Shown: one piece after another, positions 1 to 64,000 of the stretch
Layout: each line of letters begins with the position of its first letter
How positions within the stretch are numbered: the first letter of the stretch is position 1
Source: Cymbomonas tetramitiformis
Taxonomy: Eukaryota; Chlorophyta; Pyramimonadophyceae; Pyramimonadales; Pyramimonadaceae
Reading direction: 5' to 3'
Assembly: GCA_001247695.2 (NCBI GenBank)
Contig: LGRX02035260.1
Span: forward strand, 1-64,000
Length of the DNA: 64,000 nt
Notes under the pieces: model-generated
Database searches by the model: none
Told to the model about the DNA's origin: nothing
What the model saw: the letters and a program-made list of their open reading frames with translations, nothing else
Translations under genes and position numbers: made by a program

Positions 1-3000
1 TCCATGAGCATCGACAGGTCTATTGAAAACCCCGTCCATACCAATGGCCGTACCTCTATTGTGCGGATCGCCGTGAAATTCCTCTATAGCTGTTTCCGCT
101 CACACAAGGTATGGTCAACCGGCAATTTAGCTGGAACATTTTCTTTTCAATCAGTCAATGCCAGGGCTAGAGTGTCGAACCAGAATCCTTGGTTGTCTGT
201 CAGCGGTGCCTGGCACGCCAACGAGTCCAGCTGAAAGAAGCTCTCTCACCCCAAGGTAGCTAAGCTTAGAAAGTCCGGCTTCTTCTTCTTCTCCATGAAT
301 CCCCCCAAAGAAACAAAAAAAACATGTTATGATTCGACCGAGGTGAGTCTCCTAAGCTACATTCTCAAGTCACCAATCAGCTTACTTGTGGCAGATCTCT
401 GCTGCCCAAGTATCTGTCCACCACATCTGAATTCCGATCCCCTAGGAATGGCCGCTGTGTCTCGGCATTTGCTGATCAATACACAGTGTAGTGCCACCCC
501 TCCAGAATCAGCGCCTGGAGCTCAGTATTACTTCAGCCGCAAGTACAAACGCACACGATTTGCTTGAGCAAGTGATGGCACATATATTGCATATGCACAA
601 GTACCCTTCACTGTGCTCAGAGGCGGGCTCTGTTGATAGCACTACAAGCTACCAGCAGATGAAATATCTCGTCATGATAGATGAGGTATTGTTCCCCGCC
701 AGCAAGCATAACATCGTGCGTGGATGAAGTCGGACGACTCGTCCCACAAATTCCGTGTCAAAGGTCGTGTGCAACACGAAGATTTCGGGAAGGTTTTTAG
801 ATGGAGAGCGAGGGCCAAATGACTGACACCGCCCGTGTAGACTGCAACGTATGTTGGGTCAATCCTGTCCATACTGGGTTGGCCATACGCTTTGGAGGAG
901 GTATTTTATATTGCCATTTTTCTGGGGTGCCCATGGTAAGTAGGGGAAACCTTGGTGGAGCATGCACTGCAGCTGGGTTTCCCCTCTGATTTAGTTGCAT
1001 TTGGCTTCACTAGGATTGAGCGCCGGCATGGCAGATTTCCATGATGGACCTGCACTGCAAGGCTGGATGAGCTCCCATCAACCCCACACCTTTATTTCTC
1101 GCTCACTAGGACATGTGGGTTTGGTGTCTTGTCAACGCCCCACCCTGTTTCTGAATGCTTTTCCCATAGAGATGGTGGTGGACTCGCTTTTGTTGGCGGA
1201 CCTCGTGCTGCTCAGTGGCATATCCTTGGACCGACTCCTTTGGCATCACATAACCAGAAAGGATCGGCTGCACTTAGTACCCTCACTAGGGCACAAAGGA
1301 TTCGGCACACACTTAGGGACACTTATCTGGATTCTCCGGAGCTCACTAGTGAAGAATGGGACCCCCTCAGCCTTACTGAGCCACCTGAGCCCCTCTGCAT
1401 CTGCACCGCCAGCGCGCTGCCGCCGTGTCTCTGGAGCCGGTTCACCTCTGCCTCCCGAACTGCTCGAGCCATCTCTACACCACCAAGCCTACGCTCGAAA
1501 TCACCCCTCTGCCCTCTACCTGCCCTAGAGCCTGGTCTCAAGAGAGCTTGCCCACCCACGACACGGCCGGAATCCCCAAGGGCTGTCCCAAGGGGCTGAG
1601 ATTGATGAACTGGATTGCCCCCATCTGAACTTGCGCACCCGCCACCGATCTGCGCCTGCAACCCTCTACCCCCAGCGCCGACTCTATGGGACTGAAGCCC
1701 TCGCACTGAATGTCTCACCAGTGTGTTTGTAAAGTTGGTCCTTGGTCTGATTAGTGTGGGTGGGTGTGGGGGTGGGTGTGGTGGTGGGTGGTGAGAGTTT
1801 GTAGGCATGCACCATCTGGGAGCTGCATGAAGCATGGCCTGAGGTAAGAAACAATGTTCCATTTATACCAGCAATAATCTGCAAACTTGCTTTGTGCTTG
1901 AGCATGTAAAAGTAGTTTGAAAGCTTTCATGAACGATTCAAGAACAAATTTTGGCATTTATCCAAATTTGAGAAAGTGAATGGCGGCAGCTCAAACAAAA
2001 TTGATGTCGCTCATCTCGCATATGTAGTCATGACTTCACTTTACTGGTTAAGCTCAGTGTGTTGGAAAATGCTTGTAAAGGGACAATTGTGTAGAAGGTC
2101 CTAGAGATTGAAAAAAACAAGAAACTGTGGGCGTTTCTGCATCTCGTTGAGAGGATGTCCAATTCAGAGTTCTTTCGTGATTTTCAGTGAGTTGTTTAAC
2201 GCGATTGGGATGAATGCTGGACGAAACCTGCAGGCAGAAGTACATGTCGTTGGAGGAGCTGGCCATTCCATGTATGATAGCCTTATCACCCATGAGCTCA
2301 TCAATGCCACCGAGCGAATGAAAACCAAAGCTACATGATTTCCTTACAGAGGAAGCCATGACACCGCATAGCGTAAGCGTCAGGGGAAGCGATGAGGAGG
2401 AGGAGGAGGATGGCATGCATAATATGTGCATGCGCTTCCTTACCAACGCATCGAGGGTATGTTTCGATGATAGTTTTTCTTTGCCATGAGCGAGGTGATG
2501 CTATGGCATTTTAACAATGTGAATTGAGACTTTTGAGATAATGGTGGGAGGGCATTCTTTGCTTGCTGCTCCCATTTGGCATCATACTCCACTCACATTC
2601 CCGCTCGTCAGCATCAACGCGTGAACAACGCTTCGGCCATTTTGCGCCAAATAGACTGCGAGAGGTGGGCAATAGTTAAGTTGTTCGTGACGTTCATCAC
2701 CCCGCTCGCCGTCATTGAACTTCGTGGCGTTTCACATCGTGGCGTTGCAAACCACTAACATGCATGAAATGACGAATTGGTGAACTGCAAGTTGTATCTT
2801 TGTTGAAATTTGCTGAATTAAACATGAAGGGATCGGACAGTGTTTTCGAGAAGAAAAGTCCTGTGGTTATCCTTTTTCCCATTTCCTAACAGGAGAAGTA
2901 TATGCTGACTCGGTATGATTACATGTTCGAATCGCATTCGACTTCGAAAATCGTGATGAGCAAAGGGTTTTGTAAGACTCGAGAGGTATGAACCACAGTG

Positions 3001-4456
3001 GTTTGCGTAAGTGGAAGCATACTTTCGTGAATCGCCGAATCAATTGGTATGCTCACCAAGGCATACATGAGTTTACCGAAGTGTGCCCAATCGGTTCGAA
3101 TGTACAGGTCGTGGTATATCGAAGTTAGCTTATTGGTAGGCTATGCCATCATGTATAAATAGGCGGTCTCGATAACATTTTGGAGATCGTGCGCTCCATG
3201 GTGAAAAGAAAATTCAGGATTCGTAATTACAGGGGGGAAATGTGCCATTCACGGCAGTCAAGTGATCGAAGTGAAAGTCGAACAAATCCATGTCCAATGG
3301 TATAAACATGGGATTGGTGAATCGTTTTGGGGTTCCCCTACTAGGACGTTGAATTTCAAAAAAAAAATCTCTCGCAAAACTTTTGGGGTTTTCGGGTTTA
3401 GGGTTATAGAAATTGATAATGACCGTGTGCGATTTCCTCACAGCATTCATCTGCAGCGTGGTGACTTTGGGTATAGTAGAAGTACGGTTAGAAATTTTTA
3501 CAGCAGTGATATTTATCGACACGCTTATAAAATATCAGTGTGTATGAATTGCATGGTTTGTCGTGATAGTGTTTGGATGCTATAGAAATGGATACATCGC
3601 ACAGTCATGATATACACGCGCAAAGGAGGTAATCGTTCCCAACCATCCATGCATGTAAGGATCATTATCTCGCCGTGACGCCCATCATCGTATATGTGTT
3701 ACGCTACAGCCATTCGATTGGCGTTTGACACGAATGATACCTTGATGTCATCAGACCACATTTATGTGATACCTATGTGAGTTCTTGAATAATTAACTGT
3801 TCGCACCGAGAAATCTATATAGGTTATAAGAATTTTTGTCGGATGTTCTCGATTTTTTTTGTATAGACAACTCCGTGCGCCCACTCGCCCTTTAGGGAGG
3901 TTCCGGGCCCCTAATACAAATATTCGAATATAATACAAATATCGAAAATAGTCTGAAAATATCCATACGATCATATGTAGTTCCTAAAGGATTTTGACTT
4001 TTCATCGCGTGTAGATGATTGGTTGGACCTTCGATGGCCGGGCATGGCTCGGACGATGCGAAATGTGGAAAGGGCGGACGAACACGCTCCTGTGGGAGTG
4101 GATGTAATATTCGCTCATTAGGGAGAATAGGGATGCCGTGTGTAAACTCCGTAAGTTTTGTGTTTGAAATCCACGTTGTGTAATTAGTCCACGTATTTTG
4201 TCTTTATACTTCATAGTGTCATAATAAATCCGGCTTCGTCGGTCATTCGCGAATTCGCCCATAAAAATCCCGCTCCATCGGCCATTCGCGAATTCGCCCA
4301 ACTAATATTCAAATATCGACGCCACACTAGTTCATTACTTCATAAGCAACATTCTTACTTCACTAAGGAAAGAAATCATCATGGTCAAGAACTCGAATGC
4401 AAATATTCCGCATAGAGCGCAAATAACCTCATATTTTCCGAAGTTGTCAATTACCA
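1..4456. other. Flanking DNA without a convincing gene
   Basis: Several short open frames occur on both strands, but none shows a recognisable domain, conserved motif or consistent coding structure. Visible low-complexity tracts are a GT-rich stretch near 1756-1794 (GTGGGTG units) and a GAG run near 2394-2411. A TATA-like TATAAATA lies near 3152, with no downstream gene I can support. Near 4230-4302 a ~36-bp unit containing ATTCGCGAATTCGCCCA is repeated twice in tandem. This is the left flank of the LTR retrotransposon. Confidence 0.5.
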
Positions 4457-4461
4457 AGACC
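4457..4461. repeat. Target-site duplication AGACC, left
   Basis: The five bases AGACC directly before the TG of the 5' LTR recur directly after the CA of the 3' LTR (33379-33383). A 5-bp duplication is usual for Ty3/gypsy integration. It shows that both LTRs belong to one insertion despite the ~29-kb distance. Confidence 0.9.
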
Positions 4462-5153
4462 TGTGCCCGGAGGCACAGCGTGAGCCGATATGCCTATGCG
4501 TCCGTATGTGTGTCATCGGGGGTAATCTGGGATTGACACGATGACAGTGAAATTGGGCTTGAAATCACGATGAGAATGAATACCAGATGTCCGGGGTATG
4601 ACAGTATGACACTATGACACTATGACAGTATGACAGTATGACACTATAGTAGTATGACAGTACTGTGGGGGTGTCATCGTGGAACTCAGTCAGACCCTCG
4701 AAGAATGGTCAGATTCGCATCGGGGTTGAAAAGACAATGAAATCGAATATCAGATATTAAGGTTATGACAGTATGACAGTATGACGCTATGACAGTATGA
4801 CAGTATGACAGTACAGTAGTATGACAGTACTGTGGGGCAGTTATCGTGTCAGCCTGTCGGCATAACATCTGAATCGAGAATGACGAATCGGAATTAGAAA
4901 TGAGATCGGATCGGGAACTGAACGTTGAGCCGAAGTGTGACATCGGCTCTCGAGTGGTTGACCCTGCAACCTGAGTGACGAGTGAATAAGTAGAGCACTT
5001 GAGAAGTGTTTAGTCTTCAGAACTCGGAACCGAATTATCGTTTGTACCTCAATCTGGCCCTGATCCAGTATATTATAAAAATCCGAATTGTGTACCTTTG
5101 CACGTTCAATCAAAAACATATCTCCGAGCATTTGTCGTCGTGCCCCTGGCACA
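4462..5153 (+). repeat. 5' LTR of the gypsy-like element
   Basis: It begins TGTGCCCGG and ends CTGGCACA, giving an inverted TGTGCC/GGCACA terminus. It contains two variable microsatellite tracts built from TATGACAG/TATGACAC units (near 4596-4660 and 4765-4825). These account for most of the length difference from the 3' LTR. The remaining sequence matches the 3' LTR except for a few single-base transitions, for example near 4540, 4590, 4842, 5013 and 5132. Confidence 0.93.
5069..5082 (+). promoter_or_regulatory. Possible TATA box in the 5' LTR
   Basis: A TATATTATAAAA tract lies about 75 bases before the LTR end, a plausible place for the U3 promoter of a retrotransposon. The same tract is present in the 3' LTR near 33295-33307. 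The assignment rests on motif and position only. Confidence 0.35.
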
Positions 5154-5155
5154 TT

Positions 5156-5170
5156 TGGTATCAGCGTGCT
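5156..5170 (+). promoter_or_regulatory. Primer binding site, initiator tRNA-Met type
   Basis: Two bases after the 5' LTR the sequence reads TGGTATCAGCG. TGGTATCAG is the usual complement of the 3' end of initiator tRNA-Met used by many plant LTR retrotransposons to prime minus-strand DNA. The match ends after nine bases. Confidence 0.75.
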
Positions 5171-5908
5171 GCGATTTCGCCTCTGCGCAACTCGCCCACG
5201 GGCCTTTTGAAACTTCCGTTGTGATACAGGGGGAGAGCTGCACTTCCGGCTATCTGGGCGCAATTTTAGCCTCCGTAAGTACATTTTTTTTTCGTATACA
5301 ACGGCCGTATCCTTTGGAAAACATCTCCAAAACTTCATATTTTCGCCCCTTAACACTGGGGGCCCAACCAGGCTCAGAAAAGTCAACATTCGTTTTCCGA
5401 TCTTAACTTCCAAGTCTGCCCCAGGCTACAAACAACCGTCAGGGAGCACCCTAAAGGGTTTCCCCGGTTTATAGTAGCCAGGAAAACCTCATAGCCCACT
5501 TTCTAGAGCCTTAAAAAGGCGAAAAACAGCCAAAAACAGCCCAAAATAGCCGTTTTAGCCCGTTTTCAGCCTACCCCAGAACCTTCCACAGTAGCCCCCA
5601 CCACCAAAAACTCCTTCCCCAGACCCCATAGGACACCCTAGAACCCCTCAATACCGCCCTCACGGCCACCAGCAGTTGGGAAAGCCCCTCAAAACAGCAC
5701 TTTTAGTGGCTTCTGGACAGTTCCTGGACAGTTTCTGGACACCTCTGGTTTACCCTCTGGCTGGAATATTTTGGGAGTGTACGAAGTCCGGTTACCTTCT
5801 GGGACCTTGCTGAGCTTTCTGGTTGCAGTTCCTTGACCCCTGCCTGCATACATAGGCACTTGAAATCTGTGTCGCGGAGCCCTGGCGAAATTTTGAGTTC
5901 GCCGGTGC
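5171..5908 (+). other. Leader of the LTR element, mostly noncoding
   Basis: There is no convincing ORF here. A good splice-donor-like GTAAGT occurs at about 5274, followed by a T-run. A candidate acceptor, TTTTGCCACACCCAG, lies just before gag near 21480. Splicing of the leader would be unusual for this class and is inference only. Repeated AAACAGCC-type words near 5525-5560 are low complexity. Confidence 0.35.
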
Positions 5909-6088
5909 ATGGCAGTACCCCCTTCGCCAGAAGAATACAGAAGAGCGTGGTGGAAACAAGGACCCATCAAGTGGGTATTCCACCCTGACCCTACCTACCC
6001 ACCAGCAGGCGCCTTCTGGCAGAGCGGTCCTTGGAGCGGTCCTCCTTCCCCCTCCTCCTCTTCAGACGACGAGGTGGAAGACAACTGA
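5909..6088 (+). CDS. Small leader ORF a (59 aa, unknown function)
   Basis: The ATG at 5909 opens a 59-residue frame beginning MAVPPSPEEYRRAWW and ending with an acidic tail DDEVEDN. It is rich in Pro, Trp, Ser and Asp. A second frame immediately downstream repeats the same layout: an A(V/I)PP start, an aromatic core with a (D)PxYxP motif, a PPSP segment and a short acidic end. The two therefore look like tandem paralogues in the leader upstream of gag. I do not recognise a family. It could be a small regulatory protein or part of an extended Gag. The stop TGA overlaps the start region of the second frame, so a frame change joining both into one protein is an alternative. Confidence 0.5.
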   Translation: MAVPPSPEEYRRAWWKQGPIKWVFHPDPTYPPAGAFWQSGPWSGPPSPSSSSDDEVEDN

Positions 6089-6261
6089 GCGCCTGGACAG
6101 CATACACCCTGGCTATCCCACCAGCGCGCCACTACCGTGAGTGGTACTACCAGGGGTTCACGGTTTTCGTCTTCAACTACCCGGACCCTTACCACCCAGC
6201 AATACCGGTGCTTCCTGGTGAAACCTTGGCCGACGCTCCACCGTCTCCAGAAGTCAGCCCT
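5989..6261 (+). pseudogene. Small leader ORF b, 5' part, interrupted by the LINE insertion
   Basis: This open frame has no ATG near its start. It contains AIPPARHYREWYY, then NYPDPYHPA and PPSPEVSP, resembling ORF a just upstream. At 6261 it is cut by the insertion of the 15-kb non-LTR element. Across the gap the frame continues at 21379 with a Pro/Ser-rich stretch and ends in an acidic HESDTE tail before a stop at 21424-21426, like the acidic end of ORF a. The in-frame continuation on the far side shows that the nested element split this ORF. The function is unknown. Confidence 0.55.
6251..6261. repeat. Target-site duplication of the nested LINE, left
   Basis: AAGTCAGCCCT occurs here and again at 21368-21378, on either side of the minus-strand non-LTR element. 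Removing one copy and the element restores an open frame in the host LTR element leader, which independently supports these boundaries. Confidence 0.88.
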
Positions 6262-6337
6262 GAAGAAAAGAAAAAGAGACACCCTTGGACGGGGTGTGGG
6301 GCTTTGTGAGTCCCCTTGACTCCTTCTTCTTTGTCCC

Positions 6338-9300
6338 TTAGTCTGGTTCCTTGTCTACTTTAGTTCTGTATAGTCTGTTCAGGCTTACTGCAAATCCTGT
6401 CGCTAGGTCATGTATTTTCCTGAGTAGGTGTAGGGCTTCCTGTTTGTTGAATCCTAAATGTTTGGTCAGTATTTTCTCCGTGTGTTCGTATATCGTTCCC
6501 GTATTGCCGAATACCATCACGTGTAGCGTTACCTTGTAGCCATATAGTTCTAGTAGTTTTACTAGCGGTGTGTATTTTGTGTACTTCGTCTTTAGTGCTT
6601 CCTCCCAACTCATTTCGTCTGTGTATGTTACCTCTATCAGGTGTATGTGGCCCGCTTCCGTCATTGCCTTTTGGTGTGTGTACCCAGGCTGCTCATTCCC
6701 CTTTTCAGTTCCCTCTAGCATTACTATGTCCACGTAGTGTGGTATGGTGTCCTTTCCGTGTGCTGGTGCCGGTGTGTTTCGTCCGTCCAGTCTGCATTGC
6801 CCCCTTGTGAGGAGGAAGTCTTCTATTGGTCTCCCGTTGTTCATTCCTTTCCCTTTTTTCCCCGCATGGGTTCTTATTACACATCCTCCTTTCCTGCCTT
6901 TGCTAATTGCTTTCGCTATCATTTTGGTGGTCTCATCCGACCTGCTTATTACCATGTTCTTTATCTCCCTCTCTGTGCATCCTCCCAGCACATGGGCTGT
7001 GCGTATGAATCCTCCCGCGTTTACCTGTCTGGGCATCCCGCAGCATTTGCATTTTTGCGACCTTCTCCCTCCTTGCTGCTTCTTGTATGGTCCCGCTGGT
7101 AGTTTGTTTGCCCGGCATCTTAGCAGGACTGTCACGTCTTTCTCGTTTAGGTATTCCGTTCCCTTCTTCCAGTATCCATTAGAGAGCTTGTGCATGGCTT
7201 TATCACCTTTGAGGTGCTGCATGTATTTTTCTGGCTTTTCTTGAGTTGCTGTCAGTATTTTTTCCCTCGAGGACTTTCTCCATTCCTTCACTTGGTGTAC
7301 TTCCTTTTGCGCTGCTTCCTGGTCCTGTACCATTTCCTGGAGTGCTCTCCATTCTTCCTGTGCTTCCTCCTGTTGTTGGGCCATTTCTCTGAGCTCGGCT
7401 GCGGTGTCCTGCTGTGTTGTCGTGTCCACATTCTGTGTTTCCGGTAGCTTCAGTTTCTGGGTTGACCCTTGTGCAGTTTCTCCTTGGGCTTCCCTCGGCC
7501 CTTCAGCTTCCCGTAGGGCTGGTTGGTCGGGTTTTGCCTGGCTTTGGGTTCTTCTTCGTTTTTGTCTTTCTCCCTGTTCTAATGCCTCCTCCTGTATTGT
7601 TCTTGTCTTCCATGCCTGTTCCTTATTCATTTCTACTCCCCGTGTGCTCTCTCGCCCTTGCCCCCTCTTTTGTTTAGCTTGTTGTGCTGTTTGTACCTGC
7701 TGCTCCTGTATTAATGCCTCCTCCTCTAATCGTTCCATCTTCCGGAGTTCCAATTCCTCTTCCTGTTCCTGTTGCCATTCTGGTTCATCGGGCCAGGTGT
7801 CTGCCCAGGCTGTTTCTATTTCAGTAGGCTCCCGGTTTTTTTGTGCGTATTCTGCCTCCGTCCTCTCAATGCGTTGTCTTTTGGTCTCCCATTCTTCTGG
7901 CCCGGTTTCTAGTTTCCTTTTTAGTCTTTGTATTATGTTTGTTTTTCCCGTCATTTTTGCCTCCCTCACCTTTTTTGTTACATGGTTGAGTATTGCTTGG
8001 TGTCCTTCCAGTTGTCTACCCGTGGCCTCGCATATTGCTAGTAGCATCACTGTATCCGTGTTGTCGTGGTTGAGGCCGTATTCCCCTTCCTCACAGGCCC
8101 TTTTTGCCACCTCGTCCGCCATTTCATTCCCATGTATTCCCACATGCGCTTTAACCTTGTATAGGGCCACTTTTGTTCCTTCCTTATTTAGCTTTTGTAT
8201 TTGTTTCATTATTTTCCACAGTAGGTCCCTGTGTACGTGCCTTTCAAGCGTGTGCGGCCTTCTTTTCATGTTTTGTATCTGGTAGAGGGAGGTCAGACTA
8301 TCCGTGCATATGCTGACTTTTTCTTCTCCCGAGTTTGAGTCTAGTGTCAGTGCCATATATATGGCAGTGAGCTCCGCCCTGTTAACAGTTTGGCATCGTC
8401 CGGCCCATCTTTGCATGTAGTTCATTGCCCGTTCCCCTCTTGGGTCCCAGACACCTGCCGCCGTTACTTCCTCGACTTCCCCGTTTTCCTTTTTGACTTT
8501 TCTTTGGCTTCCATCTGTGTAAAGCATATTGTTTCTGTTATGCCTCCTGTGGGGCTCTGGGTATCCTTTCCCTTGGTTGTCCCACCTGCTTTCTGTTGGT
8601 GGTTCTGCTTTCTCCTTTTCACCCCTTTCCCACTGCAGCCATTGGTCTCCGTTTATGTGCTCGTCCGTTGTGTCTGGGCCCGTAAATTGTAATGCCCACC
8701 TTCTTAGGGCGTCTCTGTTTATTTCCTCCCTACTCCACGTGGTGTTAGCTCTTAGTACGTCCATAGTCGTTGGCCTCGGCCCCCTATCCCCTCCTCTGTG
8801 CTCCCCTTCTTTTTCCCTGTCTTCCATCCACCGGTCAATTATCTTCTCTGTGTGGTTTTCCAAGTGGCCGCCTGGTAGTGCTTGCATGACCGGTAGTTCA
8901 TGGTGCATCCATGGCGCGGAGTCTATGACGCAATCCTTCTCCCATTCTGTAATTGACCTAGGTCGCCTGTCCGCATCCTTGAGGGTGAGAGGCCTGTGTA
9001 TGTAGCATGCTCTGCCTATCGTCCTGACTTTGCTTTGCGGGCACTTGAGAAGGGCCTTGCTGAATATGTCGTGGGTTTTGAGTGCGTCCGGGCAGTATTT
9101 TCTCCATCCTGCCGCATTCGCTACTACCAGTATTCTCATGTTCCAGTTGCATTGTTTGGGTTTCTGTAGGTTGCCTTGCATCCAGTGGTCGGGTGGTAGG
9201 AAGGTGAACTGCCCTTCCTTTATCTCCAGTAACTCGTGTACCCTGTATCCCATGTGCTTATTCAGCAGTTTTCTATACGGGCTTTTGGCATATGTGGGGT

Positions 9301-12300
9301 ATATTCCTACCCCCAGAACGGGTTCGGCCGTTTTTGTGGAGTTAATTGCCTTTTTCAGTGCCTTGTAGAGGTCCCCTGCTGTGTACTCTGGGTTGAATTG
9401 GTATGACCCCAGTTTTTCCCATTGCTCTTCCCATGCCGAGCCTACAGCCCCAAATACCGAGTCTCGTGGGTATTGCGAGTAGTACGTTCTGGTGTCCCTG
9501 TGTACATTAAGTGGGGAGGCGAATACCTCTGTTTGGACTCCCATGGCTGTGTGTACCGCCTCCATCATTTCCGGAGGGAAGGTCCAGTGGTTTTGGAGGT
9601 TCCTCTTTCTGTGTTTCATCTCCGCTTTGCTGGAGTACCTTATCAGCAGTTGTGCTATTTCCTCCTCAAAAGTGTTTACATGTATTTTGTGTTCTACACT
9701 TAGTTTCAGCCTTTTGGCCAGTTGTTTCTCTGTTGGCCTTTGTGCCGTGCTGTCCCCCACCGCCTCGGCATATCTGTCGTACAATTCTCTAGCTTTTACC
9801 GTGCTCAGCGTGCCTATAAGGCTTCCCTCCGGCTCATAGCAGTAGGTGGTGTCACCTTCCGTGCGCAGTTGTCTGTCCTTCACCCCTGGAATGTGCCTAA
9901 TGTCCTGGTCCGGGTTCGTTTCCCTTGTGCATATTTCCAGGTGCGTTACTTCTTTCCAGTACCTCTGTTCGCCGTTTGGTTGTCCTGCCAGTATCTCTTC
10001 AGCGGGCTCACGTTTGGTCCTTTTGTCTCTCTTGTCATTCTTCCATTCTTCCACTAGGTTTTTCCATCCTTGGTCCGAGGAGAGGTTGTGTTTGAGCAGG
10101 TGTGTTCTTACTGTTTCTTCTGTGCTCCACGTCGTCTGTTCGTTTCCTTCGCCATCGGTCCACCGTATTTCGTACTGTGTTACTTTCGAGGTCGAGTCTG
10201 TGTAGTTTTGCAGGTACTGTCTCGTTGCCAGTATCCCGGCGGGCGTGTAGTTTCCCTCTTGTCCTAGCATGTCCATTCGGTCTTCCTGTGTCGACCACTG
10301 GCCTCTGTCCTGTTGTCCTGACTTCCTCTTTACTCTCCCCCGCGGGTGTCTGGTGGTCATCACGTCGTCTTCCTCCTTTTCTTGGTCGGTTTCTATGCCC
10401 AGAACTTCCTTCTCATGTTCCGTCCACTCCACCTCTGACTGTTCGAAATGCTTCGTTTGGTTGGCTAGCGGGTACATAGACACTAGTTGCAGTATGTCCT
10501 TCAGACTGTTTCCAGCCTCATGTAGCGCCTTTATTTGTGCCGGCCAGTCGCTTATGTTTTCCATGCTTACCGTACTTTTGGTGTACCTCTCTAGCTCTCC
10601 TGTTTTCCGTTCTTGTATATATTCAGGTTTCAGCCTTCTGTTCCACACATGGTCCCAGTGGTCCCCTGGTTTCTTAATGTCGTTGGGTTGTGCTTCGCAA
10701 ATGTATGGGTATAGGTGCAGCATTCCCTGTGCTATCTTTGTTGCCGTCTTGGTGTCGTGTTTCCTTCCACCTGTTGCTTTCAGTGTTTCTATTGGTATGG
10801 CACTTTTCCCGTCTGCCGTGGTTAAGTTCTTGAGGTCCGGGTAGTTTCTGAATAGTGTGAGTAGTTTGGTAAAGTTTATTTGCTTGGTGGCTTGCTGAGT
10901 TTTCGTTTCCTGTATTACATTTACTGTTCCCATTTTTTCAAAGCCTGTCGTCGCAGGCTGCGACTGTGGGTCTCTGTATTCTGTATCCATTATCCTTTGG
11001 TGCTTGGTCGTTCTGGTTGTGCCCTCCATTTCCGCGTTTGTGTATACCCTTTTAGCTTTTCCCAGCTGCCTCATTATGGGTAGTGTTTCTTTGCCCAGTT
11101 CCTGCATGTGGGTTCCCACTCCTTTCACGCGTATTCCATATTCATTCAGAGCATTCATCTTCCTCAGAGTGTTCGTTTGTGTCTGCAGTCCCATTTTTAG
11201 CTTGCTCCTTGTGCTGCTGTGTCCCCTTTCTTCGAAGTGTTTTTCCAGTAGCCCGGCTGTGGACCTGCTGACTTGTGACATTCTTTGTCTGGTTTGAAGA
11301 TTTCTCTCCCTTTTGCCGTATCCCATCTGGGCCCCTTTGTCTTCCTCACTCTGAACAGCGCCTGCCAGTCCCGTGTATACTTCCTGTGCATATATTGCCT
11401 GTAGGGACTGGAGCCCCAGTCCGTATTCCTCTTTTTCCTCCGTGTTTAGTTCATTGGGCGTACCATTCGCGGGAAGTCCATATATTCTTTTCATCGCGGC
11501 TCCCAGCTGATTTTCGGCCTGTTGTATTTCACCCTGTGTGTATATCCCGAGGTGGAGTCCGTATTTGAATTTCCCCAATATGGCCGACTTCAGGGAGTAC
11601 TCTTTTTGTCTTTGTGTGAGGGGGGTTGCCAGTAGTGCATCTATTCTTCTGTTGAGTTCCCGTAGTGACTTTCTTTTCTCCTCTTTCCATGTCCCCAGCA
11701 TATTGAGTAGGACCCCCAGGTACTTGTAGGTATCCCCGGCTTTTAGGACTTTTAGCGTTCGACTTCCGCATTTCACCCCTTGGTGCCTACTTTCTTTCAC
11801 GTTTTTGTTGCCATGTTCTACCCCTGTTATCTTTGTTTTGTCCTCGTTTATTCTGAGTCCACTCCAGTCTCCAAATGCCGAGAGTTTCTTTAGCTGTTGC
11901 TCCATGCCTGTCATTAGTTTGGTTAGTATAATTAGGTCGTCCACAAACGCTCCGGAGGAGGTTCTCAGTTCCCCTCTGAGCTCCCTGTCAGTTGCATACT
12001 TGTGCTGGTATCCATGGTCTCCCACCTCTAGCCATCTAAGGAGAGGTTCCAGGTATAGTATGAACAGTAGCGGGCTCATGCTGTCGCCCTGCAGAATCCC
12101 CCTTCTTATTGGCACCTCTTCCGAGACCTGGTCCCCTACTTTTGCTCTCATTTGCATGGAGTCCTCCTCGTTTTCGCCCAGTATGTCCCTAACAGCTTCG
12201 GTAAGTTGTGGTGGCACCCCTAGGTGTTTTAGCGTCGTAATGAGTCTTTTGTGGTCAACCGAGCCATACGCATTTTCGAAATCCACGTAGGTTGCATGTA

Positions 12301-13885
12301 GGTTTCGTTTGGAGAGGTTGGCGTCTTCAATGGCATTGGTTACCCTGGTGAGTTGCTTCATTGTGTTGTGGTTTTCCCTTGAGCCCTCTTGTGCTTCCGA
12401 GAGCATGCCGTTTATCTCACAGAAGTCAGCTAGCATTTTTGTGAGTACTGTAGTGTATAATTTGAACAGGCAATCCAGTAGTGCTATAGGTCGGTAGTTT
12501 TTTTGTTTTGTTACTTCACCCTGCTTGTGGTGGAAGCAGAAGTAGCCTTTTTTCCATGGTAGGGGGGTGTGTCTATGCTCCCACATTAATTTCATGAGTT
12601 CACACAGTTGGTCGTGGAATCTGTCCGGCATCTGTTTCAGTATTTCATTTTGTATCCCCATGGGCCCGGCTGCTTTGTTGGTTTTCATTTTCTTCACCGC
12701 CTGTCGATAGGCCTCTTTGTCCACATTTAGGTTTACTTTTGTTTGGTCCGGCCTTTTGCATTGGTTTTCCTTCATGTAGTTCTTGTACCTTTCGTCAAGC
12801 CAGGGTGGCGTATCTTTAAGTCCTTTCTCTGGTTCCTTCATTTTGTATGGTTCCGACCACGCAATGTGTTCGCCCATTGCCTGTGCCACTTTTTGGTGTC
12901 CTACCACTAGCTCTCCTTGCATGGTTTCAATCGCTTGTATTGTTGTAGCTGGTGCCGTTCCGTTTTCTATCTCTTTTTTGTATATCAATTTATGGTAGTG
13001 CTTTATGTTGCCCCAGTATCCTTCTCTCATTTTCATTCTTGTTTTCTGTTTTCGGTTTGCTTCGTGCTCTTTAATGCACTTCCTTGCCTCTTTTGTCGCA
13101 AGCTTTTTCTGTTCCCGTTCCCATTGTTCCCATTTCCTCATTTCGCTTGTTCGGTTGTCAAAATCTTCCGTCCGTGCTTCCTCGGTTACTTGTTCTCGTG
13201 TTTCTATGTCCCTCTTCCATAATGCTATGTTCTCACGGCACCTGTTCCTTTCTTTCAGGTGGCCGTCCCTTTCTTTGCGGAGGGTTTTTGGGAGGTGTAG
13301 TCCATGTTGTTGTTCTGGTGCTGCCGCTTGTTTCGGTAAGTTGACATCCATCATTGCCCTGTCTCTTGCTTCCCCCATTATCCTTGCAACCACCCCTCCC
13401 GCGTAGTCTATTGCCCGTTTTCTGTGCCTTGTGCTGGTTGCTGTTTTTATCCCGTTTATTGCTTCTTGCATTTCATCTTGTAATTCCTTCGTATATGCAG
13501 CGTCCAGTGTTTGCCTGAGGGTATTCCCCTCTGCTTCTGTTAGCGGGAGTTTCAGTCTGTCTGTTTTTGCATGTTGTGGCTTTTGTGTCGTTGGTCGGTG
13601 GGTCCCCCAGGCTTTTAGGTCCAGTTGCGTTGTGCAGACCATTTTGTGGTCGCTCATGTGTAGCTCGGTGAGTTCTCCTGCCGTTGGTTGCGTGTAGTAT
13701 TGTAATTCTGCTTTGCTTGCTAGCATTCTGTCTATGTTCCGTCGTTCATGCCATGTTAGTGTTGTTTCCCTGGTCCCTCCCACATCTTGCAGACCCGTGG
13801 CTTCCAGGGTTTTGTTCCATTCTTTGTCCCTGCTATTTTTCGGTGTTCCCGTCGTGGCATTCAGGTCCCCACAAATTAGTACTGT
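6338..13885 (-). CDS. LINE polyprotein, C-terminal part: APE end, RT, PCIF1-like, RNase H, RLE
   Basis: The frame enters at 13885 with TVLICGDLNATT, the second half of an APE endonuclease including the SDHKMV motif. The RT follows, with FVDD at 11937-11948 and typical LINE palm/thumb motifs. Near 10100-10180 a YEIRWTDGEG...TTW patch resembles a chromodomain. At ~9090-9600 a region with VFASPLN, FGAVGSAW and FNPEY resembles the PCIF1 family of cap m6Am methyltransferases. RNase H1 lies at ~8080-8525 (TDGS, RAEL, TDSL, AHVGIHGNEMADE). Long Gln/Glu-rich coiled coils follow at ~7250-7850. The end (6350-7130) holds a CKCC...H...C zinc motif and a restriction-like endonuclease (RPIEDF, IHLIEVTYTDE, K-x3-Y). 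It encodes the main retrotransposition enzymes. It is separated from the upstream half only by a one-base frame change inside APE. Confidence 0.9.
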   Translation of the reverse strand, partial: TVLICGDLNATTGTPKNSRDKEWNKTLEATGLQDVGGTRETTLTWHERRNIDRMLASKAELQYYTQPTAGELTELHMSDHKMVCTTQLDLKAWGTHRPTTQKPQHAKTDRLKLPLTEAEGNTLRQTLDAAYTKELQDEMQEAINGIKTATSTRHRKRAIDYAGGVVARIMGEARDRAMMDVNLPKQAAAPEQQHGLHLPKTLRKERDGHLKERNRCRENIALWKRDIETREQVTEEARTEDFDNRTSEMRKWEQWEREQKKLATKEARKCIKEHEANRKQKTRMKMREGYWGNIKHYHKLIYKKEIENGTAPATTIQAIETMQGELVVGHQKVAQAMGEHIAWSEPYKMKEPEKGLKDTPPWLDERYKNYMKENQCKRPDQTKVNLNVDKEAYRQAVKKMKTNKAAGPMGIQNEILKQMPDRFHDQLCELMKLMWEHRHTPLPWKKGYFCFHHKQGEVTKQKNYRPIALLDCLFKLYTTVLTKMLADFCEINGMLSEAQEGSRENHNTMKQLTRVTNAIEDANLSKRNLHATYVDFENAYGSVDHKRLITTLKHLGVPPQLTEAVRDILGENEEDSMQMRAKVGDQVSEEVPIRRGILQGDSMSPLLFILYLEPLLRWLEVGDHGYQHKYATDRELRGELRTSSGAFVDDLIILTKLMTGMEQQLKKLSAFGDWSGLRINEDKTKITGVEHGNKNVKESRHQGVKCGSRTLKVLKAGDTYKYLGVLLNMLGTWKEEKRKSLRELNRRIDALLATPLTQRQKEYSLKSAILGKFKYGLHLGIYTQGEIQQAENQLGAAMKRIYGLPANGTPNELNTEEKEEYGLGLQSLQAIYAQEVYTGLAGAVQSEEDKGAQMGYGKRERNLQTRQRMSQVSRSTAGLLEKHFEERGHSSTRSKLKMGLQTQTNTLRKMNALNEYGIRVKGVGTHMQELGKETLPIMRQLGKAKRVYTNAEMEGTTRTTKHQRIMDTEYRDPQSQPATTGFEKMGTVNVIQETKTQQATKQINFTKLLTLFRNYPDLKNLTTADGKSAIPIETLKATGGRKHDTKTATKIAQGMLHLYPYICEAQPNDIKKPGDHWDHVWNRRLKPEYIQERKTGELERYTKSTVSMENISDWPAQIKALHEAGNSLKDILQLVSMYPLANQTKHFEQSEVEWTEHEKEVLGIETDQEKEEDDVMTTRHPRGRVKRKSGQQDRGQWSTQEDRMDMLGQEGNYTPAGILATRQYLQNYTDSTSKVTQYEIRWTDGEGNEQTTWSTEETVRTHLLKHNLSSDQGWKNLVEEWKNDKRDKRTKREPAEEILAGQPNGEQRYWKEVTHLEICTRETNPDQDIRHIPGVKDRQLRTEGDTTYCYEPEGSLIGTLSTVKARELYDRYAEAVGDSTAQRPTEKQLAKRLKLSVEHKIHVNTFEEEIAQLLIRYSSKAEMKHRKRNLQNHWTFPPEMMEAVHTAMGVQTEVFASPLNVHRDTRTYYSQYPRDSVFGAVGSAWEEQWEKLGSYQFNPEYTAGDLYKALKKAINSTKTAEPVLGVGIYPTYAKSPYRKLLNKHMGYRVHELLEIKEGQFTFLPPDHWMQGNLQKPKQCNWNMRILVVANAAGWRKYCPDALKTHDIFSKALLKCPQSKVRTIGRACYIHRPLTLKDADRRPRSITEWEKDCVIDSAPWMHHELPVMQALPGGHLENHTEKIIDRWMEDREKEGEHRGGDRGPRPTTMDVLRANTTWSREEINRDALRRWALQFTGPDTTDEHINGDQWLQWERGEKEKAEPPTESRWDNQGKGYPEPHRRHNRNNMLYTDGSQRKVKKENGEVEEVTAAGVWDPRGERAMNYMQRWAGRCQTVNRAELTAIYMALTLDSNSGEEKVSICTDSLTSLYQIQNMKRRPHTLERHVHRDLLWKIMKQIQKLNKEGTKVALYKVKAHVGIHGNEMADEVAKRACEEGEYGLNHDNTDTVMLLAICEATGRQLEGHQAILNHVTKKVREAKMTGKTNIIQRLKRKLETGPEEWETKRQRIERTEAEYAQKNREPTEIETAWADTWPDEPEWQQEQEEELELRKMERLEEEALIQEQQVQTAQQAKQKRGQGRESTRGVEMNKEQAWKTRTIQEEALEQGERQKRRRTQSQAKPDQPALREAEGPREAQGETAQGSTQKLKLPETQNVDTTTQQDTAAELREMAQQQEEAQEEWRALQEMVQDQEAAQKEVHQVKEWRKSSREKILTATQEKPEKYMQHLKGDKAMHKLSNGYWKKGTEYLNEKDVTVLLRCRANKLPAGPYKKQQGGRRSQKCKCCGMPRQVNAGGFIRTAHVLGGCTEREIKNMVISRSDETTKMIAKAISKGRKGGCVIRTHAGKKGKGMNNGRPIEDFLLTRGQCRLDGRNTPAPAHGKDTIPHYVDIVMLEGTEKGNEQPGYTHQKAMTEAGHIHLIEVTYTDEMSWEEALKTKYTKYTPLVKLLELYGYKVTLHVMVFGNTGTIYEHTEKILTKHLGFNKQEALHLLRKIHDLATGFAVSLNRLYRTKVDKEPD

Positions 13886-16800
13886 TTGTCCTCCGCATTT
13901 TCGCTGGCTGTGGTCACCATTCGCACATACTCCTGTATGCCATTTCTGGCCGCCTCTCTGTCGAGTTCCCCTCGTCCTGTCTCTTCCGCCACGTCTTTCC
14001 CTTCCACCGGGTAGTATACCCCTAGCAGGTGTAAGTATTTTCCTCCCGGAAAGTGGAGCAGCGTGTGTGTGAGTACTCCTCGTAAGTGCGGTACCTGCAC
14101 CTCGGTGTAGTTATGTGGTTTGGCATATTCCCCTGTGAGTATTACGGCAAGGCCCGCCGTGTGGTTGCTCTCTTCTCCCTCCCCTTCCTCTGTTGGTATG
14201 TTTGTGCATATGTTTGACTGTTTTTTGTTTCTGAAGTGTCTTTTTATTTCCTCATTCGCAGTCTTAGTTTCCGTGACTATTGCTATATCTATCTCCCATT
14301 TTTTCATTTGCTCCTCCAGTTCGTACAGTGAGTGCCGGGCGCCCTGTATGTTCCATGTTAGGAAATTTATGGTGTGTTGTTGTGCTTCTCCCATTTCTTC
14401 AGTGTTTAGGTTCTCCGTTTTTGGCATGTTCCCACCCCATTGCTTCAGTGCCTCCAGGGACCCTTTGGTTTCCTCATTGTCCCTTTTGTTCATTTTCGTT
14501 GTTGTAGTAGGTGGCGGGTATTTCTTGGCGTTCGCGGGAGGCCTCAGCTTTTTTCCTGTCGCCGTTCCCTCCTCCTTCTTTAGCCTTTCGTTCGCTTGTT
14601 CTTTGCTTATCGGACGGAACCGTAGCGTGGCCTGAACTAGCTTGTCCGTGGTACCTGTGTTCTTTTCTTCCGTTGCTTCGCCCGTGGCGTGTTGCTCCGT
14701 AGTAGGTGCCCTGCCATCTTCCTTCGGTTCGTCACTTTTCATGTCCTCCTCGGCCAGCCCAGTTGTTTGTTCTGTCGTCCGCCGCATCTCCCGAGTCTCC
14801 CCCTGCAGCCGTGCCGTGTTTCTAGTCCCGAGTTTGAAGTGTCCTGGTTTGCCGTCAACATGCCAGTATTTCCAGCTCCCCGCCACTCTTATCGCTTGCT
14901 CACCTTGACTGAATTTTCCCCATTCTGGTGGTGTGCTATGTGTTTTTAGTCCACTATATTTCACCTTTTGCAGGTCGTAGGCTTCTCGCAGTATGGTCCA
15001 AACATCTATAGCTATTAGCAGTTCGTCCTGTTTTTCTATTCCTCCAGTAGGTAGCCACACATGCGCCTGCATGTCCTGGCGTGTTATTGTGAGCATCATC
15101 ATTGCCCATTTTTCTCCATCTCTTATTGCTATTTGGGTTCGGCCATCTGTCGACAGTTTTCTCATTGTTTCACCTATGAGGGCTTCAGTGTCTTGTTGTA
15201 GCGCTTGAAGTGCTTCCTGAACGTTCATTATTGTTTGTATGCCCACCCCTTGTTGTCGCATTGTGTCCTCCACCTGTTCCCTTGTGCGGCCACTCTCCAC
15301 CTCCCTCATGAAGGCATCTGCCGCACACGTTCCTTGGGTTCGCGCCTGTTTTGCCCCAGTCCTTTTTGCTGGGTCCTCCCTTGTCAGCTCAACTTCATCC
15401 GTGTCCTGTTCTGCATGTGGCTTATTTTCCCTCATTATGGCCGACTTTATCTTTGGCCTGAATCTGTCTCTGCATTTATTCACTATTTCCGTGGTGTGTA
15501 GTGTCACGCATCGACTGGTTTGGAGTGTGTTCGTGTACACATGTTGTATCCAGGCTCCGTTCCTTTCTAACAGCCACTGTTGCCATAGCTCCGCAATATA
15601 TATCACCCAGACGCCGCAGCTGAATGCATCGTGTTGGTGCCTGTCGTACATCGGCGTGGCTCTAGCTTCCAGGCACCCCATTGCCTCCTTGTTGCCCGTT
15701 ACCCATGCACTCACTGCTCCTTGCAGTTCCTCCGCCATTCTCGTGTGCCCTTGGGCGGTTTTCTTCCGTGTCTGTCTTTCCATGCCCATAGAATCGTATA
15801 CATAGGCCTGCAACGTGCTGTTATCTTTTACGACGCAGACTCCTACCATCAGTAGTAGCCAGTGTCCGTTTCCTACCACTGGTATCTGGGTGCCACCCTT
15901 TTTGGCGACTTTTTCTTTTATCATTTCCAGAAATTTTTTGTCATTTTCCCTCAGCATCTTCAGTATTTCTTGCATGGTTGTTGAACCCGGAGGGTTGTCT
16001 TCCAGTGTTTCGAGCGCGAGGTCCACTTGGTGCATATTCAGTTTCCCATCCTTGGCAAATATTCCCTGCGTGACAGAATTCTTGGGGTACTGTCCTTCCA
16101 TTTTCTCGTTCGAGCATGTTCCCCCCCCTATATGTGAGGGCTGTGGTTTCGCTTCGGCACACCTACCCGTCTCCTCAATCTGTTCAGCTTTCCTGTTGGG
16201 TCTTGTGCCCAATGCTGCTCCTCGTGCTACCGTAGACTTTTCATTCACCGCTTTGACCTGCGGTACCTCTTGTCGAGGGTTTTTCATTGCCAGTTGTGCC
16301 TGCTCCATCCGTTTTGCCAGAGTGCCCAGCACATCTAGTGTTACATGCATGCTCATTATTTGGGCTCCCACCGTTCTCGCTATGTTTTGGCCTTCCCTTT
16401 TCATTCGGCGCATCTCGCCATGTTTTCGCGCCCACTTACCATTGTCCCTGTCCTTTGTTTCTTGCCTTACTACCTGGTTGCTTCTGACCAGTTGTGGTCT
16501 GTCATATTTGGTACGTTGTACCCACCTGCATGTTTTCCCTTTCGCATGTTCACTCCAATATCTCCTTCCTCTTTTGTGTGCATATGCGTGCTCCTGCCGG
16601 TTCGCCCGTAGGTAATATGTGAGGTTTCTTCTGAAGTTCGCCCTTCGTCCCCCCTCTTCTGTTGTGGCTAACCACCTGGGGCCCTTTGGGGGCTTTTCCT
16701 GTGTTATTTCCTGGTGTTGGTCGTTGACTCCTCTTGGCATTTCCTCACTTACCTTTCCAGTTTCAACTGTTTGCCGGGTTTTTGCTGTTGCCGCTGTGCT

Positions 16801-19800
16801 TCGTTTCTGCATGCACTGTGCTGCATGCTCCCTTTCCGGAGCTTCACCCAGCACTCCCTTTTCTGCCCTCCTGCTAGCCTCCTTGCATTTTGTCACCCGC
16901 ACCCTTTGTGTTGGTTTTCGTGCTGGTCCTTTTCGCTCGTTAATGTTACTTTTTGTTAGGACCGTAATCACAACGCAAATCACAAGTACCGCTTTTATTG
17001 GTGCGCCTTGTGAGTTATCTTCATGTCTATTAATCGTCACGCATCTCCTCTGGTTGTGTTTCCCTTCCTCCGCACTGCCTCCCCTGTTACGCGTTACACA
17101 CTCCTTCCGTCCCCTTGTACTTGCCTTACTGCTTTTCTGAGCTTCTTTTTCCTCAAACCTTATTCGTATATACCCTATGGGTGTCCCCTCAAAGTATTTC
17201 CCCTTTTGGGCCATTTGCACAAAACTTTGTATTTTTACGTAGAGCTCCTGGAGCAATTCGCTAAATATCCAATGTCGTCCGTTCAAGCTCATTTTCATTT
17301 GTTGTTTGTATTTTACCATTTGTAGGCTCTGTGCGAAATTTTTTCGTCTAATTTTGTTATTATGTGCACCTATACCCCCCTTTTTCTGTAGGTATTGACC
17401 CTTTGGGTTAGGGTTTCCCTTCATTTCCCTGTATATGGCCGTGTAAGCTGTCATAATTGGCCTTTTCCCTTTCAATGTATCTTGTGGGTTCCTCTTGTTA
17501 TTGTTGCCCCTATCGTTTCGTCGGTGTGCATGTTCTTCTGGCTTAACGCGGTTTTCCTTGTTACGCGTTACACATGTCTGCAGCGTCGTTCCGTTCTTTT
17601 TACAGCATATCTGGGCTTCATTCTTCCCAATATATCTTTGTGCATAGCTCTTGGTTGCCTCCTTAAAATATTGCTCTGCTGGGGTCGTTTTTACAAAACT
17701 TCGAATTTTTACGTAGAGCTTCTGGAGCAATTCGCTAAATGTCCAAAGTCGTGCGTTCAAGTTCATTTTCATTTCACGTTCGTATTTTGCCATTTGTAGG
17801 CCTTGTGTAAAATATTTCCGTCTAATTTTACTTTTATGTGCCCCTATTCCCTCCCTTTTCTGTAGGTAAGCCCCTTTTGGGTTAGGGTTTCCCCTTGTTT
17901 TCCTCCATATGGCTGTACGGGTTGTTGCAGTTCGCCTATTTCCATTCAATATATCCTGTGGGTTCTTCTTGTTGTTACTATCCCAGTCGTCTCGCCAGTG
18001 TGCATGTTCCCCCGACCCCGCATTCCTCTTTCTGTTACGCGTTACATTTGCCTGCAGCATCATCCCGTCCTTACTGCCATATATCTGGGCCTCATTCTTT
18101 TCAATATGTCTTTGTGTTTGACCCTCAGTTGTCTCCTTGAAATATTGCTCTGTCAGAGCTGTTTTTACAAAACTTCGTATTTTAACGTAGAGCTCCTGGA
18201 GCAATTCGCTAAATGCCGTAATTTGCCGGTTACTCCTGAAAGTGTGAATATTGTCTGCCATTTTGCAATAAAGTCCCCATAGTAACTTTCCTGTCAGGCT
18301 GACCATTGCCTTCACCCTCTGGGGCTGGTTTGTGCCTATTTTCCTTAAGGTAGGCTTAGGGTTCCCCTCTTGTCCTAGTGGGAGTTCCTGAATGTGTTCT
18401 CTGCTGCTTACCTCCCTTGTGTATGGGGAACTGGCCTCGGGTGGCCTGCTTGTTGCTTTGACTCTGTTTACTATCTCATAGTGTATGTTATTGCAACTGC
18501 AGCTACTCAATGTCATTGTATGTTTTATGTTATTTTTTGCAGCTCTTGTGCCAGGTGTGCCCGTCCTTTCCCTATATTGTATTGAGTTTGATGCTGCTAC
18601 CGTGTCAACAGTGTGGTAACAGTTGGTGCCTATATTACTGCTAACCCTCCCACACTTGTGTCTAGTCGTGGGCTTTGCAGCCTGGGTTCCGATCAGCACT
18701 GTGCAGGAGTACAGGCACGATGTACTTTTACCAGCAGCAGGTTTGGATTTAGCAGAGTTACTTTTTACTTCAGGTGTTTGTTTAACCAGGATTTTCTGGT
18801 ATACAGGGCTTTTCCTAGCTTCAAAACTGCAAGGGCCTATACAGGATGTGGCCTCTGCCAGGCTGCTTCTGTCAGCCCCTAGAGCGTTGGCTTCGGCTGG
18901 AGCGAGGCTCTGCCAGCTGTTCCAGCTGTTCCAGCTGTTCCAGCTTTTTCCTTTCGTCTGCCTTGGCCTGCGATGCATACAGGAACCCAACCAGTACTTA
19001 TTCAGCTGATTTCCCTTCCTCTTGTGCTGTGCTCGGACTGGTTCAGTGATGCAAGTGGTGGGGTTCCACTTTTCGTCTTGTGCCCGTTTTCGGAACCGAT
19101 GCCCAAGTTGTTTAGTCAGATTGTGTGTTCCTGTGCAGTTACCCTCTACGCCATATGCGAGGGGTCTCTTATCCCGTGAGGATGATTTTTCCCCGAGGGA
19201 ACTTACCCGTGCTTTTTGCAGACGTCTGAACTCCGACAGCGTCTCTTCGTCGATCTCCATACCTCCCTCGCTGTCAGATCGCTCGCTCGCTTCTCGTGGC
19301 CGGCGTAGATTTTTCTTAGCCGGCTCGGGGGTGCGTTGACCCTTCAGCAGCTTGGCCAGTGCGTTGTTGGAGTTGCTGAAGGACTTCAGTATTTCGCTGG
19401 AGATCCCGAGATGCTGCTTCTGGAACTCGCGGTTCTCTTCAGTGAGGTCGATCACTGAGTCCTTCACCTCGTCCACCTTGCTGGAGACCTTGTTCGTGGC
19501 CTCAACGTTGTCCGTGAAGCCGCTTTTACATGTGCCCTCGAGCTTCTCCACGGCTTTGCGGAGCTCGTTGATGGCCTCGTCACCGGCCCCGCCCTTCGCA
19601 ACTTTCGCCCACTGGTTGGAGAGCTTGCTCTCCAGCGCCTGTACGATGTCCTCCGTCTGCTGCGCCCCCGCTGCTGGTGGCGCTGCCCTCCCTCTTCTGC
19701 CCTTAAACTTGTCTCCCGTGCGAGAAAAGTCAGAGTGCTGAAGGAGGTAGGAGCGAGATTTGTTGGGGAGAGAGAGACGGACCGTACGCCTGTCTTGCCT

Positions 19801-21141
19801 TCCCAGCCACTCATACGCTGCTTCGCTGGCTAGCCCGGTGAAAAGATTGCCGCTTTTTGTGATTCTTACTCGCATATACGTTTCCGGCTTCGCTGGGTCA
19901 GTCCCTGGCCTCACCGTCGTCGCTGGCAGCGGCTTCAGATGCTCCGCTGCTTCGCCCAAGCCCGCCTGTGTAAACACCTCCTGGATGGCCGCGACTAAGT
20001 TCGGGAGGTCCGCGGCCAAGTTGATGGTGCTCCCCTTATCAACTACGATCACCTCTGTCTCGTCCTCGCCTCTGTTCGTTAGCGATGGTCTGATTCGCTG
20101 AACTGTGTATTCCCCGAGACCCGGGAAGGCAAGCACCTTCGACTCTATGTTGTCAGCGGCCTCCTCCGTGACCGCTACCAGCCGTATGCTGTTGGTGTGT
20201 TTCTCCATGTACGCGGGCAGTCCCCGCGCCCCTTTGATTGCCGATTCAACAGAGGGCATACTGCGCAGTTGCTTTTCCAAGTCTTTGGTCGTGTGCCCAC
20301 GCAGCTCTTCGCTGATTATGTGCAACTGTCGCTCCGCGTTGCCTGTCCTGGTCTGCCTCGGATGAAATACCCGTACCCTCGGGATGCAAACGTCTGCTGC
20401 TTGGAAGTCGTCTGCCCCCAGTGGTACGCAGTGAAGAGGTAGATGTGCCAGAGATGTCGCCAGCGCGGTAATGGCATATTCACTTTTCTCAAAGGTGAGA
20501 TGAAACTCCGCTATCTTATCAGCATACCAGCGTAGCTGGGTTTTGCCGCTACACAGAACCGGAGCGGTGTCAGGGAGGTCGTGAAAGTGTCGGATCGCCG
20601 ACTCCAGGTGGCCGATGTACTGCTTCGCTGCTGTTGGTTCTTCCCGAAAGGGCCCCACCGTCACCTGCGGTCCCTTCTTGTGCATGCCAACTTCATCCTG
20701 CTCCTCTGAGGTGAGGTCAGTGCAATTCACTACCAGCTGGTAGCGGGTTCTGCCGTGCCCTGCCGGGAGCCCGTAAATAGTTTCCAGTGGGAAGCCTCGC
20801 TGGTACTTCACGTTCCGCGCGTCCTCGTAGACGGTGGCCATGTACTCTGCCACCGCCTCCAGCGCCGTCATGTCCGCGTCTGCTGCCCCCGCGGCCTCAA
20901 TCAGTTTCTTCATATCTTCACCATGTGTGTCGCAGAGTTCTGGCATGGTCGCTCCGCCTGGGTACCCGTCGGTTCTCTTCGCTGACTGCGCTCTTATTTC
21001 CTTGATGAACTCCTCGGTGTTCGCTTGGTCTGCTGATCCTCTTTCGTGCTCCATGAACCTGCTCGATTTTTCTTCTTGCCCCACTTGTTGGGGACTTCTT
21101 TCTCCGAATTTTCGCACATTGCCGGCTTTCGTGTTGGCCAT
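13876..21141 (-). CDS. LINE polyprotein, N-terminal part: Gag-like, C48 protease, APE start
   Basis: I prefer the ATG at 21141 (MANTKAGNVRKF). The frame is open further upstream to 21336 but without an ATG. The first ~650 residues resemble a LINE ORF1/Gag-like protein with a predicted coiled coil near 19350-19650. A low-complexity NSWNSW tract follows (~18915-18945), then a ~475-bp tandem repeat (17000-18230). A C48/Ulp1-like cysteine protease lies at ~15600-15890, with His in GNGHWLLLM, Asp in YDSMG and Cys in FSCGVWV. The last ~170 residues are the N-terminal half of an APE endonuclease (FLTWNIQGARHS, VTETKT). The stop at 13876 falls inside APE, and the other half continues in a shifted frame, so this is probably one ~5000-residue polyprotein with a frameshift mutation, a recoding site or a base error. 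Confidence 0.85.
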   Translation of the reverse strand: MANTKAGNVRKFGERSPQQVGQEEKSSRFMEHERGSADQANTEEFIKEIRAQSAKRTDGYPGGATMPELCDTHGEDMKKLIEAAGAADADMTALEAVAEYMATVYEDARNVKYQRGFPLETIYGLPAGHGRTRYQLVVNCTDLTSEEQDEVGMHKKGPQVTVGPFREEPTAAKQYIGHLESAIRHFHDLPDTAPVLCSGKTQLRWYADKIAEFHLTFEKSEYAITALATSLAHLPLHCVPLGADDFQAADVCIPRVRVFHPRQTRTGNAERQLHIISEELRGHTTKDLEKQLRSMPSVESAIKGARGLPAYMEKHTNSIRLVAVTEEAADNIESKVLAFPGLGEYTVQRIRPSLTNRGEDETEVIVVDKGSTINLAADLPNLVAAIQEVFTQAGLGEAAEHLKPLPATTVRPGTDPAKPETYMRVRITKSGNLFTGLASEAAYEWLGRQDRRTVRLSLPNKSRSYLLQHSDFSRTGDKFKGRRGRAAPPAAGAQQTEDIVQALESKLSNQWAKVAKGGAGDEAINELRKAVEKLEGTCKSGFTDNVEATNKVSSKVDEVKDSVIDLTEENREFQKQHLGISSEILKSFSNSNNALAKLLKGQRTPEPAKKNLRRPREASERSDSEGGMEIDEETLSEFRRLQKARVSSLGEKSSSRDKRPLAYGVEGNCTGTHNLTKQLGHRFRKRAQDEKWNPTTCITEPVRAQHKRKGNQLNKYWLGSCMHRRPRQTKGKSWNSWNSWNSWQSLAPAEANALGADRSSLAEATSCIGPCSFEARKSPVYQKILVKQTPEVKSNSAKSKPAAGKSTSCLYSCTVLIGTQAAKPTTRHKCGRVSSNIGTNCYHTVDTVAASNSIQYRERTGTPGTRAAKNNIKHTMTLSSCSCNNIHYEIVNRVKATSRPPEASSPYTREVSSREHIQELPLGQEGNPKPTLRKIGTNQPQRVKAMVSLTGKLLWGLYCKMADNIHTFRSNRQITAFSELLQELYVKIRSFVKTALTEQYFKETTEGQTQRHIEKNEAQIYGSKDGMMLQANVTRNRKRNAGSGEHAHWRDDWDSNNKKNPQDILNGNRRTATTRTAIWRKTRGNPNPKGAYLQKREGIGAHKSKIRRKYFTQGLQMAKYEREMKMNLNARLWTFSELLQKLYVKIRSFVKTTPAEQYFKEATKSYAQRYIGKNEAQICCKKNGTTLQTCVTRNKENRVKPEEHAHRRNDRGNNNKRNPQDTLKGKRPIMTAYTAIYREMKGNPNPKGQYLQKKGGIGAHNNKIRRKNFAQSLQMVKYKQQMKMSLNGRHWIFSELLQELYVKIQSFVQMAQKGKYFEGTPIGYIRIRFEEKEAQKSSKASTRGRKECVTRNRGGSAEEGKHNQRRCVTINRHEDNSQGAPIKAVLVICVVITVLTKSNINERKGPARKPTQRVRVTKCKEASRRAEKGVLGEAPEREHAAQCMQKRSTAATAKTRQTVETGKVSEEMPRGVNDQHQEITQEKPPKGPRWLATTEEGGRRANFRRNLTYYLRANRQEHAYAHKRGRRYWSEHAKGKTCRWVQRTKYDRPQLVRSNQVVRQETKDRDNGKWARKHGEMRRMKREGQNIARTVGAQIMSMHVTLDVLGTLAKRMEQAQLAMKNPRQEVPQVKAVNEKSTVARGAALGTRPNRKAEQIEETGRCAEAKPQPSHIGGGTCSNEKMEGQYPKNSVTQGIFAKDGKLNMHQVDLALETLEDNPPGSTTMQEILKMLRENDKKFLEMIKEKVAKKGGTQIPVVGNGHWLLLMVGVCVVKDNSTLQAYVYDSMGMERQTRKKTAQGHTRMAEELQGAVSAWVTGNKEAMGCLEARATPMYDRHQHDAFSCGVWVIYIAELWQQWLLERNGAWIQHVYTNTLQTSRCVTLHTTEIVNKCRDRFRPKIKSAIMRENKPHAEQDTDEVELTREDPAKRTGAKQARTQGTCAADAFMREVESGRTREQVEDTMRQQGVGIQTIMNVQEALQALQQDTEALIGETMRKLSTDGRTQIAIRDGEKWAMMMLTITRQDMQAHVWLPTGGIEKQDELLIAIDVWTILREAYDLQKVKYSGLKTHSTPPEWGKFSQGEQAIRVAGSWKYWHVDGKPGHFKLGTRNTARLQGETREMRRTTEQTTGLAEEDMKSDEPKEDGRAPTTEQHATGEATEEKNTGTTDKLVQATLRFRPISKEQANERLKKEEGTATGKKLRPPANAKKYPPPTTTTKMNKRDNEETKGSLEALKQWGGNMPKTENLNTEEMGEAQQHTINFLTWNIQGARHSLYELEEQMKKWEIDIAIVTETKTANEEIKRHFRNKKQSNICTNIPTEEGEGEESNHTAGLAVILTGEYAKPHNYTEVQVPHLRGVLTHTLLHFPGGKYLHLLGVYYPVEGKDVAEETGRGELDREAARNGIQEYVRMVTTASENAEDKQY
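17000..18230 (-). repeat. ~475-bp tandem repeat inside the LINE ORF
   Basis: The segment starting FSELLQELYVKIRSFV occurs three times, at about 18200, 17728 and 17250 read downward. Two copies are nearly full length (~160 residues) and the third is shortened and diverged. All copies keep the reading frame. Each unit is basic and Asn/Lys/Arg-rich, with VTRN and GNPNPKG motifs, suggesting an RNA-binding linker expanded by duplication. I know no family for it. Confidence 0.8.
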
Positions 21142-21367
21142 CTTAGGTTTTTCAGTGGCTGTACGACTTGTGTCTGGCTCGTTTGAGCAGGGGTGTCGGG
21201 CACTACATGCAAAGTACGGCGCTACAGATACGGACAGGGGAGTTTCGTGCACTGCAAATACGGGTTGGCGCACCTCATGTCTTACCTGTGTCGCCCCATC
21301 GCCATTGTTACCGTTGTCTTGAAGCCCTGCGAGCACAGTTAGTAGAAAAATTACATTTTTTAAAAAA

Positions 21368-21378
21368 AAGTCAGCCCT
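21368..21378. repeat. Target-site duplication of the nested LINE, right
   Basis: This is the second copy of AAGTCAGCCCT, matching 6251-6261. It lies next to an AT-rich LINE 5' end (TTTTTTAAAAAA). Confidence 0.88.
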
Positions 21379-21426
21379 ACACCTTCACCTCCTCCTTCCC
21401 CCCCTCACGAAAGCGACACTGAATAA
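21379..21426 (+). pseudogene. Small leader ORF b, 3' part
   Basis: This continues in frame the leader ORF cut at 6261 by the LINE. It codes for a Pro/Ser run and an acidic end HESDTE before TAA. It is followed by ~80 bases and then the gag start. Confidence 0.5.
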
Positions 21427-21509
21427 ATAAAGGCGAGCACTTCCTACCTTCTGCTCACCTGTGGCTTTTGCCACACCCAGCGTGCGATCTGATCAGCTCA
21501 GCAGCCAGT

Positions 21510-23651
21510 ATGTCGCAACATATATCAGAGTCCTTTCCCAGCATGGGGGTCAGTGCAGAGCCGTCACGCCCCCCATTGTTCTCGCCCCTCACCTTCCCAT
21601 CACCCGCCGCTTACGCTTCCGCTCACCCCATTCCACATCCAGGCACCACCATGCCCTACACAGCGGTGCCCCGCCCTTATACTATGCCGGATGGCACCCC
21701 CGCACAGGCTGTATGGAACGGCGTCAATTGGGTATTGCCCCAATCAGCGCCCCTCGCTGGGGGAGTATCACCAGTGCCGTTCACACTGGGAACCCATCAC
21801 CCCGTGGGCGCATATCCCACACCGTTCCAACAACAGCTACAGCAGCAGCAGCAGTGGCTCGCGTACCAGCAGCAGCAACAGCAGTGGCTTCAGCAGCAGC
21901 CACTGGAACCGATGCAGCAGCAGTTACAGCAGCAGCAGTTACAACAGCAGCAGTTACAGCAGCAACATCAGCAGCAGCAGCAGCAGCCACAGCAGCCCCA
22001 TCAGCTGGCGCCAGCCACCTCCACGCTTCATGACTCAGGCGCGGATCCCTCATCGCTGCAGCACTTCATCAGCATCGGCGCCGCGGCCCTGCCGGACCCT
22101 CTGCAGGTACCCCTTGACAGCGGGGTTCAGCAGAACGTCTTGGGCGGTACCCAGCTCTTGGTGCGTCACCTTCCCGCGGTGGCGACAACCTCAGAGACTC
22201 GCCGGCGTCGGCGTTCCCGAAGGGCATCCTCGGGCCCTGCGACACATGGCAAGCATCTTCCAGGCCCAAGCCACGCACCTGATCACTCTGACCCCGACTC
22301 CGGCACGGACATCAGCCGCACCAGCACGGGGACCAGAGGCAGCCGAAGCACGCAGGCACGGGCTGAGCGCAGGCGGAGGGCCGCCCACAGGTCCGGCTCT
22401 GACTCGGACGCGAGCAGCCGAAGTGAACACATTCGCAGAGAAGTCCTAGCGGCAGTACAGGCCCTGGACATCTCCGCGGTGCTCTCGAGAGGACTCGCGC
22501 TGCCTGGTGCGACGACATCGGCAGGAGCCTCCCCACCAGGCGACCCTCAGGGCAGCGCACAGGGCCTGACGGCGGACCATCTACACGAGGCAGACGCCGT
22601 CGCCAGCGTAACCCCTCCAGTGCCTCAGACCGCCGCTGAGACCGCTCCCGCCGAACCTCCCACTCAGGGCCGGCCAAATCCCCATAACATGATGGTGGCC
22701 CGCCGGCGGCAGTCGATGGAGACGGTGGTGCACGGCGGTGGCAATCCCGACTCAGAGCCCAGAGACTCCAGTCCAAGCGACTCGCCACCAGGCCCCCCTA
22801 GTGATCCACCTCAGGATCCCCCTGACGATCCCGCACCAGAGCCCTCCTACCCTCAGTACCCAGAGGTCAGAGCCCTCTTCGTCACCCACGATGGTGGGTC
22901 ATTGTGGGTGCACCAGTCAGCTGGGGTGCGAGGCGCGGCAACCGTCTCCCTACCATGGGACGAACGCCGCCGGGCTGGGGTGCAGGGCGACGCCATCTTG
23001 TTCAGGATCATGCACCTGCTGGGAGCGCCGCTGACTGCATATGCGCGCATGGGGGGCCGGCTACACCATGCACCCCTACCCCTTACCAACCCTCGCGTGG
23101 AGACCTGGGTCCTCATGGTCGACCGCGAGGTCATGGATATGGCAATGGGGGACCCAGCCGCGGCCAATGTGAGGTCTACCAGCATGGGGCAGCCAGTATG
23201 GGAGTGGATCCCTGCTACTGCGCGGGAGTCGGAGATGCAGAACTTCGATCAGGACGGGCTCGCCGCGTGGTCGGAGGTCAGCAACTCCGATTGGTACCGG
23301 AGCATGAGCGTGGTGGCCGCACAACCATCCACACCCCTGCCCTTCCATACACCTCTTCCACTCCCCGCACCACCATCAGCCCCTACATTACCGCCCACTC
23401 CGACCGCAGTCCCCACAAATCCCGCGCCTGCGCCTCCGCCCGCGCATGCCCCGGGACCACCACCTCCTGCCCGTTTCCCCCACTCTCCGCTGCCGCGAAC
23501 CCCGTTCACTCTGCCGCCGCTGCGAACCCCGTGCTCTCTCCCAGCGCCACCCCCTTTGTTCCAGGCATCGTCCGTCTGCCGCAGGGCACTAACCTGCGAG
23601 CATCTCCAGACGAGGTCCGCCTGGAGCACAAGACCAAAGAGATGGTGCTAA
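21510..23651 (+). CDS. Gag N-terminal region with polyglutamine tract
   Basis: I chose the ATG at 21510 (MSQHISESF), since the frame upstream has none. The N-terminus is Pro/Ser/His-rich. A strong polyglutamine tract encoded by CAG/CAA follows at 21829-22005, then an Arg/Ser-rich basic patch (RRRRRSRRASSG, ~22200-22240), a disordered acidic/proline segment and a folded-looking region at ~22850-23300 (SLWVHQSAGVRGA, MHLLGAPLTAYARMGG). The final residues of this frame, after about 23330, look like out-of-frame reading. The capsid sequence continues in the minus-one frame, so real Gag probably crosses frames between 23330 and 23540. It would form the particle of the LTR element. PolyQ in Gag is unusual and may drive condensation; that is inference. 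Confidence 0.7.
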   Translation: MSQHISESFPSMGVSAEPSRPPLFSPLTFPSPAAYASAHPIPHPGTTMPYTAVPRPYTMPDGTPAQAVWNGVNWVLPQSAPLAGGVSPVPFTLGTHHPVGAYPTPFQQQLQQQQQWLAYQQQQQQWLQQQPLEPMQQQLQQQQLQQQQLQQQHQQQQQQPQQPHQLAPATSTLHDSGADPSSLQHFISIGAAALPDPLQVPLDSGVQQNVLGGTQLLVRHLPAVATTSETRRRRRSRRASSGPATHGKHLPGPSHAPDHSDPDSGTDISRTSTGTRGSRSTQARAERRRRAAHRSGSDSDASSRSEHIRREVLAAVQALDISAVLSRGLALPGATTSAGASPPGDPQGSAQGLTADHLHEADAVASVTPPVPQTAAETAPAEPPTQGRPNPHNMMVARRRQSMETVVHGGGNPDSEPRDSSPSDSPPGPPSDPPQDPPDDPAPEPSYPQYPEVRALFVTHDGGSLWVHQSAGVRGAATVSLPWDERRRAGVQGDAILFRIMHLLGAPLTAYARMGGRLHHAPLPLTNPRVETWVLMVDREVMDMAMGDPAAANVRSTSMGQPVWEWIPATARESEMQNFDQDGLAAWSEVSNSDWYRSMSVVAAQPSTPLPFHTPLPLPAPPSAPTLPPTPTAVPTNPAPAPPPAHAPGPPPPARFPHSPLPRTPFTLPPLRTPCSLPAPPPLFQASSVCRRALTCEHLQTRSAWSTRPKRWC

Positions 23652-24874
23652 AGCTGGTCAAGAGCGTCACCAGGTTCCCCCGCTCCGCGTCCGACACAAA
23701 ATCGGCCGACAAGGAGGGCCTCCTGACGCAGTTGGAGCACTACTCCCACATGGTGCGGAAGGTATTCCAGGAGGCCATCGTGATCGAAGCACTGACCACT
23801 CCCAGTTGTACGCCATCAGTATCAGAGTACCAGGCGAGTGTGTCAAGCCTTCTTTGGAGCTTCAAGGAGTACACTCTTCAAGACCAGCAGAGGAAGTTCT
23901 TGGAGCGCGCGGCAGGGACCTTTGGGTCCGAGCAAGCTTGGCACCAACGCTACGGGGAGCTGGACGTATTCTTCAGCGACCTGGCAGTGTGCTCTCTGAC
24001 GCAGGCCTACCTGGAGAACGCACACGGCGAGGCCATTGCCCTGAAGCAGGCGGTGAACGAGACCGCGGCGGAGTATTTCTCGCGACTGGAGACCCGCATG
24101 GCCTCCGTCAACTTCTTGGCCGGCAGAGTCCCAAATTGCGTGGAGATGACCAACTTGTCGATGCTCTCTACGTACCGCCGGGGGCTGAAATATGCACCCA
24201 AGGTGATGCGGCGCCTGAGAGCCATCCACTTGGATGTCTCCAAACCAGAAGAGTGGGAGAGGAAGGCCGTCGCTGACGACATCCCAGGCACTCACAACGC
24301 CTTGTTGAAGATTCGGGAAGTTGCTGAGGAGGTGGAGAGCGACATTGACACGGAGGCGGCTCAGAGGCGCTCTCAAGACCGTCCTCCCCGTGCTGTTTCC
24401 TTCGCTAACCCACCACCTCGCACCCCCTTCTACAGGCGTACCCCCTCTTCGAGCCGCCCAGCTCTTGCCATGCTGGAGAACGGGCCTGCCACCACCGTCG
24501 CCGCGGCAGTGACTCCTTTGCCACCACCACCTGGCCTCTCCCGCCCTGACGCTCCGAAAGTCCGCCGGTGCTTCGCTTGCGGCTCTGCGGAGCACATCGT
24601 CCGTAACTGTACGGACGAGGCTAAACTCAAGGAGTGGAGGGCCAATGCACCCGCTCGACTGGCGAACTCCCCTGGGTTTGTAGCCGCCGTCGTTTGGGCC
24701 ATCGAGCAGCAGGAGGACATCTCCTCGGTGGATGGCGTCCCAGAGGAGTTCTCCGAGGAGGTCTTGGCTCTTGCTACCTGTGAGGACGAGCAAAGCTACC
24801 AGACCCTGGCGGCCCTTGCGGGCATCGAGCTTGTGGAGGGTGACGGCTTTCCCCCGGTGGAGAGCGATGAATGA
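23540..24874 (+). CDS. Gag capsid-like region and CCHC zinc knuckle
   Basis: This frame is open from 22904, but its coding character starts near 23540 with PFVPGIVRLPQGTNLRAS. The following ~300 residues have the helical, charged pattern of a retrotransposon capsid (FGSEQAWHQRYGELDVFF, AAEYFSRLETRMASVNFL). A single CCHC knuckle, C-x2-C-x4-H-x4-C, sits at 24569-24610 (CFACGSAEHIVRNC) and would bind genomic RNA. The frame ends at TGA 24872-24874, followed by CTG. The same frame then continues open for another 1.7 kb, so stop readthrough into the next ORF is possible. Relative to the polyQ part it is in the minus-one frame, suggesting either ribosomal frameshifting or an indel. Confidence 0.75.
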   Translation, partial: PSATPFVPGIVRLPQGTNLRASPDEVRLEHKTKEMVLKLVKSVTRFPRSASDTKSADKEGLLTQLEHYSHMVRKVFQEAIVIEALTTPSCTPSVSEYQASVSSLLWSFKEYTLQDQQRKFLERAAGTFGSEQAWHQRYGELDVFFSDLAVCSLTQAYLENAHGEAIALKQAVNETAAEYFSRLETRMASVNFLAGRVPNCVEMTNLSMLSTYRRGLKYAPKVMRRLRAIHLDVSKPEEWERKAVADDIPGTHNALLKIREVAEEVESDIDTEAAQRRSQDRPPRAVSFANPPPRTPFYRRTPSSSRPALAMLENGPATTVAAAVTPLPPPPGLSRPDAPKVRRCFACGSAEHIVRNCTDEAKLKEWRANAPARLANSPGFVAAVVWAIEQQEDISSVDGVPEEFSEEVLALATCEDEQSYQTLAALAGIELVEGDGFPPVESDE

Positions 24875-26566
24875 CTGGCCGGCGGCCAGCCCCAGACCCT
24901 GCCCTTCGAGGAAGTGAGGTCTTGCCCTGATGATCAGACCCTCTCCGCCCTGGAGAAGCGGTCAGAACCAGTGGAACCCCGACGCGCCCGAGGACGCAGA
25001 GACCCTTGGGGCCAACGTCCCCATCCCAAGAGTGTGGCCTTCACCTCTGGGACCCGCTTGCGACGCACCTACCGCTCAGCTGGTGCCCCATCGCCGCCGA
25101 GGGATGACTTGTCCAGCCACCCTCTCGCAGGAAGCACCCCCTTCGATGAGCCGTCGCTACCTCTTGATGACGGCCCTGCTTATACACAAGCGAGGATCGA
25201 GGGTCGGAGGGGACGGCGAGTTCCCCGGCACAGACCCCCCATTATGGGCAACAACCGCGGAGAGCCCCGCGACCTTCGCCCCCGACCGCGTGTTGTCCTG
25301 CCGCTGCCCATCTATCAGTCCAACCTCGCAGACCCACGGAAAAGGCTAACTGCGTGGCACTGGAAGAGAGATCTGTACTCCCTCCCCCTCGAAGTCGCCA
25401 TGCAGAAGGTCCGCAGAGCTCTGCGCAAGTCCCCAGAGGCTGCCAAGGACCTGGTGGATAAAATGTCGGAGCGCGTCCGCAGCCGCGTACACTCTGGGAG
25501 TCGATCGCCAAAGGAGCGCGTGAACCGCGCCAACCAGCTGGCAGAGAGGATACGCATTGCCCGCGAACCTCAAGATCGCAAGGAGGGCCATCAGCGCATA
25601 GCATTGTGGCACCTCCTTTCACACGACGGTCGCCAGCAAGTCCCCGAATCCTCTAACACCAGCTCCCACGACCTCTACGCGGCTTGGAGAGAGCTGTCGC
25701 CTGCCGAGCAGCAAAAGGCAATCGCCACTTCGAGTCCAGACTCTTCCCCAGGTAGCAGGCTGTGGGAAAAGGAGGGCGCACGAAGAGCAGCAGCGAGGTC
25801 TTCGACATCCCTCTGCACCCTGGACACTGAAGTGGGCACGATACCTGGGACAGCGGGAGATGTGGGTTTACCTGGCGCCTGGTGCAGTCTGCACGCAGTA
25901 CACCAGTACAAGATGAGGAAGCTGGGTCCCAGCCCCTTGGGAGCATCCCCTCCATCATCCTCGCTGGCCGAGCCCACAACAGAGACTACATCTTCGCACC
26001 ACGATAACGCGCCGGCCACTCCGGGAGGAAACCCCGAAGGTTCATCCTACTGCTCAGAGGCGGAGGAGACCTCCGCACCCAGTTCGCTTTGCTTCACCCA
26101 GCAGATGACCACCGTCAAAACGCATGAAGCGGATGAAGCGCCACCCTGTCTCGACAGCCACCCCATCGCTGAAGACCCTGAGGTGATGGAAGAGGAGTCC
26201 TCGGTCAATTCGCTCTGCTTCACCCAGCAGATGGCAGCAGCTGGGACCCCTCAGACGAGAACTGACCACCAGAGCTCCCACCAGCTCGCCCACAACTCCC
26301 CTGCTGGCAGCCCTCAGCATGACGAGGACCCTCTCACCCATGGCAGTCTCACCAATAGTGTCGCTACCCATGTGAGCCCCACAACAAGCGGCACTACCCA
26401 CGTGAGCCCCACAGTAAGCGGCACTACCCATGTTAGCCCTACCACCAGTGGCACTACACATGTGAGCCCTACTACCAGTGACACCACCCATGTGAGCCCT
26501 ACCACCAGCGACACCACTCATGTCAGCCCCACCTCGAGCGATGCACCTCAGCGGGCACCCTGCTGA
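24875..26566 (+). CDS. Accessory ORF between gag and pol (unknown, Ser/Thr-rich)
   Basis: This is in frame with the capsid ORF after a single TGA, with no ATG near its beginning, so it is likely expressed by readthrough or fused in an intact copy. The N-terminal half is basic and contains a helical segment (DLYSLPLEVAMQKVRRALRK, ~25368-25430). The C-terminal half is acidic and low complexity. SLCFTQQM occurs twice (~26086 and ~26208). It ends in six tandem copies of a 10-residue unit THVSPTTSGT (26366-26545). I recognise no enzyme domain. The pol frame, shifted by minus one, is open through this repeat, so pol is probably reached by a frameshift within it. Confidence 0.6.
   Translation: MAGGQPQTLPFEEVRSCPDDQTLSALEKRSEPVEPRRARGRRDPWGQRPHPKSVAFTSGTRLRRTYRSAGAPSPPRDDLSSHPLAGSTPFDEPSLPLDDGPAYTQARIEGRRGRRVPRHRPPIMGNNRGEPRDLRPRPRVVLPLPIYQSNLADPRKRLTAWHWKRDLYSLPLEVAMQKVRRALRKSPEAAKDLVDKMSERVRSRVHSGSRSPKERVNRANQLAERIRIAREPQDRKEGHQRIALWHLLSHDGRQQVPESSNTSSHDLYAAWRELSPAEQQKAIATSSPDSSPGSRLWEKEGARRAAARSSTSLCTLDTEVGTIPGTAGDVGLPGAWCSLHAVHQYKMRKLGPSPLGASPPSSSLAEPTTETTSSHHDNAPATPGGNPEGSSYCSEAEETSAPSSLCFTQQMTTVKTHEADEAPPCLDSHPIAEDPEVMEEESSVNSLCFTQQMAAAGTPQTRTDHQSSHQLAHNSPAGSPQHDEDPLTHGSLTNSVATHVSPTTSGTTHVSPTVSGTTHVSPTTSGTTHVSPTTSDTTHVSPTTSDTTHVSPTSSDAPQRAPC
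26366..26545 (+). repeat. Six 30-bp tandem repeats coding THVSPTTSGT
   Basis: Six in-frame 30-bp units vary mainly at the codons for the last residues (SGT, SDT, SDA). The third frame contains TGA in each unit. The minus-one frame used by pol remains open through the whole array, which would suit a frameshift zone. No classical slippery heptamer is evident to me. Confidence 0.85.
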
Positions 26567-26613
26567 CGGCGAGTGCAGACAACCTCGTCAGTCATCCGAC
26601 TGAAGATGTTGAT

Positions 26614-29600
26614 TTGCTGGATGAGGAGTTCTACGCCGCGTGTAGGCAAACGTTGGAAGAATGCCGCGAGGCCTCGGACAACCTCCTCCCCAACCTCAAG
26701 TGCAAAAGCATACGCACAGATGGGGGAGTTCAGTGGAAGACCGACATCGAGGGTACCCTTGCAGCGGCACATGACGAAGAAGGACCGCTACTGCTGGTAT
26801 TCTACGCAACCCTCAGAGGGCACACGGTCAAGGTGCTGATTGACTCGGGGGCTTCTGACAACTTCATCTCGGAGCAGAGCGCTAAGCGATGTGGCCTCAC
26901 AACACGAGCCGGCTCCGAGATGCGAGTCACCCTGGCGGATGGATCTGTGAAGATCACTGGCGCCACCGCGTACGCCAAGTTTAACACGCACACCACCACG
27001 GGCACCTATACGGAGAACGCCCTTGCCCTCCGGATCCTACCACTGGGCATACAGGTGGATGTTATCCTCGGCGGAAGGTGGCTGCGCAGTCACTCTCCTG
27101 TCACTCTGGGCTATGAAGGGAATGGCTCCGTCTCCTTCCTCAGGAAGTCCCGCAGTGGCAAGATTGGGGATCGCGTCACCATCACAGGCTGTTCTCCTGG
27201 GAAAGCATCTGGGGACAGGTCTCCGAAGGGCACGGCCTGCGCGGGATTGGTGGATGAGGTGTTCTTAACCCCTGCTCAGCTGAAGAAGTACCTGGTGTAC
27301 GCGGAGACGCAGAAGCTACTCGGCAATGACGACCCGGAGATACAGCCCGCCTGGCTCATGGTGGCCGAGAAGTCCCCCGACGATACTGCTTCTGCCTTTG
27401 CAGCCACGGCTATCGACTCCGAGAACGCCGAACCCGCTGCGGATACTGAAGATGCAGAAGTGAGCCCTGAGTGGACCCTCAAGTTTCAGGACTTCTGGGG
27501 TGAGGAGTACAAGAAGGAGATGACGACTGCCCTACCGAACATCGATGGGCTCAGACATGACCCCCAAGATGAAGCCAACATTAACCTGGACCCCGAGCTG
27601 AGCAAGAAGGGACCTCCCTGCCAGCGCATCTACAAGAAGTCCGCAGAGGAACTCCGCCAACTTCGAGAACGCGTGGAGACTCTGATGTCCAAGGGCTACA
27701 TCCGACCCTCTTCCAGCCCTTATGCAGCTCCCTGTTTGATGGTCCCTAAACCCGGGAACCCCAAGGAGCTGCGACTGGTGATCGATTACCGGCTCCTCAA
27801 CCGCCAGACAGTTAAGGACAAGTATCCTCTCCCAGACATCCAGATGATGTTCGACGAGATGCAGGGTGCGAAGTTCTTCTCTTCGTTCGACGCGGTGGAT
27901 GGCTTCTGGCAAGTACCGATGGCACCAGGAGATGTCGAGAAGACCGCCTTCACCACCCAGATGGGGTCATATGAGTGGTTGGTCATGCCGCAGGGGCTGC
28001 AGAATTCACCGTCTCAGTACCAGCGACGGATGCAGCGGGCCTTGGGCCATCTCCCATTTGTCCGGATCTTCATCGATGATGTGGTCGTCTTCAGCAACAC
28101 CGCTGCAGAGCACTACGAGCACGTCAAGCAACTGCTCCTGACATGCAGGGAGAAGGGCGTCTTCCTCAAGAGGTCCAAGTGCCAACTGTTGAAGAAATCC
28201 TTGCGGTTCCTTGGCCACTGTATCTCCGCAGATGGCTGCAGACCCCAACACGACAAGGTGGCTGCAGTGAGGGACTGGCCCGAGCTGGAAACGGTTACCC
28301 ACGTCAGGCAGTTCTTGGGCCTAGCGGGGTATTACCGCAGGTTCATCCACTGCTTCTCCGAGATCGCTCAGCCCCTCACCCGGTTGACCAAGTCGGACGT
28401 ACCCTGGGAGTGGGGTCCCATGCAGCAGTGGGCCTTCGAGGAGCTGAAGAAGGCCCTCACATCAGCGCCAGTGCTCGCCTTGCCCAACATTAAGGGTGCC
28501 GCAGACGGCACAGCACCTTTCGTGGTGCAGACGGATGCTAGCGGCATCGCTCTTGGGGGAGTACTGATGCAAGACAATGGAGATGGTCTTGGGCTGCGCG
28601 TGATAGCATACGAGAGCCGCCAGTTCTCAGCCGCCGAGCAGAATTATCACACCGGCGAGCGTGAGCTAGGTGCTCTACACCACTGCACCACCGTCACCTG
28701 GCGGCACTACCTCATCTTCACCAACTTCCGCATCCAGGGTGATCACCGCCCCCTTGAATGGCTGATGGAACCTGGCAGAGAGCTTAGCCGCAGACAGGCA
28801 CGCTGGTACATGGATCTGGTGGAGGTGGGAGTCCCGAGAATGGAGTACATCAAGGGAGCGCTGCTGCTGGTACCAGACGCCCTGTCCAGAAGACCCGACT
28901 TCAAAGACAAGGACGTTCGCGAGGGGTTGAAGGAGGCAGGAGTGATCGACCCCACCTCAGACCTGCCGAAAGACCCTCTGGCAACGCTGGAGTCTGAATG
29001 CTTCTCCAGCTCACCACCCGCAGCTCATCCCCACTGGGCCCAGACGGTTGACTGTTGGCTCTCAGCAGTGGAAACCCTCTCCGTGGCGGAACAGGCCATG
29101 GACATGGGGGAGACCATCGCTCTCGTTAATCCGAAGCTCTATAAGGGAATGAAGGAGGATCACCTCGACTTCGACATGCCTGACTGGCCTGAAGCTGATA
29201 GCGCGAAGCCGACAGAAGCTCCACACGAACCCCCTGACAGAGCTCCACCTCAGATAAGGATAACGAGGAGCATGGCACGCGCTGGAAAAGTCTCTACGAC
29301 CCCAGCGCCTCCACAGTTGGCGTCACCGAAGACGCGAACGCCTACATCACGAGCTGACGCATCGGAGGCGCCCACTGAGAAGGTGCCAGTGAGCTCACCA
29401 CCCCCGCAGCAGGCGCCCCAGCAGTCAGCTCCATCCCCGGTCCTTCACCCGCAAAAACGGCAGACTCCCCCCGAAGACTCACAGAATTGGCGTGTCCGAG
29501 CAGAGTACTCCTCGAAGTACGCCGAGAAGTTTGGACCCTTCGATGTGGACGCCTGTTGTGACTTTGGCGGCCGCAACAGACAGGCGGATAGATTCTGGAC

Positions 29601-32484
29601 AGACTGCCTTTCAGAGAAATGGAGGGGCCTTCGGGTTTGGTGTAACCCTCCATATAACTCCAAGCACATTACGGTGGAGGCGATTTTGAACAAGTATATC
29701 GCAGAATGGAAGGCAGACCCAGAAAACACCTCAGCAGTCTTCGTTCTACCAGATCACCAGTCCAAGCTCCCCGCGTGGCGCAAACTTTTCAGAAAGGCCA
29801 ATATGCAGATCGTGGAGGTCATCCCTACTCACGATGATAAGGGCGAGCCCAATCAGTTCTTCGAGAACCCAGATGGGAAGGCCTTCGACCTTCGTTGGCC
29901 TGTTCTGATAGTACACGCCCCTCCCGCCAAACCACAGCCAGCACGCGTGAGGCACCCGCGAACAGCCCCCGCTGTGATAAGGACAGGTGAGGCAGCAGCC
30001 TTCAGAGACGCAACCTCCCAGCAGTCGGACTCAAAGTTCCTGCGTGCGTTGAAAGCGGAGTACACCCGAGAGGGGACACTTCGTTCGCTGCGGGAGAAAG
30101 TGAAGGCGGCACCACACCAATGCCTACAGGACTTCAGGCTGGTGGGTGAAGTGGTTTGGAGAACCGCAGCAGGAAGATATCAGTTGGTGCTGGGGGAGGA
30201 CTCTCCTCTTCGAGAAGTAGTGATTCGCCATGCTCATGAGTCATTGTCCTCAGGCCACACTGGGCGAGACAAGACTCTGGAGAGGGTGCTGCGACGCTTC
30301 TATTGGCGTGGGGCCGCAGAAGATGTGGGCACCTGGGTTGCATCCTGCGCAGTGTGCCAATCAGTGAGACCAAGGGGAACTTACCCGGATGGGTTGCTAA
30401 ACCCTCACAGCATCCCGAACAGGCCATGGCAGGATGTCGCGGTGGACTTCGTCACCGGCCTGCCGGTATCAGAGAGGGGCAATGATGCTTTCGTGGCTTT
30501 CACCTGCAAGCTGACGAAGATGGTCCACGTTGTGCCGATGAACTTCGGCGACAGCTCCGCAGCTGTGGTGGCCAGAATCTACTTTGACTCGGTGTGGCGC
30601 TTACATGGCGCGCCTATGAAGATTGTCTCTGATCGAGATCCACGGTTTCAAGATGCTTTCTGGCAGGAACTCATGAGACTGATGGGTGTGAAAGTGGCTC
30701 GTACCACGCCGTACAACCCTCGGTCTGACGGCCAGGCGGAACACAGCAACAGGGTTATTGAGGACATGCTCAGGTCCTTTGTAGACGCCAATGTGGAGGA
30801 CTGGGATCTGTTCACCACTAACGTGGAGTTCGCGATCAATGACTCCAGGAGCGAATCTACTGGTTTCACGCCGTTTGAGCTGGTGTTCGGGTTCTCGCCG
30901 CTGTCGCAGTTGGACCTTTTCCTGGAGGCCGCGCAGTCCACCGCCGGACGACGAACTGGGGGAGTAGGCACCGCACACGAAGTGGCTGTGAAATTTTCGT
31001 CGCAGCTGCGGGACGCCAGACAGCGGTTAGAGCTGGCTCAACAGCGACAGCGCGAACAGTTTGATCGCAGGCACGGGCAGCGGGAGTATGCTGTTGGAGA
31101 TCTGGTCTGGATAGAGGCGAAACACCTTACGGAGAAGGTGATGGATCGCTCCATCTGTAGGAAACTGACCAAGCGCTGGCATGGACCAGTTCCTGTGACC
31201 GAACGCTTCTTCAGCGATGTACAGATGACCATGCCAGAGGCCGACAGAGGAGCTCCAGTAGCCTACCGCCTACGCCTCCCTCCTCACTGGCGGATTCACG
31301 ACGTGTTCGCTCAACATCGCCTCAAACCGTACACCAGCGGTCAAGATGCTTTTGCCGCACGCGATCACCTAGCAGTACCTGAAGAGGTGGTAGTGGACGG
31401 TCAGAAGGAAGCACACGTTGAGCGCATCCTTGCACGTCGAGTGCGGTCTGTTCGAGGAAAGGAGGTGGAAAAGTGGAAGGTTCGCTGGACTGGCTACTCC
31501 AAAGCTCACGACCAGTGGAGGACGCGTGACAAACTTGAACGCGGAAGTCCGCTTCAACAACTTCGTGAATTCGAGCAGGCGAGACTGCACATGGAAGCGC
31601 AAGTCCGCGACGAAGCCACTCGACGACGCGAGCAGCGTGGCCGCCACTCTGCTCAAGCCGGAATGACACTGGCCCACCTCATCACTAATCCCTGCGATGA
31701 ACTGGACCAGCTCGAACAGATGGAAGATGATATCCCCCTGCCGTGGGAGCGCCAAGAGCGCGTAGAAGATGGGTCGTTGGCACTGGTGACAGAGCTGCTG
31801 GCAATACAGACAAAAACAACCCGCACGCCCAGGATTCTCGTACTTTTCAGCGGTACTGGCTCAGTAGAGAGGGAATTCCTAAATTGCTTCCCCTCCGCCT
31901 CAGTAGTGACCCTCGACTCCGGGCATATCTGGCAACCCACTCATGTGTGTGACATCCTGCAATGGGACTACAGACAATACCCGCCTGGATTCTTCGATGT
32001 TATTTGGGCAAGTCCCCCCTGCAGGCAGTACAGTCAAGCGCGCACCACTGGTGGACCCCCTGACCTTCCCCAGGCTGACAAAATCGTACGACGAGCATTG
32101 CAGATCATTGACTACCTGGAGCCAAAACATTGGTTCATGGAAAACCCCAGAGGTCGCTTCCCTAACGCGCTACGGCTTCGCCCTATGATGCGCCAGCTTC
32201 CCCCACCGCTGGTGTGTACCTACTGCATGTACGGTACGCAGTACATGAAACCCACCTGCATATGGACGAACTCAGCGCCACCCTCGCCCCTGCTACGCTG
32301 TACTACTTCAACACCGTGTGCGTGCAGATGGGCAACCGGTGCTCATCCAGAAACTGCTCAGCTTGGACCTCACCCGCAGCAGACTGGAGCAGGTCGATCT
32401 GCGAGTGTATATCCCGTGCCAGCGCTCCTGCTACGACAACTTTTCCGACATTTACGCCTCCGCGACACTGAAGACCCGCTTTAG
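26614..32484 (+). CDS. Pol polyprotein: PR, RT, RNase H, Dam-like, integrase, chromodomain, C5-MTase
   Basis: The frame is open upstream of 26548 without an ATG, consistent with minus-one frameshift expression. The aspartic protease has DSGA at 26842. The RT runs ~27600-28230 with FIDD at ~28069. RNase H is ~28510-28900 (TDASGIALGG). A Dam-like adenine methyltransferase region lies at 29484-29930, with FDVDACCDFGGRN and NPPY at 29644-29655, followed by SAVFVLPDH. The integrase has an HHCC finger at ~30220-30365 and a D,D,E core at ~30436-30780 (AVDFVTG, SDRDPRF, GQAEHSN). A chromodomain lies at ~31406-31570 (WKVRWTGYSKAHDQW). The C-terminus (31829-32300) is a C5-cytosine methyltransferase-like domain: FSGTGS (motif I), SPPC at 32011-32022 (motif IV, catalytic Cys) and ENPRG (motif VI, with ENP instead of the commoner ENV). 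The Dam-like and C5 domains are extras to the standard gypsy set. Confidence 0.93.
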   Translation: MLDEEFYAACRQTLEECREASDNLLPNLKCKSIRTDGGVQWKTDIEGTLAAAHDEEGPLLLVFYATLRGHTVKVLIDSGASDNFISEQSAKRCGLTTRAGSEMRVTLADGSVKITGATAYAKFNTHTTTGTYTENALALRILPLGIQVDVILGGRWLRSHSPVTLGYEGNGSVSFLRKSRSGKIGDRVTITGCSPGKASGDRSPKGTACAGLVDEVFLTPAQLKKYLVYAETQKLLGNDDPEIQPAWLMVAEKSPDDTASAFAATAIDSENAEPAADTEDAEVSPEWTLKFQDFWGEEYKKEMTTALPNIDGLRHDPQDEANINLDPELSKKGPPCQRIYKKSAEELRQLRERVETLMSKGYIRPSSSPYAAPCLMVPKPGNPKELRLVIDYRLLNRQTVKDKYPLPDIQMMFDEMQGAKFFSSFDAVDGFWQVPMAPGDVEKTAFTTQMGSYEWLVMPQGLQNSPSQYQRRMQRALGHLPFVRIFIDDVVVFSNTAAEHYEHVKQLLLTCREKGVFLKRSKCQLLKKSLRFLGHCISADGCRPQHDKVAAVRDWPELETVTHVRQFLGLAGYYRRFIHCFSEIAQPLTRLTKSDVPWEWGPMQQWAFEELKKALTSAPVLALPNIKGAADGTAPFVVQTDASGIALGGVLMQDNGDGLGLRVIAYESRQFSAAEQNYHTGERELGALHHCTTVTWRHYLIFTNFRIQGDHRPLEWLMEPGRELSRRQARWYMDLVEVGVPRMEYIKGALLLVPDALSRRPDFKDKDVREGLKEAGVIDPTSDLPKDPLATLESECFSSSPPAAHPHWAQTVDCWLSAVETLSVAEQAMDMGETIALVNPKLYKGMKEDHLDFDMPDWPEADSAKPTEAPHEPPDRAPPQIRITRSMARAGKVSTTPAPPQLASPKTRTPTSRADASEAPTEKVPVSSPPPQQAPQQSAPSPVLHPQKRQTPPEDSQNWRVRAEYSSKYAEKFGPFDVDACCDFGGRNRQADRFWTDCLSEKWRGLRVWCNPPYNSKHITVEAILNKYIAEWKADPENTSAVFVLPDHQSKLPAWRKLFRKANMQIVEVIPTHDDKGEPNQFFENPDGKAFDLRWPVLIVHAPPAKPQPARVRHPRTAPAVIRTGEAAAFRDATSQQSDSKFLRALKAEYTREGTLRSLREKVKAAPHQCLQDFRLVGEVVWRTAAGRYQLVLGEDSPLREVVIRHAHESLSSGHTGRDKTLERVLRRFYWRGAAEDVGTWVASCAVCQSVRPRGTYPDGLLNPHSIPNRPWQDVAVDFVTGLPVSERGNDAFVAFTCKLTKMVHVVPMNFGDSSAAVVARIYFDSVWRLHGAPMKIVSDRDPRFQDAFWQELMRLMGVKVARTTPYNPRSDGQAEHSNRVIEDMLRSFVDANVEDWDLFTTNVEFAINDSRSESTGFTPFELVFGFSPLSQLDLFLEAAQSTAGRRTGGVGTAHEVAVKFSSQLRDARQRLELAQQRQREQFDRRHGQREYAVGDLVWIEAKHLTEKVMDRSICRKLTKRWHGPVPVTERFFSDVQMTMPEADRGAPVAYRLRLPPHWRIHDVFAQHRLKPYTSGQDAFAARDHLAVPEEVVVDGQKEAHVERILARRVRSVRGKEVEKWKVRWTGYSKAHDQWRTRDKLERGSPLQQLREFEQARLHMEAQVRDEATRRREQRGRHSAQAGMTLAHLITNPCDELDQLEQMEDDIPLPWERQERVEDGSLALVTELLAIQTKTTRTPRILVLFSGTGSVEREFLNCFPSASVVTLDSGHIWQPTHVCDILQWDYRQYPPGFFDVIWASPPCRQYSQARTTGGPPDLPQADKIVRRALQIIDYLEPKHWFMENPRGRFPNALRLRPMMRQLPPPLVCTYCMYGTQYMKPTCIWTNSAPPSPLLRCTTSTPCACRWATGAHPETAQLGPHPQQTGAGRSASVYPVPALLLRQLFRHLRLRDTEDPL

Positions 32485-32655
32485 ATTCCAAGTGGCACCC
32501 TTCTTCTTGAAAGTGGTGCCCTGGTAGCGGCAGGCAAACTATGCTCGAAGAGGAACCAGAGAACCTAAGAACTGGAAAAGCAAGGAACCAGAAAACCTAA
32601 GAACTGGAACTTAGATGGGTACCTTAGCGGAGTGATCCCAGGAGGTAGACCACTC

Positions 32656-32671
32656 CTAAGGGGGGGAGAGT
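32656..32671 (+). promoter_or_regulatory. Polypurine tract
   Basis: AAGGGGGGGAGAG lies immediately before the 3' LTR. This is the plus-strand primer of LTR retrotransposons, and its position fits exactly. Confidence 0.85.
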
Positions 32672-33378
32672 TGTGCCCGGAGGCACAGCGTGAGCCGATA
32701 TGCCTATGCGTCCGTATGTGTGTCATCGGGGGTAATCTGGGATTGGCACGATGACAGTGAAATTGGGCTTGAAATCACGATGAGAATGAGTACCAGATGT
32801 CCGGGGTATGACTATGACACTATGACAGTATGACAGTATGACACTATAGTAGTATGACAGTACTGTGGGGGGTGTCATCGTGGAACTCAGTCAGACCCTC
32901 GAAGAATGGTCAGATTCGCATCGGGGTTGAAAAGACAATGAAATCGAATATCAGATATTAAGGTTATGACAGTATGACAGTATGACGCTATGACAGTATG
33001 ACAGTATGACGCTATGACAGTATGACAGTATGACAGTACAGTAGTATGACAGTACTGTGGGGCAGTCATCGTGTCAGCCTGTCGGCATAACATCTGAATC
33101 GAGAATGACGAATCGGAATTAGAAATGAGATCGGATCGGGAACTGAACGTTGAGCCGAAGTGTGACATCGGCTCTCGAGTGGTTGACCCTGCAACCTGAG
33201 TGACGAGTGAATAAGTAGAGCACTTGAGAAGTGTTTAGCCTTCAGAACTCGGAACCGAATTATCGTTTGTACCTCAATCTGGCCCTGATCCAGTATATTA
33301 TAAAAATCCGAATTGTGTACCTTTGCACGTTCAATCAAAAACATATCTCCGAGCATCTGTCGTCGTGCCCCTGGCACA
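32672..33378 (+). repeat. 3' LTR of the gypsy-like element
   Basis: This is the second copy of the LTR, TGTGCCCGG to CTGGCACA, with an extra TATGACAG/TATGACGC microsatellite unit relative to the 5' copy. The substitutions I can see against the 5' copy are all transitions. The downstream AGACC completes the target duplication. Confidence 0.93.
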
Positions 33379-33383
33379 AGACC
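33379..33383. repeat. Target-site duplication AGACC, right
   Basis: This matches 4457-4461 on the other side of the LTR element. Confidence 0.9.
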
Positions 33384-35644
33384 GGAGAGTATGTTGTCCG
33401 TGAAAGACACGTGATATTCCGTGATGTTCCCAAGGGGTCTCGCGCAGTTCCTCACAAAGGCAAGCTACCGAAGCCGGCGCAAAGAAATATTCACAGCGAA
33501 ACGTGTGCACTACACCAAGTTCTCGGTTGGGAGCCCGAATATATGTACTCGATTGAAGATATAAGTGCGAAGCATACATATATTTTATGTGATATATTGC
33601 CATTTAAGGTTATTGTCGAATATCGCCAAAAAATATCAGTATGTTTCTTATCGACCGCAACAAGCAAGGCAGTTTTGTTATATGCTCCGCAAGAGATATG
33701 CTTGCGGTCCGAGTTCAGCTACAACCTATGATGTAAGTGTATGAGGCACACCGTTTATGACCTTGGGATTTTAAAGTTTACTTAGAGCACCACTTACGGG
33801 AACAACTTGTCAAGACAACTTCAAATGCTAATATGCAATATGTAACATACTTGCTATGTTGTTCTAGATTCTTACCGGTGGCCCATCCTAGCCGGCATTT
33901 CTAACTGCTCACTGTCATACATCTTGAACCACGAAATGGAGTATGTCACTCCTCGCATGTCGGGAGTGTGCACCGCATGGCGTGCCCTGGCATTGCACTT
34001 GATCAGCACGGTGTATGGCTCACTGGCACTCCGACTTCCGAAAAATGAGCGGGTCATGTCACTCGCGTCTTCGCCATCGAAGATCGCCTTCACCCCGGTG
34101 AAACCTCCAAGCATGGTCCAGTATTGGAACTGGACGTCATGCTGGTCCACGTGCCAATCTACTTCGCTGCTCCCTGGCCTCTTGCACGAGGCATACATAC
34201 AATATCCCCATTTCATATACTCTGGGTCTATCAAGTCGAGGGCTATTCCCCCGAGGATCAACATGACTTTCATTTCTTGGAGTCGCTATGCGACACTAAC
34301 GTCAAGGTGTCAGCAGTACAAACGCCCATAGTGGGTCAATAAGGGTGGCGCACGTCAAAGGCGGACGTCTTGTCCTTGCGCCTACCAAACCCAAATTGGT
34401 GGGCGCAAATGCACATGCTAAACTGCCAGTACCCCTAAAAACCGGTCTTCGTGTGCTTCTTTGGTGGAGTCTTCCTCTTCGCTCGCATTTTCTCTTCCTC
34501 CTTCGTCGCCTCGTCGCAAAGTTTCGCTATCTCAGCAAGTACTTGTTGTAGTTGGACGTTTTGCCTTACGCGATTGCGTAAGTCTGTCGGCCTATTATAA
34601 CAACGGTGTAATAATTAGAAAACATGCACAACCATAACCCCTAAACGGCGGACGGAATTTTCGGTATTTGAAAATTGCACGTTTCTCGCGATAACTACGC
34701 GAATTCTTGCCTCAATGCATTTTTGAAAATGGTGTCGGAAAGGTCCGTTCACGGCGGGTTGCATGATGACGTTCAGATTGGATGACGCACGGAGTATCAA
34801 CGACGTGAGTTTCAACGAATTTAATGGACTCGCGTGTTGTTTTGACAGCTGAAGCCCTAATTCTGACCCTACACCTCAAATAACAATCTCACCAAGTACT
34901 ATACATGTTGTTAGGGCTACTTGTTACCGTTAGGGTGATGTGACACTATTTTATGACTGCCCTACGCGTGACGCGTTATTTTGTAGTTGAAATCGAGTAC
35001 GTCTCGGTAAATACTTCGAGCATTGAAATAAGTTAGCTGCAATCGAGTAAATGGTTGCATGCGGCTGATTGAGATCCTTTCAGAACTGTCTTCAAAAGCG
35101 AATTTGACCAATTTCCCGCTGAGGAAATCAAGTTTGAGTGTCTGTTCCGATATCGGAACAGTTCGCCGTTTAGGGGATAACCAACTATAAAGTGTTATCC
35201 ACATTCGCACCTTCTGCCATCCTCACTTCTCGTTCGTTTGGCGCGAGGAAACTCGCTTGCAAATTCGTCAGCGCTAGGGGTTTCGCCAGCGCTGGGGGAT
35301 TCGTGAGCTTTAGGAGCTTCGAGCGCTAGGAGTTTTGTACTTCACTTTGATAAAAAAAAAACGAATCGTCGCTGTCAGCTTGTTCTACAGCTGGCGTAAT
35401 GAAGGGTGACGTGTAGAGGCACGTAAGAACCCACTCGTTGAAAATCTCGAGTTGATTATGCCTTGAGTAACAATACGAGAGGGGTGCTGGAAGAGCTACT
35501 TTGTCGACTTCGCGTAAGAAGTTCCTTAAATAGCGGCCGAAATATCATTTGGCATATCCAGTATACCATGAAACAATCGAAATAAGAGACGCATTTGATA
35601 TTTGGGAAAGATCAAATCACTCGGCCAGTATCTTGGTTTCGTGC
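33384..35644. other. Flank between LTR element and TIR transposon
   Basis: No gene is recognised. A minus-strand open frame at 33872-34273 (134 codons, with EVDWHVDQHDVQFQYW and SASEPYTVLIKCNAR) has a codon pattern that could be a coding exon, but I cannot assign it. On the + strand, a frame running through the LTR end to 33731 contains EYVVRERHVIFRDVPKG and may be a remnant. The rest is AT-rich. Confidence 0.4.
33872..34273 (-). CDS. Hypothetical ORF, possibly an exon or remnant
   Basis: This 133-residue frame starts at an ATG at 34273 (MKVMLILGGIALDLIDPEY) and ends at 33872. It has balanced composition, several Trp, Tyr and Cys residues, and no low complexity, which makes chance less likely but does not exclude it. 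No signal peptide, repeat or known motif is clear. There is no partner gene in the immediate neighbourhood, since the 3' LTR ends ~490 bases away. It may be part of an older mobile element broken by later insertions. The function is unknown. Confidence 0.3.
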   Translation of the reverse strand: MKVMLILGGIALDLIDPEYMKWGYCMYASCKRPGSSEVDWHVDQHDVQFQYWTMLGGFTGVKAIFDGEDASDMTRSFFGSRSASEPYTVLIKCNARARHAVHTPDMRGVTYSISWFKMYDSEQLEMPARMGHR

Positions 35645-35648
35645 GATT
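35645..35648. repeat. Target-site duplication GATT, left
   Basis: GATT directly precedes the left inverted repeat and recurs directly after the right one at 44630-44633. Four bases are few, so the support comes mainly from the inverted repeats. Confidence 0.65.
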
Positions 35649-35684
35649 AACACACTATTCGATGAAAAGGATATTCTCATGTGA
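35649..35684 (+). repeat. Left terminal inverted repeat
   Basis: AACACACTATTCGATGAAAA is perfectly inverted at 44610-44629. Beyond it the two arms share GA.ATT.TCAT.TG with scattered mismatches. Confidence 0.85.
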
Positions 35685-35912
35685 AAATGATATTGCCTTA
35701 TTTACCTCATGATAGGATTAAAAAGCCGCATTTCAACAGTCAAGAACATGCAAGTGCAGGTTGTGCATTAGATTTAATGGTTTTTATGGTACAAATTTGA
35801 GGTCAAATGCACTTTTTCGAAATCTAGGAGGAGTGAAAACACAAAGAACTTTTGACTCAGAATCTATATACACGTTATACACATATTATTTACATGTTTT
35901 TTTCGTCTTGCT

Positions 35913-38900
35913 TTACGCGTCCACTTCAGGTGCTACCGCTACCGCTACGCAATTATCAAAAGCTTCGTCTTCATCGGAATCATCCGATTCATTCAAGTCA
36001 CCTAGGTCCTTGCGCGTGCGTTTGGATTGTTGTGCAAGCAAAGCGACGACTATCTGCGCGTATTGCTCGTTCGGTATACTCCGTTCGGGGTCTTTCGCAT
36101 CCACATTCCATGCCAGCACTATTTCATTCTTATCGAAAGTCTCGGTAGACGGTCGGTGCCCCGGTGGCGCTGCGAAAGCTCCTGCGTGACTCGCAAGCTG
36201 CTTGCCGAGGTGCTTCTTCTTGGTGTCGGTGTGCTTTTTGGGTTGGAAATAGCGATATAGCAGCTGTTGAGTTGACGGATAGCGCGCATCCACCTTCACC
36301 AAGTACAACGGATCCGACCATTCGCTTCGCTTCAGTTGTACGCGGAAAGCGAACTTGTCGTTTTCAGATTCCACCGCGAGAGCCACTGCAAAGCTGCCGA
36401 TTGTCATCTGGCCGTAGGTGACCTCCCACTGCGCCACTGGGCGTTGTCCACGTACTGCTCTGCTCGCTTTTGGGCTCGACCTTGGTGTTTCCGTTTACCG
36501 TTGTACACTTCTATCGGCGCTCGATCAATTCGGCGTTGGATGCGCACCGGTATAGCGGGGACGGCGGCAGCCCCGGCAGCTTCTATCGCCAACGCGGGCG
36601 CCTCTATCAGTCGAACCAAGGTGGCATTGCGCTCGATGGCGATTTTCTCGGGATGCTGGAAGGGTATCGCGGGCGCTTGACATTCTCCACCAGCAGTTAG
36701 GTGGCGCTGTTTCTCGATGACATCCTCGCGCCAAAACTTTTCGTGCACCTCCGTGAGCTTTGTGCCCAAAATGTCCTTCAACGCCTGTAAGGTATGCTCA
36801 AGCTTTTCGATGCCTTCTTCGGTAAAAGGAATCGGCTTGATGTATCCAGGCCCCGCGACAGGGGGTGTAGAAACAAGCTTTGGCAATGGAGTCTCGGGTA
36901 ACCATTTTGGTGAAATGGAATACTGTTTGTACTGCATGCCCACTTCGCCGTGCTCGTTCTTCTTGAACTTGAAAGCCTGCTGTGCCAAAATATTGTGGCA
37001 ATCGAAGACGTGACCATCAAACCAAGAGCTGAAGTCGAAGATCTTCTCGGTGTGCTCGCATATTACACCATCCGTAAAGGATTCTTGTGCGACCTCTATC
37101 ATCTCGTCGAGCGTCCAAGCTTGCTTGCGTCGTAGACGCACGGAGAAGCGTGAAAACATCTGGTCAATGTTCTCGTGCGTATGTCCCACCAACAGAAAGT
37201 TGAGTTTCGCCTTGCGAAAGACGTCCGTGTGCACCAGCCAAGCTGCGTATGCCAACATCAACTTGCTCTTGTTGGTGCTCACATTGTCAAGCTGTACATA
37301 CAATACTTCCGGCATCGGGTATGAATTTTCCCCGTCCCCGTTGCGTCGATGCTCTTGAATGCGGAGGATATCCCGTGCAAAACGTTGACAAGGAAGTTCG
37401 CATCGTCCTTGAAGTTGGCGTAGTTGAAATCCATGAAGCGGCCCACGTTCTCGATCATGCTCCCCATGTTGTGCACGTCAAGGAAGTCCTTAGAGTCCAG
37501 ATGTTTAGGGATACGTCGAAGTGTGGCAGTCGGGTGGTCCACTGCGTCATGCCATCGATGATCACCGAGGCATACTTATGCCAAGTTTTGTTCATGGCAA
37601 TGCTCTTGGTCATATTCGCTTTACGACCATGTTTGTAGAACTTCTGGCGCCCCGCTCGTGCGATTGCATGATGTTTGTTGAGAGGCCCGTTGTATTGCGC
37701 TGTGCATGATACACAAATTCGGGTCAGTGAACAAATTACATAAGCATATAAACACATCACAAAGCTATTCATGAATATTCACCTTTTTGAGATTTGGTTA
37801 AGCCTTCCTTCAATAACTTGAAGGACGCGCAAACATCGCAGTGAGAAAATCGGTTCACCGATGGAATCTTGAGCCACTTGCTGCAATCTTCTTCAAATAT
37901 TTTGTACCAGTAACTGAGAGAGAGCTTTTTGCTCTCCTCATCCTCACGCGCAAGCCCTCGATGTACTCGTCCCACAGCTCTTCGATGGTCAATCCATCCG
38001 AAAGGTGCTTCTCGGGTTTGTGAGGTTGGGGTTGTCCGTATTCGTCCGCGTATTTCTCGAGCCATGCGACGACCGACTCGCGTTTCAGGGAAATCTTGCG
38101 GTTGTCCTCCTCGTACGTCAATCCATGAACAAACGTGTGTCGGCCCTCGAGCACGCGTGTCCGACAGTCGTGAAGATACCCGTAGCTGATGCCGTAAGCC
38201 ATATAGTAGAACTTAAAGCACACCTGTTACAAAACAAAAGACACCGTCACTCAAAAATTGTTAACAAATTATCCAAGGAAACGCATAAGGGTTTTTATAG
38301 GTTGGCTGGATCTAAGACGCTTGGGAGACAACCCCAGCACTGCACGTCTGCAGGCGGGACGGCCGTCGCGTGCTCGTCAGCACTCTCCAAACCACGCCTT
38401 AAATCTGCGCAACCTACACCCTTAGTGGGAATCGAACCCACGAGTGCGAGGTTCATAGCCTAGCGCCGTACCAACTCGACCAACGCGTCGCGAATGTACT
38501 TTATGAAATTTATTTAGAAATTTATGATACAATATTCCACATTCCTGTGATGAACAACATTACACAATCTATCACAAGGTCCAAGAAAATTTTCGCTTTG
38601 ACCAGAGGCCGTTCATTAGCTAATGAACGGTTCCCGCAGCCAAAGTGTCTAATTGTGAGTCGCGCTTTGGCCAGAGGCCGTTCATTAGCTAATGAACGGT
38701 TCCCGCAGCCAAAGTGTCTCATTGTGAGTCGCGCTTTGGCCAGAGGCCGTTCATTAGCTAATGAACGGTTCCCGCAGCCAAAGTGTCTAATTGTGAGTCG
38801 CGCTTTGGCCAGAGGCCGTTCATTAGCTAATGAACGAGTTCAAAAATAAACATACCTGCTTCTTGGCCAAAAAGTATTTGAAGTCGAATTTGTCTTCAGA

Positions 38901-39572
38901 TCGTAAGCTGTTTTTTAGCAAGTCCTTCACGAAGTATTCCTTCCTATCTTTTTGCGACATGCTGAAAATATTTTCGCGAAAAGACTTAATATCTGCCGAT
39001 GAGAAAGATAGACAGCAGTGCGACTTGCAATTGCACTTAATGGTTTCTGCCATTGATATACTGTCAGCCTGCAAACGTCGCTGCTTGATACTAATTACGC
39101 CTGTATATTTCTGCTTGCGTATGTCGGATTCGTACGGTTTGCGCACAACAATCTGCTTGTTTACTTCACCGTTTAAACACCGAACAGGGTCTTCATTAAG
39201 CAAGTCTAAACTTGTCTCTGAGAATTCTGTATCAAGTCTGCTTTTTATCTCTTGTAAGTCAATTTCGCGCAAAGCGCGTGTCCCGGAAACGCGTGAAGAA
39301 TTAGAGCTAACTTCCGATCTAGACGTCAAAGGCGCGTTCCGAAGGACCAATTGCGTATTTGCGCTCGGGGCTATGCTTGGAATTGGCTCATGATCAAAGA
39401 AGTCAGCCCCTATTTCCATAGAATCTTCAATAACTATTCCCGGGCACGGTTTGCAGATAATCTCGCAACCCTCATCAAAAGTAATAGAAAACATATTTTC
39501 GTCAAAATTAGCCGTCATTAGCTTGTGAAGCCGTTTATTACGTTTTGAAAATGATATGGACTTGCGAGTCAA
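35913..39572 (-). CDS. DUF7869-like putative transposase, three exons, several frame breaks
   Basis: Exon 1 (38856-39572) starts MTRKSISFSKRN and contains a CNCKSHCC cysteine cluster. It ends at CAG/GTATGT. Exon 2 (37783-38223) follows a TTTTGTAACAG acceptor and joins in phase to give KKQ/VCFKFYYMAYG. It ends in a FSHCDVCASFK zinc-like motif. After an 83-bp intron (37700-37782), exon 3 (35913-37699) holds IIDGM (near 37555), VQLDNVSTNKSK (near 37290) and VGHTHENIDQMFSR (near 37175). These are the signatures of DUF7869-type proteins, common in large repeat families. I infer that the three acidic motifs could be a DDE-like active site. The C-terminus has an acidic tail. Single-base frame breaks near 37953, 37515, 37370 and 36430 mean this copy is decayed or carries base errors. 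Expected intact length is about 980 residues. Confidence 0.75.
38415..38495 (-). other. tRNA-like sequence (pseudo-tRNA or SINE head)
   Basis: The minus strand has an A-box-like TGGTCGAGTTGG and a perfect five-pair T-arm GTGGG/TTCGATT/CCCAC. A seven-base anticodon loop CTATGAA would give ATG. The acceptor stem does not pair and the anticodon stem has a mismatch, so I read it as a tRNA-derived repeat rather than a functional tRNA gene. Confidence 0.5.
38610..38836. repeat. Palindrome array A (four 69-bp units)
   Basis: Four tandem units with starts at 38610, 38679, 38748 and 38817 each contain the perfect 20-bp palindrome CGTTCATTAGCTAATGAACG. They are separated by a spacer with CCCGCAGCCAAAGTGTCT and GCTTTGGCCAGAGG. 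It lies in intron 1 of the minus-strand gene, just after the splice donor. Confidence 0.9.
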
Positions 39573-39842
39573 CGGAGAATTTCTATCTTTTTGGATCGAT
39601 CGATTCTCGATTTCAGCGCAAATGACACCAGGATATCTTTAAATCATATCCTTGATCTGAACAGACCGAATCAGGAAGCGACAGCAAATGTCATTTTTGA
39701 CAAAAATTGTCATCGATATTTGACATGTCATTTTTAGCCGACAGAAATGACCTACAATATTTTGCTAAAGTTACATCACTTTTTCAAAGTTCCTTCACAC
39801 ACACCCCTTTCACAGTTGACAGCCAATTTCTCTCATTTCAGT
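39573..39842. promoter_or_regulatory. Shared intergenic region of the divergent gene pair
   Basis: These 270 bases lie between the two start codons, so both promoters should be here. The motif TGTCATTTTT occurs twice (near 39690 and 39727), and CGATCGATTCTCGA lies near 39597. A related TGTCATTTT occurs in the right subterminal region of the transposon, which may mark common binding sites for an element protein. Confidence 0.5.
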
Positions 39843-42800
39843 ATGGCGACAGCAGAAACATTTCAAGCACTAAGGGAACATCATATTTTTCAGCAATATC
39901 TTGGCAACAAGTGGAGCATTGTTAGAACGCTTCAAACCGACAATCCTGCAGACACCTCGCAGTTGATAATCCACTCAGATGACCCAAACGAGAAGACTGA
40001 AGAAATGTTTTACAATTTTCCCCAAAACACCTCTCCGACTGTAAATGCAGACGGTAGCCTCCTTCCAGAAAAACGCGTAGCGTATAGTATAATTGAAGGC
40101 CAGACTCCAATTCTGTATTTCGTCGCTCTGAGGAACAACAAGCTTACTGTAATCGAACTGGACAGCGCAAACTTTGAGGAAGCCCTGAGCCTTCCAAGGC
40201 ACACGAATCGGCTTTCGGCTTATCAAAATTTGAAAAGTAGGGCAGAAGTAGAAGGAAAAAGCAAGGAATTCTTTCTAGCGAGCTATGTAAACACGGCGTG
40301 GAAAGCGTCGATTACAGCTCCTTTCTGGCAAAGCAAGAGGCCAGCGCCAAGGATTGATGACCTCGGCAGTGGTGGCGAAATACCTGTTGTACAGGCTACG
40401 GTACGTCCCTTTCGCCCCTTGAGCCTGTCCCTGGGCGGAAGGCGTTCATTAGCTAATGAACGCTTTCCGCCTCGAAACGCGCGCGCCTTGAGCGTGAACT
40501 GGGGCGGAAGGCGTTCATTAGCTAATGAACGCTTTCCGCCTCGAAACGCGCGCGCCTTGAGCGTGAACTGGGGCGGAAGGCGTTCATTAGCTAATGAATG
40601 CTTTCCGCCTCGAAACGCGCGCCTTGAGCCTGTACCGGGGCGGAAGGCGTTCATTAGCTAATGAACAGTTTCCGCCTCGAAACGCGCGCCTTGAGCCTGT
40701 ACCGGGGCGGAAGGCGTTCATTAGCTAATGAACGCTTTCCGTCTCGAAACGCGCGCCTTGAGCCTGAACTGGGGCGGAAGGCGTTCATTAGCTAATGAAC
40801 GCTTTCCGCCTCGAAACGCGCGCCTTGAGCCTGTCCCTGGTCGGAAAGCGTTCATTAGCTAATGAACGCTTTCCGCCTTGAAACGCGCGCCTTGAGCCTG
40901 TACCGGGGCAGAAGGCGTTCATTAGCTAATGAACGCTTTCCGCCTCGAAACGCGCGCCTTGAGCCTGTCCCTGGGCGGAAGGCGTTCATTAGCTAATGAA
41001 CGCTTTCCGCCTCGAAACGCGCGCCCTGAGCCTGTACCGGGGCGGAAGGCGTTCATTAGCTAATGAACGCTTTCCGCCTCGAAACGCGCGCCTTTAGCCC
41101 TGACCGGGGCGGAAGGCGTTCATTAGCTAATGAACAGTTTCGTCTTGTCCCAGGCTGCCAGGAGAACGGATGTGCAGCGTGCTGCCGAACGCGCCCTTCA
41201 AGGACCTGGTGGCTCCAGAGCGTTTACTGGAGCGGGCGCTAATGTGGATATGTCTCAAGTGGCCACCCCATCTGAGGCAAGGAAGGCAGCCGAGGAGGCT
41301 GCACATGGGTGGCACGCTACAGTAAGCTGAAAGTGGAGCATGCAGCAAAGTTAGAATATGAGGAGAAAGCTGAGCTGTGCAAGCAAATCGAGATGGAGCA
41401 CCGGTGGCCGAATCCGATGGATTTCGACGAGGCGGCGGAGCAAGGGAGTGTGTTTCGTCTCTCCATCAAATGCCTGTACCACGCGACGGGGTACGAGGCC
41501 TGCCGGGATCAAGAGAGGGGCTGGGTGAACGAGATCAAGTCCGGCATGAAGGAGAACCCGTGGGCCCCTTTCAATGAGGGTCTTGTTGCGATCGACGATG
41601 TCAAAACCCGTGCCGAATTCTCCCTGAAAAAAGCTCTGAAGGGAGAATACAGAGGCAAGGTTTTTGGGCACCAGCACTGTTATCAAGCCACCGACGAGTG
41701 TCACGAGGAAATCCCGTTGGAGATAGCTTTCCACTTCGAGAGCAAGATCTACATCGGTCTCACGCCTGACATGATTCGGTTCTTAGGCGAGATGCAGAAC
41801 CAGATCGACCAGAAGCAGAAAGGCAAAGACAACACTCAGTTCATGCAAGGGCTCCGTTCGACCCTTTTCGAAAAGCATGGGGTCGTGTACAAGGTTTACC
41901 GAGAAGCGTTGATCTCCGAGTTCGTCGCCAGCGTCCCCGAGGACACCGAAGGGGGTACCCCTTATCAACCTGGGTATTACGAGGTCGGAGGGCTGGTGGA
42001 AAAAATGGCGAGGTTCGAATCAGAGCATGGATTTTCAGTCCCGGATCCCGAGAAATATCCCAAGGGATTCCAGTACATCGAGAATGTGGAGACGTCTGAG
42101 CACGAGGGAGACCCTGAGGCACTCCCTGAGGTAGAGGTGACGGTGAAGGTGCTGGACGATGACATCACCGCTCGCCTCCATCGGGTCACAGATTGGTACC
42201 CCGTAATGTCTCACTTGAACCAGTCGATGGAGACGCATGTGAAGCAAGTAGCGATGTCCAAGCATTCTGTGTTCGGCGCCACGCAAATCAACCACTACTT
42301 CATGCACTGGACAATTGCCAATTTCCGGCCGCAGACGTGGGACCTCTGCGTTAGCATCATGGAGGCTTACAGAAGGTTTGACCTGAAGGGCATGAAAAAC
42401 CCTTTAGCTTCGAAGACCAAAAAGCGCAAGGCCTCATCTTCGCCCGCTAAGGGACCCGCCAAGAAAACTGGCAAAAAGGGCACCTCCAACCGACAGGTAA
42501 ATTACTTTTTACTTCTGCTTCAAACAGTGTTCTCCCTCCCAAAGCATCCTTTTCTATATTTTAACCCCTAAGCCGGTTTTTTTTTGGGGGGGGGTATGTT
42601 CGGGTCGTTGTGCATTTCGTTGCATATATGCAACATTTCTTGCGGAAACATGTCAAATAAAGTCATCATGTGAGAGGTGTCGATTGACCCGACAGTTTGA
42701 TACGAACATCCACCATCTTGTTTATTATATCCACTTATATATGCACATATTGCCCTTTGGGTCAAACGCCCTTTGGGTCAAAAATGACCCAAACACCGGC

Positions 42801-44356
42801 TTAGGGGTTAAGACATGCTAAAAATGTTTTTTTTACTTACAGATGGAAGACGAGGTGCAACGAGGAGGCGGGGACCACGGAGCGGGCTCGTCTAGAGGGG
42901 CAGGCATTTTGGTGGAAGAAGCTCAGTTTCTCCACAATGCCAAATCCATGGGTATGACGTTCTGGATTAACTTGGGCGGCTTGGCGGGGGAGGCGGAGTT
43001 CGACAAGGTGGACACGTATCTGCGCCTGATTATTAACAAGGAGTTGTCAGTAAAAGAGGGGGGCCAGATGATAAGCCAGTTCAAGAAGGAACGCATGGTG
43101 CAGAAGCACTTGGTGTCCGCGGCGGGATTGCAAACCTGGGACGAATTCAAGGCCGAGTTCACCCCCTACTGGAGCTCCCAAGAGAAAATCGAGTCGTTGA
43201 TCGGCTGCTTACCTTCAACTCAGGGGGGAGCGCGCCGGGGGGGGGTCTGGGGAAGTTCCGCACGCGATCTTGAATTACGTCGAGAACGCGCGGGCAAATC
43301 TCGCGGAAGCGCAGGCGCCACGCGCGGCTCACATCCAAGGCTTGCAACAGATCGAGGTGAAAGTCGACATCAAACTCTATCGGGAGGCACGGACCGACGG
43401 GCCGGAGCCTAAGGTTCCAGGAGAGTCAGGCCTGGAGGACGACGAGCCCACACATGAGACGAACGTGCCGATGTTCCCTCGTTGGAAGATCGTCAAGGGC
43501 AGCATGAACGATATGAAGGACGTCCCGAGGCTGCCCTTCACAGGGACGATCATCGACTGCAATTACGCCCTTGACAAGGAGAAGACTCCCGACGCGATGA
43601 CCAAGGAGGAGGTGCAACCGTTCCTGGAGTCTTTCAACGCCAAGACCACCGCCCCGGCATGGACAGTCGCTATCTTTTGCGGTTTCCTCCAACAAAACGA
43701 TTTCCTGGAGGTGATTGACAATTACTGCTCCGGCCGCGCGGAGCGGTTCTTCTGGCACAAGGGGAACGTGCACATGAATGAACCCCAACAAGTCCGTACG
43801 CTACAATGGCGTTGAATGTGGCGTCCTGGGGTACCATGTAAAGAGCGATGCCCAGGGGGAGTCTTCTAAAAAGCCGGAGTGGATGTTCAACTTTGATTTT
43901 GGGGAAGGTGAACGTGTGAGCCGCGCGTCACTTTTGCGCGGCTTCCCGGTTGTGCACCAGATGTTCAAACGCGACGGCAAAGTCGTGAATAACCATCAGA
44001 AACCCCAAGCTCTGTTGATGGAGCTGATCCAGTGCCACATGCTCGGTGACAATCCGGGCAAGACGGATGAGAACGGCCATCCACTCAACTGGATTCTCGA
44101 CGCTTGCTGCGGCGTCGGCTCGACGTCCATGGCCGCCATGAGGTGTGGTATGAACGCGATCGGCTTCGACCACGACCAGTACATGGTCAGCTCTGCGCAG
44201 CAACGGCTGATCAATTTCCACGCCGAGCCCGATCAGGATGCCGAGTTGAAGCCCAAAACGAAGAGCGAACCGACGGCGAAGGGGAAGGAAGCAGCCACTG
44301 CCGAATCTGAGGAAGAAGAGTTAGAAGAAGATGAGCCAGATGAGAATGATGAATAA
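39843..44356 (+). CDS. Three-exon protein with C-terminal beta-class DNA N-methyltransferase domain
   Basis: Exon 1 (39843-40400) starts MATAETFQALREHH and ends ACG/GTACGT. Exon 2 (41154-42496) follows CTTGTCCCAG and ends CGACAG/GTAAAT with a lysine-rich, NLS-like tail (KTKKRKASSSPAKG). Exon 3 (42843-44356) follows TTACTTACAG. All junctions are phase 0. The first two exons are of unknown function. Exon 3 has the beta-class order of amino-MTase motifs: a motif-IV position reading GTIIDCNYAL (43546-43575; DCNY where DPPY is usual), a target-recognition-like region, then NNHQKPQALLMELI (motif X) and ILDACCGVGSTSMAA...IGFDHD (motifs I and II, SAM binding, ~44090-44175). The C-terminal tail is acidic. 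Frame breaks near 41300, 43240 (a G-run) and 43790 suggest decay or base errors. The DCNY variant may weaken or alter catalysis. Confidence 0.75.
40401..41153 (+). other. Intron 1 of the methyltransferase gene
   Basis: The donor is ACG/GTACGT and the acceptor CTTGTCCCAG/GCT, joining phase 0 to phase 0. Nearly the whole intron is palindrome array B. Intron 1 of the divergent partner gene carries array A, a matching arrangement in two otherwise unrelated genes. Confidence 0.7.
40443..41136. repeat. Palindrome array B (eleven ~67-bp units)
   Basis: Eleven units have a period of about 67 bp. Each contains TTCATTAGCTAATGAA, mostly within the full 20-bp palindrome, set in a GC-rich frame (GGGGCGGAAGG on one side and CTTTCCGCCTCGAAACGCGCG on the other). 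GGCGGAAGGCG and CGCTTTCCGCC extend each hairpin, so every unit can fold into a stem of about 15 pairs. A few units have lost the perfect palindrome through single changes, for example near 40597 and 40671. Confidence 0.92.
42497..42842 (+). other. Intron 2 of the methyltransferase gene
   Basis: The intron is bounded by CAG/GTAAAT and TTACTTACAG/ATG. Its centre is a 243-bp TTAA-flanked MITE. Exon 3 opens with ATG, so it could also be translated separately, but the phase-0 junction supports one protein. Confidence 0.7.
42565..42807. mobile_element. 243-bp MITE with TTAA duplication inside intron 2
   Basis: The terminal inverted repeat CCCCTAAGCCGGT at the left is mirrored by ACCGGCTTAGGGG at the right. 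TTAA lies directly outside both ends (42561-42564, 42808-42811). TTAA target choice and C-rich ends fit piggyBac-type nonautonomous elements; Kolobok also uses TTAA. It has no coding capacity. The terminus resembles that of the larger element at 45179-46019. Confidence 0.8.
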
Positions 44357-44609
44357 AATAGTAGGATTTGTCGACCGCCCTGACTGATAGTATCAGTCAT
44401 GCCTCGACGGTATAGGGTGAAAAGTACTCTACTCGTAAACATTTGAATAAAGAATGATACATGTATGCATATTTCGGTGTTTTCATTGTACGCATACTGC
44501 ACTTTTCTACCGTGTTGCCTTTATGTATCCCTATTTCGCGCATAAATATCACTAACCCCTGATTTTTATGAAATATATATAAATCCAAAAATGACATATG
44601 ATAATGTCA

Positions 44610-44629
44610 TTTTCATCGAATAGTGTGTT
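44610..44629 (-). repeat. Right terminal inverted repeat
   Basis: This is the exact reverse complement of the left 20-bp terminus. It is followed by GATT at 44630-44633. Confidence 0.85.
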
Positions 44630-44633
44630 GATT

Positions 44634-45174
44634 GGTCAACTCATCTAAGGGTCCAACCAGTCCACGAACAAGATTATGCAGCTGAGACGCCCCTGGTGCC
44701 TTTGCTATCGCTATGTTAGAGTAGCTATTGAGCATAGCAACTTAATAAAATAACAACTTGCTAGCCAGAGAGTACGTATGGTGTCGAAAGTTTTTTCCTC
44801 ATAAGGTTGAAATATGCGTACTATGATTATACATATCAATATCAATATGTATGATAACTGAACATCGATATGTATTAACTACAGCAATCGCCCATATTTA
44901 AGAAAACAGGGATTTTGGGCCAGCCAGCCGTACTCATCGAGTTGGGTACCCCCCCGCGTGTCATAAGAGAACTCGAAGAATAGTAAGCCATTTTCTTTCA
45001 ATTAGCCAGCTATTTTCTTAAATTTTCATTGATAAACGCTTAAAACGGCCATAATTTCAGGAAAAATCGCCTGCGGCGCCAGCACAAAGGTTGCTTATTT
45101 CGGGAATTTTCTTAGCCGAAAAAGCCAGCCAGCCGTACTCATCGAGTTGGGTACCCCCCCCAACGCCGGGTCGC
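44634..45174. other. AT-rich flank with a 37-bp direct repeat
   Basis: No gene is seen. GCCAGCCAGCCGTACTCATC and the next 17 bases, ending in a C-run, occur at 44919-44955 and again at 45124-45160. They bracket 168 bp of AT-rich DNA. The origin is unclear. Confidence 0.45.
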
Positions 45175-45178
45175 TTAA

Positions 45179-46019
45179 CCTCTTAGCCGGTAACGCTATT
45201 TCCGGCCAAAAATGCATGTTTTTGTGTGGGAAGCGGGTGTGGTGCTCACATACATAAGCATGCCACGGGGATTATATATGTTTTCGACACCTATCGCAAC
45301 TACAAATTGAGCTATTGTATGAACATCTATGGCATATATATCGCGAGATATGCCGATTATACAAGCAAAACTTCTCCAAATTTTAGCAATCGATTTTACG
45401 CAAAAGCGATTCTTGGTCGCCTAAGGTCTCTTAAGCGGTTGCCGTTAGTACGATGCTATCGGCCTTGGCCATGTTTAAACTTTTGTCAGTCATATGTTGA
45501 CTTAAATGTGCCTACATCTCGATATACGTGGCCTTTTCACGAAAAAAACATGAAAAAAACATGCGATTCTTCAATGTTTTTCATACTTAAGCAATCTTTT
45601 CCATACTTAAGCGATCAGTCTGCGTGTATTTCACATATAAGCGAGGATGTATAGCCCTTAGCACTCATATATCGATATGTGATGGTTGAATGTGGCATAC
45701 CCTGAACATATATGGTCATGCACATTCATATCAATGTCAAAGTTGTCTAAATCATGCAGATTTGAGCCGATTTCCGTTTCAAAATTGGCTATAAAAAGCA
45801 TTATTGTCGGTTCAAATTGTTATGAATATGATAAGAGTGTATGTGTATCGCATACAAATCTGCCATGGAGTGATGCATGCATGCTCACTATGCACACATA
45901 CCCTAGGTTGTATCATGTCTAGAGTGCGTCTAACCCGTTTTGGTGAGCACACGTGCATGCGAAACCAAAAGGACCGCGGGTGGTTTGTTACGATATCGTA
46001 ACGGCTACCGGCTAAGAGG
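45179..46019. mobile_element. 841-bp nonautonomous TTAA element
   Basis: Inverted ends CCTCTTAGCCGGTA and TACCGGCTAAGAGG are perfectly complementary, with TTAA directly outside on both sides (45175-45178, 46020-46023). The ends are near-identical to those of the 243-bp MITE at 42565-42807, so the same transposase could mobilise both. The interior is AT-rich, with an open frame at 45226-45654 that I do not consider coding, and short repeated CTTAAGC words near 45590-45640. Confidence 0.82.
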
Positions 46020-46023
46020 TTAA

Positions 46024-46327
46024 CGTCGGGTTTTCTTAAAAGTGAGTGATTACTGTATGTATCGAAACGCATTAACTATACTAATAGTGTATACCTAATA
46101 CCGTCATGCGCAACCCATCGAGCGACTTGCACACAAGCCGCATGTAATGCCAGTTTTCGACCGTTTGATACTCGAGTCCCTAGAGTCATAGACATACGAA
46201 CTAGGATACATAAAAAAATACAAGCCCAAGATATGTATTATTCAAGATAGATTTTACCCGAAGGTTGCATACCGGCAGTTTTTACAAAACTAGTTAGCCC
46301 ACTTGAAGCATAAAATACAGCACGGCT
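46024..46327. other. AT-rich spacer
   Basis: No gene, repeat or mobile-element end is recognised in these ~300 bases between the TTAA element and the MULE remnant. Confidence 0.4.
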
Positions 46328-47417
46328 CTACTTGCGCTTAGTTTTCTTGCCTTGCTGTGACTTGAATTTTTGAATAATTGTGACTTGAATAATTGCTGGA
46401 TCTGTTTCGCTTGCTGCGCCAGCTTCGAGGAATGAGAAGAGGACTTCGAAGATTTCTCTGCTTTCTTCGCTGGTGAAGGCCCTTGCTTGCGTCATGCGCC
46501 TTTGGTCTTGGACTTGAGTCCAGTTTTTTCTCGCGCTGGCAACTTGGCATTTAGTGCTTCCAAGTCCACGAGGTTCTCCGAGTGCATCGCAACCTGGGAG
46601 TGTGAGCACAACCCCCATGCAGGGCATATATCTTACCGTGGCGGGCCGGCCCGGGGTCGTAGAGTGGCCGGGTTGGCCGAAAGCGGACCTGAAGAAATCC
46701 CAAGTGCGGGCCGTAAAAGAAATTGGAAGATGTATGCCCTGCACCCATGCCAGAACGCTTTGCAATCACAAACCCATCGCTCACTTTTCGCACACCACTC
46801 CACCTTGTGCAAAGACATGTACTTTTGCACAAAGGTGTCGATCGATAGTTGCACGCGCACTCGAACATTGCCAGCTCGGGAGGATTCGTAGCCTTCAACT
46901 CATGGCGTAGTCACCGGTTCGTCCATAGCTTGCTTCGCGCGTTCACGTAGTACACACCGGCAACTTTCGTGTAGGCGTTCGCTGCGAGCTTTTCAGAAGC
47001 TGACGCAGTCACCTCTGCTGGCACCACGCCGTCATTGTCACTAAAGATGGGTTCGCACAATCCGGTAGTCGCGTCCAAGTAGAGCCAGTTCTTAAGACCC
47101 TCGTGCATCATGTTGTCAAGACGTGCACACAGTTGGTACAACTTAGTTTGTTTCACAGTTTTCCGGTAGGCCGCAATAGGTTGCGATGAGGGGTCGCAAT
47201 AGACAACGCCTGACGCGGTGACGTGCCAAGCGTCATAGGGTGGCGAGGTATATTCCCTGTCCACGATGTTTGATACTTGCTCCTCTATCTTTGAGCGTAG
47301 TTGATGAATGACTAACTTTGTCAGCTGTTGAAATTGCTCACGTGAGCGTGTCTTGTGCAGGCGTTTCAAGTTCTCCTTCAAGGCGGCCAAGACCGGTTGC
47401 TTATCCTCTGCGACCAT
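46328..47417 (-). pseudogene. MULE-like transposase remnant with SWIM zinc finger
   Basis: The best-preserved piece (46911-47417) reads MVAEDKQPVLAALKENLKRL and includes YDAWHVTASGVVYC, resembling the region after the catalytic core of MULE transposases. After a stop, a second frame reads QKYMSLHKVEWC...RWVCDCKAFWHGC. One base out of frame follows HTSSNF, which together fit a SWIM finger (C-x-C-x6-C-x-H) with a single-base insertion near 46745. A third frame supplies a C-terminal tail rich in Lys. The N-terminal half and the catalytic core are absent: the upstream side is cut by the foldback element starting at 47438, and the frame stays open into that junction. The MULE assignment is inferred from SWIM plus context. 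It is certainly inactive as it stands. Confidence 0.5.
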
Positions 47418-47455
47418 TAACTTCGGGCGTGTATTTATTTGGGAATGTAAAAGTC

Positions 47456-47467
47456 CTCGTTTGGGAA
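47456..47467. repeat. Target-site duplication of LINE 2, left
   Basis: CTCGTTTGGGAA occurs here and at 55597-55608, flanking the second non-LTR element. Removing the element restores the left arm of the foldback element. Confidence 0.88.
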
Positions 47468-50400
47468 AAGAAAAAGAAAAAGAAAAAATGTGACTCTTCC
47501 TACTGGAAGCGTGATATTTGAAGGTGCACAGCTGTTACGCCTGCCCCTAGTCACATGCACAATCAAGGCGGCTTCTTACTGTTTTTTAGAGCCTTCTCCT
47601 TCTCCGTCCTGCTGTGTGAAATCAACATCTTGGCAGCCCATTCCACCGCGATGTTACTGATTTTCTTGAGGAGGGCCTCCGCTTCCTTCTTGTTGAAGCC
47701 GAGGTGTTGCGTGAGAGCCCTTGCGTTGTGTTCATACACCGACCCCGTGGTTCCGAAAACCATCGGGTGAAAGAACACCTTATAGCCCTTGGATCTGAGT
47801 AGCTCCATAAGGGGCTCATACTTGTTGAGTTTATCGTGAAGGGACACATACCAGCGAGTGTCCCACGTGAAGGCCACCTCTATGAGGTGGATTTCTCCCA
47901 CATCCTCCCTGTGGGTGTTTTCCGGCCTGCCTGGGGGGGCGTCCCTGACGTCCTCTGCCCCCTTGATCATGACAATATCCACAAAGTGTGGTATGTCGTC
48001 TGGGGGGTCCTTCGCCCCCGGGTGGTCTCTTCCGTCCCTACGGCACTGACCCCTTCTGAGTACGAAGTCCGGTATCGGGCGGGTACATTTGTTAGTCCCG
48101 TCGAGCCCAGCGTGGTGCGCGATCCAGATCGGACTGGCGCCCGTTCGTCCCTTCCTGATCGCTTCGTAAAGGGTCCTTGCCACTTCGTTGTGCCTGGCTG
48201 TGGCCATGTTCCTGCTGGTCTCATCTTTGCATCCAGCCAGCCTGTGTGCCGGAGTGTCCCTCCTCCCGCATAGGGCGCAGTCCGGGACCGGATATTTGTT
48301 CGGCCATATGAGGTGCTTTCTGGCAGTCGTCATGAGGACCCCAAACCGGCACCTTAGAATCAGGGACCTGAGCGTCGGTGGAGTAACCTTCCAGAAGTGA
48401 TTGGATATTCCTGGTATCGACTTGTCCTGGAGAATTTCCCGCGGGGGCTCCTCCAATCTTCTTCCCATGTGTGTCTCGACTGCGGCAGCGTCTGCGTGGC
48501 TTGTGGCGGCCCTGTCTCCGTTTCCCCGGTGCATGGCCTCCCGGTCCCTGTTTCTCTTTCTTTTTCTCTCCGGGGCCGCCTCCTGGTAGGCGTCTATCGC
48601 TTGTTGTGGAACGTCCGTCAGGTTCTGGAGTTCCGACTCTCCCAGGTCCATCTCCATCATCGAGCGGCACAGACCGTCAATCGGGTCCTCACGTTCTGCC
48701 TCCTCGATCGCTTGCATCATCTCTCTGTCTGGCGAGTTCATGGCCCCCCTCTCGTCCATGTCCAGAGGCGGCCCCCGCGTCTCATCGAATTCCCAGAGTA
48801 GGTCCCACTCGTCCTGAGTGGTCACTTGATCCCGCGGGTGTACCTGTTCCTGGTCGCCCGGCTCCCGTCGCTCCGGCGGGTCGCCCTGGCTCCAGGGAGC
48901 GTGTTGGAGTTCCTCCAGGAGCATCGGCTCCTGGAGATTCTCCCCTGGTGTCCCCATTTCCACGTTCTGTCGGCCCCGGTCGGGGCCTTGGGCTGGCCCT
49001 GGGGCGCCGGTCGTGGGGTTCTCTGTCATAGAGCCCTCTACTGAGAGAGCTCCCTCCCGATTTCCCCTGCCGGGTGTTCCCCATTCTTCCCACGGACTGC
49101 TCGGGGGCTGTAGCCATTTTCTCACTGACCTGTGCTGTGTCGCTTTTAGTGCAATCCTTTCTGCCACATACCTTTCCACCGCCCCCTCCCCTTGCAGGGG
49201 CCTCATCGATTCACCATCTCGGGCATTGGCCACGAGCGTGTACATGGTCCTGTTGTCCCATGGGTCAATTTGGGTGGTGCCCTCCTGGTTTTCTGCTGCC
49301 TGTTTGGCCGCCTCATCTGCCTTGTCGTTGCCCTTCACCCCCGTGTGGCTTTTGACCTTCCTGAGTGAGACCTTCGTTCCCTGGCTGTTATGCTGTTCGA
49401 CCAGGGAGAGTATATCCTCAAGCAAATCCCTGTGTCTATGGCCCTCCATTGTGTGGGGTCTGGATAACATGTTGAGTATTTGGTACATACTGCAGAGGCT
49501 GTCCGTGCAGATTGCTATCTCGCCCGGTGTTGTGCATTCTCTGGCCCTGAGTGCCGCGTGGATCGCCAGGAGTTCCGCCCTGTTGATGGTGAGGTGTCCA
49601 CCCGTCGACCACGTGCCCCTCCAAGTTCTGGGGTTTTCATCCCCTCTGGGGTCCCAGTAGGCCGCTCCCACTCTATGTAACCCCCCTTCTTCCTCTGGGT
49701 CCAGCCGCGATCCATCCGTATAGAGGAACGAGGTTGCATCCCAGGCTTTGTTGATTTTCTCTAGGGTTCTGGAACGTCCGGTTTTGTGCTTGATGGGACA
49801 CGTGGGGAACCTCTCCCTTACTTCCGTGTGTCCCCTGTCCCTGTCTTGTCTGCTGAAGAGCATGGGAGTGCGCTCCATTGCATTTAGCCATCTGGCCCTC
49901 GAGTCTTCTTTGATCTTGTCCAAAGGCCATGCCGTGTTCGCCGCATGGTACTCCGTGATCGTGACCTCGGCGAGTCCCCTGTCGCGCCATGTTTGTCTCA
50001 TGGCCCTCGCCGCCTCCGGGGTGCGGTCTTCCTTGGGGACCTCACCCCCTTCGTTCCCCCATCCCTGTCTGCGCGACATGCTCGGTATTTCCCATTTTCT
50101 CATCGGGTGAGGGTCGAAGATCATGTCGTGTTGACTAGTGCTCTCCATCGCGTTTTTGACCGCCGCCATGTCTGACACTGCGTCCGAGGTGTGGACCCTC
50201 GGGTTGGCCGGCCTGAGGTTCCGAATCGTGTGGTACTTACGGACCGTGCAGTACGTGCTGCGCTGCAGGGCCTTCCCGACTAGTTCCGCTGCCCCTTCTG
50301 GGTCCGGGCAGAATTTTTGCCATCCCTCTGCGTTGGCAACAACTAGGATCCTAACTCCCCAGTTGCTGTAGTCCTTCTTCGTGACGCCTGATACTGTGGT

Positions 50401-53400
50401 GCCTCCCCAGTGGTCTGGGGGGAGGAACGTAAAGCTTTTTCTTGGGATCACCCCAAATTCATGTATCCTAGTATCTCCATACCTCCTGCAGTATGCCTTG
50501 GCTGGCGTTCTCGTCCAGGCCGGATAAATTCCCACCCCCAGTACCGGGGTTTTCGCCATGGTGGACATCAGGGCCTCCTTAAGCGCTTTGTCCAGGTCTG
50601 CCGCTGTGTACTCCGGATTGAACTCGAAGGCGCCTAGCTCTCCCCATTGGGTGTCCCATGCAGACCCTTTGGATCCGAAAATCTTGTCCCTGTCGAACTT
50701 GGAGCAGTATGTCGCCGTGTGGCTGTGTACGTTGAGCGGCGACGCGAATATCTCCGCTTGGATCCCGAAGGCTTCCTGGAGCGCTTGCATAATTTCTGGA
50801 GGGAGCGTCCAGTGATTTTGCAGTGCGGTTTTCTTGACTTCCTCCTCCTCCTCGCAGGAATATCTTTTGAGCAGGAGGACTACTTCTGTGGCGAATCCGT
50901 GGACTGTGCCCAGCTGTGGCTCCCGCTCCTCGAAGAACCGCCGTCGCTCTTCCCCCGCCTTTGTATGGGTCTGATCTGCGCTGTCCGTGCCCGCCGCGGC
51001 CACATATCTGTCGTAGAGCCTATCGAGTACCTCTTCTTTGAGGGCGCCTACCATCTTGCCTCGCTCGTCGTGCGCGAACACGTGGTGCCTGCCTGTCTCC
51101 GTCGTGAGCGTGCATTTGCCCGAGGGTGCTGCGTCCCAGTCTGGGTTAAAGGGTTCGGTGTCTATGTTGAGCTCGGTGACCCCCGGCCAGTAGCGGGCAT
51201 GCCTCGTGGGAGCTCCTGACAGCGGTTCTCTTTCTGTGGGTCTCCGAGCCTGCTGTGCTTCCCGCTCCTTGTTGTGGAACGTGTCGGTCTCTCGTTCGGC
51301 CCGGCTCGGGTTCATTCCCGCAATTCCTCCTGTCAGCAGTGTGTCCTCCTCGACCCATGCTTCCCCCTGTGGGCGAACTGGCCCAAGCAGGTATTCCCTG
51401 CTTCCCCAGTGTGTCCTAACCGCTAGAATTGTGGTGCTCTCGGACGCCTCAACGGCCTGGGGTTCCTCCTCCGTTTCTTCGAGCACTTCCGGATTATTGG
51501 CAACCGTCGGGCCAGCGCCTACCGAGAGCTCCATGGTGTCGATCCTCCACCACATGTTCCTGCTCCGGCAGTCATTAACAGGGGGGTGCGTTGCCCATGC
51601 GACCTGTTCACTGCTTACGAGGTGCGTGGTCATCAGCCTAACCGCGTCCCTCGGGAATCCGATTTTGGCCGCATGCTGGAACAACTCCCCAGTCCTGACA
51701 TCTCCTTTGGACAATTGAGCGAGGACCCATGTCCTCAGCATCATGATCTGCGCCGCGGTCCCCTTCCATTTCGTGCCTCTGCCGTCTTCCAGGCTAACCT
51801 TTGTGACCCGGTGGGGGCTTGTTTCCCTCTGGGGCGTCTGCGCAGGCGGATTCGGCCTGGGTCTGATCTCCTCGCTCTCCACCGTGGCCTGGGGGCTTTG
51901 TATGATCTGCCTGGTCCTTTTCTCACCGACCTTCGGGAGCTCCCGGGCGTGCCTGGGGGTTGCTGGCACCGTGTTTGCCTGGGTCTGCCTGGTCGGGCTC
52001 CTCTCGACTTGCATTGGCCCCGCGCCAGCCTCTTCCTGGATTTCGTCATCCACTTCCTCGAAAGAGATTGGGTCATGAGTCTCTCCCTCTCCGTGGAACA
52101 CGTGGTGGCGCTCCCGTTGTTCCAATTCTCCTATGCGCGCCATGATTGGGCCTCTCATGGCTTTCCTGTATCCCTTGGAGGTCGTGGCTTCTCCGCCCAC
52201 CGGGGGCCCATGCAGCCCGATCCAGGACTCCCACTTCTCTCCTGTGGTGGACCTATTCCATTCCTGCCACTTGTCAATCATGTAGCACACCCAGACGCCG
52301 CATTGGTATCCGTCCCGTTGGTGTGCGACCCCCATGTTGGAGACCGTTACGTTGACCGGCGGCCATCCCGGCGGTCCTGCCCACTGTCTCAGCGCAGTCA
52401 ATAGGCGCGTGTCTTCCCCCCCCATTGGGTCGTAGAGGTAGATTGAAACACTGGTGTCCTCATTTTTTCCGAATAGGAGCACATTCCAGTGGCTGCCGTC
52501 GCAAGTCAGGACAAAGGAAAATCCCTCGTCCCGGACCGTTTCCATCGTGTTGCGCATCTGCGCCTCGTATTGTTCCGACTGCTCGAACTCGGTTCCGTTG
52601 AGGGCGTCCGCGAGTTTCGTTTGGTGCATCGACACTGTGTCCAAGCCCGTCGTGCAGAGGCTGTGGGTTTCCACTTGTATGGAGCTAAGCCACGCCTCCC
52701 TGCCTCTGGTGTCCGAGAAGACCCCTTCCGTCCTGTGCCTGGGGGTGCCCTCCCCCCGGGGCTCGTTTCCTCTTCTTCCTCCCCCTTTCAGGAGGCTGTC
52801 CGCATGGGACCCCTCAGAGCGGTTTCTCCTCATCGCCCTCCTGCTGTCCATCGCCTCCTTCTCGGTGATTCTTGCTCCAGCTCTGGCTGCGTGTCGCAGG
52901 TCTGAGAGGAATTTTTCCGCTTCGGTTTGCCTGGGTCTCACGCCTACGGAGTCCATTATCATGACTCTACCCCCTGGGTCCTCACGCAGGGTGGGTCTGA
53001 CTCCGATATCGTGGCATTTAAAGGCGTCTTCGTGGTCTTCTTCGTCCTTGGCGCAATAACCTGTCGTCATTTGTTTTAAGGCGTTTTTGGCTTGCATGGA
53101 GGTCGTGGGGGGTCCTCTTCTTCCTGCGTGCCACAGCGATCGCGGGCCCCATTTGGATTGAGTGGGGTGGAAGCCCTCTTCCCAAGTGGTTGGTTCTTCC
53201 CTTTCGGTCGCCTGGGGTTCTGCCAACCTTTGGAACCCTAGAGCGTTGTGTGCCTCTTTGGACGGCATAAACTGGGGTTTGAGGGTGAGGTTCTTCGGGT
53301 TGTCCCAGAATCGCGCGTCGTTGGGCTTGTCAGCGAGCGCTTCGCATATATATGGGTACAGCATGAGCATGAAGGTTCGCATGCGCCCTTGAAACCTGGC

Positions 53401-55596
53401 GGGGACTTTTGCTTTTGCTTCTCTGAGGCTGCACGCACGGGTGCCCCCCTTCGCCACATAAAACCCCTCCTCCACGAAAGGGAGCAGAGGCAGCAGCGTG
53501 GTCAGACTAAGCGGAATTTCCTCCTGGTCATTGACTGAGTAGATCTTCACGCTCTCCTCACCCGTGTCCTGGTCAACGACCGTTCTGTGTCTGCCTTCGA
53601 GCGCACTCGGGAAGGGCTTCCGAACCGCGTTCGCAAGTTTGGAGATAACCCCGTGCTGGGTGTTAATCAGGTCCGCCAGCAGCGGTCCAGATCCTGTGAG
53701 CAAGACTTGGTGCTCACGTAGCACCGCAAGTTGCCGGGCTGTGCAGCACCTGTCGAGTTCCCCAGTTCTGACCGTACCGTCCACCTGTCCCTGTCTGCGG
53801 TTGTAATGATACCTGACCAGCCCCCTCGTGGTGGCACTAAGTTGAGAGGTCTGCTTGACATGAAAGGCCTCACTTTCCCTGAACACCTCTCTCGGTCTTT
53901 CTCGAAGGTCTTCTCTGGTGGCGGTGGCCATCTGCAGGGCGCTCGCCACACTTTGTGCGTACGTGGCCAGCAGTGGTGTGTGCCCAAGCCCGTAGGAGGT
54001 TTTCGGGAGTGCCGTGTAGCAATTAGCGGTGCCTCTTGGCAGTCCATTAAGGAGCTTGTATGCCCCGCCGATAATCGCGTCTAGGTCCTCGATTTCTTTG
54101 GTAGAGAAAATCCCTAGGGGAAGGGCATATCTAAGCTGTCCTATAACTGCCGAGCGGAGGACCTCCTCTTGCTGTCCGCTCGTCAGAGGGGAGTGGAGGA
54201 GCGCCTGTATCCTTTCCCTTGCCTGCAGAAAGGAGGCTTGCTTTTGGACCGTCCAGTCCCCCGAGAGGGCTACTTGTATCCCAAGGTACTTGTATGGGTC
54301 ATCCGGGTGGAGGTACGGGAATCCATGCTTGCCTACCCTGGGGGTGCGCATGGTGACATCCTCGTATGTCTCCTCAGGGATCGGAGACCCTTTTTCGTCC
54401 GTTCCCGTAATTCCGCATTTGGTCTTGTTGATTCGAAGTCCACTCCAATTGGAGTAGAGTTCCAGCTTCCTGACTTGCACTGCCAGTTGCGTTGCCGACT
54501 CCGCGATCAGGGCGAGATCGTCCACATATGCCGCCGAGGAAGTGCGAATTGGTTTGTCCGAATCCGTGAGGCGGTGCATATACCCCTTGTTGCCCGCCTT
54601 GAGCCAGCGTAGTAGGGGTTCCAAATAGAGAATAAAGAGCAGGGGGCTTAGCGAGTCTCCCTGCACTAGTCCCCTTTTGACCATGAGGGGCTCCGAGCTG
54701 TAGTGCTCTATCTTTGAGGCCATTCTAAAGGGTGACCTGTGTGCCTCCCCCCCGTAGAGGTCTGCCACCACTCTGACCGCGTCTTCCGGGATCCCCAGGT
54801 ACTTCATGGTGTGCTGGAGTCTATCATGCTCCACCGATCCGTAGGCGTTCTCGAAGTCCACGTAGAGAACATGCAGTTGGCTGTGGGACAGTTTGCTGTC
54901 CTCGATAACATGCTGCAGTCGAAGGAGCTGGTTGATCGTGCTTCTGTGTTTCCTAGATCCCATCTGCTCTTGGCTGTGGATACTGTTTACCTCGCAGAAC
55001 GTGGATAGAACATCCGTGACCATTGCCGTATAAAGCTTGAGAATTGTGCGGAGAAGCCCTATGGGCCTGTAGTTGGAGAACACAGAGGTGTCCCCTTTCT
55101 TATGTAGGTAGACAAAGGTGCCCAACTTCCAAGTGCCTGGGGTTATCCCCGCTTTCCACATCGCCCTCATGAGCGAGAAGAGAAATTCGTGGAATTCCTC
55201 CGGCATAGCCTTGAGGATTTCATTTGGTACCGCATCCGGGCCGGCTGCCTTCCCGTTGGGGAGCCGCTTGACAATTTGTCTGTAGAGTTCAATAGTGAGC
55301 CTGCTCCCAAGCTCCGTCTTCCTCGGTCTTTGCCCCGGTTTCATGCTATCCGGGGCTTCCGCCGCCAGCCATGGCATCTCTTCGTCCAGTTGGTCCGTCC
55401 TGGGGTGTTCGAAGCAATATGGGTCCGAGTGGGCCATGTGCCCCGAAAAGGCCTCCGCGGTGGCCACCGCCCCGACTGCCATTTTGTTGTTTCTGTCCCA
55501 TATCCCCAAGGTTCTTCCTTTCGGGAGTGCGTCGCGGTCTCTGAAGACGAACCTGTGGGCTGACTTTTTCATGCGATAGTAGTTACTACGGAATTT
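47468..55596 (-). mobile_element. 5'-truncated RandI/Dualen-type non-LTR retrotransposon
   Basis: This minus-strand insertion is flanked by a 12-bp duplication. Its 3' end is a run of CTTTT units (GAAAA on the + strand at 47468-47487), like the first element. The 8.1-kb body begins just upstream of RT and lacks the Gag-like and APE regions, typical of incomplete reverse transcription. The remaining frame is intact for 2669 codons, so the insertion is young. It belongs to the same clade as the 15-kb element but is clearly diverged. Confidence 0.9.
47563..55572 (-). CDS. LINE 2 polyprotein: RT, C48 protease, PCIF1-like, RNase H, RLE
   Basis: The first in-element ATG is 55572, but the protein is truncated and the true start is lost. 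The RT has YVDD at 54517-54528. A C48/Ulp1-like protease lies at ~52250-52520 (His in GSHWNVLLF, Asp in YDPMGG, Cys in YQCGVWV). A PCIF1-like region follows at ~50300-50830: NHWTLPPEIM, FASPLNVH, YCSKFDRDKIFGSKGS, FEFNPEY. RNase H1 lies at ~49290-49730 (TDGS, RAEL, TDSL, SHTGVKGNDKADE). The C-terminus (47600-48370) has a CALCG...H...GC zinc motif and a restriction-like endonuclease (RPIPDF, IHLIEVAFTWD, K-x3-Y). Between them are acidic and Gln-rich linkers. Compared with the first element, the protease lies after RT instead of before APE. Confidence 0.9.
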   Translation of the reverse strand: MKKSAHRFVFRDRDALPKGRTLGIWDRNNKMAVGAVATAEAFSGHMAHSDPYCFEHPRTDQLDEEMPWLAAEAPDSMKPGQRPRKTELGSRLTIELYRQIVKRLPNGKAAGPDAVPNEILKAMPEEFHEFLFSLMRAMWKAGITPGTWKLGTFVYLHKKGDTSVFSNYRPIGLLRTILKLYTAMVTDVLSTFCEVNSIHSQEQMGSRKHRSTINQLLRLQHVIEDSKLSHSQLHVLYVDFENAYGSVEHDRLQHTMKYLGIPEDAVRVVADLYGGEAHRSPFRMASKIEHYSSEPLMVKRGLVQGDSLSPLLFILYLEPLLRWLKAGNKGYMHRLTDSDKPIRTSSAAYVDDLALIAESATQLAVQVRKLELYSNWSGLRINKTKCGITGTDEKGSPIPEETYEDVTMRTPRVGKHGFPYLHPDDPYKYLGIQVALSGDWTVQKQASFLQARERIQALLHSPLTSGQQEEVLRSAVIGQLRYALPLGIFSTKEIEDLDAIIGGAYKLLNGLPRGTANCYTALPKTSYGLGHTPLLATYAQSVASALQMATATREDLRERPREVFRESEAFHVKQTSQLSATTRGLVRYHYNRRQGQVDGTVRTGELDRCCTARQLAVLREHQVLLTGSGPLLADLINTQHGVISKLANAVRKPFPSALEGRHRTVVDQDTGEESVKIYSVNDQEEIPLSLTTLLPLLPFVEEGFYVAKGGTRACSLREAKAKVPARFQGRMRTFMLMLYPYICEALADKPNDARFWDNPKNLTLKPQFMPSKEAHNALGFQRLAEPQATEREEPTTWEEGFHPTQSKWGPRSLWHAGRRGPPTTSMQAKNALKQMTTGYCAKDEEDHEDAFKCHDIGVRPTLREDPGGRVMIMDSVGVRPRQTEAEKFLSDLRHAARAGARITEKEAMDSRRAMRRNRSEGSHADSLLKGGGRRGNEPRGEGTPRHRTEGVFSDTRGREAWLSSIQVETHSLCTTGLDTVSMHQTKLADALNGTEFEQSEQYEAQMRNTMETVRDEGFSFVLTCDGSHWNVLLFGKNEDTSVSIYLYDPMGGEDTRLLTALRQWAGPPGWPPVNVTVSNMGVAHQRDGYQCGVWVCYMIDKWQEWNRSTTGEKWESWIGLHGPPVGGEATTSKGYRKAMRGPIMARIGELEQRERHHVFHGEGETHDPISFEEVDDEIQEEAGAGPMQVERSPTRQTQANTVPATPRHARELPKVGEKRTRQIIQSPQATVESEEIRPRPNPPAQTPQRETSPHRVTKVSLEDGRGTKWKGTAAQIMMLRTWVLAQLSKGDVRTGELFQHAAKIGFPRDAVRLMTTHLVSSEQVAWATHPPVNDCRSRNMWWRIDTMELSVGAGPTVANNPEVLEETEEEPQAVEASESTTILAVRTHWGSREYLLGPVRPQGEAWVEEDTLLTGGIAGMNPSRAERETDTFHNKEREAQQARRPTEREPLSGAPTRHARYWPGVTELNIDTEPFNPDWDAAPSGKCTLTTETGRHHVFAHDERGKMVGALKEEVLDRLYDRYVAAAGTDSADQTHTKAGEERRRFFEEREPQLGTVHGFATEVVLLLKRYSCEEEEEVKKTALQNHWTLPPEIMQALQEAFGIQAEIFASPLNVHSHTATYCSKFDRDKIFGSKGSAWDTQWGELGAFEFNPEYTAADLDKALKEALMSTMAKTPVLGVGIYPAWTRTPAKAYCRRYGDTRIHEFGVIPRKSFTFLPPDHWGGTTVSGVTKKDYSNWGVRILVVANAEGWQKFCPDPEGAAELVGKALQRSTYCTVRKYHTIRNLRPANPRVHTSDAVSDMAAVKNAMESTSQHDMIFDPHPMRKWEIPSMSRRQGWGNEGGEVPKEDRTPEAARAMRQTWRDRGLAEVTITEYHAANTAWPLDKIKEDSRARWLNAMERTPMLFSRQDRDRGHTEVRERFPTCPIKHKTGRSRTLEKINKAWDATSFLYTDGSRLDPEEEGGLHRVGAAYWDPRGDENPRTWRGTWSTGGHLTINRAELLAIHAALRARECTTPGEIAICTDSLCSMYQILNMLSRPHTMEGHRHRDLLEDILSLVEQHNSQGTKVSLRKVKSHTGVKGNDKADEAAKQAAENQEGTTQIDPWDNRTMYTLVANARDGESMRPLQGEGAVERYVAERIALKATQHRSVRKWLQPPSSPWEEWGTPGRGNREGALSVEGSMTENPTTGAPGPAQGPDRGRQNVEMGTPGENLQEPMLLEELQHAPWSQGDPPERREPGDQEQVHPRDQVTTQDEWDLLWEFDETRGPPLDMDERGAMNSPDREMMQAIEEAEREDPIDGLCRSMMEMDLGESELQNLTDVPQQAIDAYQEAAPERKRKRNRDREAMHRGNGDRAATSHADAAAVETHMGRRLEEPPREILQDKSIPGISNHFWKVTPPTLRSLILRCRFGVLMTTARKHLIWPNKYPVPDCALCGRRDTPAHRLAGCKDETSRNMATARHNEVARTLYEAIRKGRTGASPIWIAHHAGLDGTNKCTRPIPDFVLRRGQCRRDGRDHPGAKDPPDDIPHFVDIVMIKGAEDVRDAPPGRPENTHREDVGEIHLIEVAFTWDTRWYVSLHDKLNKYEPLMELLRSKGYKVFFHPMVFGTTGSVYEHNARALTQHLGFNKKEAEALLKKISNIAVEWAAKMLISHSRTEKEKALKNSKKPP

Positions 55597-55608
55597 CTCG
55601 TTTGGGAA
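55597..55608. repeat. Target-site duplication of LINE 2, right
   Basis: This is the second copy of CTCGTTTGGGAA, adjoining the truncated 5' end. Confidence 0.88.
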
Positions 55609-56100
55609 TACTTTTCATTTTGCATTCTGGCGAATACTTTTCTGTGCATGTGACACACGACGACATTTCCCGAAGAATGAAAACATATTTTTCAGAGACA
55701 CAAAATTTTCAGAGACACTGACTGACCACCATTAGCATTACACCACGCGACAGCCACGTCCGATCGACACGCAAATTTTGAATGATTAAATTTGGATTTC
55801 AGAAATCAGAATCTGAGAATGCGATCCAACGAGGAGTACTTGTCGTCGGACCGATCGAACGTAAAGTACGCATGACACGGTGACACGTATCCAAGGTTTT
55901 AGGTTAAAAAGCGCTCTTAGTAGGTGCGAAAACGAAGCGCTGGACGCTCAACTACATACATACCCCCACGCACTGTTACTTGAATTACACCAAGTAAACA
56001 TTTTCCCCCACGTTCGCAACTGACGAATATGTATTCATAAAACCATACACGAATACCTATTCTTTTAGCTCTTGATTGAGCCCGTCAGCAGCCGCATCAG
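55609..56100 (+). repeat. Left arm of the foldback element, main block
   Basis: This block is inversely similar to about 62742-63085. The outer ~110 bp and the inner ~120 bp (CACGTTCGCAACTGA to GCCGCATCAG) match well; the middle is weakly conserved. No gene is present. Confidence 0.75.
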
Positions 56101-56865
56101 GTAGCACGACCATTTTGTAGCTACCCCGAGACATTTTGTAGCTTCCGGCTTTTGTAGCTATGCTACAAAATGGTCGCCGTATGCATTTTTGCAGCTATAG
56201 CTACAAAATTGAGAGCGGTATGCCATTTTGTAGCTAGCTACAAAAATACCGGGAATGATATTAAGCTAGGGGAAACAGAAGCGAATCGTACCGCGTGTAT
56301 GACTTGAAATACAAAATTATTAACCTAATAGTACCGCGCATGTGATATGAAACACAATATTTTAGACCGTTAGTTGAAGGATGCTACAGTATTATAGCAC
56401 GAGGCAAACGTTTATAGCAAGCAAGCATTCGACAAACAATAAAAATATACACCATTCAAAATATTACATAACTAATGTTGTTCACAAATTCATTCTAGAC
56501 TAGGCTCCTAGTTTAAGGGTTCACCGGTCCATGGCAACAGGTGAAACTGACCTACTAAAATAGCAGCAAGTATCAAAATCCAAGATGATTCCCGCCTGCA
56601 ACACCTGAACACGGAATCAGTCAGCACATTGGGAAACGAACCCGATACCAACAGGATTCGCCTGTCGGTATTTCGCCATCGGGTGGGCCTTTACACACAA
56701 GTTTTAATTTTAACAGCAGGTCAGGGATGCGAATTACTAGAAAAATCAACCTGCGCAAACATGCAGGGCAACGGAAGTTAACGCCGCCTGCAACGTTGCT
56801 GGCGGCTTCAAAAGAAGCACAGCGTCAAAACAGTAAGCTGCAAAAATACGAGACGCTGGTCAGTA

Positions 56866-56940
56866 AAGATGTTGGGAATCGAACCCAAACCGTCGGGCTG
56901 TAGAGAAGCCCGCTCCGAGCACCCCATCAGTTTAGAAGGG
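56866..56940 (-). repeat. tRNA-like SINE-type repeat, copy 1
   Basis: The minus strand shows a five-pair anticodon-like stem GGGCT/AGCCC and a T-arm TTGGG/TTCGATT/CCCAA with a B-box-like GGTTCGATTCC. A related copy, with the same surrounding GCTGGCGGCTTC and GCACAGCGT words, lies near 58021-58160. It is likely a tRNA-derived SINE head; U33 is not conserved, so it is not a functional tRNA. Confidence 0.45.
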
Positions 56941-58084
56941 CTAGTGGGATAGACGGAAGCCGCCAGTGGCTACTATCCTTAATCCAGATCCTCCCACAAG
57001 GATCTAGCGCAAATGGGCATGGCGACGTTGTATGTCGTATTTCTTGGCCCGACATATGCTTTGGGGCAATATTTATGAACCTTTTGAATTATCTATAACA
57101 TTGGTTTGCTTGAAATGTCGATGGTTTGACCTTTAATCTTAGCGTGGTTTGGGTGGGTGCTTTCACAGAATTTTAATCAAAATGCTAGATCCTACCACGA
57201 GGATCTAGGGTACCGACAACTCTAGGCCTTGTTACACGAGCTCGGGTTGGTGCGCATGTTGTTAACCCTCGAGGGTATCACCAAAACTAATTTTGTAAGC
57301 CCTTTAATATCATACTAGCCGTATTAATCGCCGCATATGCGCATGACATGGTGTAGTACCGTCGAAATTCAATATTTCCATCATAATCAGGGTCTGAAAA
57401 TCGCATTCTAGAACCTCTAGCGGTAGTTCTAAACGTTCAAAAAATCCCAAAAAAATCCCAAGGAGACTTTGAAGTCATATTAAAGTACTGAAGTACTCAC
57501 CAAGGCAAAGATCTAGCCTCAAAGCTCAAAATGGACCAAGACTTACGCCCAAAATGCGAAATTGTCCCCATACTTAAGGAGTGTGTATATCTTACCCATG
57601 TGACCGCGTTCGTGTGATGTGTCCAATATACATGACCCAAGTCGTATTTTGACCCAAACATGATTAATATACCTGCATACCTTGAGATATATCATGTATA
57701 TAGTGGCAAAGGATCGATACACGATTGGCAAAAAAATGTGGAAGATACACCCCGTTTTTGAAGCTTTAAAAAACGCAGCAGTTCAAAATTTGGTTGGGGC
57801 ATGCTATAAATGTATTAGCTAGGAGCATATATGATGGACTCTCGTCGAACCACGCACCATACTACTTAGTATAGGTCCCATGTGGAAAGTATTCCTTGGC
57901 GTTGACTTGTAGAAAGCTCGTGGGGTGCCTAAATAGATTATTGAAAAAGTGATCCTTGTGGGAGGATCTAGAGCGTTCTAGGTCCTCCCACAAGGATCTC
58001 GGGATAGTAGCCACCAGTAGCATTGCTGGCGGCTTCAGAAAAGGCACAGCGTAAATGGCAACCTGCAGAAAGAAAACGCTGCTG

Positions 58085-58160
58085 GCGTGAGGACAGATGT
58101 TCGGAATTGAGCCGAGACCGTCAGGCTGTGAAGACGCCCAACGGACTCCAAGCATACCTT
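58085..58160 (-). repeat. tRNA-like SINE-type repeat, copy 2
   Basis: This is a diverged relative of the copy at 56866-56940, sharing the order GGCGTC...CAGCC...GACGGT...CCGAACATC. Its B-box is degraded (GGCTCAATTCC). Confidence 0.4.
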
Positions 58161-59196
58161 CAACGTAGGAAACAAGATTTGGGCCAGCAGCGGCTCACGT
58201 GAGAACATCGCAGGATGCCCCCGCCAGGCTCCACGCACACAACTGAAACCGTGGCAAGTTCAGAACATCCGCTAAGATAGGTGGCCCGCAAAAGTGATGA
58301 TTAGTCAAACAAAAATGCAGAATGTTGAACAGCAGGTAGACAAGCTCAAGCAGGGCGGCGCAAGATGAGAGCTTGAAGAATGATGCAGACTTTCGCGACC
58401 AGGATCTTATGAGATAATGGTATCTCGAAAAGTGAATTTGAGATCGTCAGAGATGATGATCGGTCGATTCAATCCAATCTAACACCGCCCTGCGGGGGTT
58501 ACAGAAAATCCAACGGTGTCATATGAGTGTAGAAATGCATACTCGTAGTGAGAGGCTGAGAGCGCGGTGCAACGTGCAGTATATATAACTATGAAGCGTG
58601 AGAAGCGTAAAATATCCTATCGAATCTGCTAGATGTGACAAGCGATCGAACGGTCAGTCAGTCAATCGCTCGGTCGATGTTTCGATCTGGCGGTCCGAAC
58701 GGTTAAGGTAAGAGTGAATGTGTTGCTCGACGAAGATTCCATAAACGATAGAAATCTGTTTTTCAGAAATTGTAAAATCTTAAATCTGTCTGACCTGGAG
58801 TGCCACCGAACCGCAGGATGCGTTGGGTGGTGTAGCTACAAAAATCTGAGGGCGCTGTGAGGTGATGCAGCCTTATGCAGGCTGGGACGCTTGGTTCTGA
58901 GTGAGGATGGTGGAAGATTTCTTCAGAATTTTCCATATTCTCCTATAAGGGAACGAAGGGAATCCGGGAATTTTCAGCGGATTTTCTTGGCCAACTCTGC
59001 GATAGCTGCAAAAACGTACTGAAGCTACAAAATGTCAGGGGGGTAGCTACAAAATGGTGATGCTACGGCCGCATCAGCTCAGTTTGCAGTGCCGCCGCCT
59101 GCAAGCTAGGCTGGTATGGCGTCATCTCTTTTAAACTCGACGCATGAAATCCTAAACTGCAATAAGGTTATCGTGCGTTCTAACGCACGAGACTTG

Positions 59197-59204
59197 GAAT
59201 TGAT
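59197..59204. repeat. 8-bp target-site duplication of the hAT element, left
   Basis: GAATTGAT here and at 61312-61319 flank the hAT derivative. Eight bases is the hAT hallmark. Confidence 0.85.
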
Positions 59205-61311
59205 CAATCCTGTTCATGATTACATATCCATACATGGGTATTTTTTAAAAATGATATCCATGGGCTGGGTTTTTCCCGAAACGAATATCCATGGGCTGGG
59301 TTCGTAAAAAATGGAAAACCCATGATTTACCCACAACCCATGGATATTTTAAGTCAAAATCACGGAAATCGGTCAAATTTGAATTGGAGCAAATTGGACG
59401 TGCGGTGGGCGGGCGGTGCGCGGGCGGGTGGCGAGCGGGTGGTGGGTGGGTGGACGGAGATTAGAAATATTATTCCGGAGTCACGCGAATGTGATAGTGG
59501 AGAGTGAGAAATACGAATAGTATTCCGGAGTCACGCGAATGCCAAATGTGATAGTGGAGATTAGAAATATTCCGGAGATTCGAAATACTCCGGAGTCACG
59601 CGAATGTGATAGTGGAGATGAGAACTATTCCGGTATAATTCACGTCAACAACATGAGCTAATCACCGACTGCAGCAACCAATCTGGCAGGGAACACAACA
59701 ATATACATTTCTCATGCATATGTATTCAAATGTTCGAAGTAAAATAGTTCAAGATTCATTGCAAAATCACCAAATATTCCTTGCAATATATTCAAGTATA
59801 TTCCATTTGAGACCACGCAACTGGTTCTTTCAGCCAGGCACTACAACTCCTAATAGTTATTGTCTAAGCCTAATTGTTCTTCCTCCTCTAGGGTCCCGTT
59901 GCAACTGTATTTGGTTTTGAATCTGTTCCAGACGTGCTGCGCAGGAGGCATATACACTTTACTGTTGACAGCCACCCGCGTCTGCATGGCAAGATAAGCA
60001 GGGTCCTTGTTGGGATCTGCAATATTCCCAGCGAGTGAAAACAAGTTTTCGGCATTGCCCTCGTGCGCAATGTGGGAAGAGACTTGCTTGAAAACAATAA
60101 AGTGAAGTGGGAAACGGTTTCTAACCTCATACATCAAAGCAAACTCATTGAGCAACTCGGTGCCCTTATCGACAAACCGACGAACAAGGTTGCTATCCAG
60201 AGACTTCCACCGTTCTGCCTCCTCTGTTACTACATCTGACTCAGGAAGGATGCCATCAGGTACAGATGAAGCCACGTTCCTTAACAGTGAAAACGAGCCT
60301 TCCGTTCCCAGCCGTTGTTTCTTTGCTGGTGAGGACCGTCGGTCATGGGTGCCATCTTCCCTCACAGCCTGTGCAGCACGCGAAAACTGCAAGTACAAGG
60401 ATCGTGCCACAACCAACCAAGCTGGATCTAACCAGCTCTCAGCGGGGTACGTCTTGGACATGTAAATCTGAACCAGCCGAGTGTTCGAAGGGCGTTCTGT
60501 GAAAAGAAACGGGTCTCCAATTCCTCACGCATGATCTTCCGACCATTCTTGACGGCCGCACTCAACTCCGAACAGGAAACGTATTATAATAGTACTTTAA
60601 AAAGGGGACTGGGTATCGCATCCAAAATAGCTCGCCTGAAGCAACACCGGCCTCTAGGCTTCCAGTGCCAGAGGGACCCATCTCCTGCATCTGAAACGCT
60701 GCGCACTTCGTGCCACCCGGGAATGCGTGAAGAGCGTCGAACTCAACGATAGTGCACACATATGAGATTTCACTCTCCTCCACTAAGGCACCTCCACTAG
60801 GTCTTTCCCAATAGTCGCCTGGAACTTTAATTTGTTTGCCTATCACCTCGAGCGGTTTCTTCAAGCCCGGGTATTTGGTGAAAGCGTGCTCTGTGAGCTG
60901 GGTCGCTTTAGCAGCAGATTTCTTCCTCCTACCCATGAGTCGAGACGGAGCGTCACAGAACGAACACGCAGTGCAGTCAGGGCAACGAACCGGTTACCTT
61001 GTATTATATGTTTTATGTTTGGTTTGTGAGACTTGTTTGACGGAATGGAATGCGGCAGTTCGCTTTAAGGCTACAATTCCCACGTTATGTGTAAAGCCGT
61101 TAGGTTGAGCGTATGGAGTGTAGTGCGTCGATCCACGATTAAACCCCAATATGGATATCCACGTGGGTACCGCGGGTTTCGTGGGTTTTAAAAAAAATGC
61201 ATATCCATGGGCTGGGTTTTTTATTACGATGATATCCATGGGCTGGGTTTTTTAAAAAAATCCAACCCAGCCCATAACCCATGGGTTCCGCTGGAATCAT
61301 GAACAGGATTG
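59205..61311 (-). mobile_element. hAT-type DNA transposon derivative, 2.1 kb
   Basis: Terminal inverted repeats CAATCCTGTTCATGATT are identical at both ends and are flanked by the 8-bp duplication GAATTGAT. Several subterminal copies of ATATCCATGGGCTGGGTT occur near both ends (59254, 59285; inverted at the right near 61203, 61230), as expected for transposase binding sites. Inside is a shortened, frameshifted transposase gene on the minus strand. It is inserted in the left arm of the foldback element. Confidence 0.88.
59850..60936 (-). pseudogene. Deleted hAT transposase gene
   Basis: The N-terminal piece (60562-60936) starts MGRRKKSAAKATQLTEHAF and contains a basic start and a GDYWERPSGG segment that I cannot assign. 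After two frame changes near 60575 and 60500, the C-terminal piece (59850-60461 and just upstream) contains LETRFF and LVQIYMSKTYPAESWLDPAWL. It then has the hAT dimerisation region FPLHFIVFKQVSSHIAHEGNAE followed by NLFSLAGNIADPNKDP. Total coding length is about 360 residues against 600-800 for typical hAT transposases, so the RNase H-like catalytic core is largely deleted. It cannot be autonomous. Confidence 0.75.
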
Positions 61312-61319
61312 GAATTGAT
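61312..61319. repeat. 8-bp target-site duplication of the hAT element, right
   Basis: This is the second copy of GAATTGAT. Confidence 0.85.
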
Positions 61320-61403
61320 ATTCCTGACAGTAATATCAGTTCACTCTTTGACGCACATGGTTTAAGGACAAGCTTTCGCAAAGAAATTATATGTCGACAT
61401 CGT

Positions 61404-62530
61404 GCGTTTTGGGTTTGGGTTCCGGCGAATGTACCCAAACCCAAAACGGTCGAGCTTAGTAGAGGTTCTCATGCGTTTGAACATACGAAACTTCGCAACG
61501 ATACTCACAAGAGTGGTACCAGTTCACTCTCGAACCTCTGAGGTGCAGTATAGCCGAAACAAGCGTGTACAATAAGCACCGTGCGTTTTGGGTTTGGGTT
61601 CGAATGTACCCAAACCCAAAACAGCCAAAGGTTTCAGAGGTTCTTGTGCGTTCTAGAGCCCGGTACCTTGAATACATATTGATAAAAATATGTATATTTT
61701 GCCTCCTTGAAGTGCAAGGTGTAAGATCGGCTGTGAGCGAAACGAAAGATTTATTTCTTGGGCAGATTTATGGGTTTGGGTTTGAATGAACCCAAACCCA
61801 AAACAGCCAAAGGTTTCAGAGGTTCTTGTGCGTTCTAGAGCCCGATACCTTGAATAATAAGTATTGATTAAAACTGTATCGCTTACCTCCTTGAAGTGCA
61901 AGGTGTAAGATCAGCTGTGAGCGAAACGAAAGATTTATCTCTTTGGCAGATTTATGGGTTTGGGTTTGAATGAATCCAAACCCAAAACAGCCAAAGCAGT
62001 TTTCAGAGGTACTTGTGCGTTCTAGAGCCCGGTACCTTGAATACATATTGATAAAATATGCATCTCTTACCTTCTTGAAGTGCAAGGTGTAAGATCAGCT
62101 GTGAGCGAAACGAAAGATTTATTTCTTGGGCAGATTTATGGGTTTGGGTTTGAATGAACCCAAACCCAAAACAGCCAAGGAGTTCAAGAGGTTCCGTTGC
62201 GTTCTAGGTCCCCTTCGGGGGAATGTTCACAAGATATGTATCTCAAAAATATGTCTGTTCAGTCTCGTGCGATATAACGTACGGGAACCTCTAGAACTCT
62301 TTGGCTGTTTTAGGTTTGGGTTCATTCAAACCCAAACCCACAAATCTGCCGAAAAAATACATCCTCGGTTTGGCCCATAGCTTATCCCATGCCTTGTACT
62401 TCGGGGAAGCACAACATATGTATCTCAGCAATATGTCAGTACATTCTCGTGCTTTAGAACGCATGAGAACCACTGGAACTCATTGGCTGTTTTGGGTTTG
62501 GGTACATTCAAATCCAAACCCAAAACGCGT
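61404..62530. repeat. Hairpin satellite, seven units of ~170-190 bp
   Basis: Seven hairpins start near 61404, 61578, 61766, 61952, 62136, 62305 and 62482, each an inverted pair of GTTTTGGGTTTGGGTT and AACCCAAACCCAAAAC around a short loop. Central units also share GAAGTGCAAGGTGTAAGATC, GTGAGCGAAACGAAAGATTT and TGCGTTCTAGAGCCCGGTAC. The last units run in inverted orientation relative to the first ones. It forms the core of the foldback element and has no coding capacity; open frames here are repeat artefacts. Confidence 0.85.
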
Positions 62531-62599
62531 CCTGAAGATCGCCATCCGCTTTGCGGATACTTCACTCCAGGTCTTGCGCTTTCGAGGGTGCCGGCAATG

Positions 62600-63108
62600 A
62601 TATGTTGGTAGCAATATCATTTTCCAAGTCTCGTGCGCTAGAACGCACGAGAACCCCTATACAGATTCCAATTTACATGGCATGCGGTTGAAAGAGGCAT
62701 AGACCTACCAGCTTAGCTTGCAGTCGCGACTGCAAACTGAGCTGATGCGGCCACGGATTGGCTCAATCAAGAGCTCAAAATATAGGTAATCGTGTTAGGA
62801 ACACATATATTTCAGTTGCGAACGTGAGAAAAATTGTTTGCCTGATGAATTTCAATTAACAACAGCAGGAGGTGTGCGTGCGAGAAGCGCTTTGCACATA
62901 CTTAAGCGCTTCACAGGCGTAAAATATTGCACCTCCAGCCGAGCGACAGCGACAGCCATACTCTCCGACGGCGACACGTGTGTGATTTCATTTTTTTTTA
63001 ATTCATTCTTCGGATAATGCCATCGTGTGTCACATGCACATAAAAGTATTCCCCAGAATGCAAAATGAAGAGTATTCCCAAATGAGCGAGGACTTTTTTA
63101 TTCCCAAA
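62600..63108 (-). repeat. Right arm of the foldback element
   Basis: This is the inverse of the left arm, and it is uninterrupted. It carries GTGCGCTAGAACGCAC (a small palindrome also seen at 59173), GCCGCATCAG, the AGCTCTTGATTGAGCC block and the terminal TTCCCAAA. It can be used to reconstruct the insertion order in the left arm. Confidence 0.75.
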
Positions 63109-63110
63109 TA

Positions 63111-64000
63111 ATTACATTTCGAGTCGCACGCATCATACTTATGAGATCCCGGCGCGATAATCGAATTAGAGAAGGTTTAGTAGGATCCTGGCGGGTGTGA
63201 TGTTGGAACGTAAGCATATGTTGATGAATTGTTTTTGTAATTGTTTCAACATATGTCTTCATAACATAGTCACAACATAGTGCAAAGAGCTTATTTGGTC
63301 CACTTGACCATCGATACTTGCAGTGACCGACTAGTTATCGTTTGGGATTGGGTCCAACGTAATGATCTTGTTGTGCACCCGTGCTTTTGTACTTTTGTTA
63401 ATGTCGGGAATTCTGCGCGACAGAGCCTGAAATGGTGTCGATCGTTCAATTTCGTAATAAAACGGGACCGTCGTAGATTTTCGCTTGTGGATATCCTTCT
63501 TGGATCCTTGTTCGCGATCCGATTTTGGCGATCGCCGACCGCTTGATTAAAAGCACTACATTGGGAATTTGAACGGCGCTAGGCACCTGAGCGGGCTTGA
63601 AGTGAGACGAAACTGGACTGCCAAGATGGCCGCTCAAGTTTAGCACGCTCGCAACCGATAGCTCGCGCTGATGGTTGTGCCGGTCAGGTTCTAGAGCGTC
63701 CCGAACAGTAGCCCTAGATACAACGATCTGGAACACCGCTACTCGGATCTCGCTAGGACCTAGGACCTTGGACCTGGGACGGGCAGATCTAAGGCGTAAA
63801 TCGGGGAGCCCGAATTTATGCGTGAGACAGCTAACACGGTTAGATGGCAAGGCCATCGCCCCCCCCTTGACGGGAAAGCCAAAATATATACCGCTGTAAT
63901 ATATTACAGGCTTTCACAGAGAGAAAGCTGAAGCCGTGGACTCAAGGTTTCAGATACGATACTAAGGTGGATATTAGAATATAGTGAGTGTTTTATTTAA
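63111..64000. other. Right flank without a convincing gene
   Basis: A 136-codon minus-strand frame (63446-63856) and an 88-codon plus-strand frame overlap each other and show no known motif, so I leave both unannotated. No repeat or element end is recognised. Confidence 0.45.

Follow-up and report, generated by a model that had tools for sequence, protein, structure and literature searches.

A two-gene DNA transposon of Cymbomonas tetramitiformis, probably of an undescribed superfamily, pairs a predicted DUF7869 transposase with a methyltransferase-like protein

The DNA analyzed here, hereafter the window, is a 64,000-nucleotide (64-kb) stretch of contig LGRX02035260.1 from the prasinophyte green alga Cymbomonas tetramitiformis. 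A first-pass annotation had proposed that one unit within it has 20-bp perfect inverted ends, is flanked by a GATT duplication and holds two divergent intron-bearing genes, and our analysis bears this out. The terminal sequence AACACACTATTCGATGAAAA matches the reverse complement of the opposite end at 20/20 positions, GATT is present on both flanks, and genes A and B diverge on the minus (39518 to 35913) and plus (39843-44356) strands. The features of the locus are the following:

35645..35648, no strand: target-site duplication GATT, left copy, read from the window sequence
35649..35668, plus strand: left terminal inverted repeat AACACACTATTCGATGAAAA, by sequence match
35913..39518, minus strand: gene A, DUF7869 protein, predicted DDD transposase, by profile match, predicted fold and alignment
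39518-38856, 38223-37783 and 37699-35913, minus strand: gene A exons, from GT/AG borders and protein P0001, with frame breaks in the window copy
36917..37324, minus strand: DUF7869 match (Pfam profile), residues 52-187 of ORF 36404-37477
38290..38495, minus strand: tRNA-like, SINE-like stretch in intron 1 of A, by eye; ARAGORN and Rfam gave no match
38594..38840, no strand: array of 4 palindromes, core CATTAGCTAATG, 69-bp period, intron 1 of A
39843..44356, plus strand: gene B, methyltransferase-like protein, by profile match and homologue alignment
39843-40400, 41154-42496 and 42843-44356, plus strand: gene B exons, from GT/AG borders and comparison with copy L010, with frame breaks in the window copy
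40427..41151, no strand: array of 11 palindromes, core CATTAGCTAATG, 67-69-bp period, intron 1 of B
42563..42809, no strand: nested 247-bp inverted-repeat element with CCCCTAAGCCGG ends and TTAA on both sides, intron 2 of B
43991..44200, plus strand: end of B matching N6_N4_Mtase, with SAM-binding motif I LDACCGVGST, by profile and alignment
44610..44629, minus strand: right terminal inverted repeat (reverse complement of AACACACTATTCGATGAAAA), by sequence match
44630..44633, no strand: target-site duplication GATT, right copy, read from the window sequence

Splice sites of both genes were placed by eye (GT/AG) and by comparison with the genomic copy L010 and with P0001. The window copy contains several frame changes in each gene, and in L010 all exons are open (960 residues for A, 1,134 for B). 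The breaks in the window copy may be decay or read errors; the available text of the Cymbomonas genome paper describes the published assembly as a Nanopore/Illumina hybrid (PMC10675990). That A and B are pseudogenes in general was rejected on the basis of the open exons in L010 and other copies, and a viral element was rejected because the scanned open frames of the unit gave no capsid or polymerase match. Rfam and ARAGORN searches of the window as a whole gave no match.

Gene A encodes a DUF7869 protein, as first read. ORF 36404-37477 matched PF25273 with an E value of 2.4e-43 and a score of 148.4 bits (curated cut-off, 26), and P0001, the C. tetramitiformis protein nearest to A (95% identity), matched it with an E value of 6.3e-48. 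DUF7869 proteins occur in green algae, land plants and many metagenomes, Chara, Riccia and Adiantum being among the sources. The three acidic motifs recognized at first pass proved to be nearly invariant: in an alignment of 80 of 87 proteins (P0017, P0020, P0026, P0059, P0073, P0089 and P0093 were left out), numbered as in P0001, D230 is present in 67 of 68 sequences, D320 in 79 of 79, an aspartate or glutamate at position 358 in 79 of 80, and D361 in all 80. These relatives also share a motif of their own, GHT[HD][DE]xID. Structure prediction with nine close homologues reached a mean pLDDT of only 47, a difficulty solved by the 80-sequence alignment, from which A is predicted to adopt an RNase H-like fold, as the first-pass annotation had anticipated, with the three acids correctly placed. 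A sequence search of the PDB with A returned nothing useful, Foldseek comparison of the model with viral models gave nothing below E = 0.001, and the viral contigs scanned contained no relative of A. Tudor-like matches of the C-terminal part (6wau, E = 1.4) were not significant. P0017 (CYMTET_16163), an annotated Cymbomonas protein, combines DUF7869 with PF04937 (DUF659); a gene-model fusion is possible.

The ends of the element recur throughout the genome (851.7 Mb in 25,745 contigs). In it, the end 13-mer AACACACTATTCG was counted 854 times in forward and 858 times in reverse orientation, compared to 4 and 8 occurrences of the reversed control; this count led us to reject a chance inverted repeat, and it indicates roughly 850 copies with the same ends, in line with the expectation of further copies. 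Among the matches listed, at least 20 plus/minus end pairs have both members on the same contig. The 18 pairs less than 10 kb apart were taken and two more widely spaced ones, on C977 and C1038, set aside, giving a set of 19 copies including that in the window. The terminal inverted repeats of the 18 other copies are 16-27 bp long. An exact 4-bp duplication flanks 16 of the 19 copies (15 of the 18 and the window copy), is absent in L017 and L019, and measures 3 bp in L026. The 16 exact duplications are 16 different 4-mers, none of them TTAA, and thus there is no fixed target motif of the kind found in TTAA users. Moreover, an empty target was seen directly for copy L024, whose joined flanks with a single copy of the 4 bp matched all 40 of the places that were scored among 1,271 first-look candidates, the matches spanning 234 of 240 bases at 100% identity; by eye, the insertion point lies in an apparent retroelement RNase H gene. 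For this copy, the proposed link between the duplicated flank and an empty site holds.

Both genes are mobilized as one unit, and insertion creates a 4-bp duplication. A and B are each at least 95% covered in 15 of the 19 copies, the incomplete ones being L011 and L012 (part of B missing), L018 (part of A missing) and L019 (most of both missing). A profile search of the genome with DUF7869 gave 2,557 first-look candidates, and all 150 of the 150 scored were above the cut-off. Among open-frame copies (7 copies, compared in 21 pairs), divergence in exon 3 of A does not exceed 1.6% for synonymous sites and 1.1% for the others, a near-identity which suggests that the copies are young and the element recently active. 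L009 and L015 are almost identical in A and 5% different in B, and across L009-L026 exon 2 of B diverges by up to about 10%, with pN close to pS, while exon 3 of A is nearly identical. This combination of like A and divergent B suggests that copies have exchanged element halves.

Gene B was described at first pass as ending in a beta-class amino-methyltransferase. Its C terminus indeed matched N6_N4_Mtase with an E value of 2.4e-5, but at 24.8 bits against a cut-off of 26.7; P0010 and P0015 are likewise below the cut-off, and P0014 is above it (31.9 bits). P0010, the nearest C. tetramitiformis relative of B (87%), matched PHROG 67, "DNA methyltransferase," with an E value of 3.9e-13. The homologues comprise four Cymbomonas proteins and two metagenome proteins, and the metagenome protein P0014 matches a site of the Cymbomonas genome at 98% identity. 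The DUF7869 protein P0016 (CYMTET_38921) and the B protein P0012 (CYMTET_38922) have consecutive tags, each on a 106,345-base contig. In the homologues, motif I, which is SAM-binding, reads LDACCG[VS][GA]ST and is preceded, as in the beta class, by motif IV, the motif names being our assignment after beta-class amino-methyltransferases. Motif IV is DC[NV]Y in 6/6 aligned homologues, and the catalytic (D/N/S)PP(Y/F/W) pattern is thus missing its PP in Cymbomonas. The notion that the element carries its own DNA-modifying enzyme accordingly stands for the partner and falters on the enzyme: a methyltransferase-like protein accompanies A in 15 of 19 copies, in a second family and in a distant, apparently eukaryotic host, but in Cymbomonas it lacks the catalytic PP. 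A PDB sequence search with B gave weak rows only (E of 0.24 and above), and the viral contigs scanned contained one 33%-identical stretch. Within the family, the pN/pS ratio of B is 0.94 for exon 3 and 1.09 for exon 2 (36 pairs each), values biased by being taken from open frames only, and between L010 and L032 it is 0.88 and 1.04; ratios near 1 may reflect relaxed or diversifying selection.

The first introns of both genes hold palindrome arrays, 15 palindromes in all, which were absent from the earlier description of the element. Perfect palindromes of at least 16 bp number 16 in the 8,981-bp element versus 6 in the other 55,019 bp of the window, the sixteenth lying in the nested 247-bp insert. 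This insert is foreign to the transposon, and L010 has a single TTAA at the homologous site. Of the 19 copies, 18 contain between 5 and 20 cores CATTAGCTAATG, and L019 contains none.

Two further families are present in the same genome. The second, represented by L031, is 66% identical in A and 52% in B; it has 28-bp perfect ends, AACACGCTATTCGCAGAAAATGACATTA (end pattern AACACGCTATTCGC), and a TACC duplication. Its palindromes are of the TATCATTAGCTAATGATA kind, six in the first intron of B and one in that of A, which contains four more palindromes centered on CATTGGCCAATG. Comparison of L010 with L031 gave dN/dS values of 0.11 for exon 3 of A, 0.26 for exon 3 of B and 0.19 for its methyltransferase part; in exon 2 of B synonymous sites are saturated (pN/pS of 0.47). 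A third DUF7869 family (L027, 1-4811; L028, 1-4500) is 44% identical in A and has a different palindrome, GGGCGACTCATCCGCGGATGAGTCGCCC, in intron 1; within L027 and L028, neither the element ends nor any B was reached. We also observed that 35 of the 150 scored DUF7869 matches start at a distance of 1.1-1.35 kb from the beginning of a contig; L028 is of this kind, and its contig ends in the array.

GTDB genomes were also scanned, and DUF7869 was present on nine contigs, eight of which belong to a single bin with the label uncultured Trichormus. This bin appears to contain a eukaryote, since B in L036 has a GT/AG-bordered intron and several copies occur at once. A relative of B lies in divergent orientation on five of the eight contigs (L035, L036, L038, L039 and L041; E values of 2e-11 to 2.5e-13); L034, L037 and L040 extend just about 520-600 bases upstream of the A open frame and are therefore uninformative on B. 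Further exons then encode the methyltransferase end in order, each part scoring weakly by itself, with E values of 0.0098 to 0.056 for the motif IV part (L041, L038, L036) and 0.00086 and 0.0012 for the motif I part (L036, L038). Here motif IV is DIPY, aligned with DC[NV]Y. In L036, ends AACACGATTGCGAGAAG / AACACGTTCGCATGAAG flanked by a duplicated AACA delimit a unit of 7,724 bp, and the joined flanks form one open 360-residue frame that reads as a retroelement polyprotein. L038 has the same kind of ends and no duplication, so that one of the two bounded second-host copies shows 4 bp. The ends resemble the algal ones in AACAC and the following TTCG or TTGC, and no further. Between its two genes L035 contains inverted-repeat units arrayed in tandem, which are odd-centered and so escaped the count of perfect palindromes. 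In L034, inverted self-matches lie upstream of A; no inverted-repeat units were recognizable in the tandem rows of L038. Perfect palindromes of at least 16 bp are absent from seven of the eight contigs, and the three in L038 lie outside any intergenic array. The acidic triad is kept in every copy that has its columns (L041 and L042 are without the first). L042 (1-1713) is a DUF7869-like fragment of 28% identity beside a 2,186-residue open frame on a contig labelled Flavobacteriaceae MAG, and is probably eukaryotic contamination. Because the same two genes and similar ends occur in a distant second host, this looks like an old kind of transposon, and one that may be undescribed.

Taken together, the data make it highly probable that the element is an autonomous cut-and-paste-type DNA transposon, probably of an undescribed superfamily, in which A is the transposase and B a co-transmitted partner with a methyltransferase domain. 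The predicted RNase H-like domain of A, with the triad D230, D320 and D361 (E/D358 being an alternative third acid), would cut the element ends (AACAC...) and join them to the target with a 4-bp stagger, which would produce 4-bp duplications of no evident sequence preference. B, through its beta-class amino-methyltransferase domain, most likely binds element DNA and may methylate it, and the inverted-repeat arrays are likely binding sites of B or A. We infer the activity of A as transposase, excision by cut-and-paste and all of B's action.

An exchange of roles, in which B would be the recombinase or bind the ends and so be essential, and A would be an accessory, is very improbable. B and A are equally conserved in the pairing, with both present in 15 of 19 copies, and outside the methyltransferase end of P0010 Pfam gave nothing at E up to 1 (in P0014 a single weak row, MLKL_N, appears at 0.021); against this stand the predicted integrase/transposase fold and invariant acidic triad of A, and the presence of DUF7869 proteins, perhaps without B, in Chara, Riccia and Adiantum. 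Far harder to set aside, at a little under an even chance, is that B is a catalytically dead methyltransferase serving only as a DNA-binding or assembly subunit, in the manner of METTL14, a catalytically dead methyltransferase subunit. All six aligned homologues lack the PP of motif IV and keep SAM motif I, and absence of PP in Cymbomonas together with the within-family pN/pS near 1 speaks against methylation by B; in favor of methylation are the D and Y kept in all six, the retained SAM motif, the nearly canonical DIPY of the second host, and the constraint between families (dN/dS of 0.19 in the methyltransferase part). The palindrome arrays could also be neutral, satellite-like intron expansions with no role in transposition, which we consider possible but doubtful. 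The variable number of cores and the scarcity of perfect palindromes in the second host would fit such expansions, but in two families both genes have arrays in their first introns, the third family has them in intron 1 of A with another sequence, and inverted repeats recur in L035 and L034.

As to A itself, the element might be a divergent branch of a named eukaryotic superfamily that acquired a methyltransferase. Sola, which makes 4-bp duplications, is the first suspect, and some other named superfamilies do so too. We judge this origin unlikely: DUF7869 is the sole Pfam family that P0001 matches at E up to 1, the 80 relatives at E up to 0.01 yield PF21056 (RNaseH-like) in one member and single matches to crAss_THB, CRPV_capsid and DUF6793, none named as a transposase, and the varied duplications rule out TTAA users. 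The favored reading, a transposon with A as its transposase and B as its partner, would suggest a transposase function for DUF7869, a large unnamed protein family.

Other mobile elements in the window have methyltransferase-type domains as well, four in all when the element carrying B is included. Two LINE-like ORFs with RVT_1 and RNase H (6338-14110 and 47563-55614, both minus strand) each contain PCIF1_WW (PF12237; E = 2e-15 and 5.8e-20, respectively). PCIF1 is the cap m6Am methyltransferase, and we know of no LINE with PCIF1_WW. The fourth is a Ty3-like polyprotein (26482-32484, plus strand) with a chromodomain, a Dam-like adenine methyltransferase stretch (PF05869, 1.6e-7, above the cut-off) and, at its C terminus, a stretch resembling a C5-methylase (PF00145, 2.3e-4, slightly below the cut-off). 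A 224-residue open frame at 59850-60524 (minus strand) looks hAT dimerization-like by eye and has no Pfam match at 0.001.

DUF7869 is a Pfam family without assigned function and is not named in the openly licensed literature searched. Titles and abstract openings, drawn from a body of literature that lies mostly outside subscription journals, mention no transposon with such a methyltransferase pairing, and in the available text of the Cymbomonas genome paper (PMC10675990) the word methyltransferase is absent and the element is not described. That text gives a long-read assembly of 914.3 Mb with 43.6% unclassified repeats, of which the element probably accounts for a part. With this element, a DNA transposon family would join the mobile elements that have a base-modifying domain of their own, and it raises the question of whether the partner marks the element's own DNA and whether such marking controls jumping or silencing.

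Set against Pfam and published descriptions, rather than Repbase sequences, the element is a probable new superfamily of a known transposon class; papers by the Repbase team, in the portions available, count 20-21 superfamilies with a DDD/E transposase. The model of A resembles DDE/DDD transposases and retroviral integrases in predicted fold, order of secondary structure and place of the three acids, and the element shares with DDE/DDD transposons inverted ends and a short duplication of fixed length; it differs in having no detectable sequence family link, apart from the weak RNaseH-like match in 1 of 80 relatives, and in its own GHT[HD][DE]xID motif. IS481EU families of Histomonas have TGT...ACA termini according to the accessible text of PMC10045372, whereas those here are AACAC...GTGTT. 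By eye, residues 320-361 of P0001 do not contain the transposase motif described in the available parts of PMC9587614 and PMC10045372. KolobokP is likewise a DDD/E transposon with a second, enzymatic gene, but as presented in the available text (PMC9587614) that gene encodes a His-Me finger endonuclease and the duplications are of 3-5 bp rather than 4 bp; Kolobok at large targets TTAA (PMC9587614), and our 16 different 4-mers do not include the TTAA of Kolobok and piggyBac. The DNMT- and Dam-carrying retrotransposons described in the accessible portion of PMC5890265 are also mobile elements with a DNA methyltransferase domain, but they are LINE, DIRS and Gypsy retroelements, unlike the DNA transposon with two separate genes seen here; the same text mentions DNA transposons with DNMT in marine viruses. 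KDZ and other fungal DNA transposons, as far as the available text of PMC12730594 covers them, travel with TET/JBP dioxygenases and so with a possible DNA-base enzyme. They differ in their transposases and in carrying a dioxygenase instead of a methyltransferase; Zisupton makes 8-bp duplications versus 4 bp here, and neither A nor B has a TET/JBP Pfam match. Compared with the TET/JBP transposons as that text portrays them, the present element keeps the same kind of transposase and the same partner across two families and two hosts.
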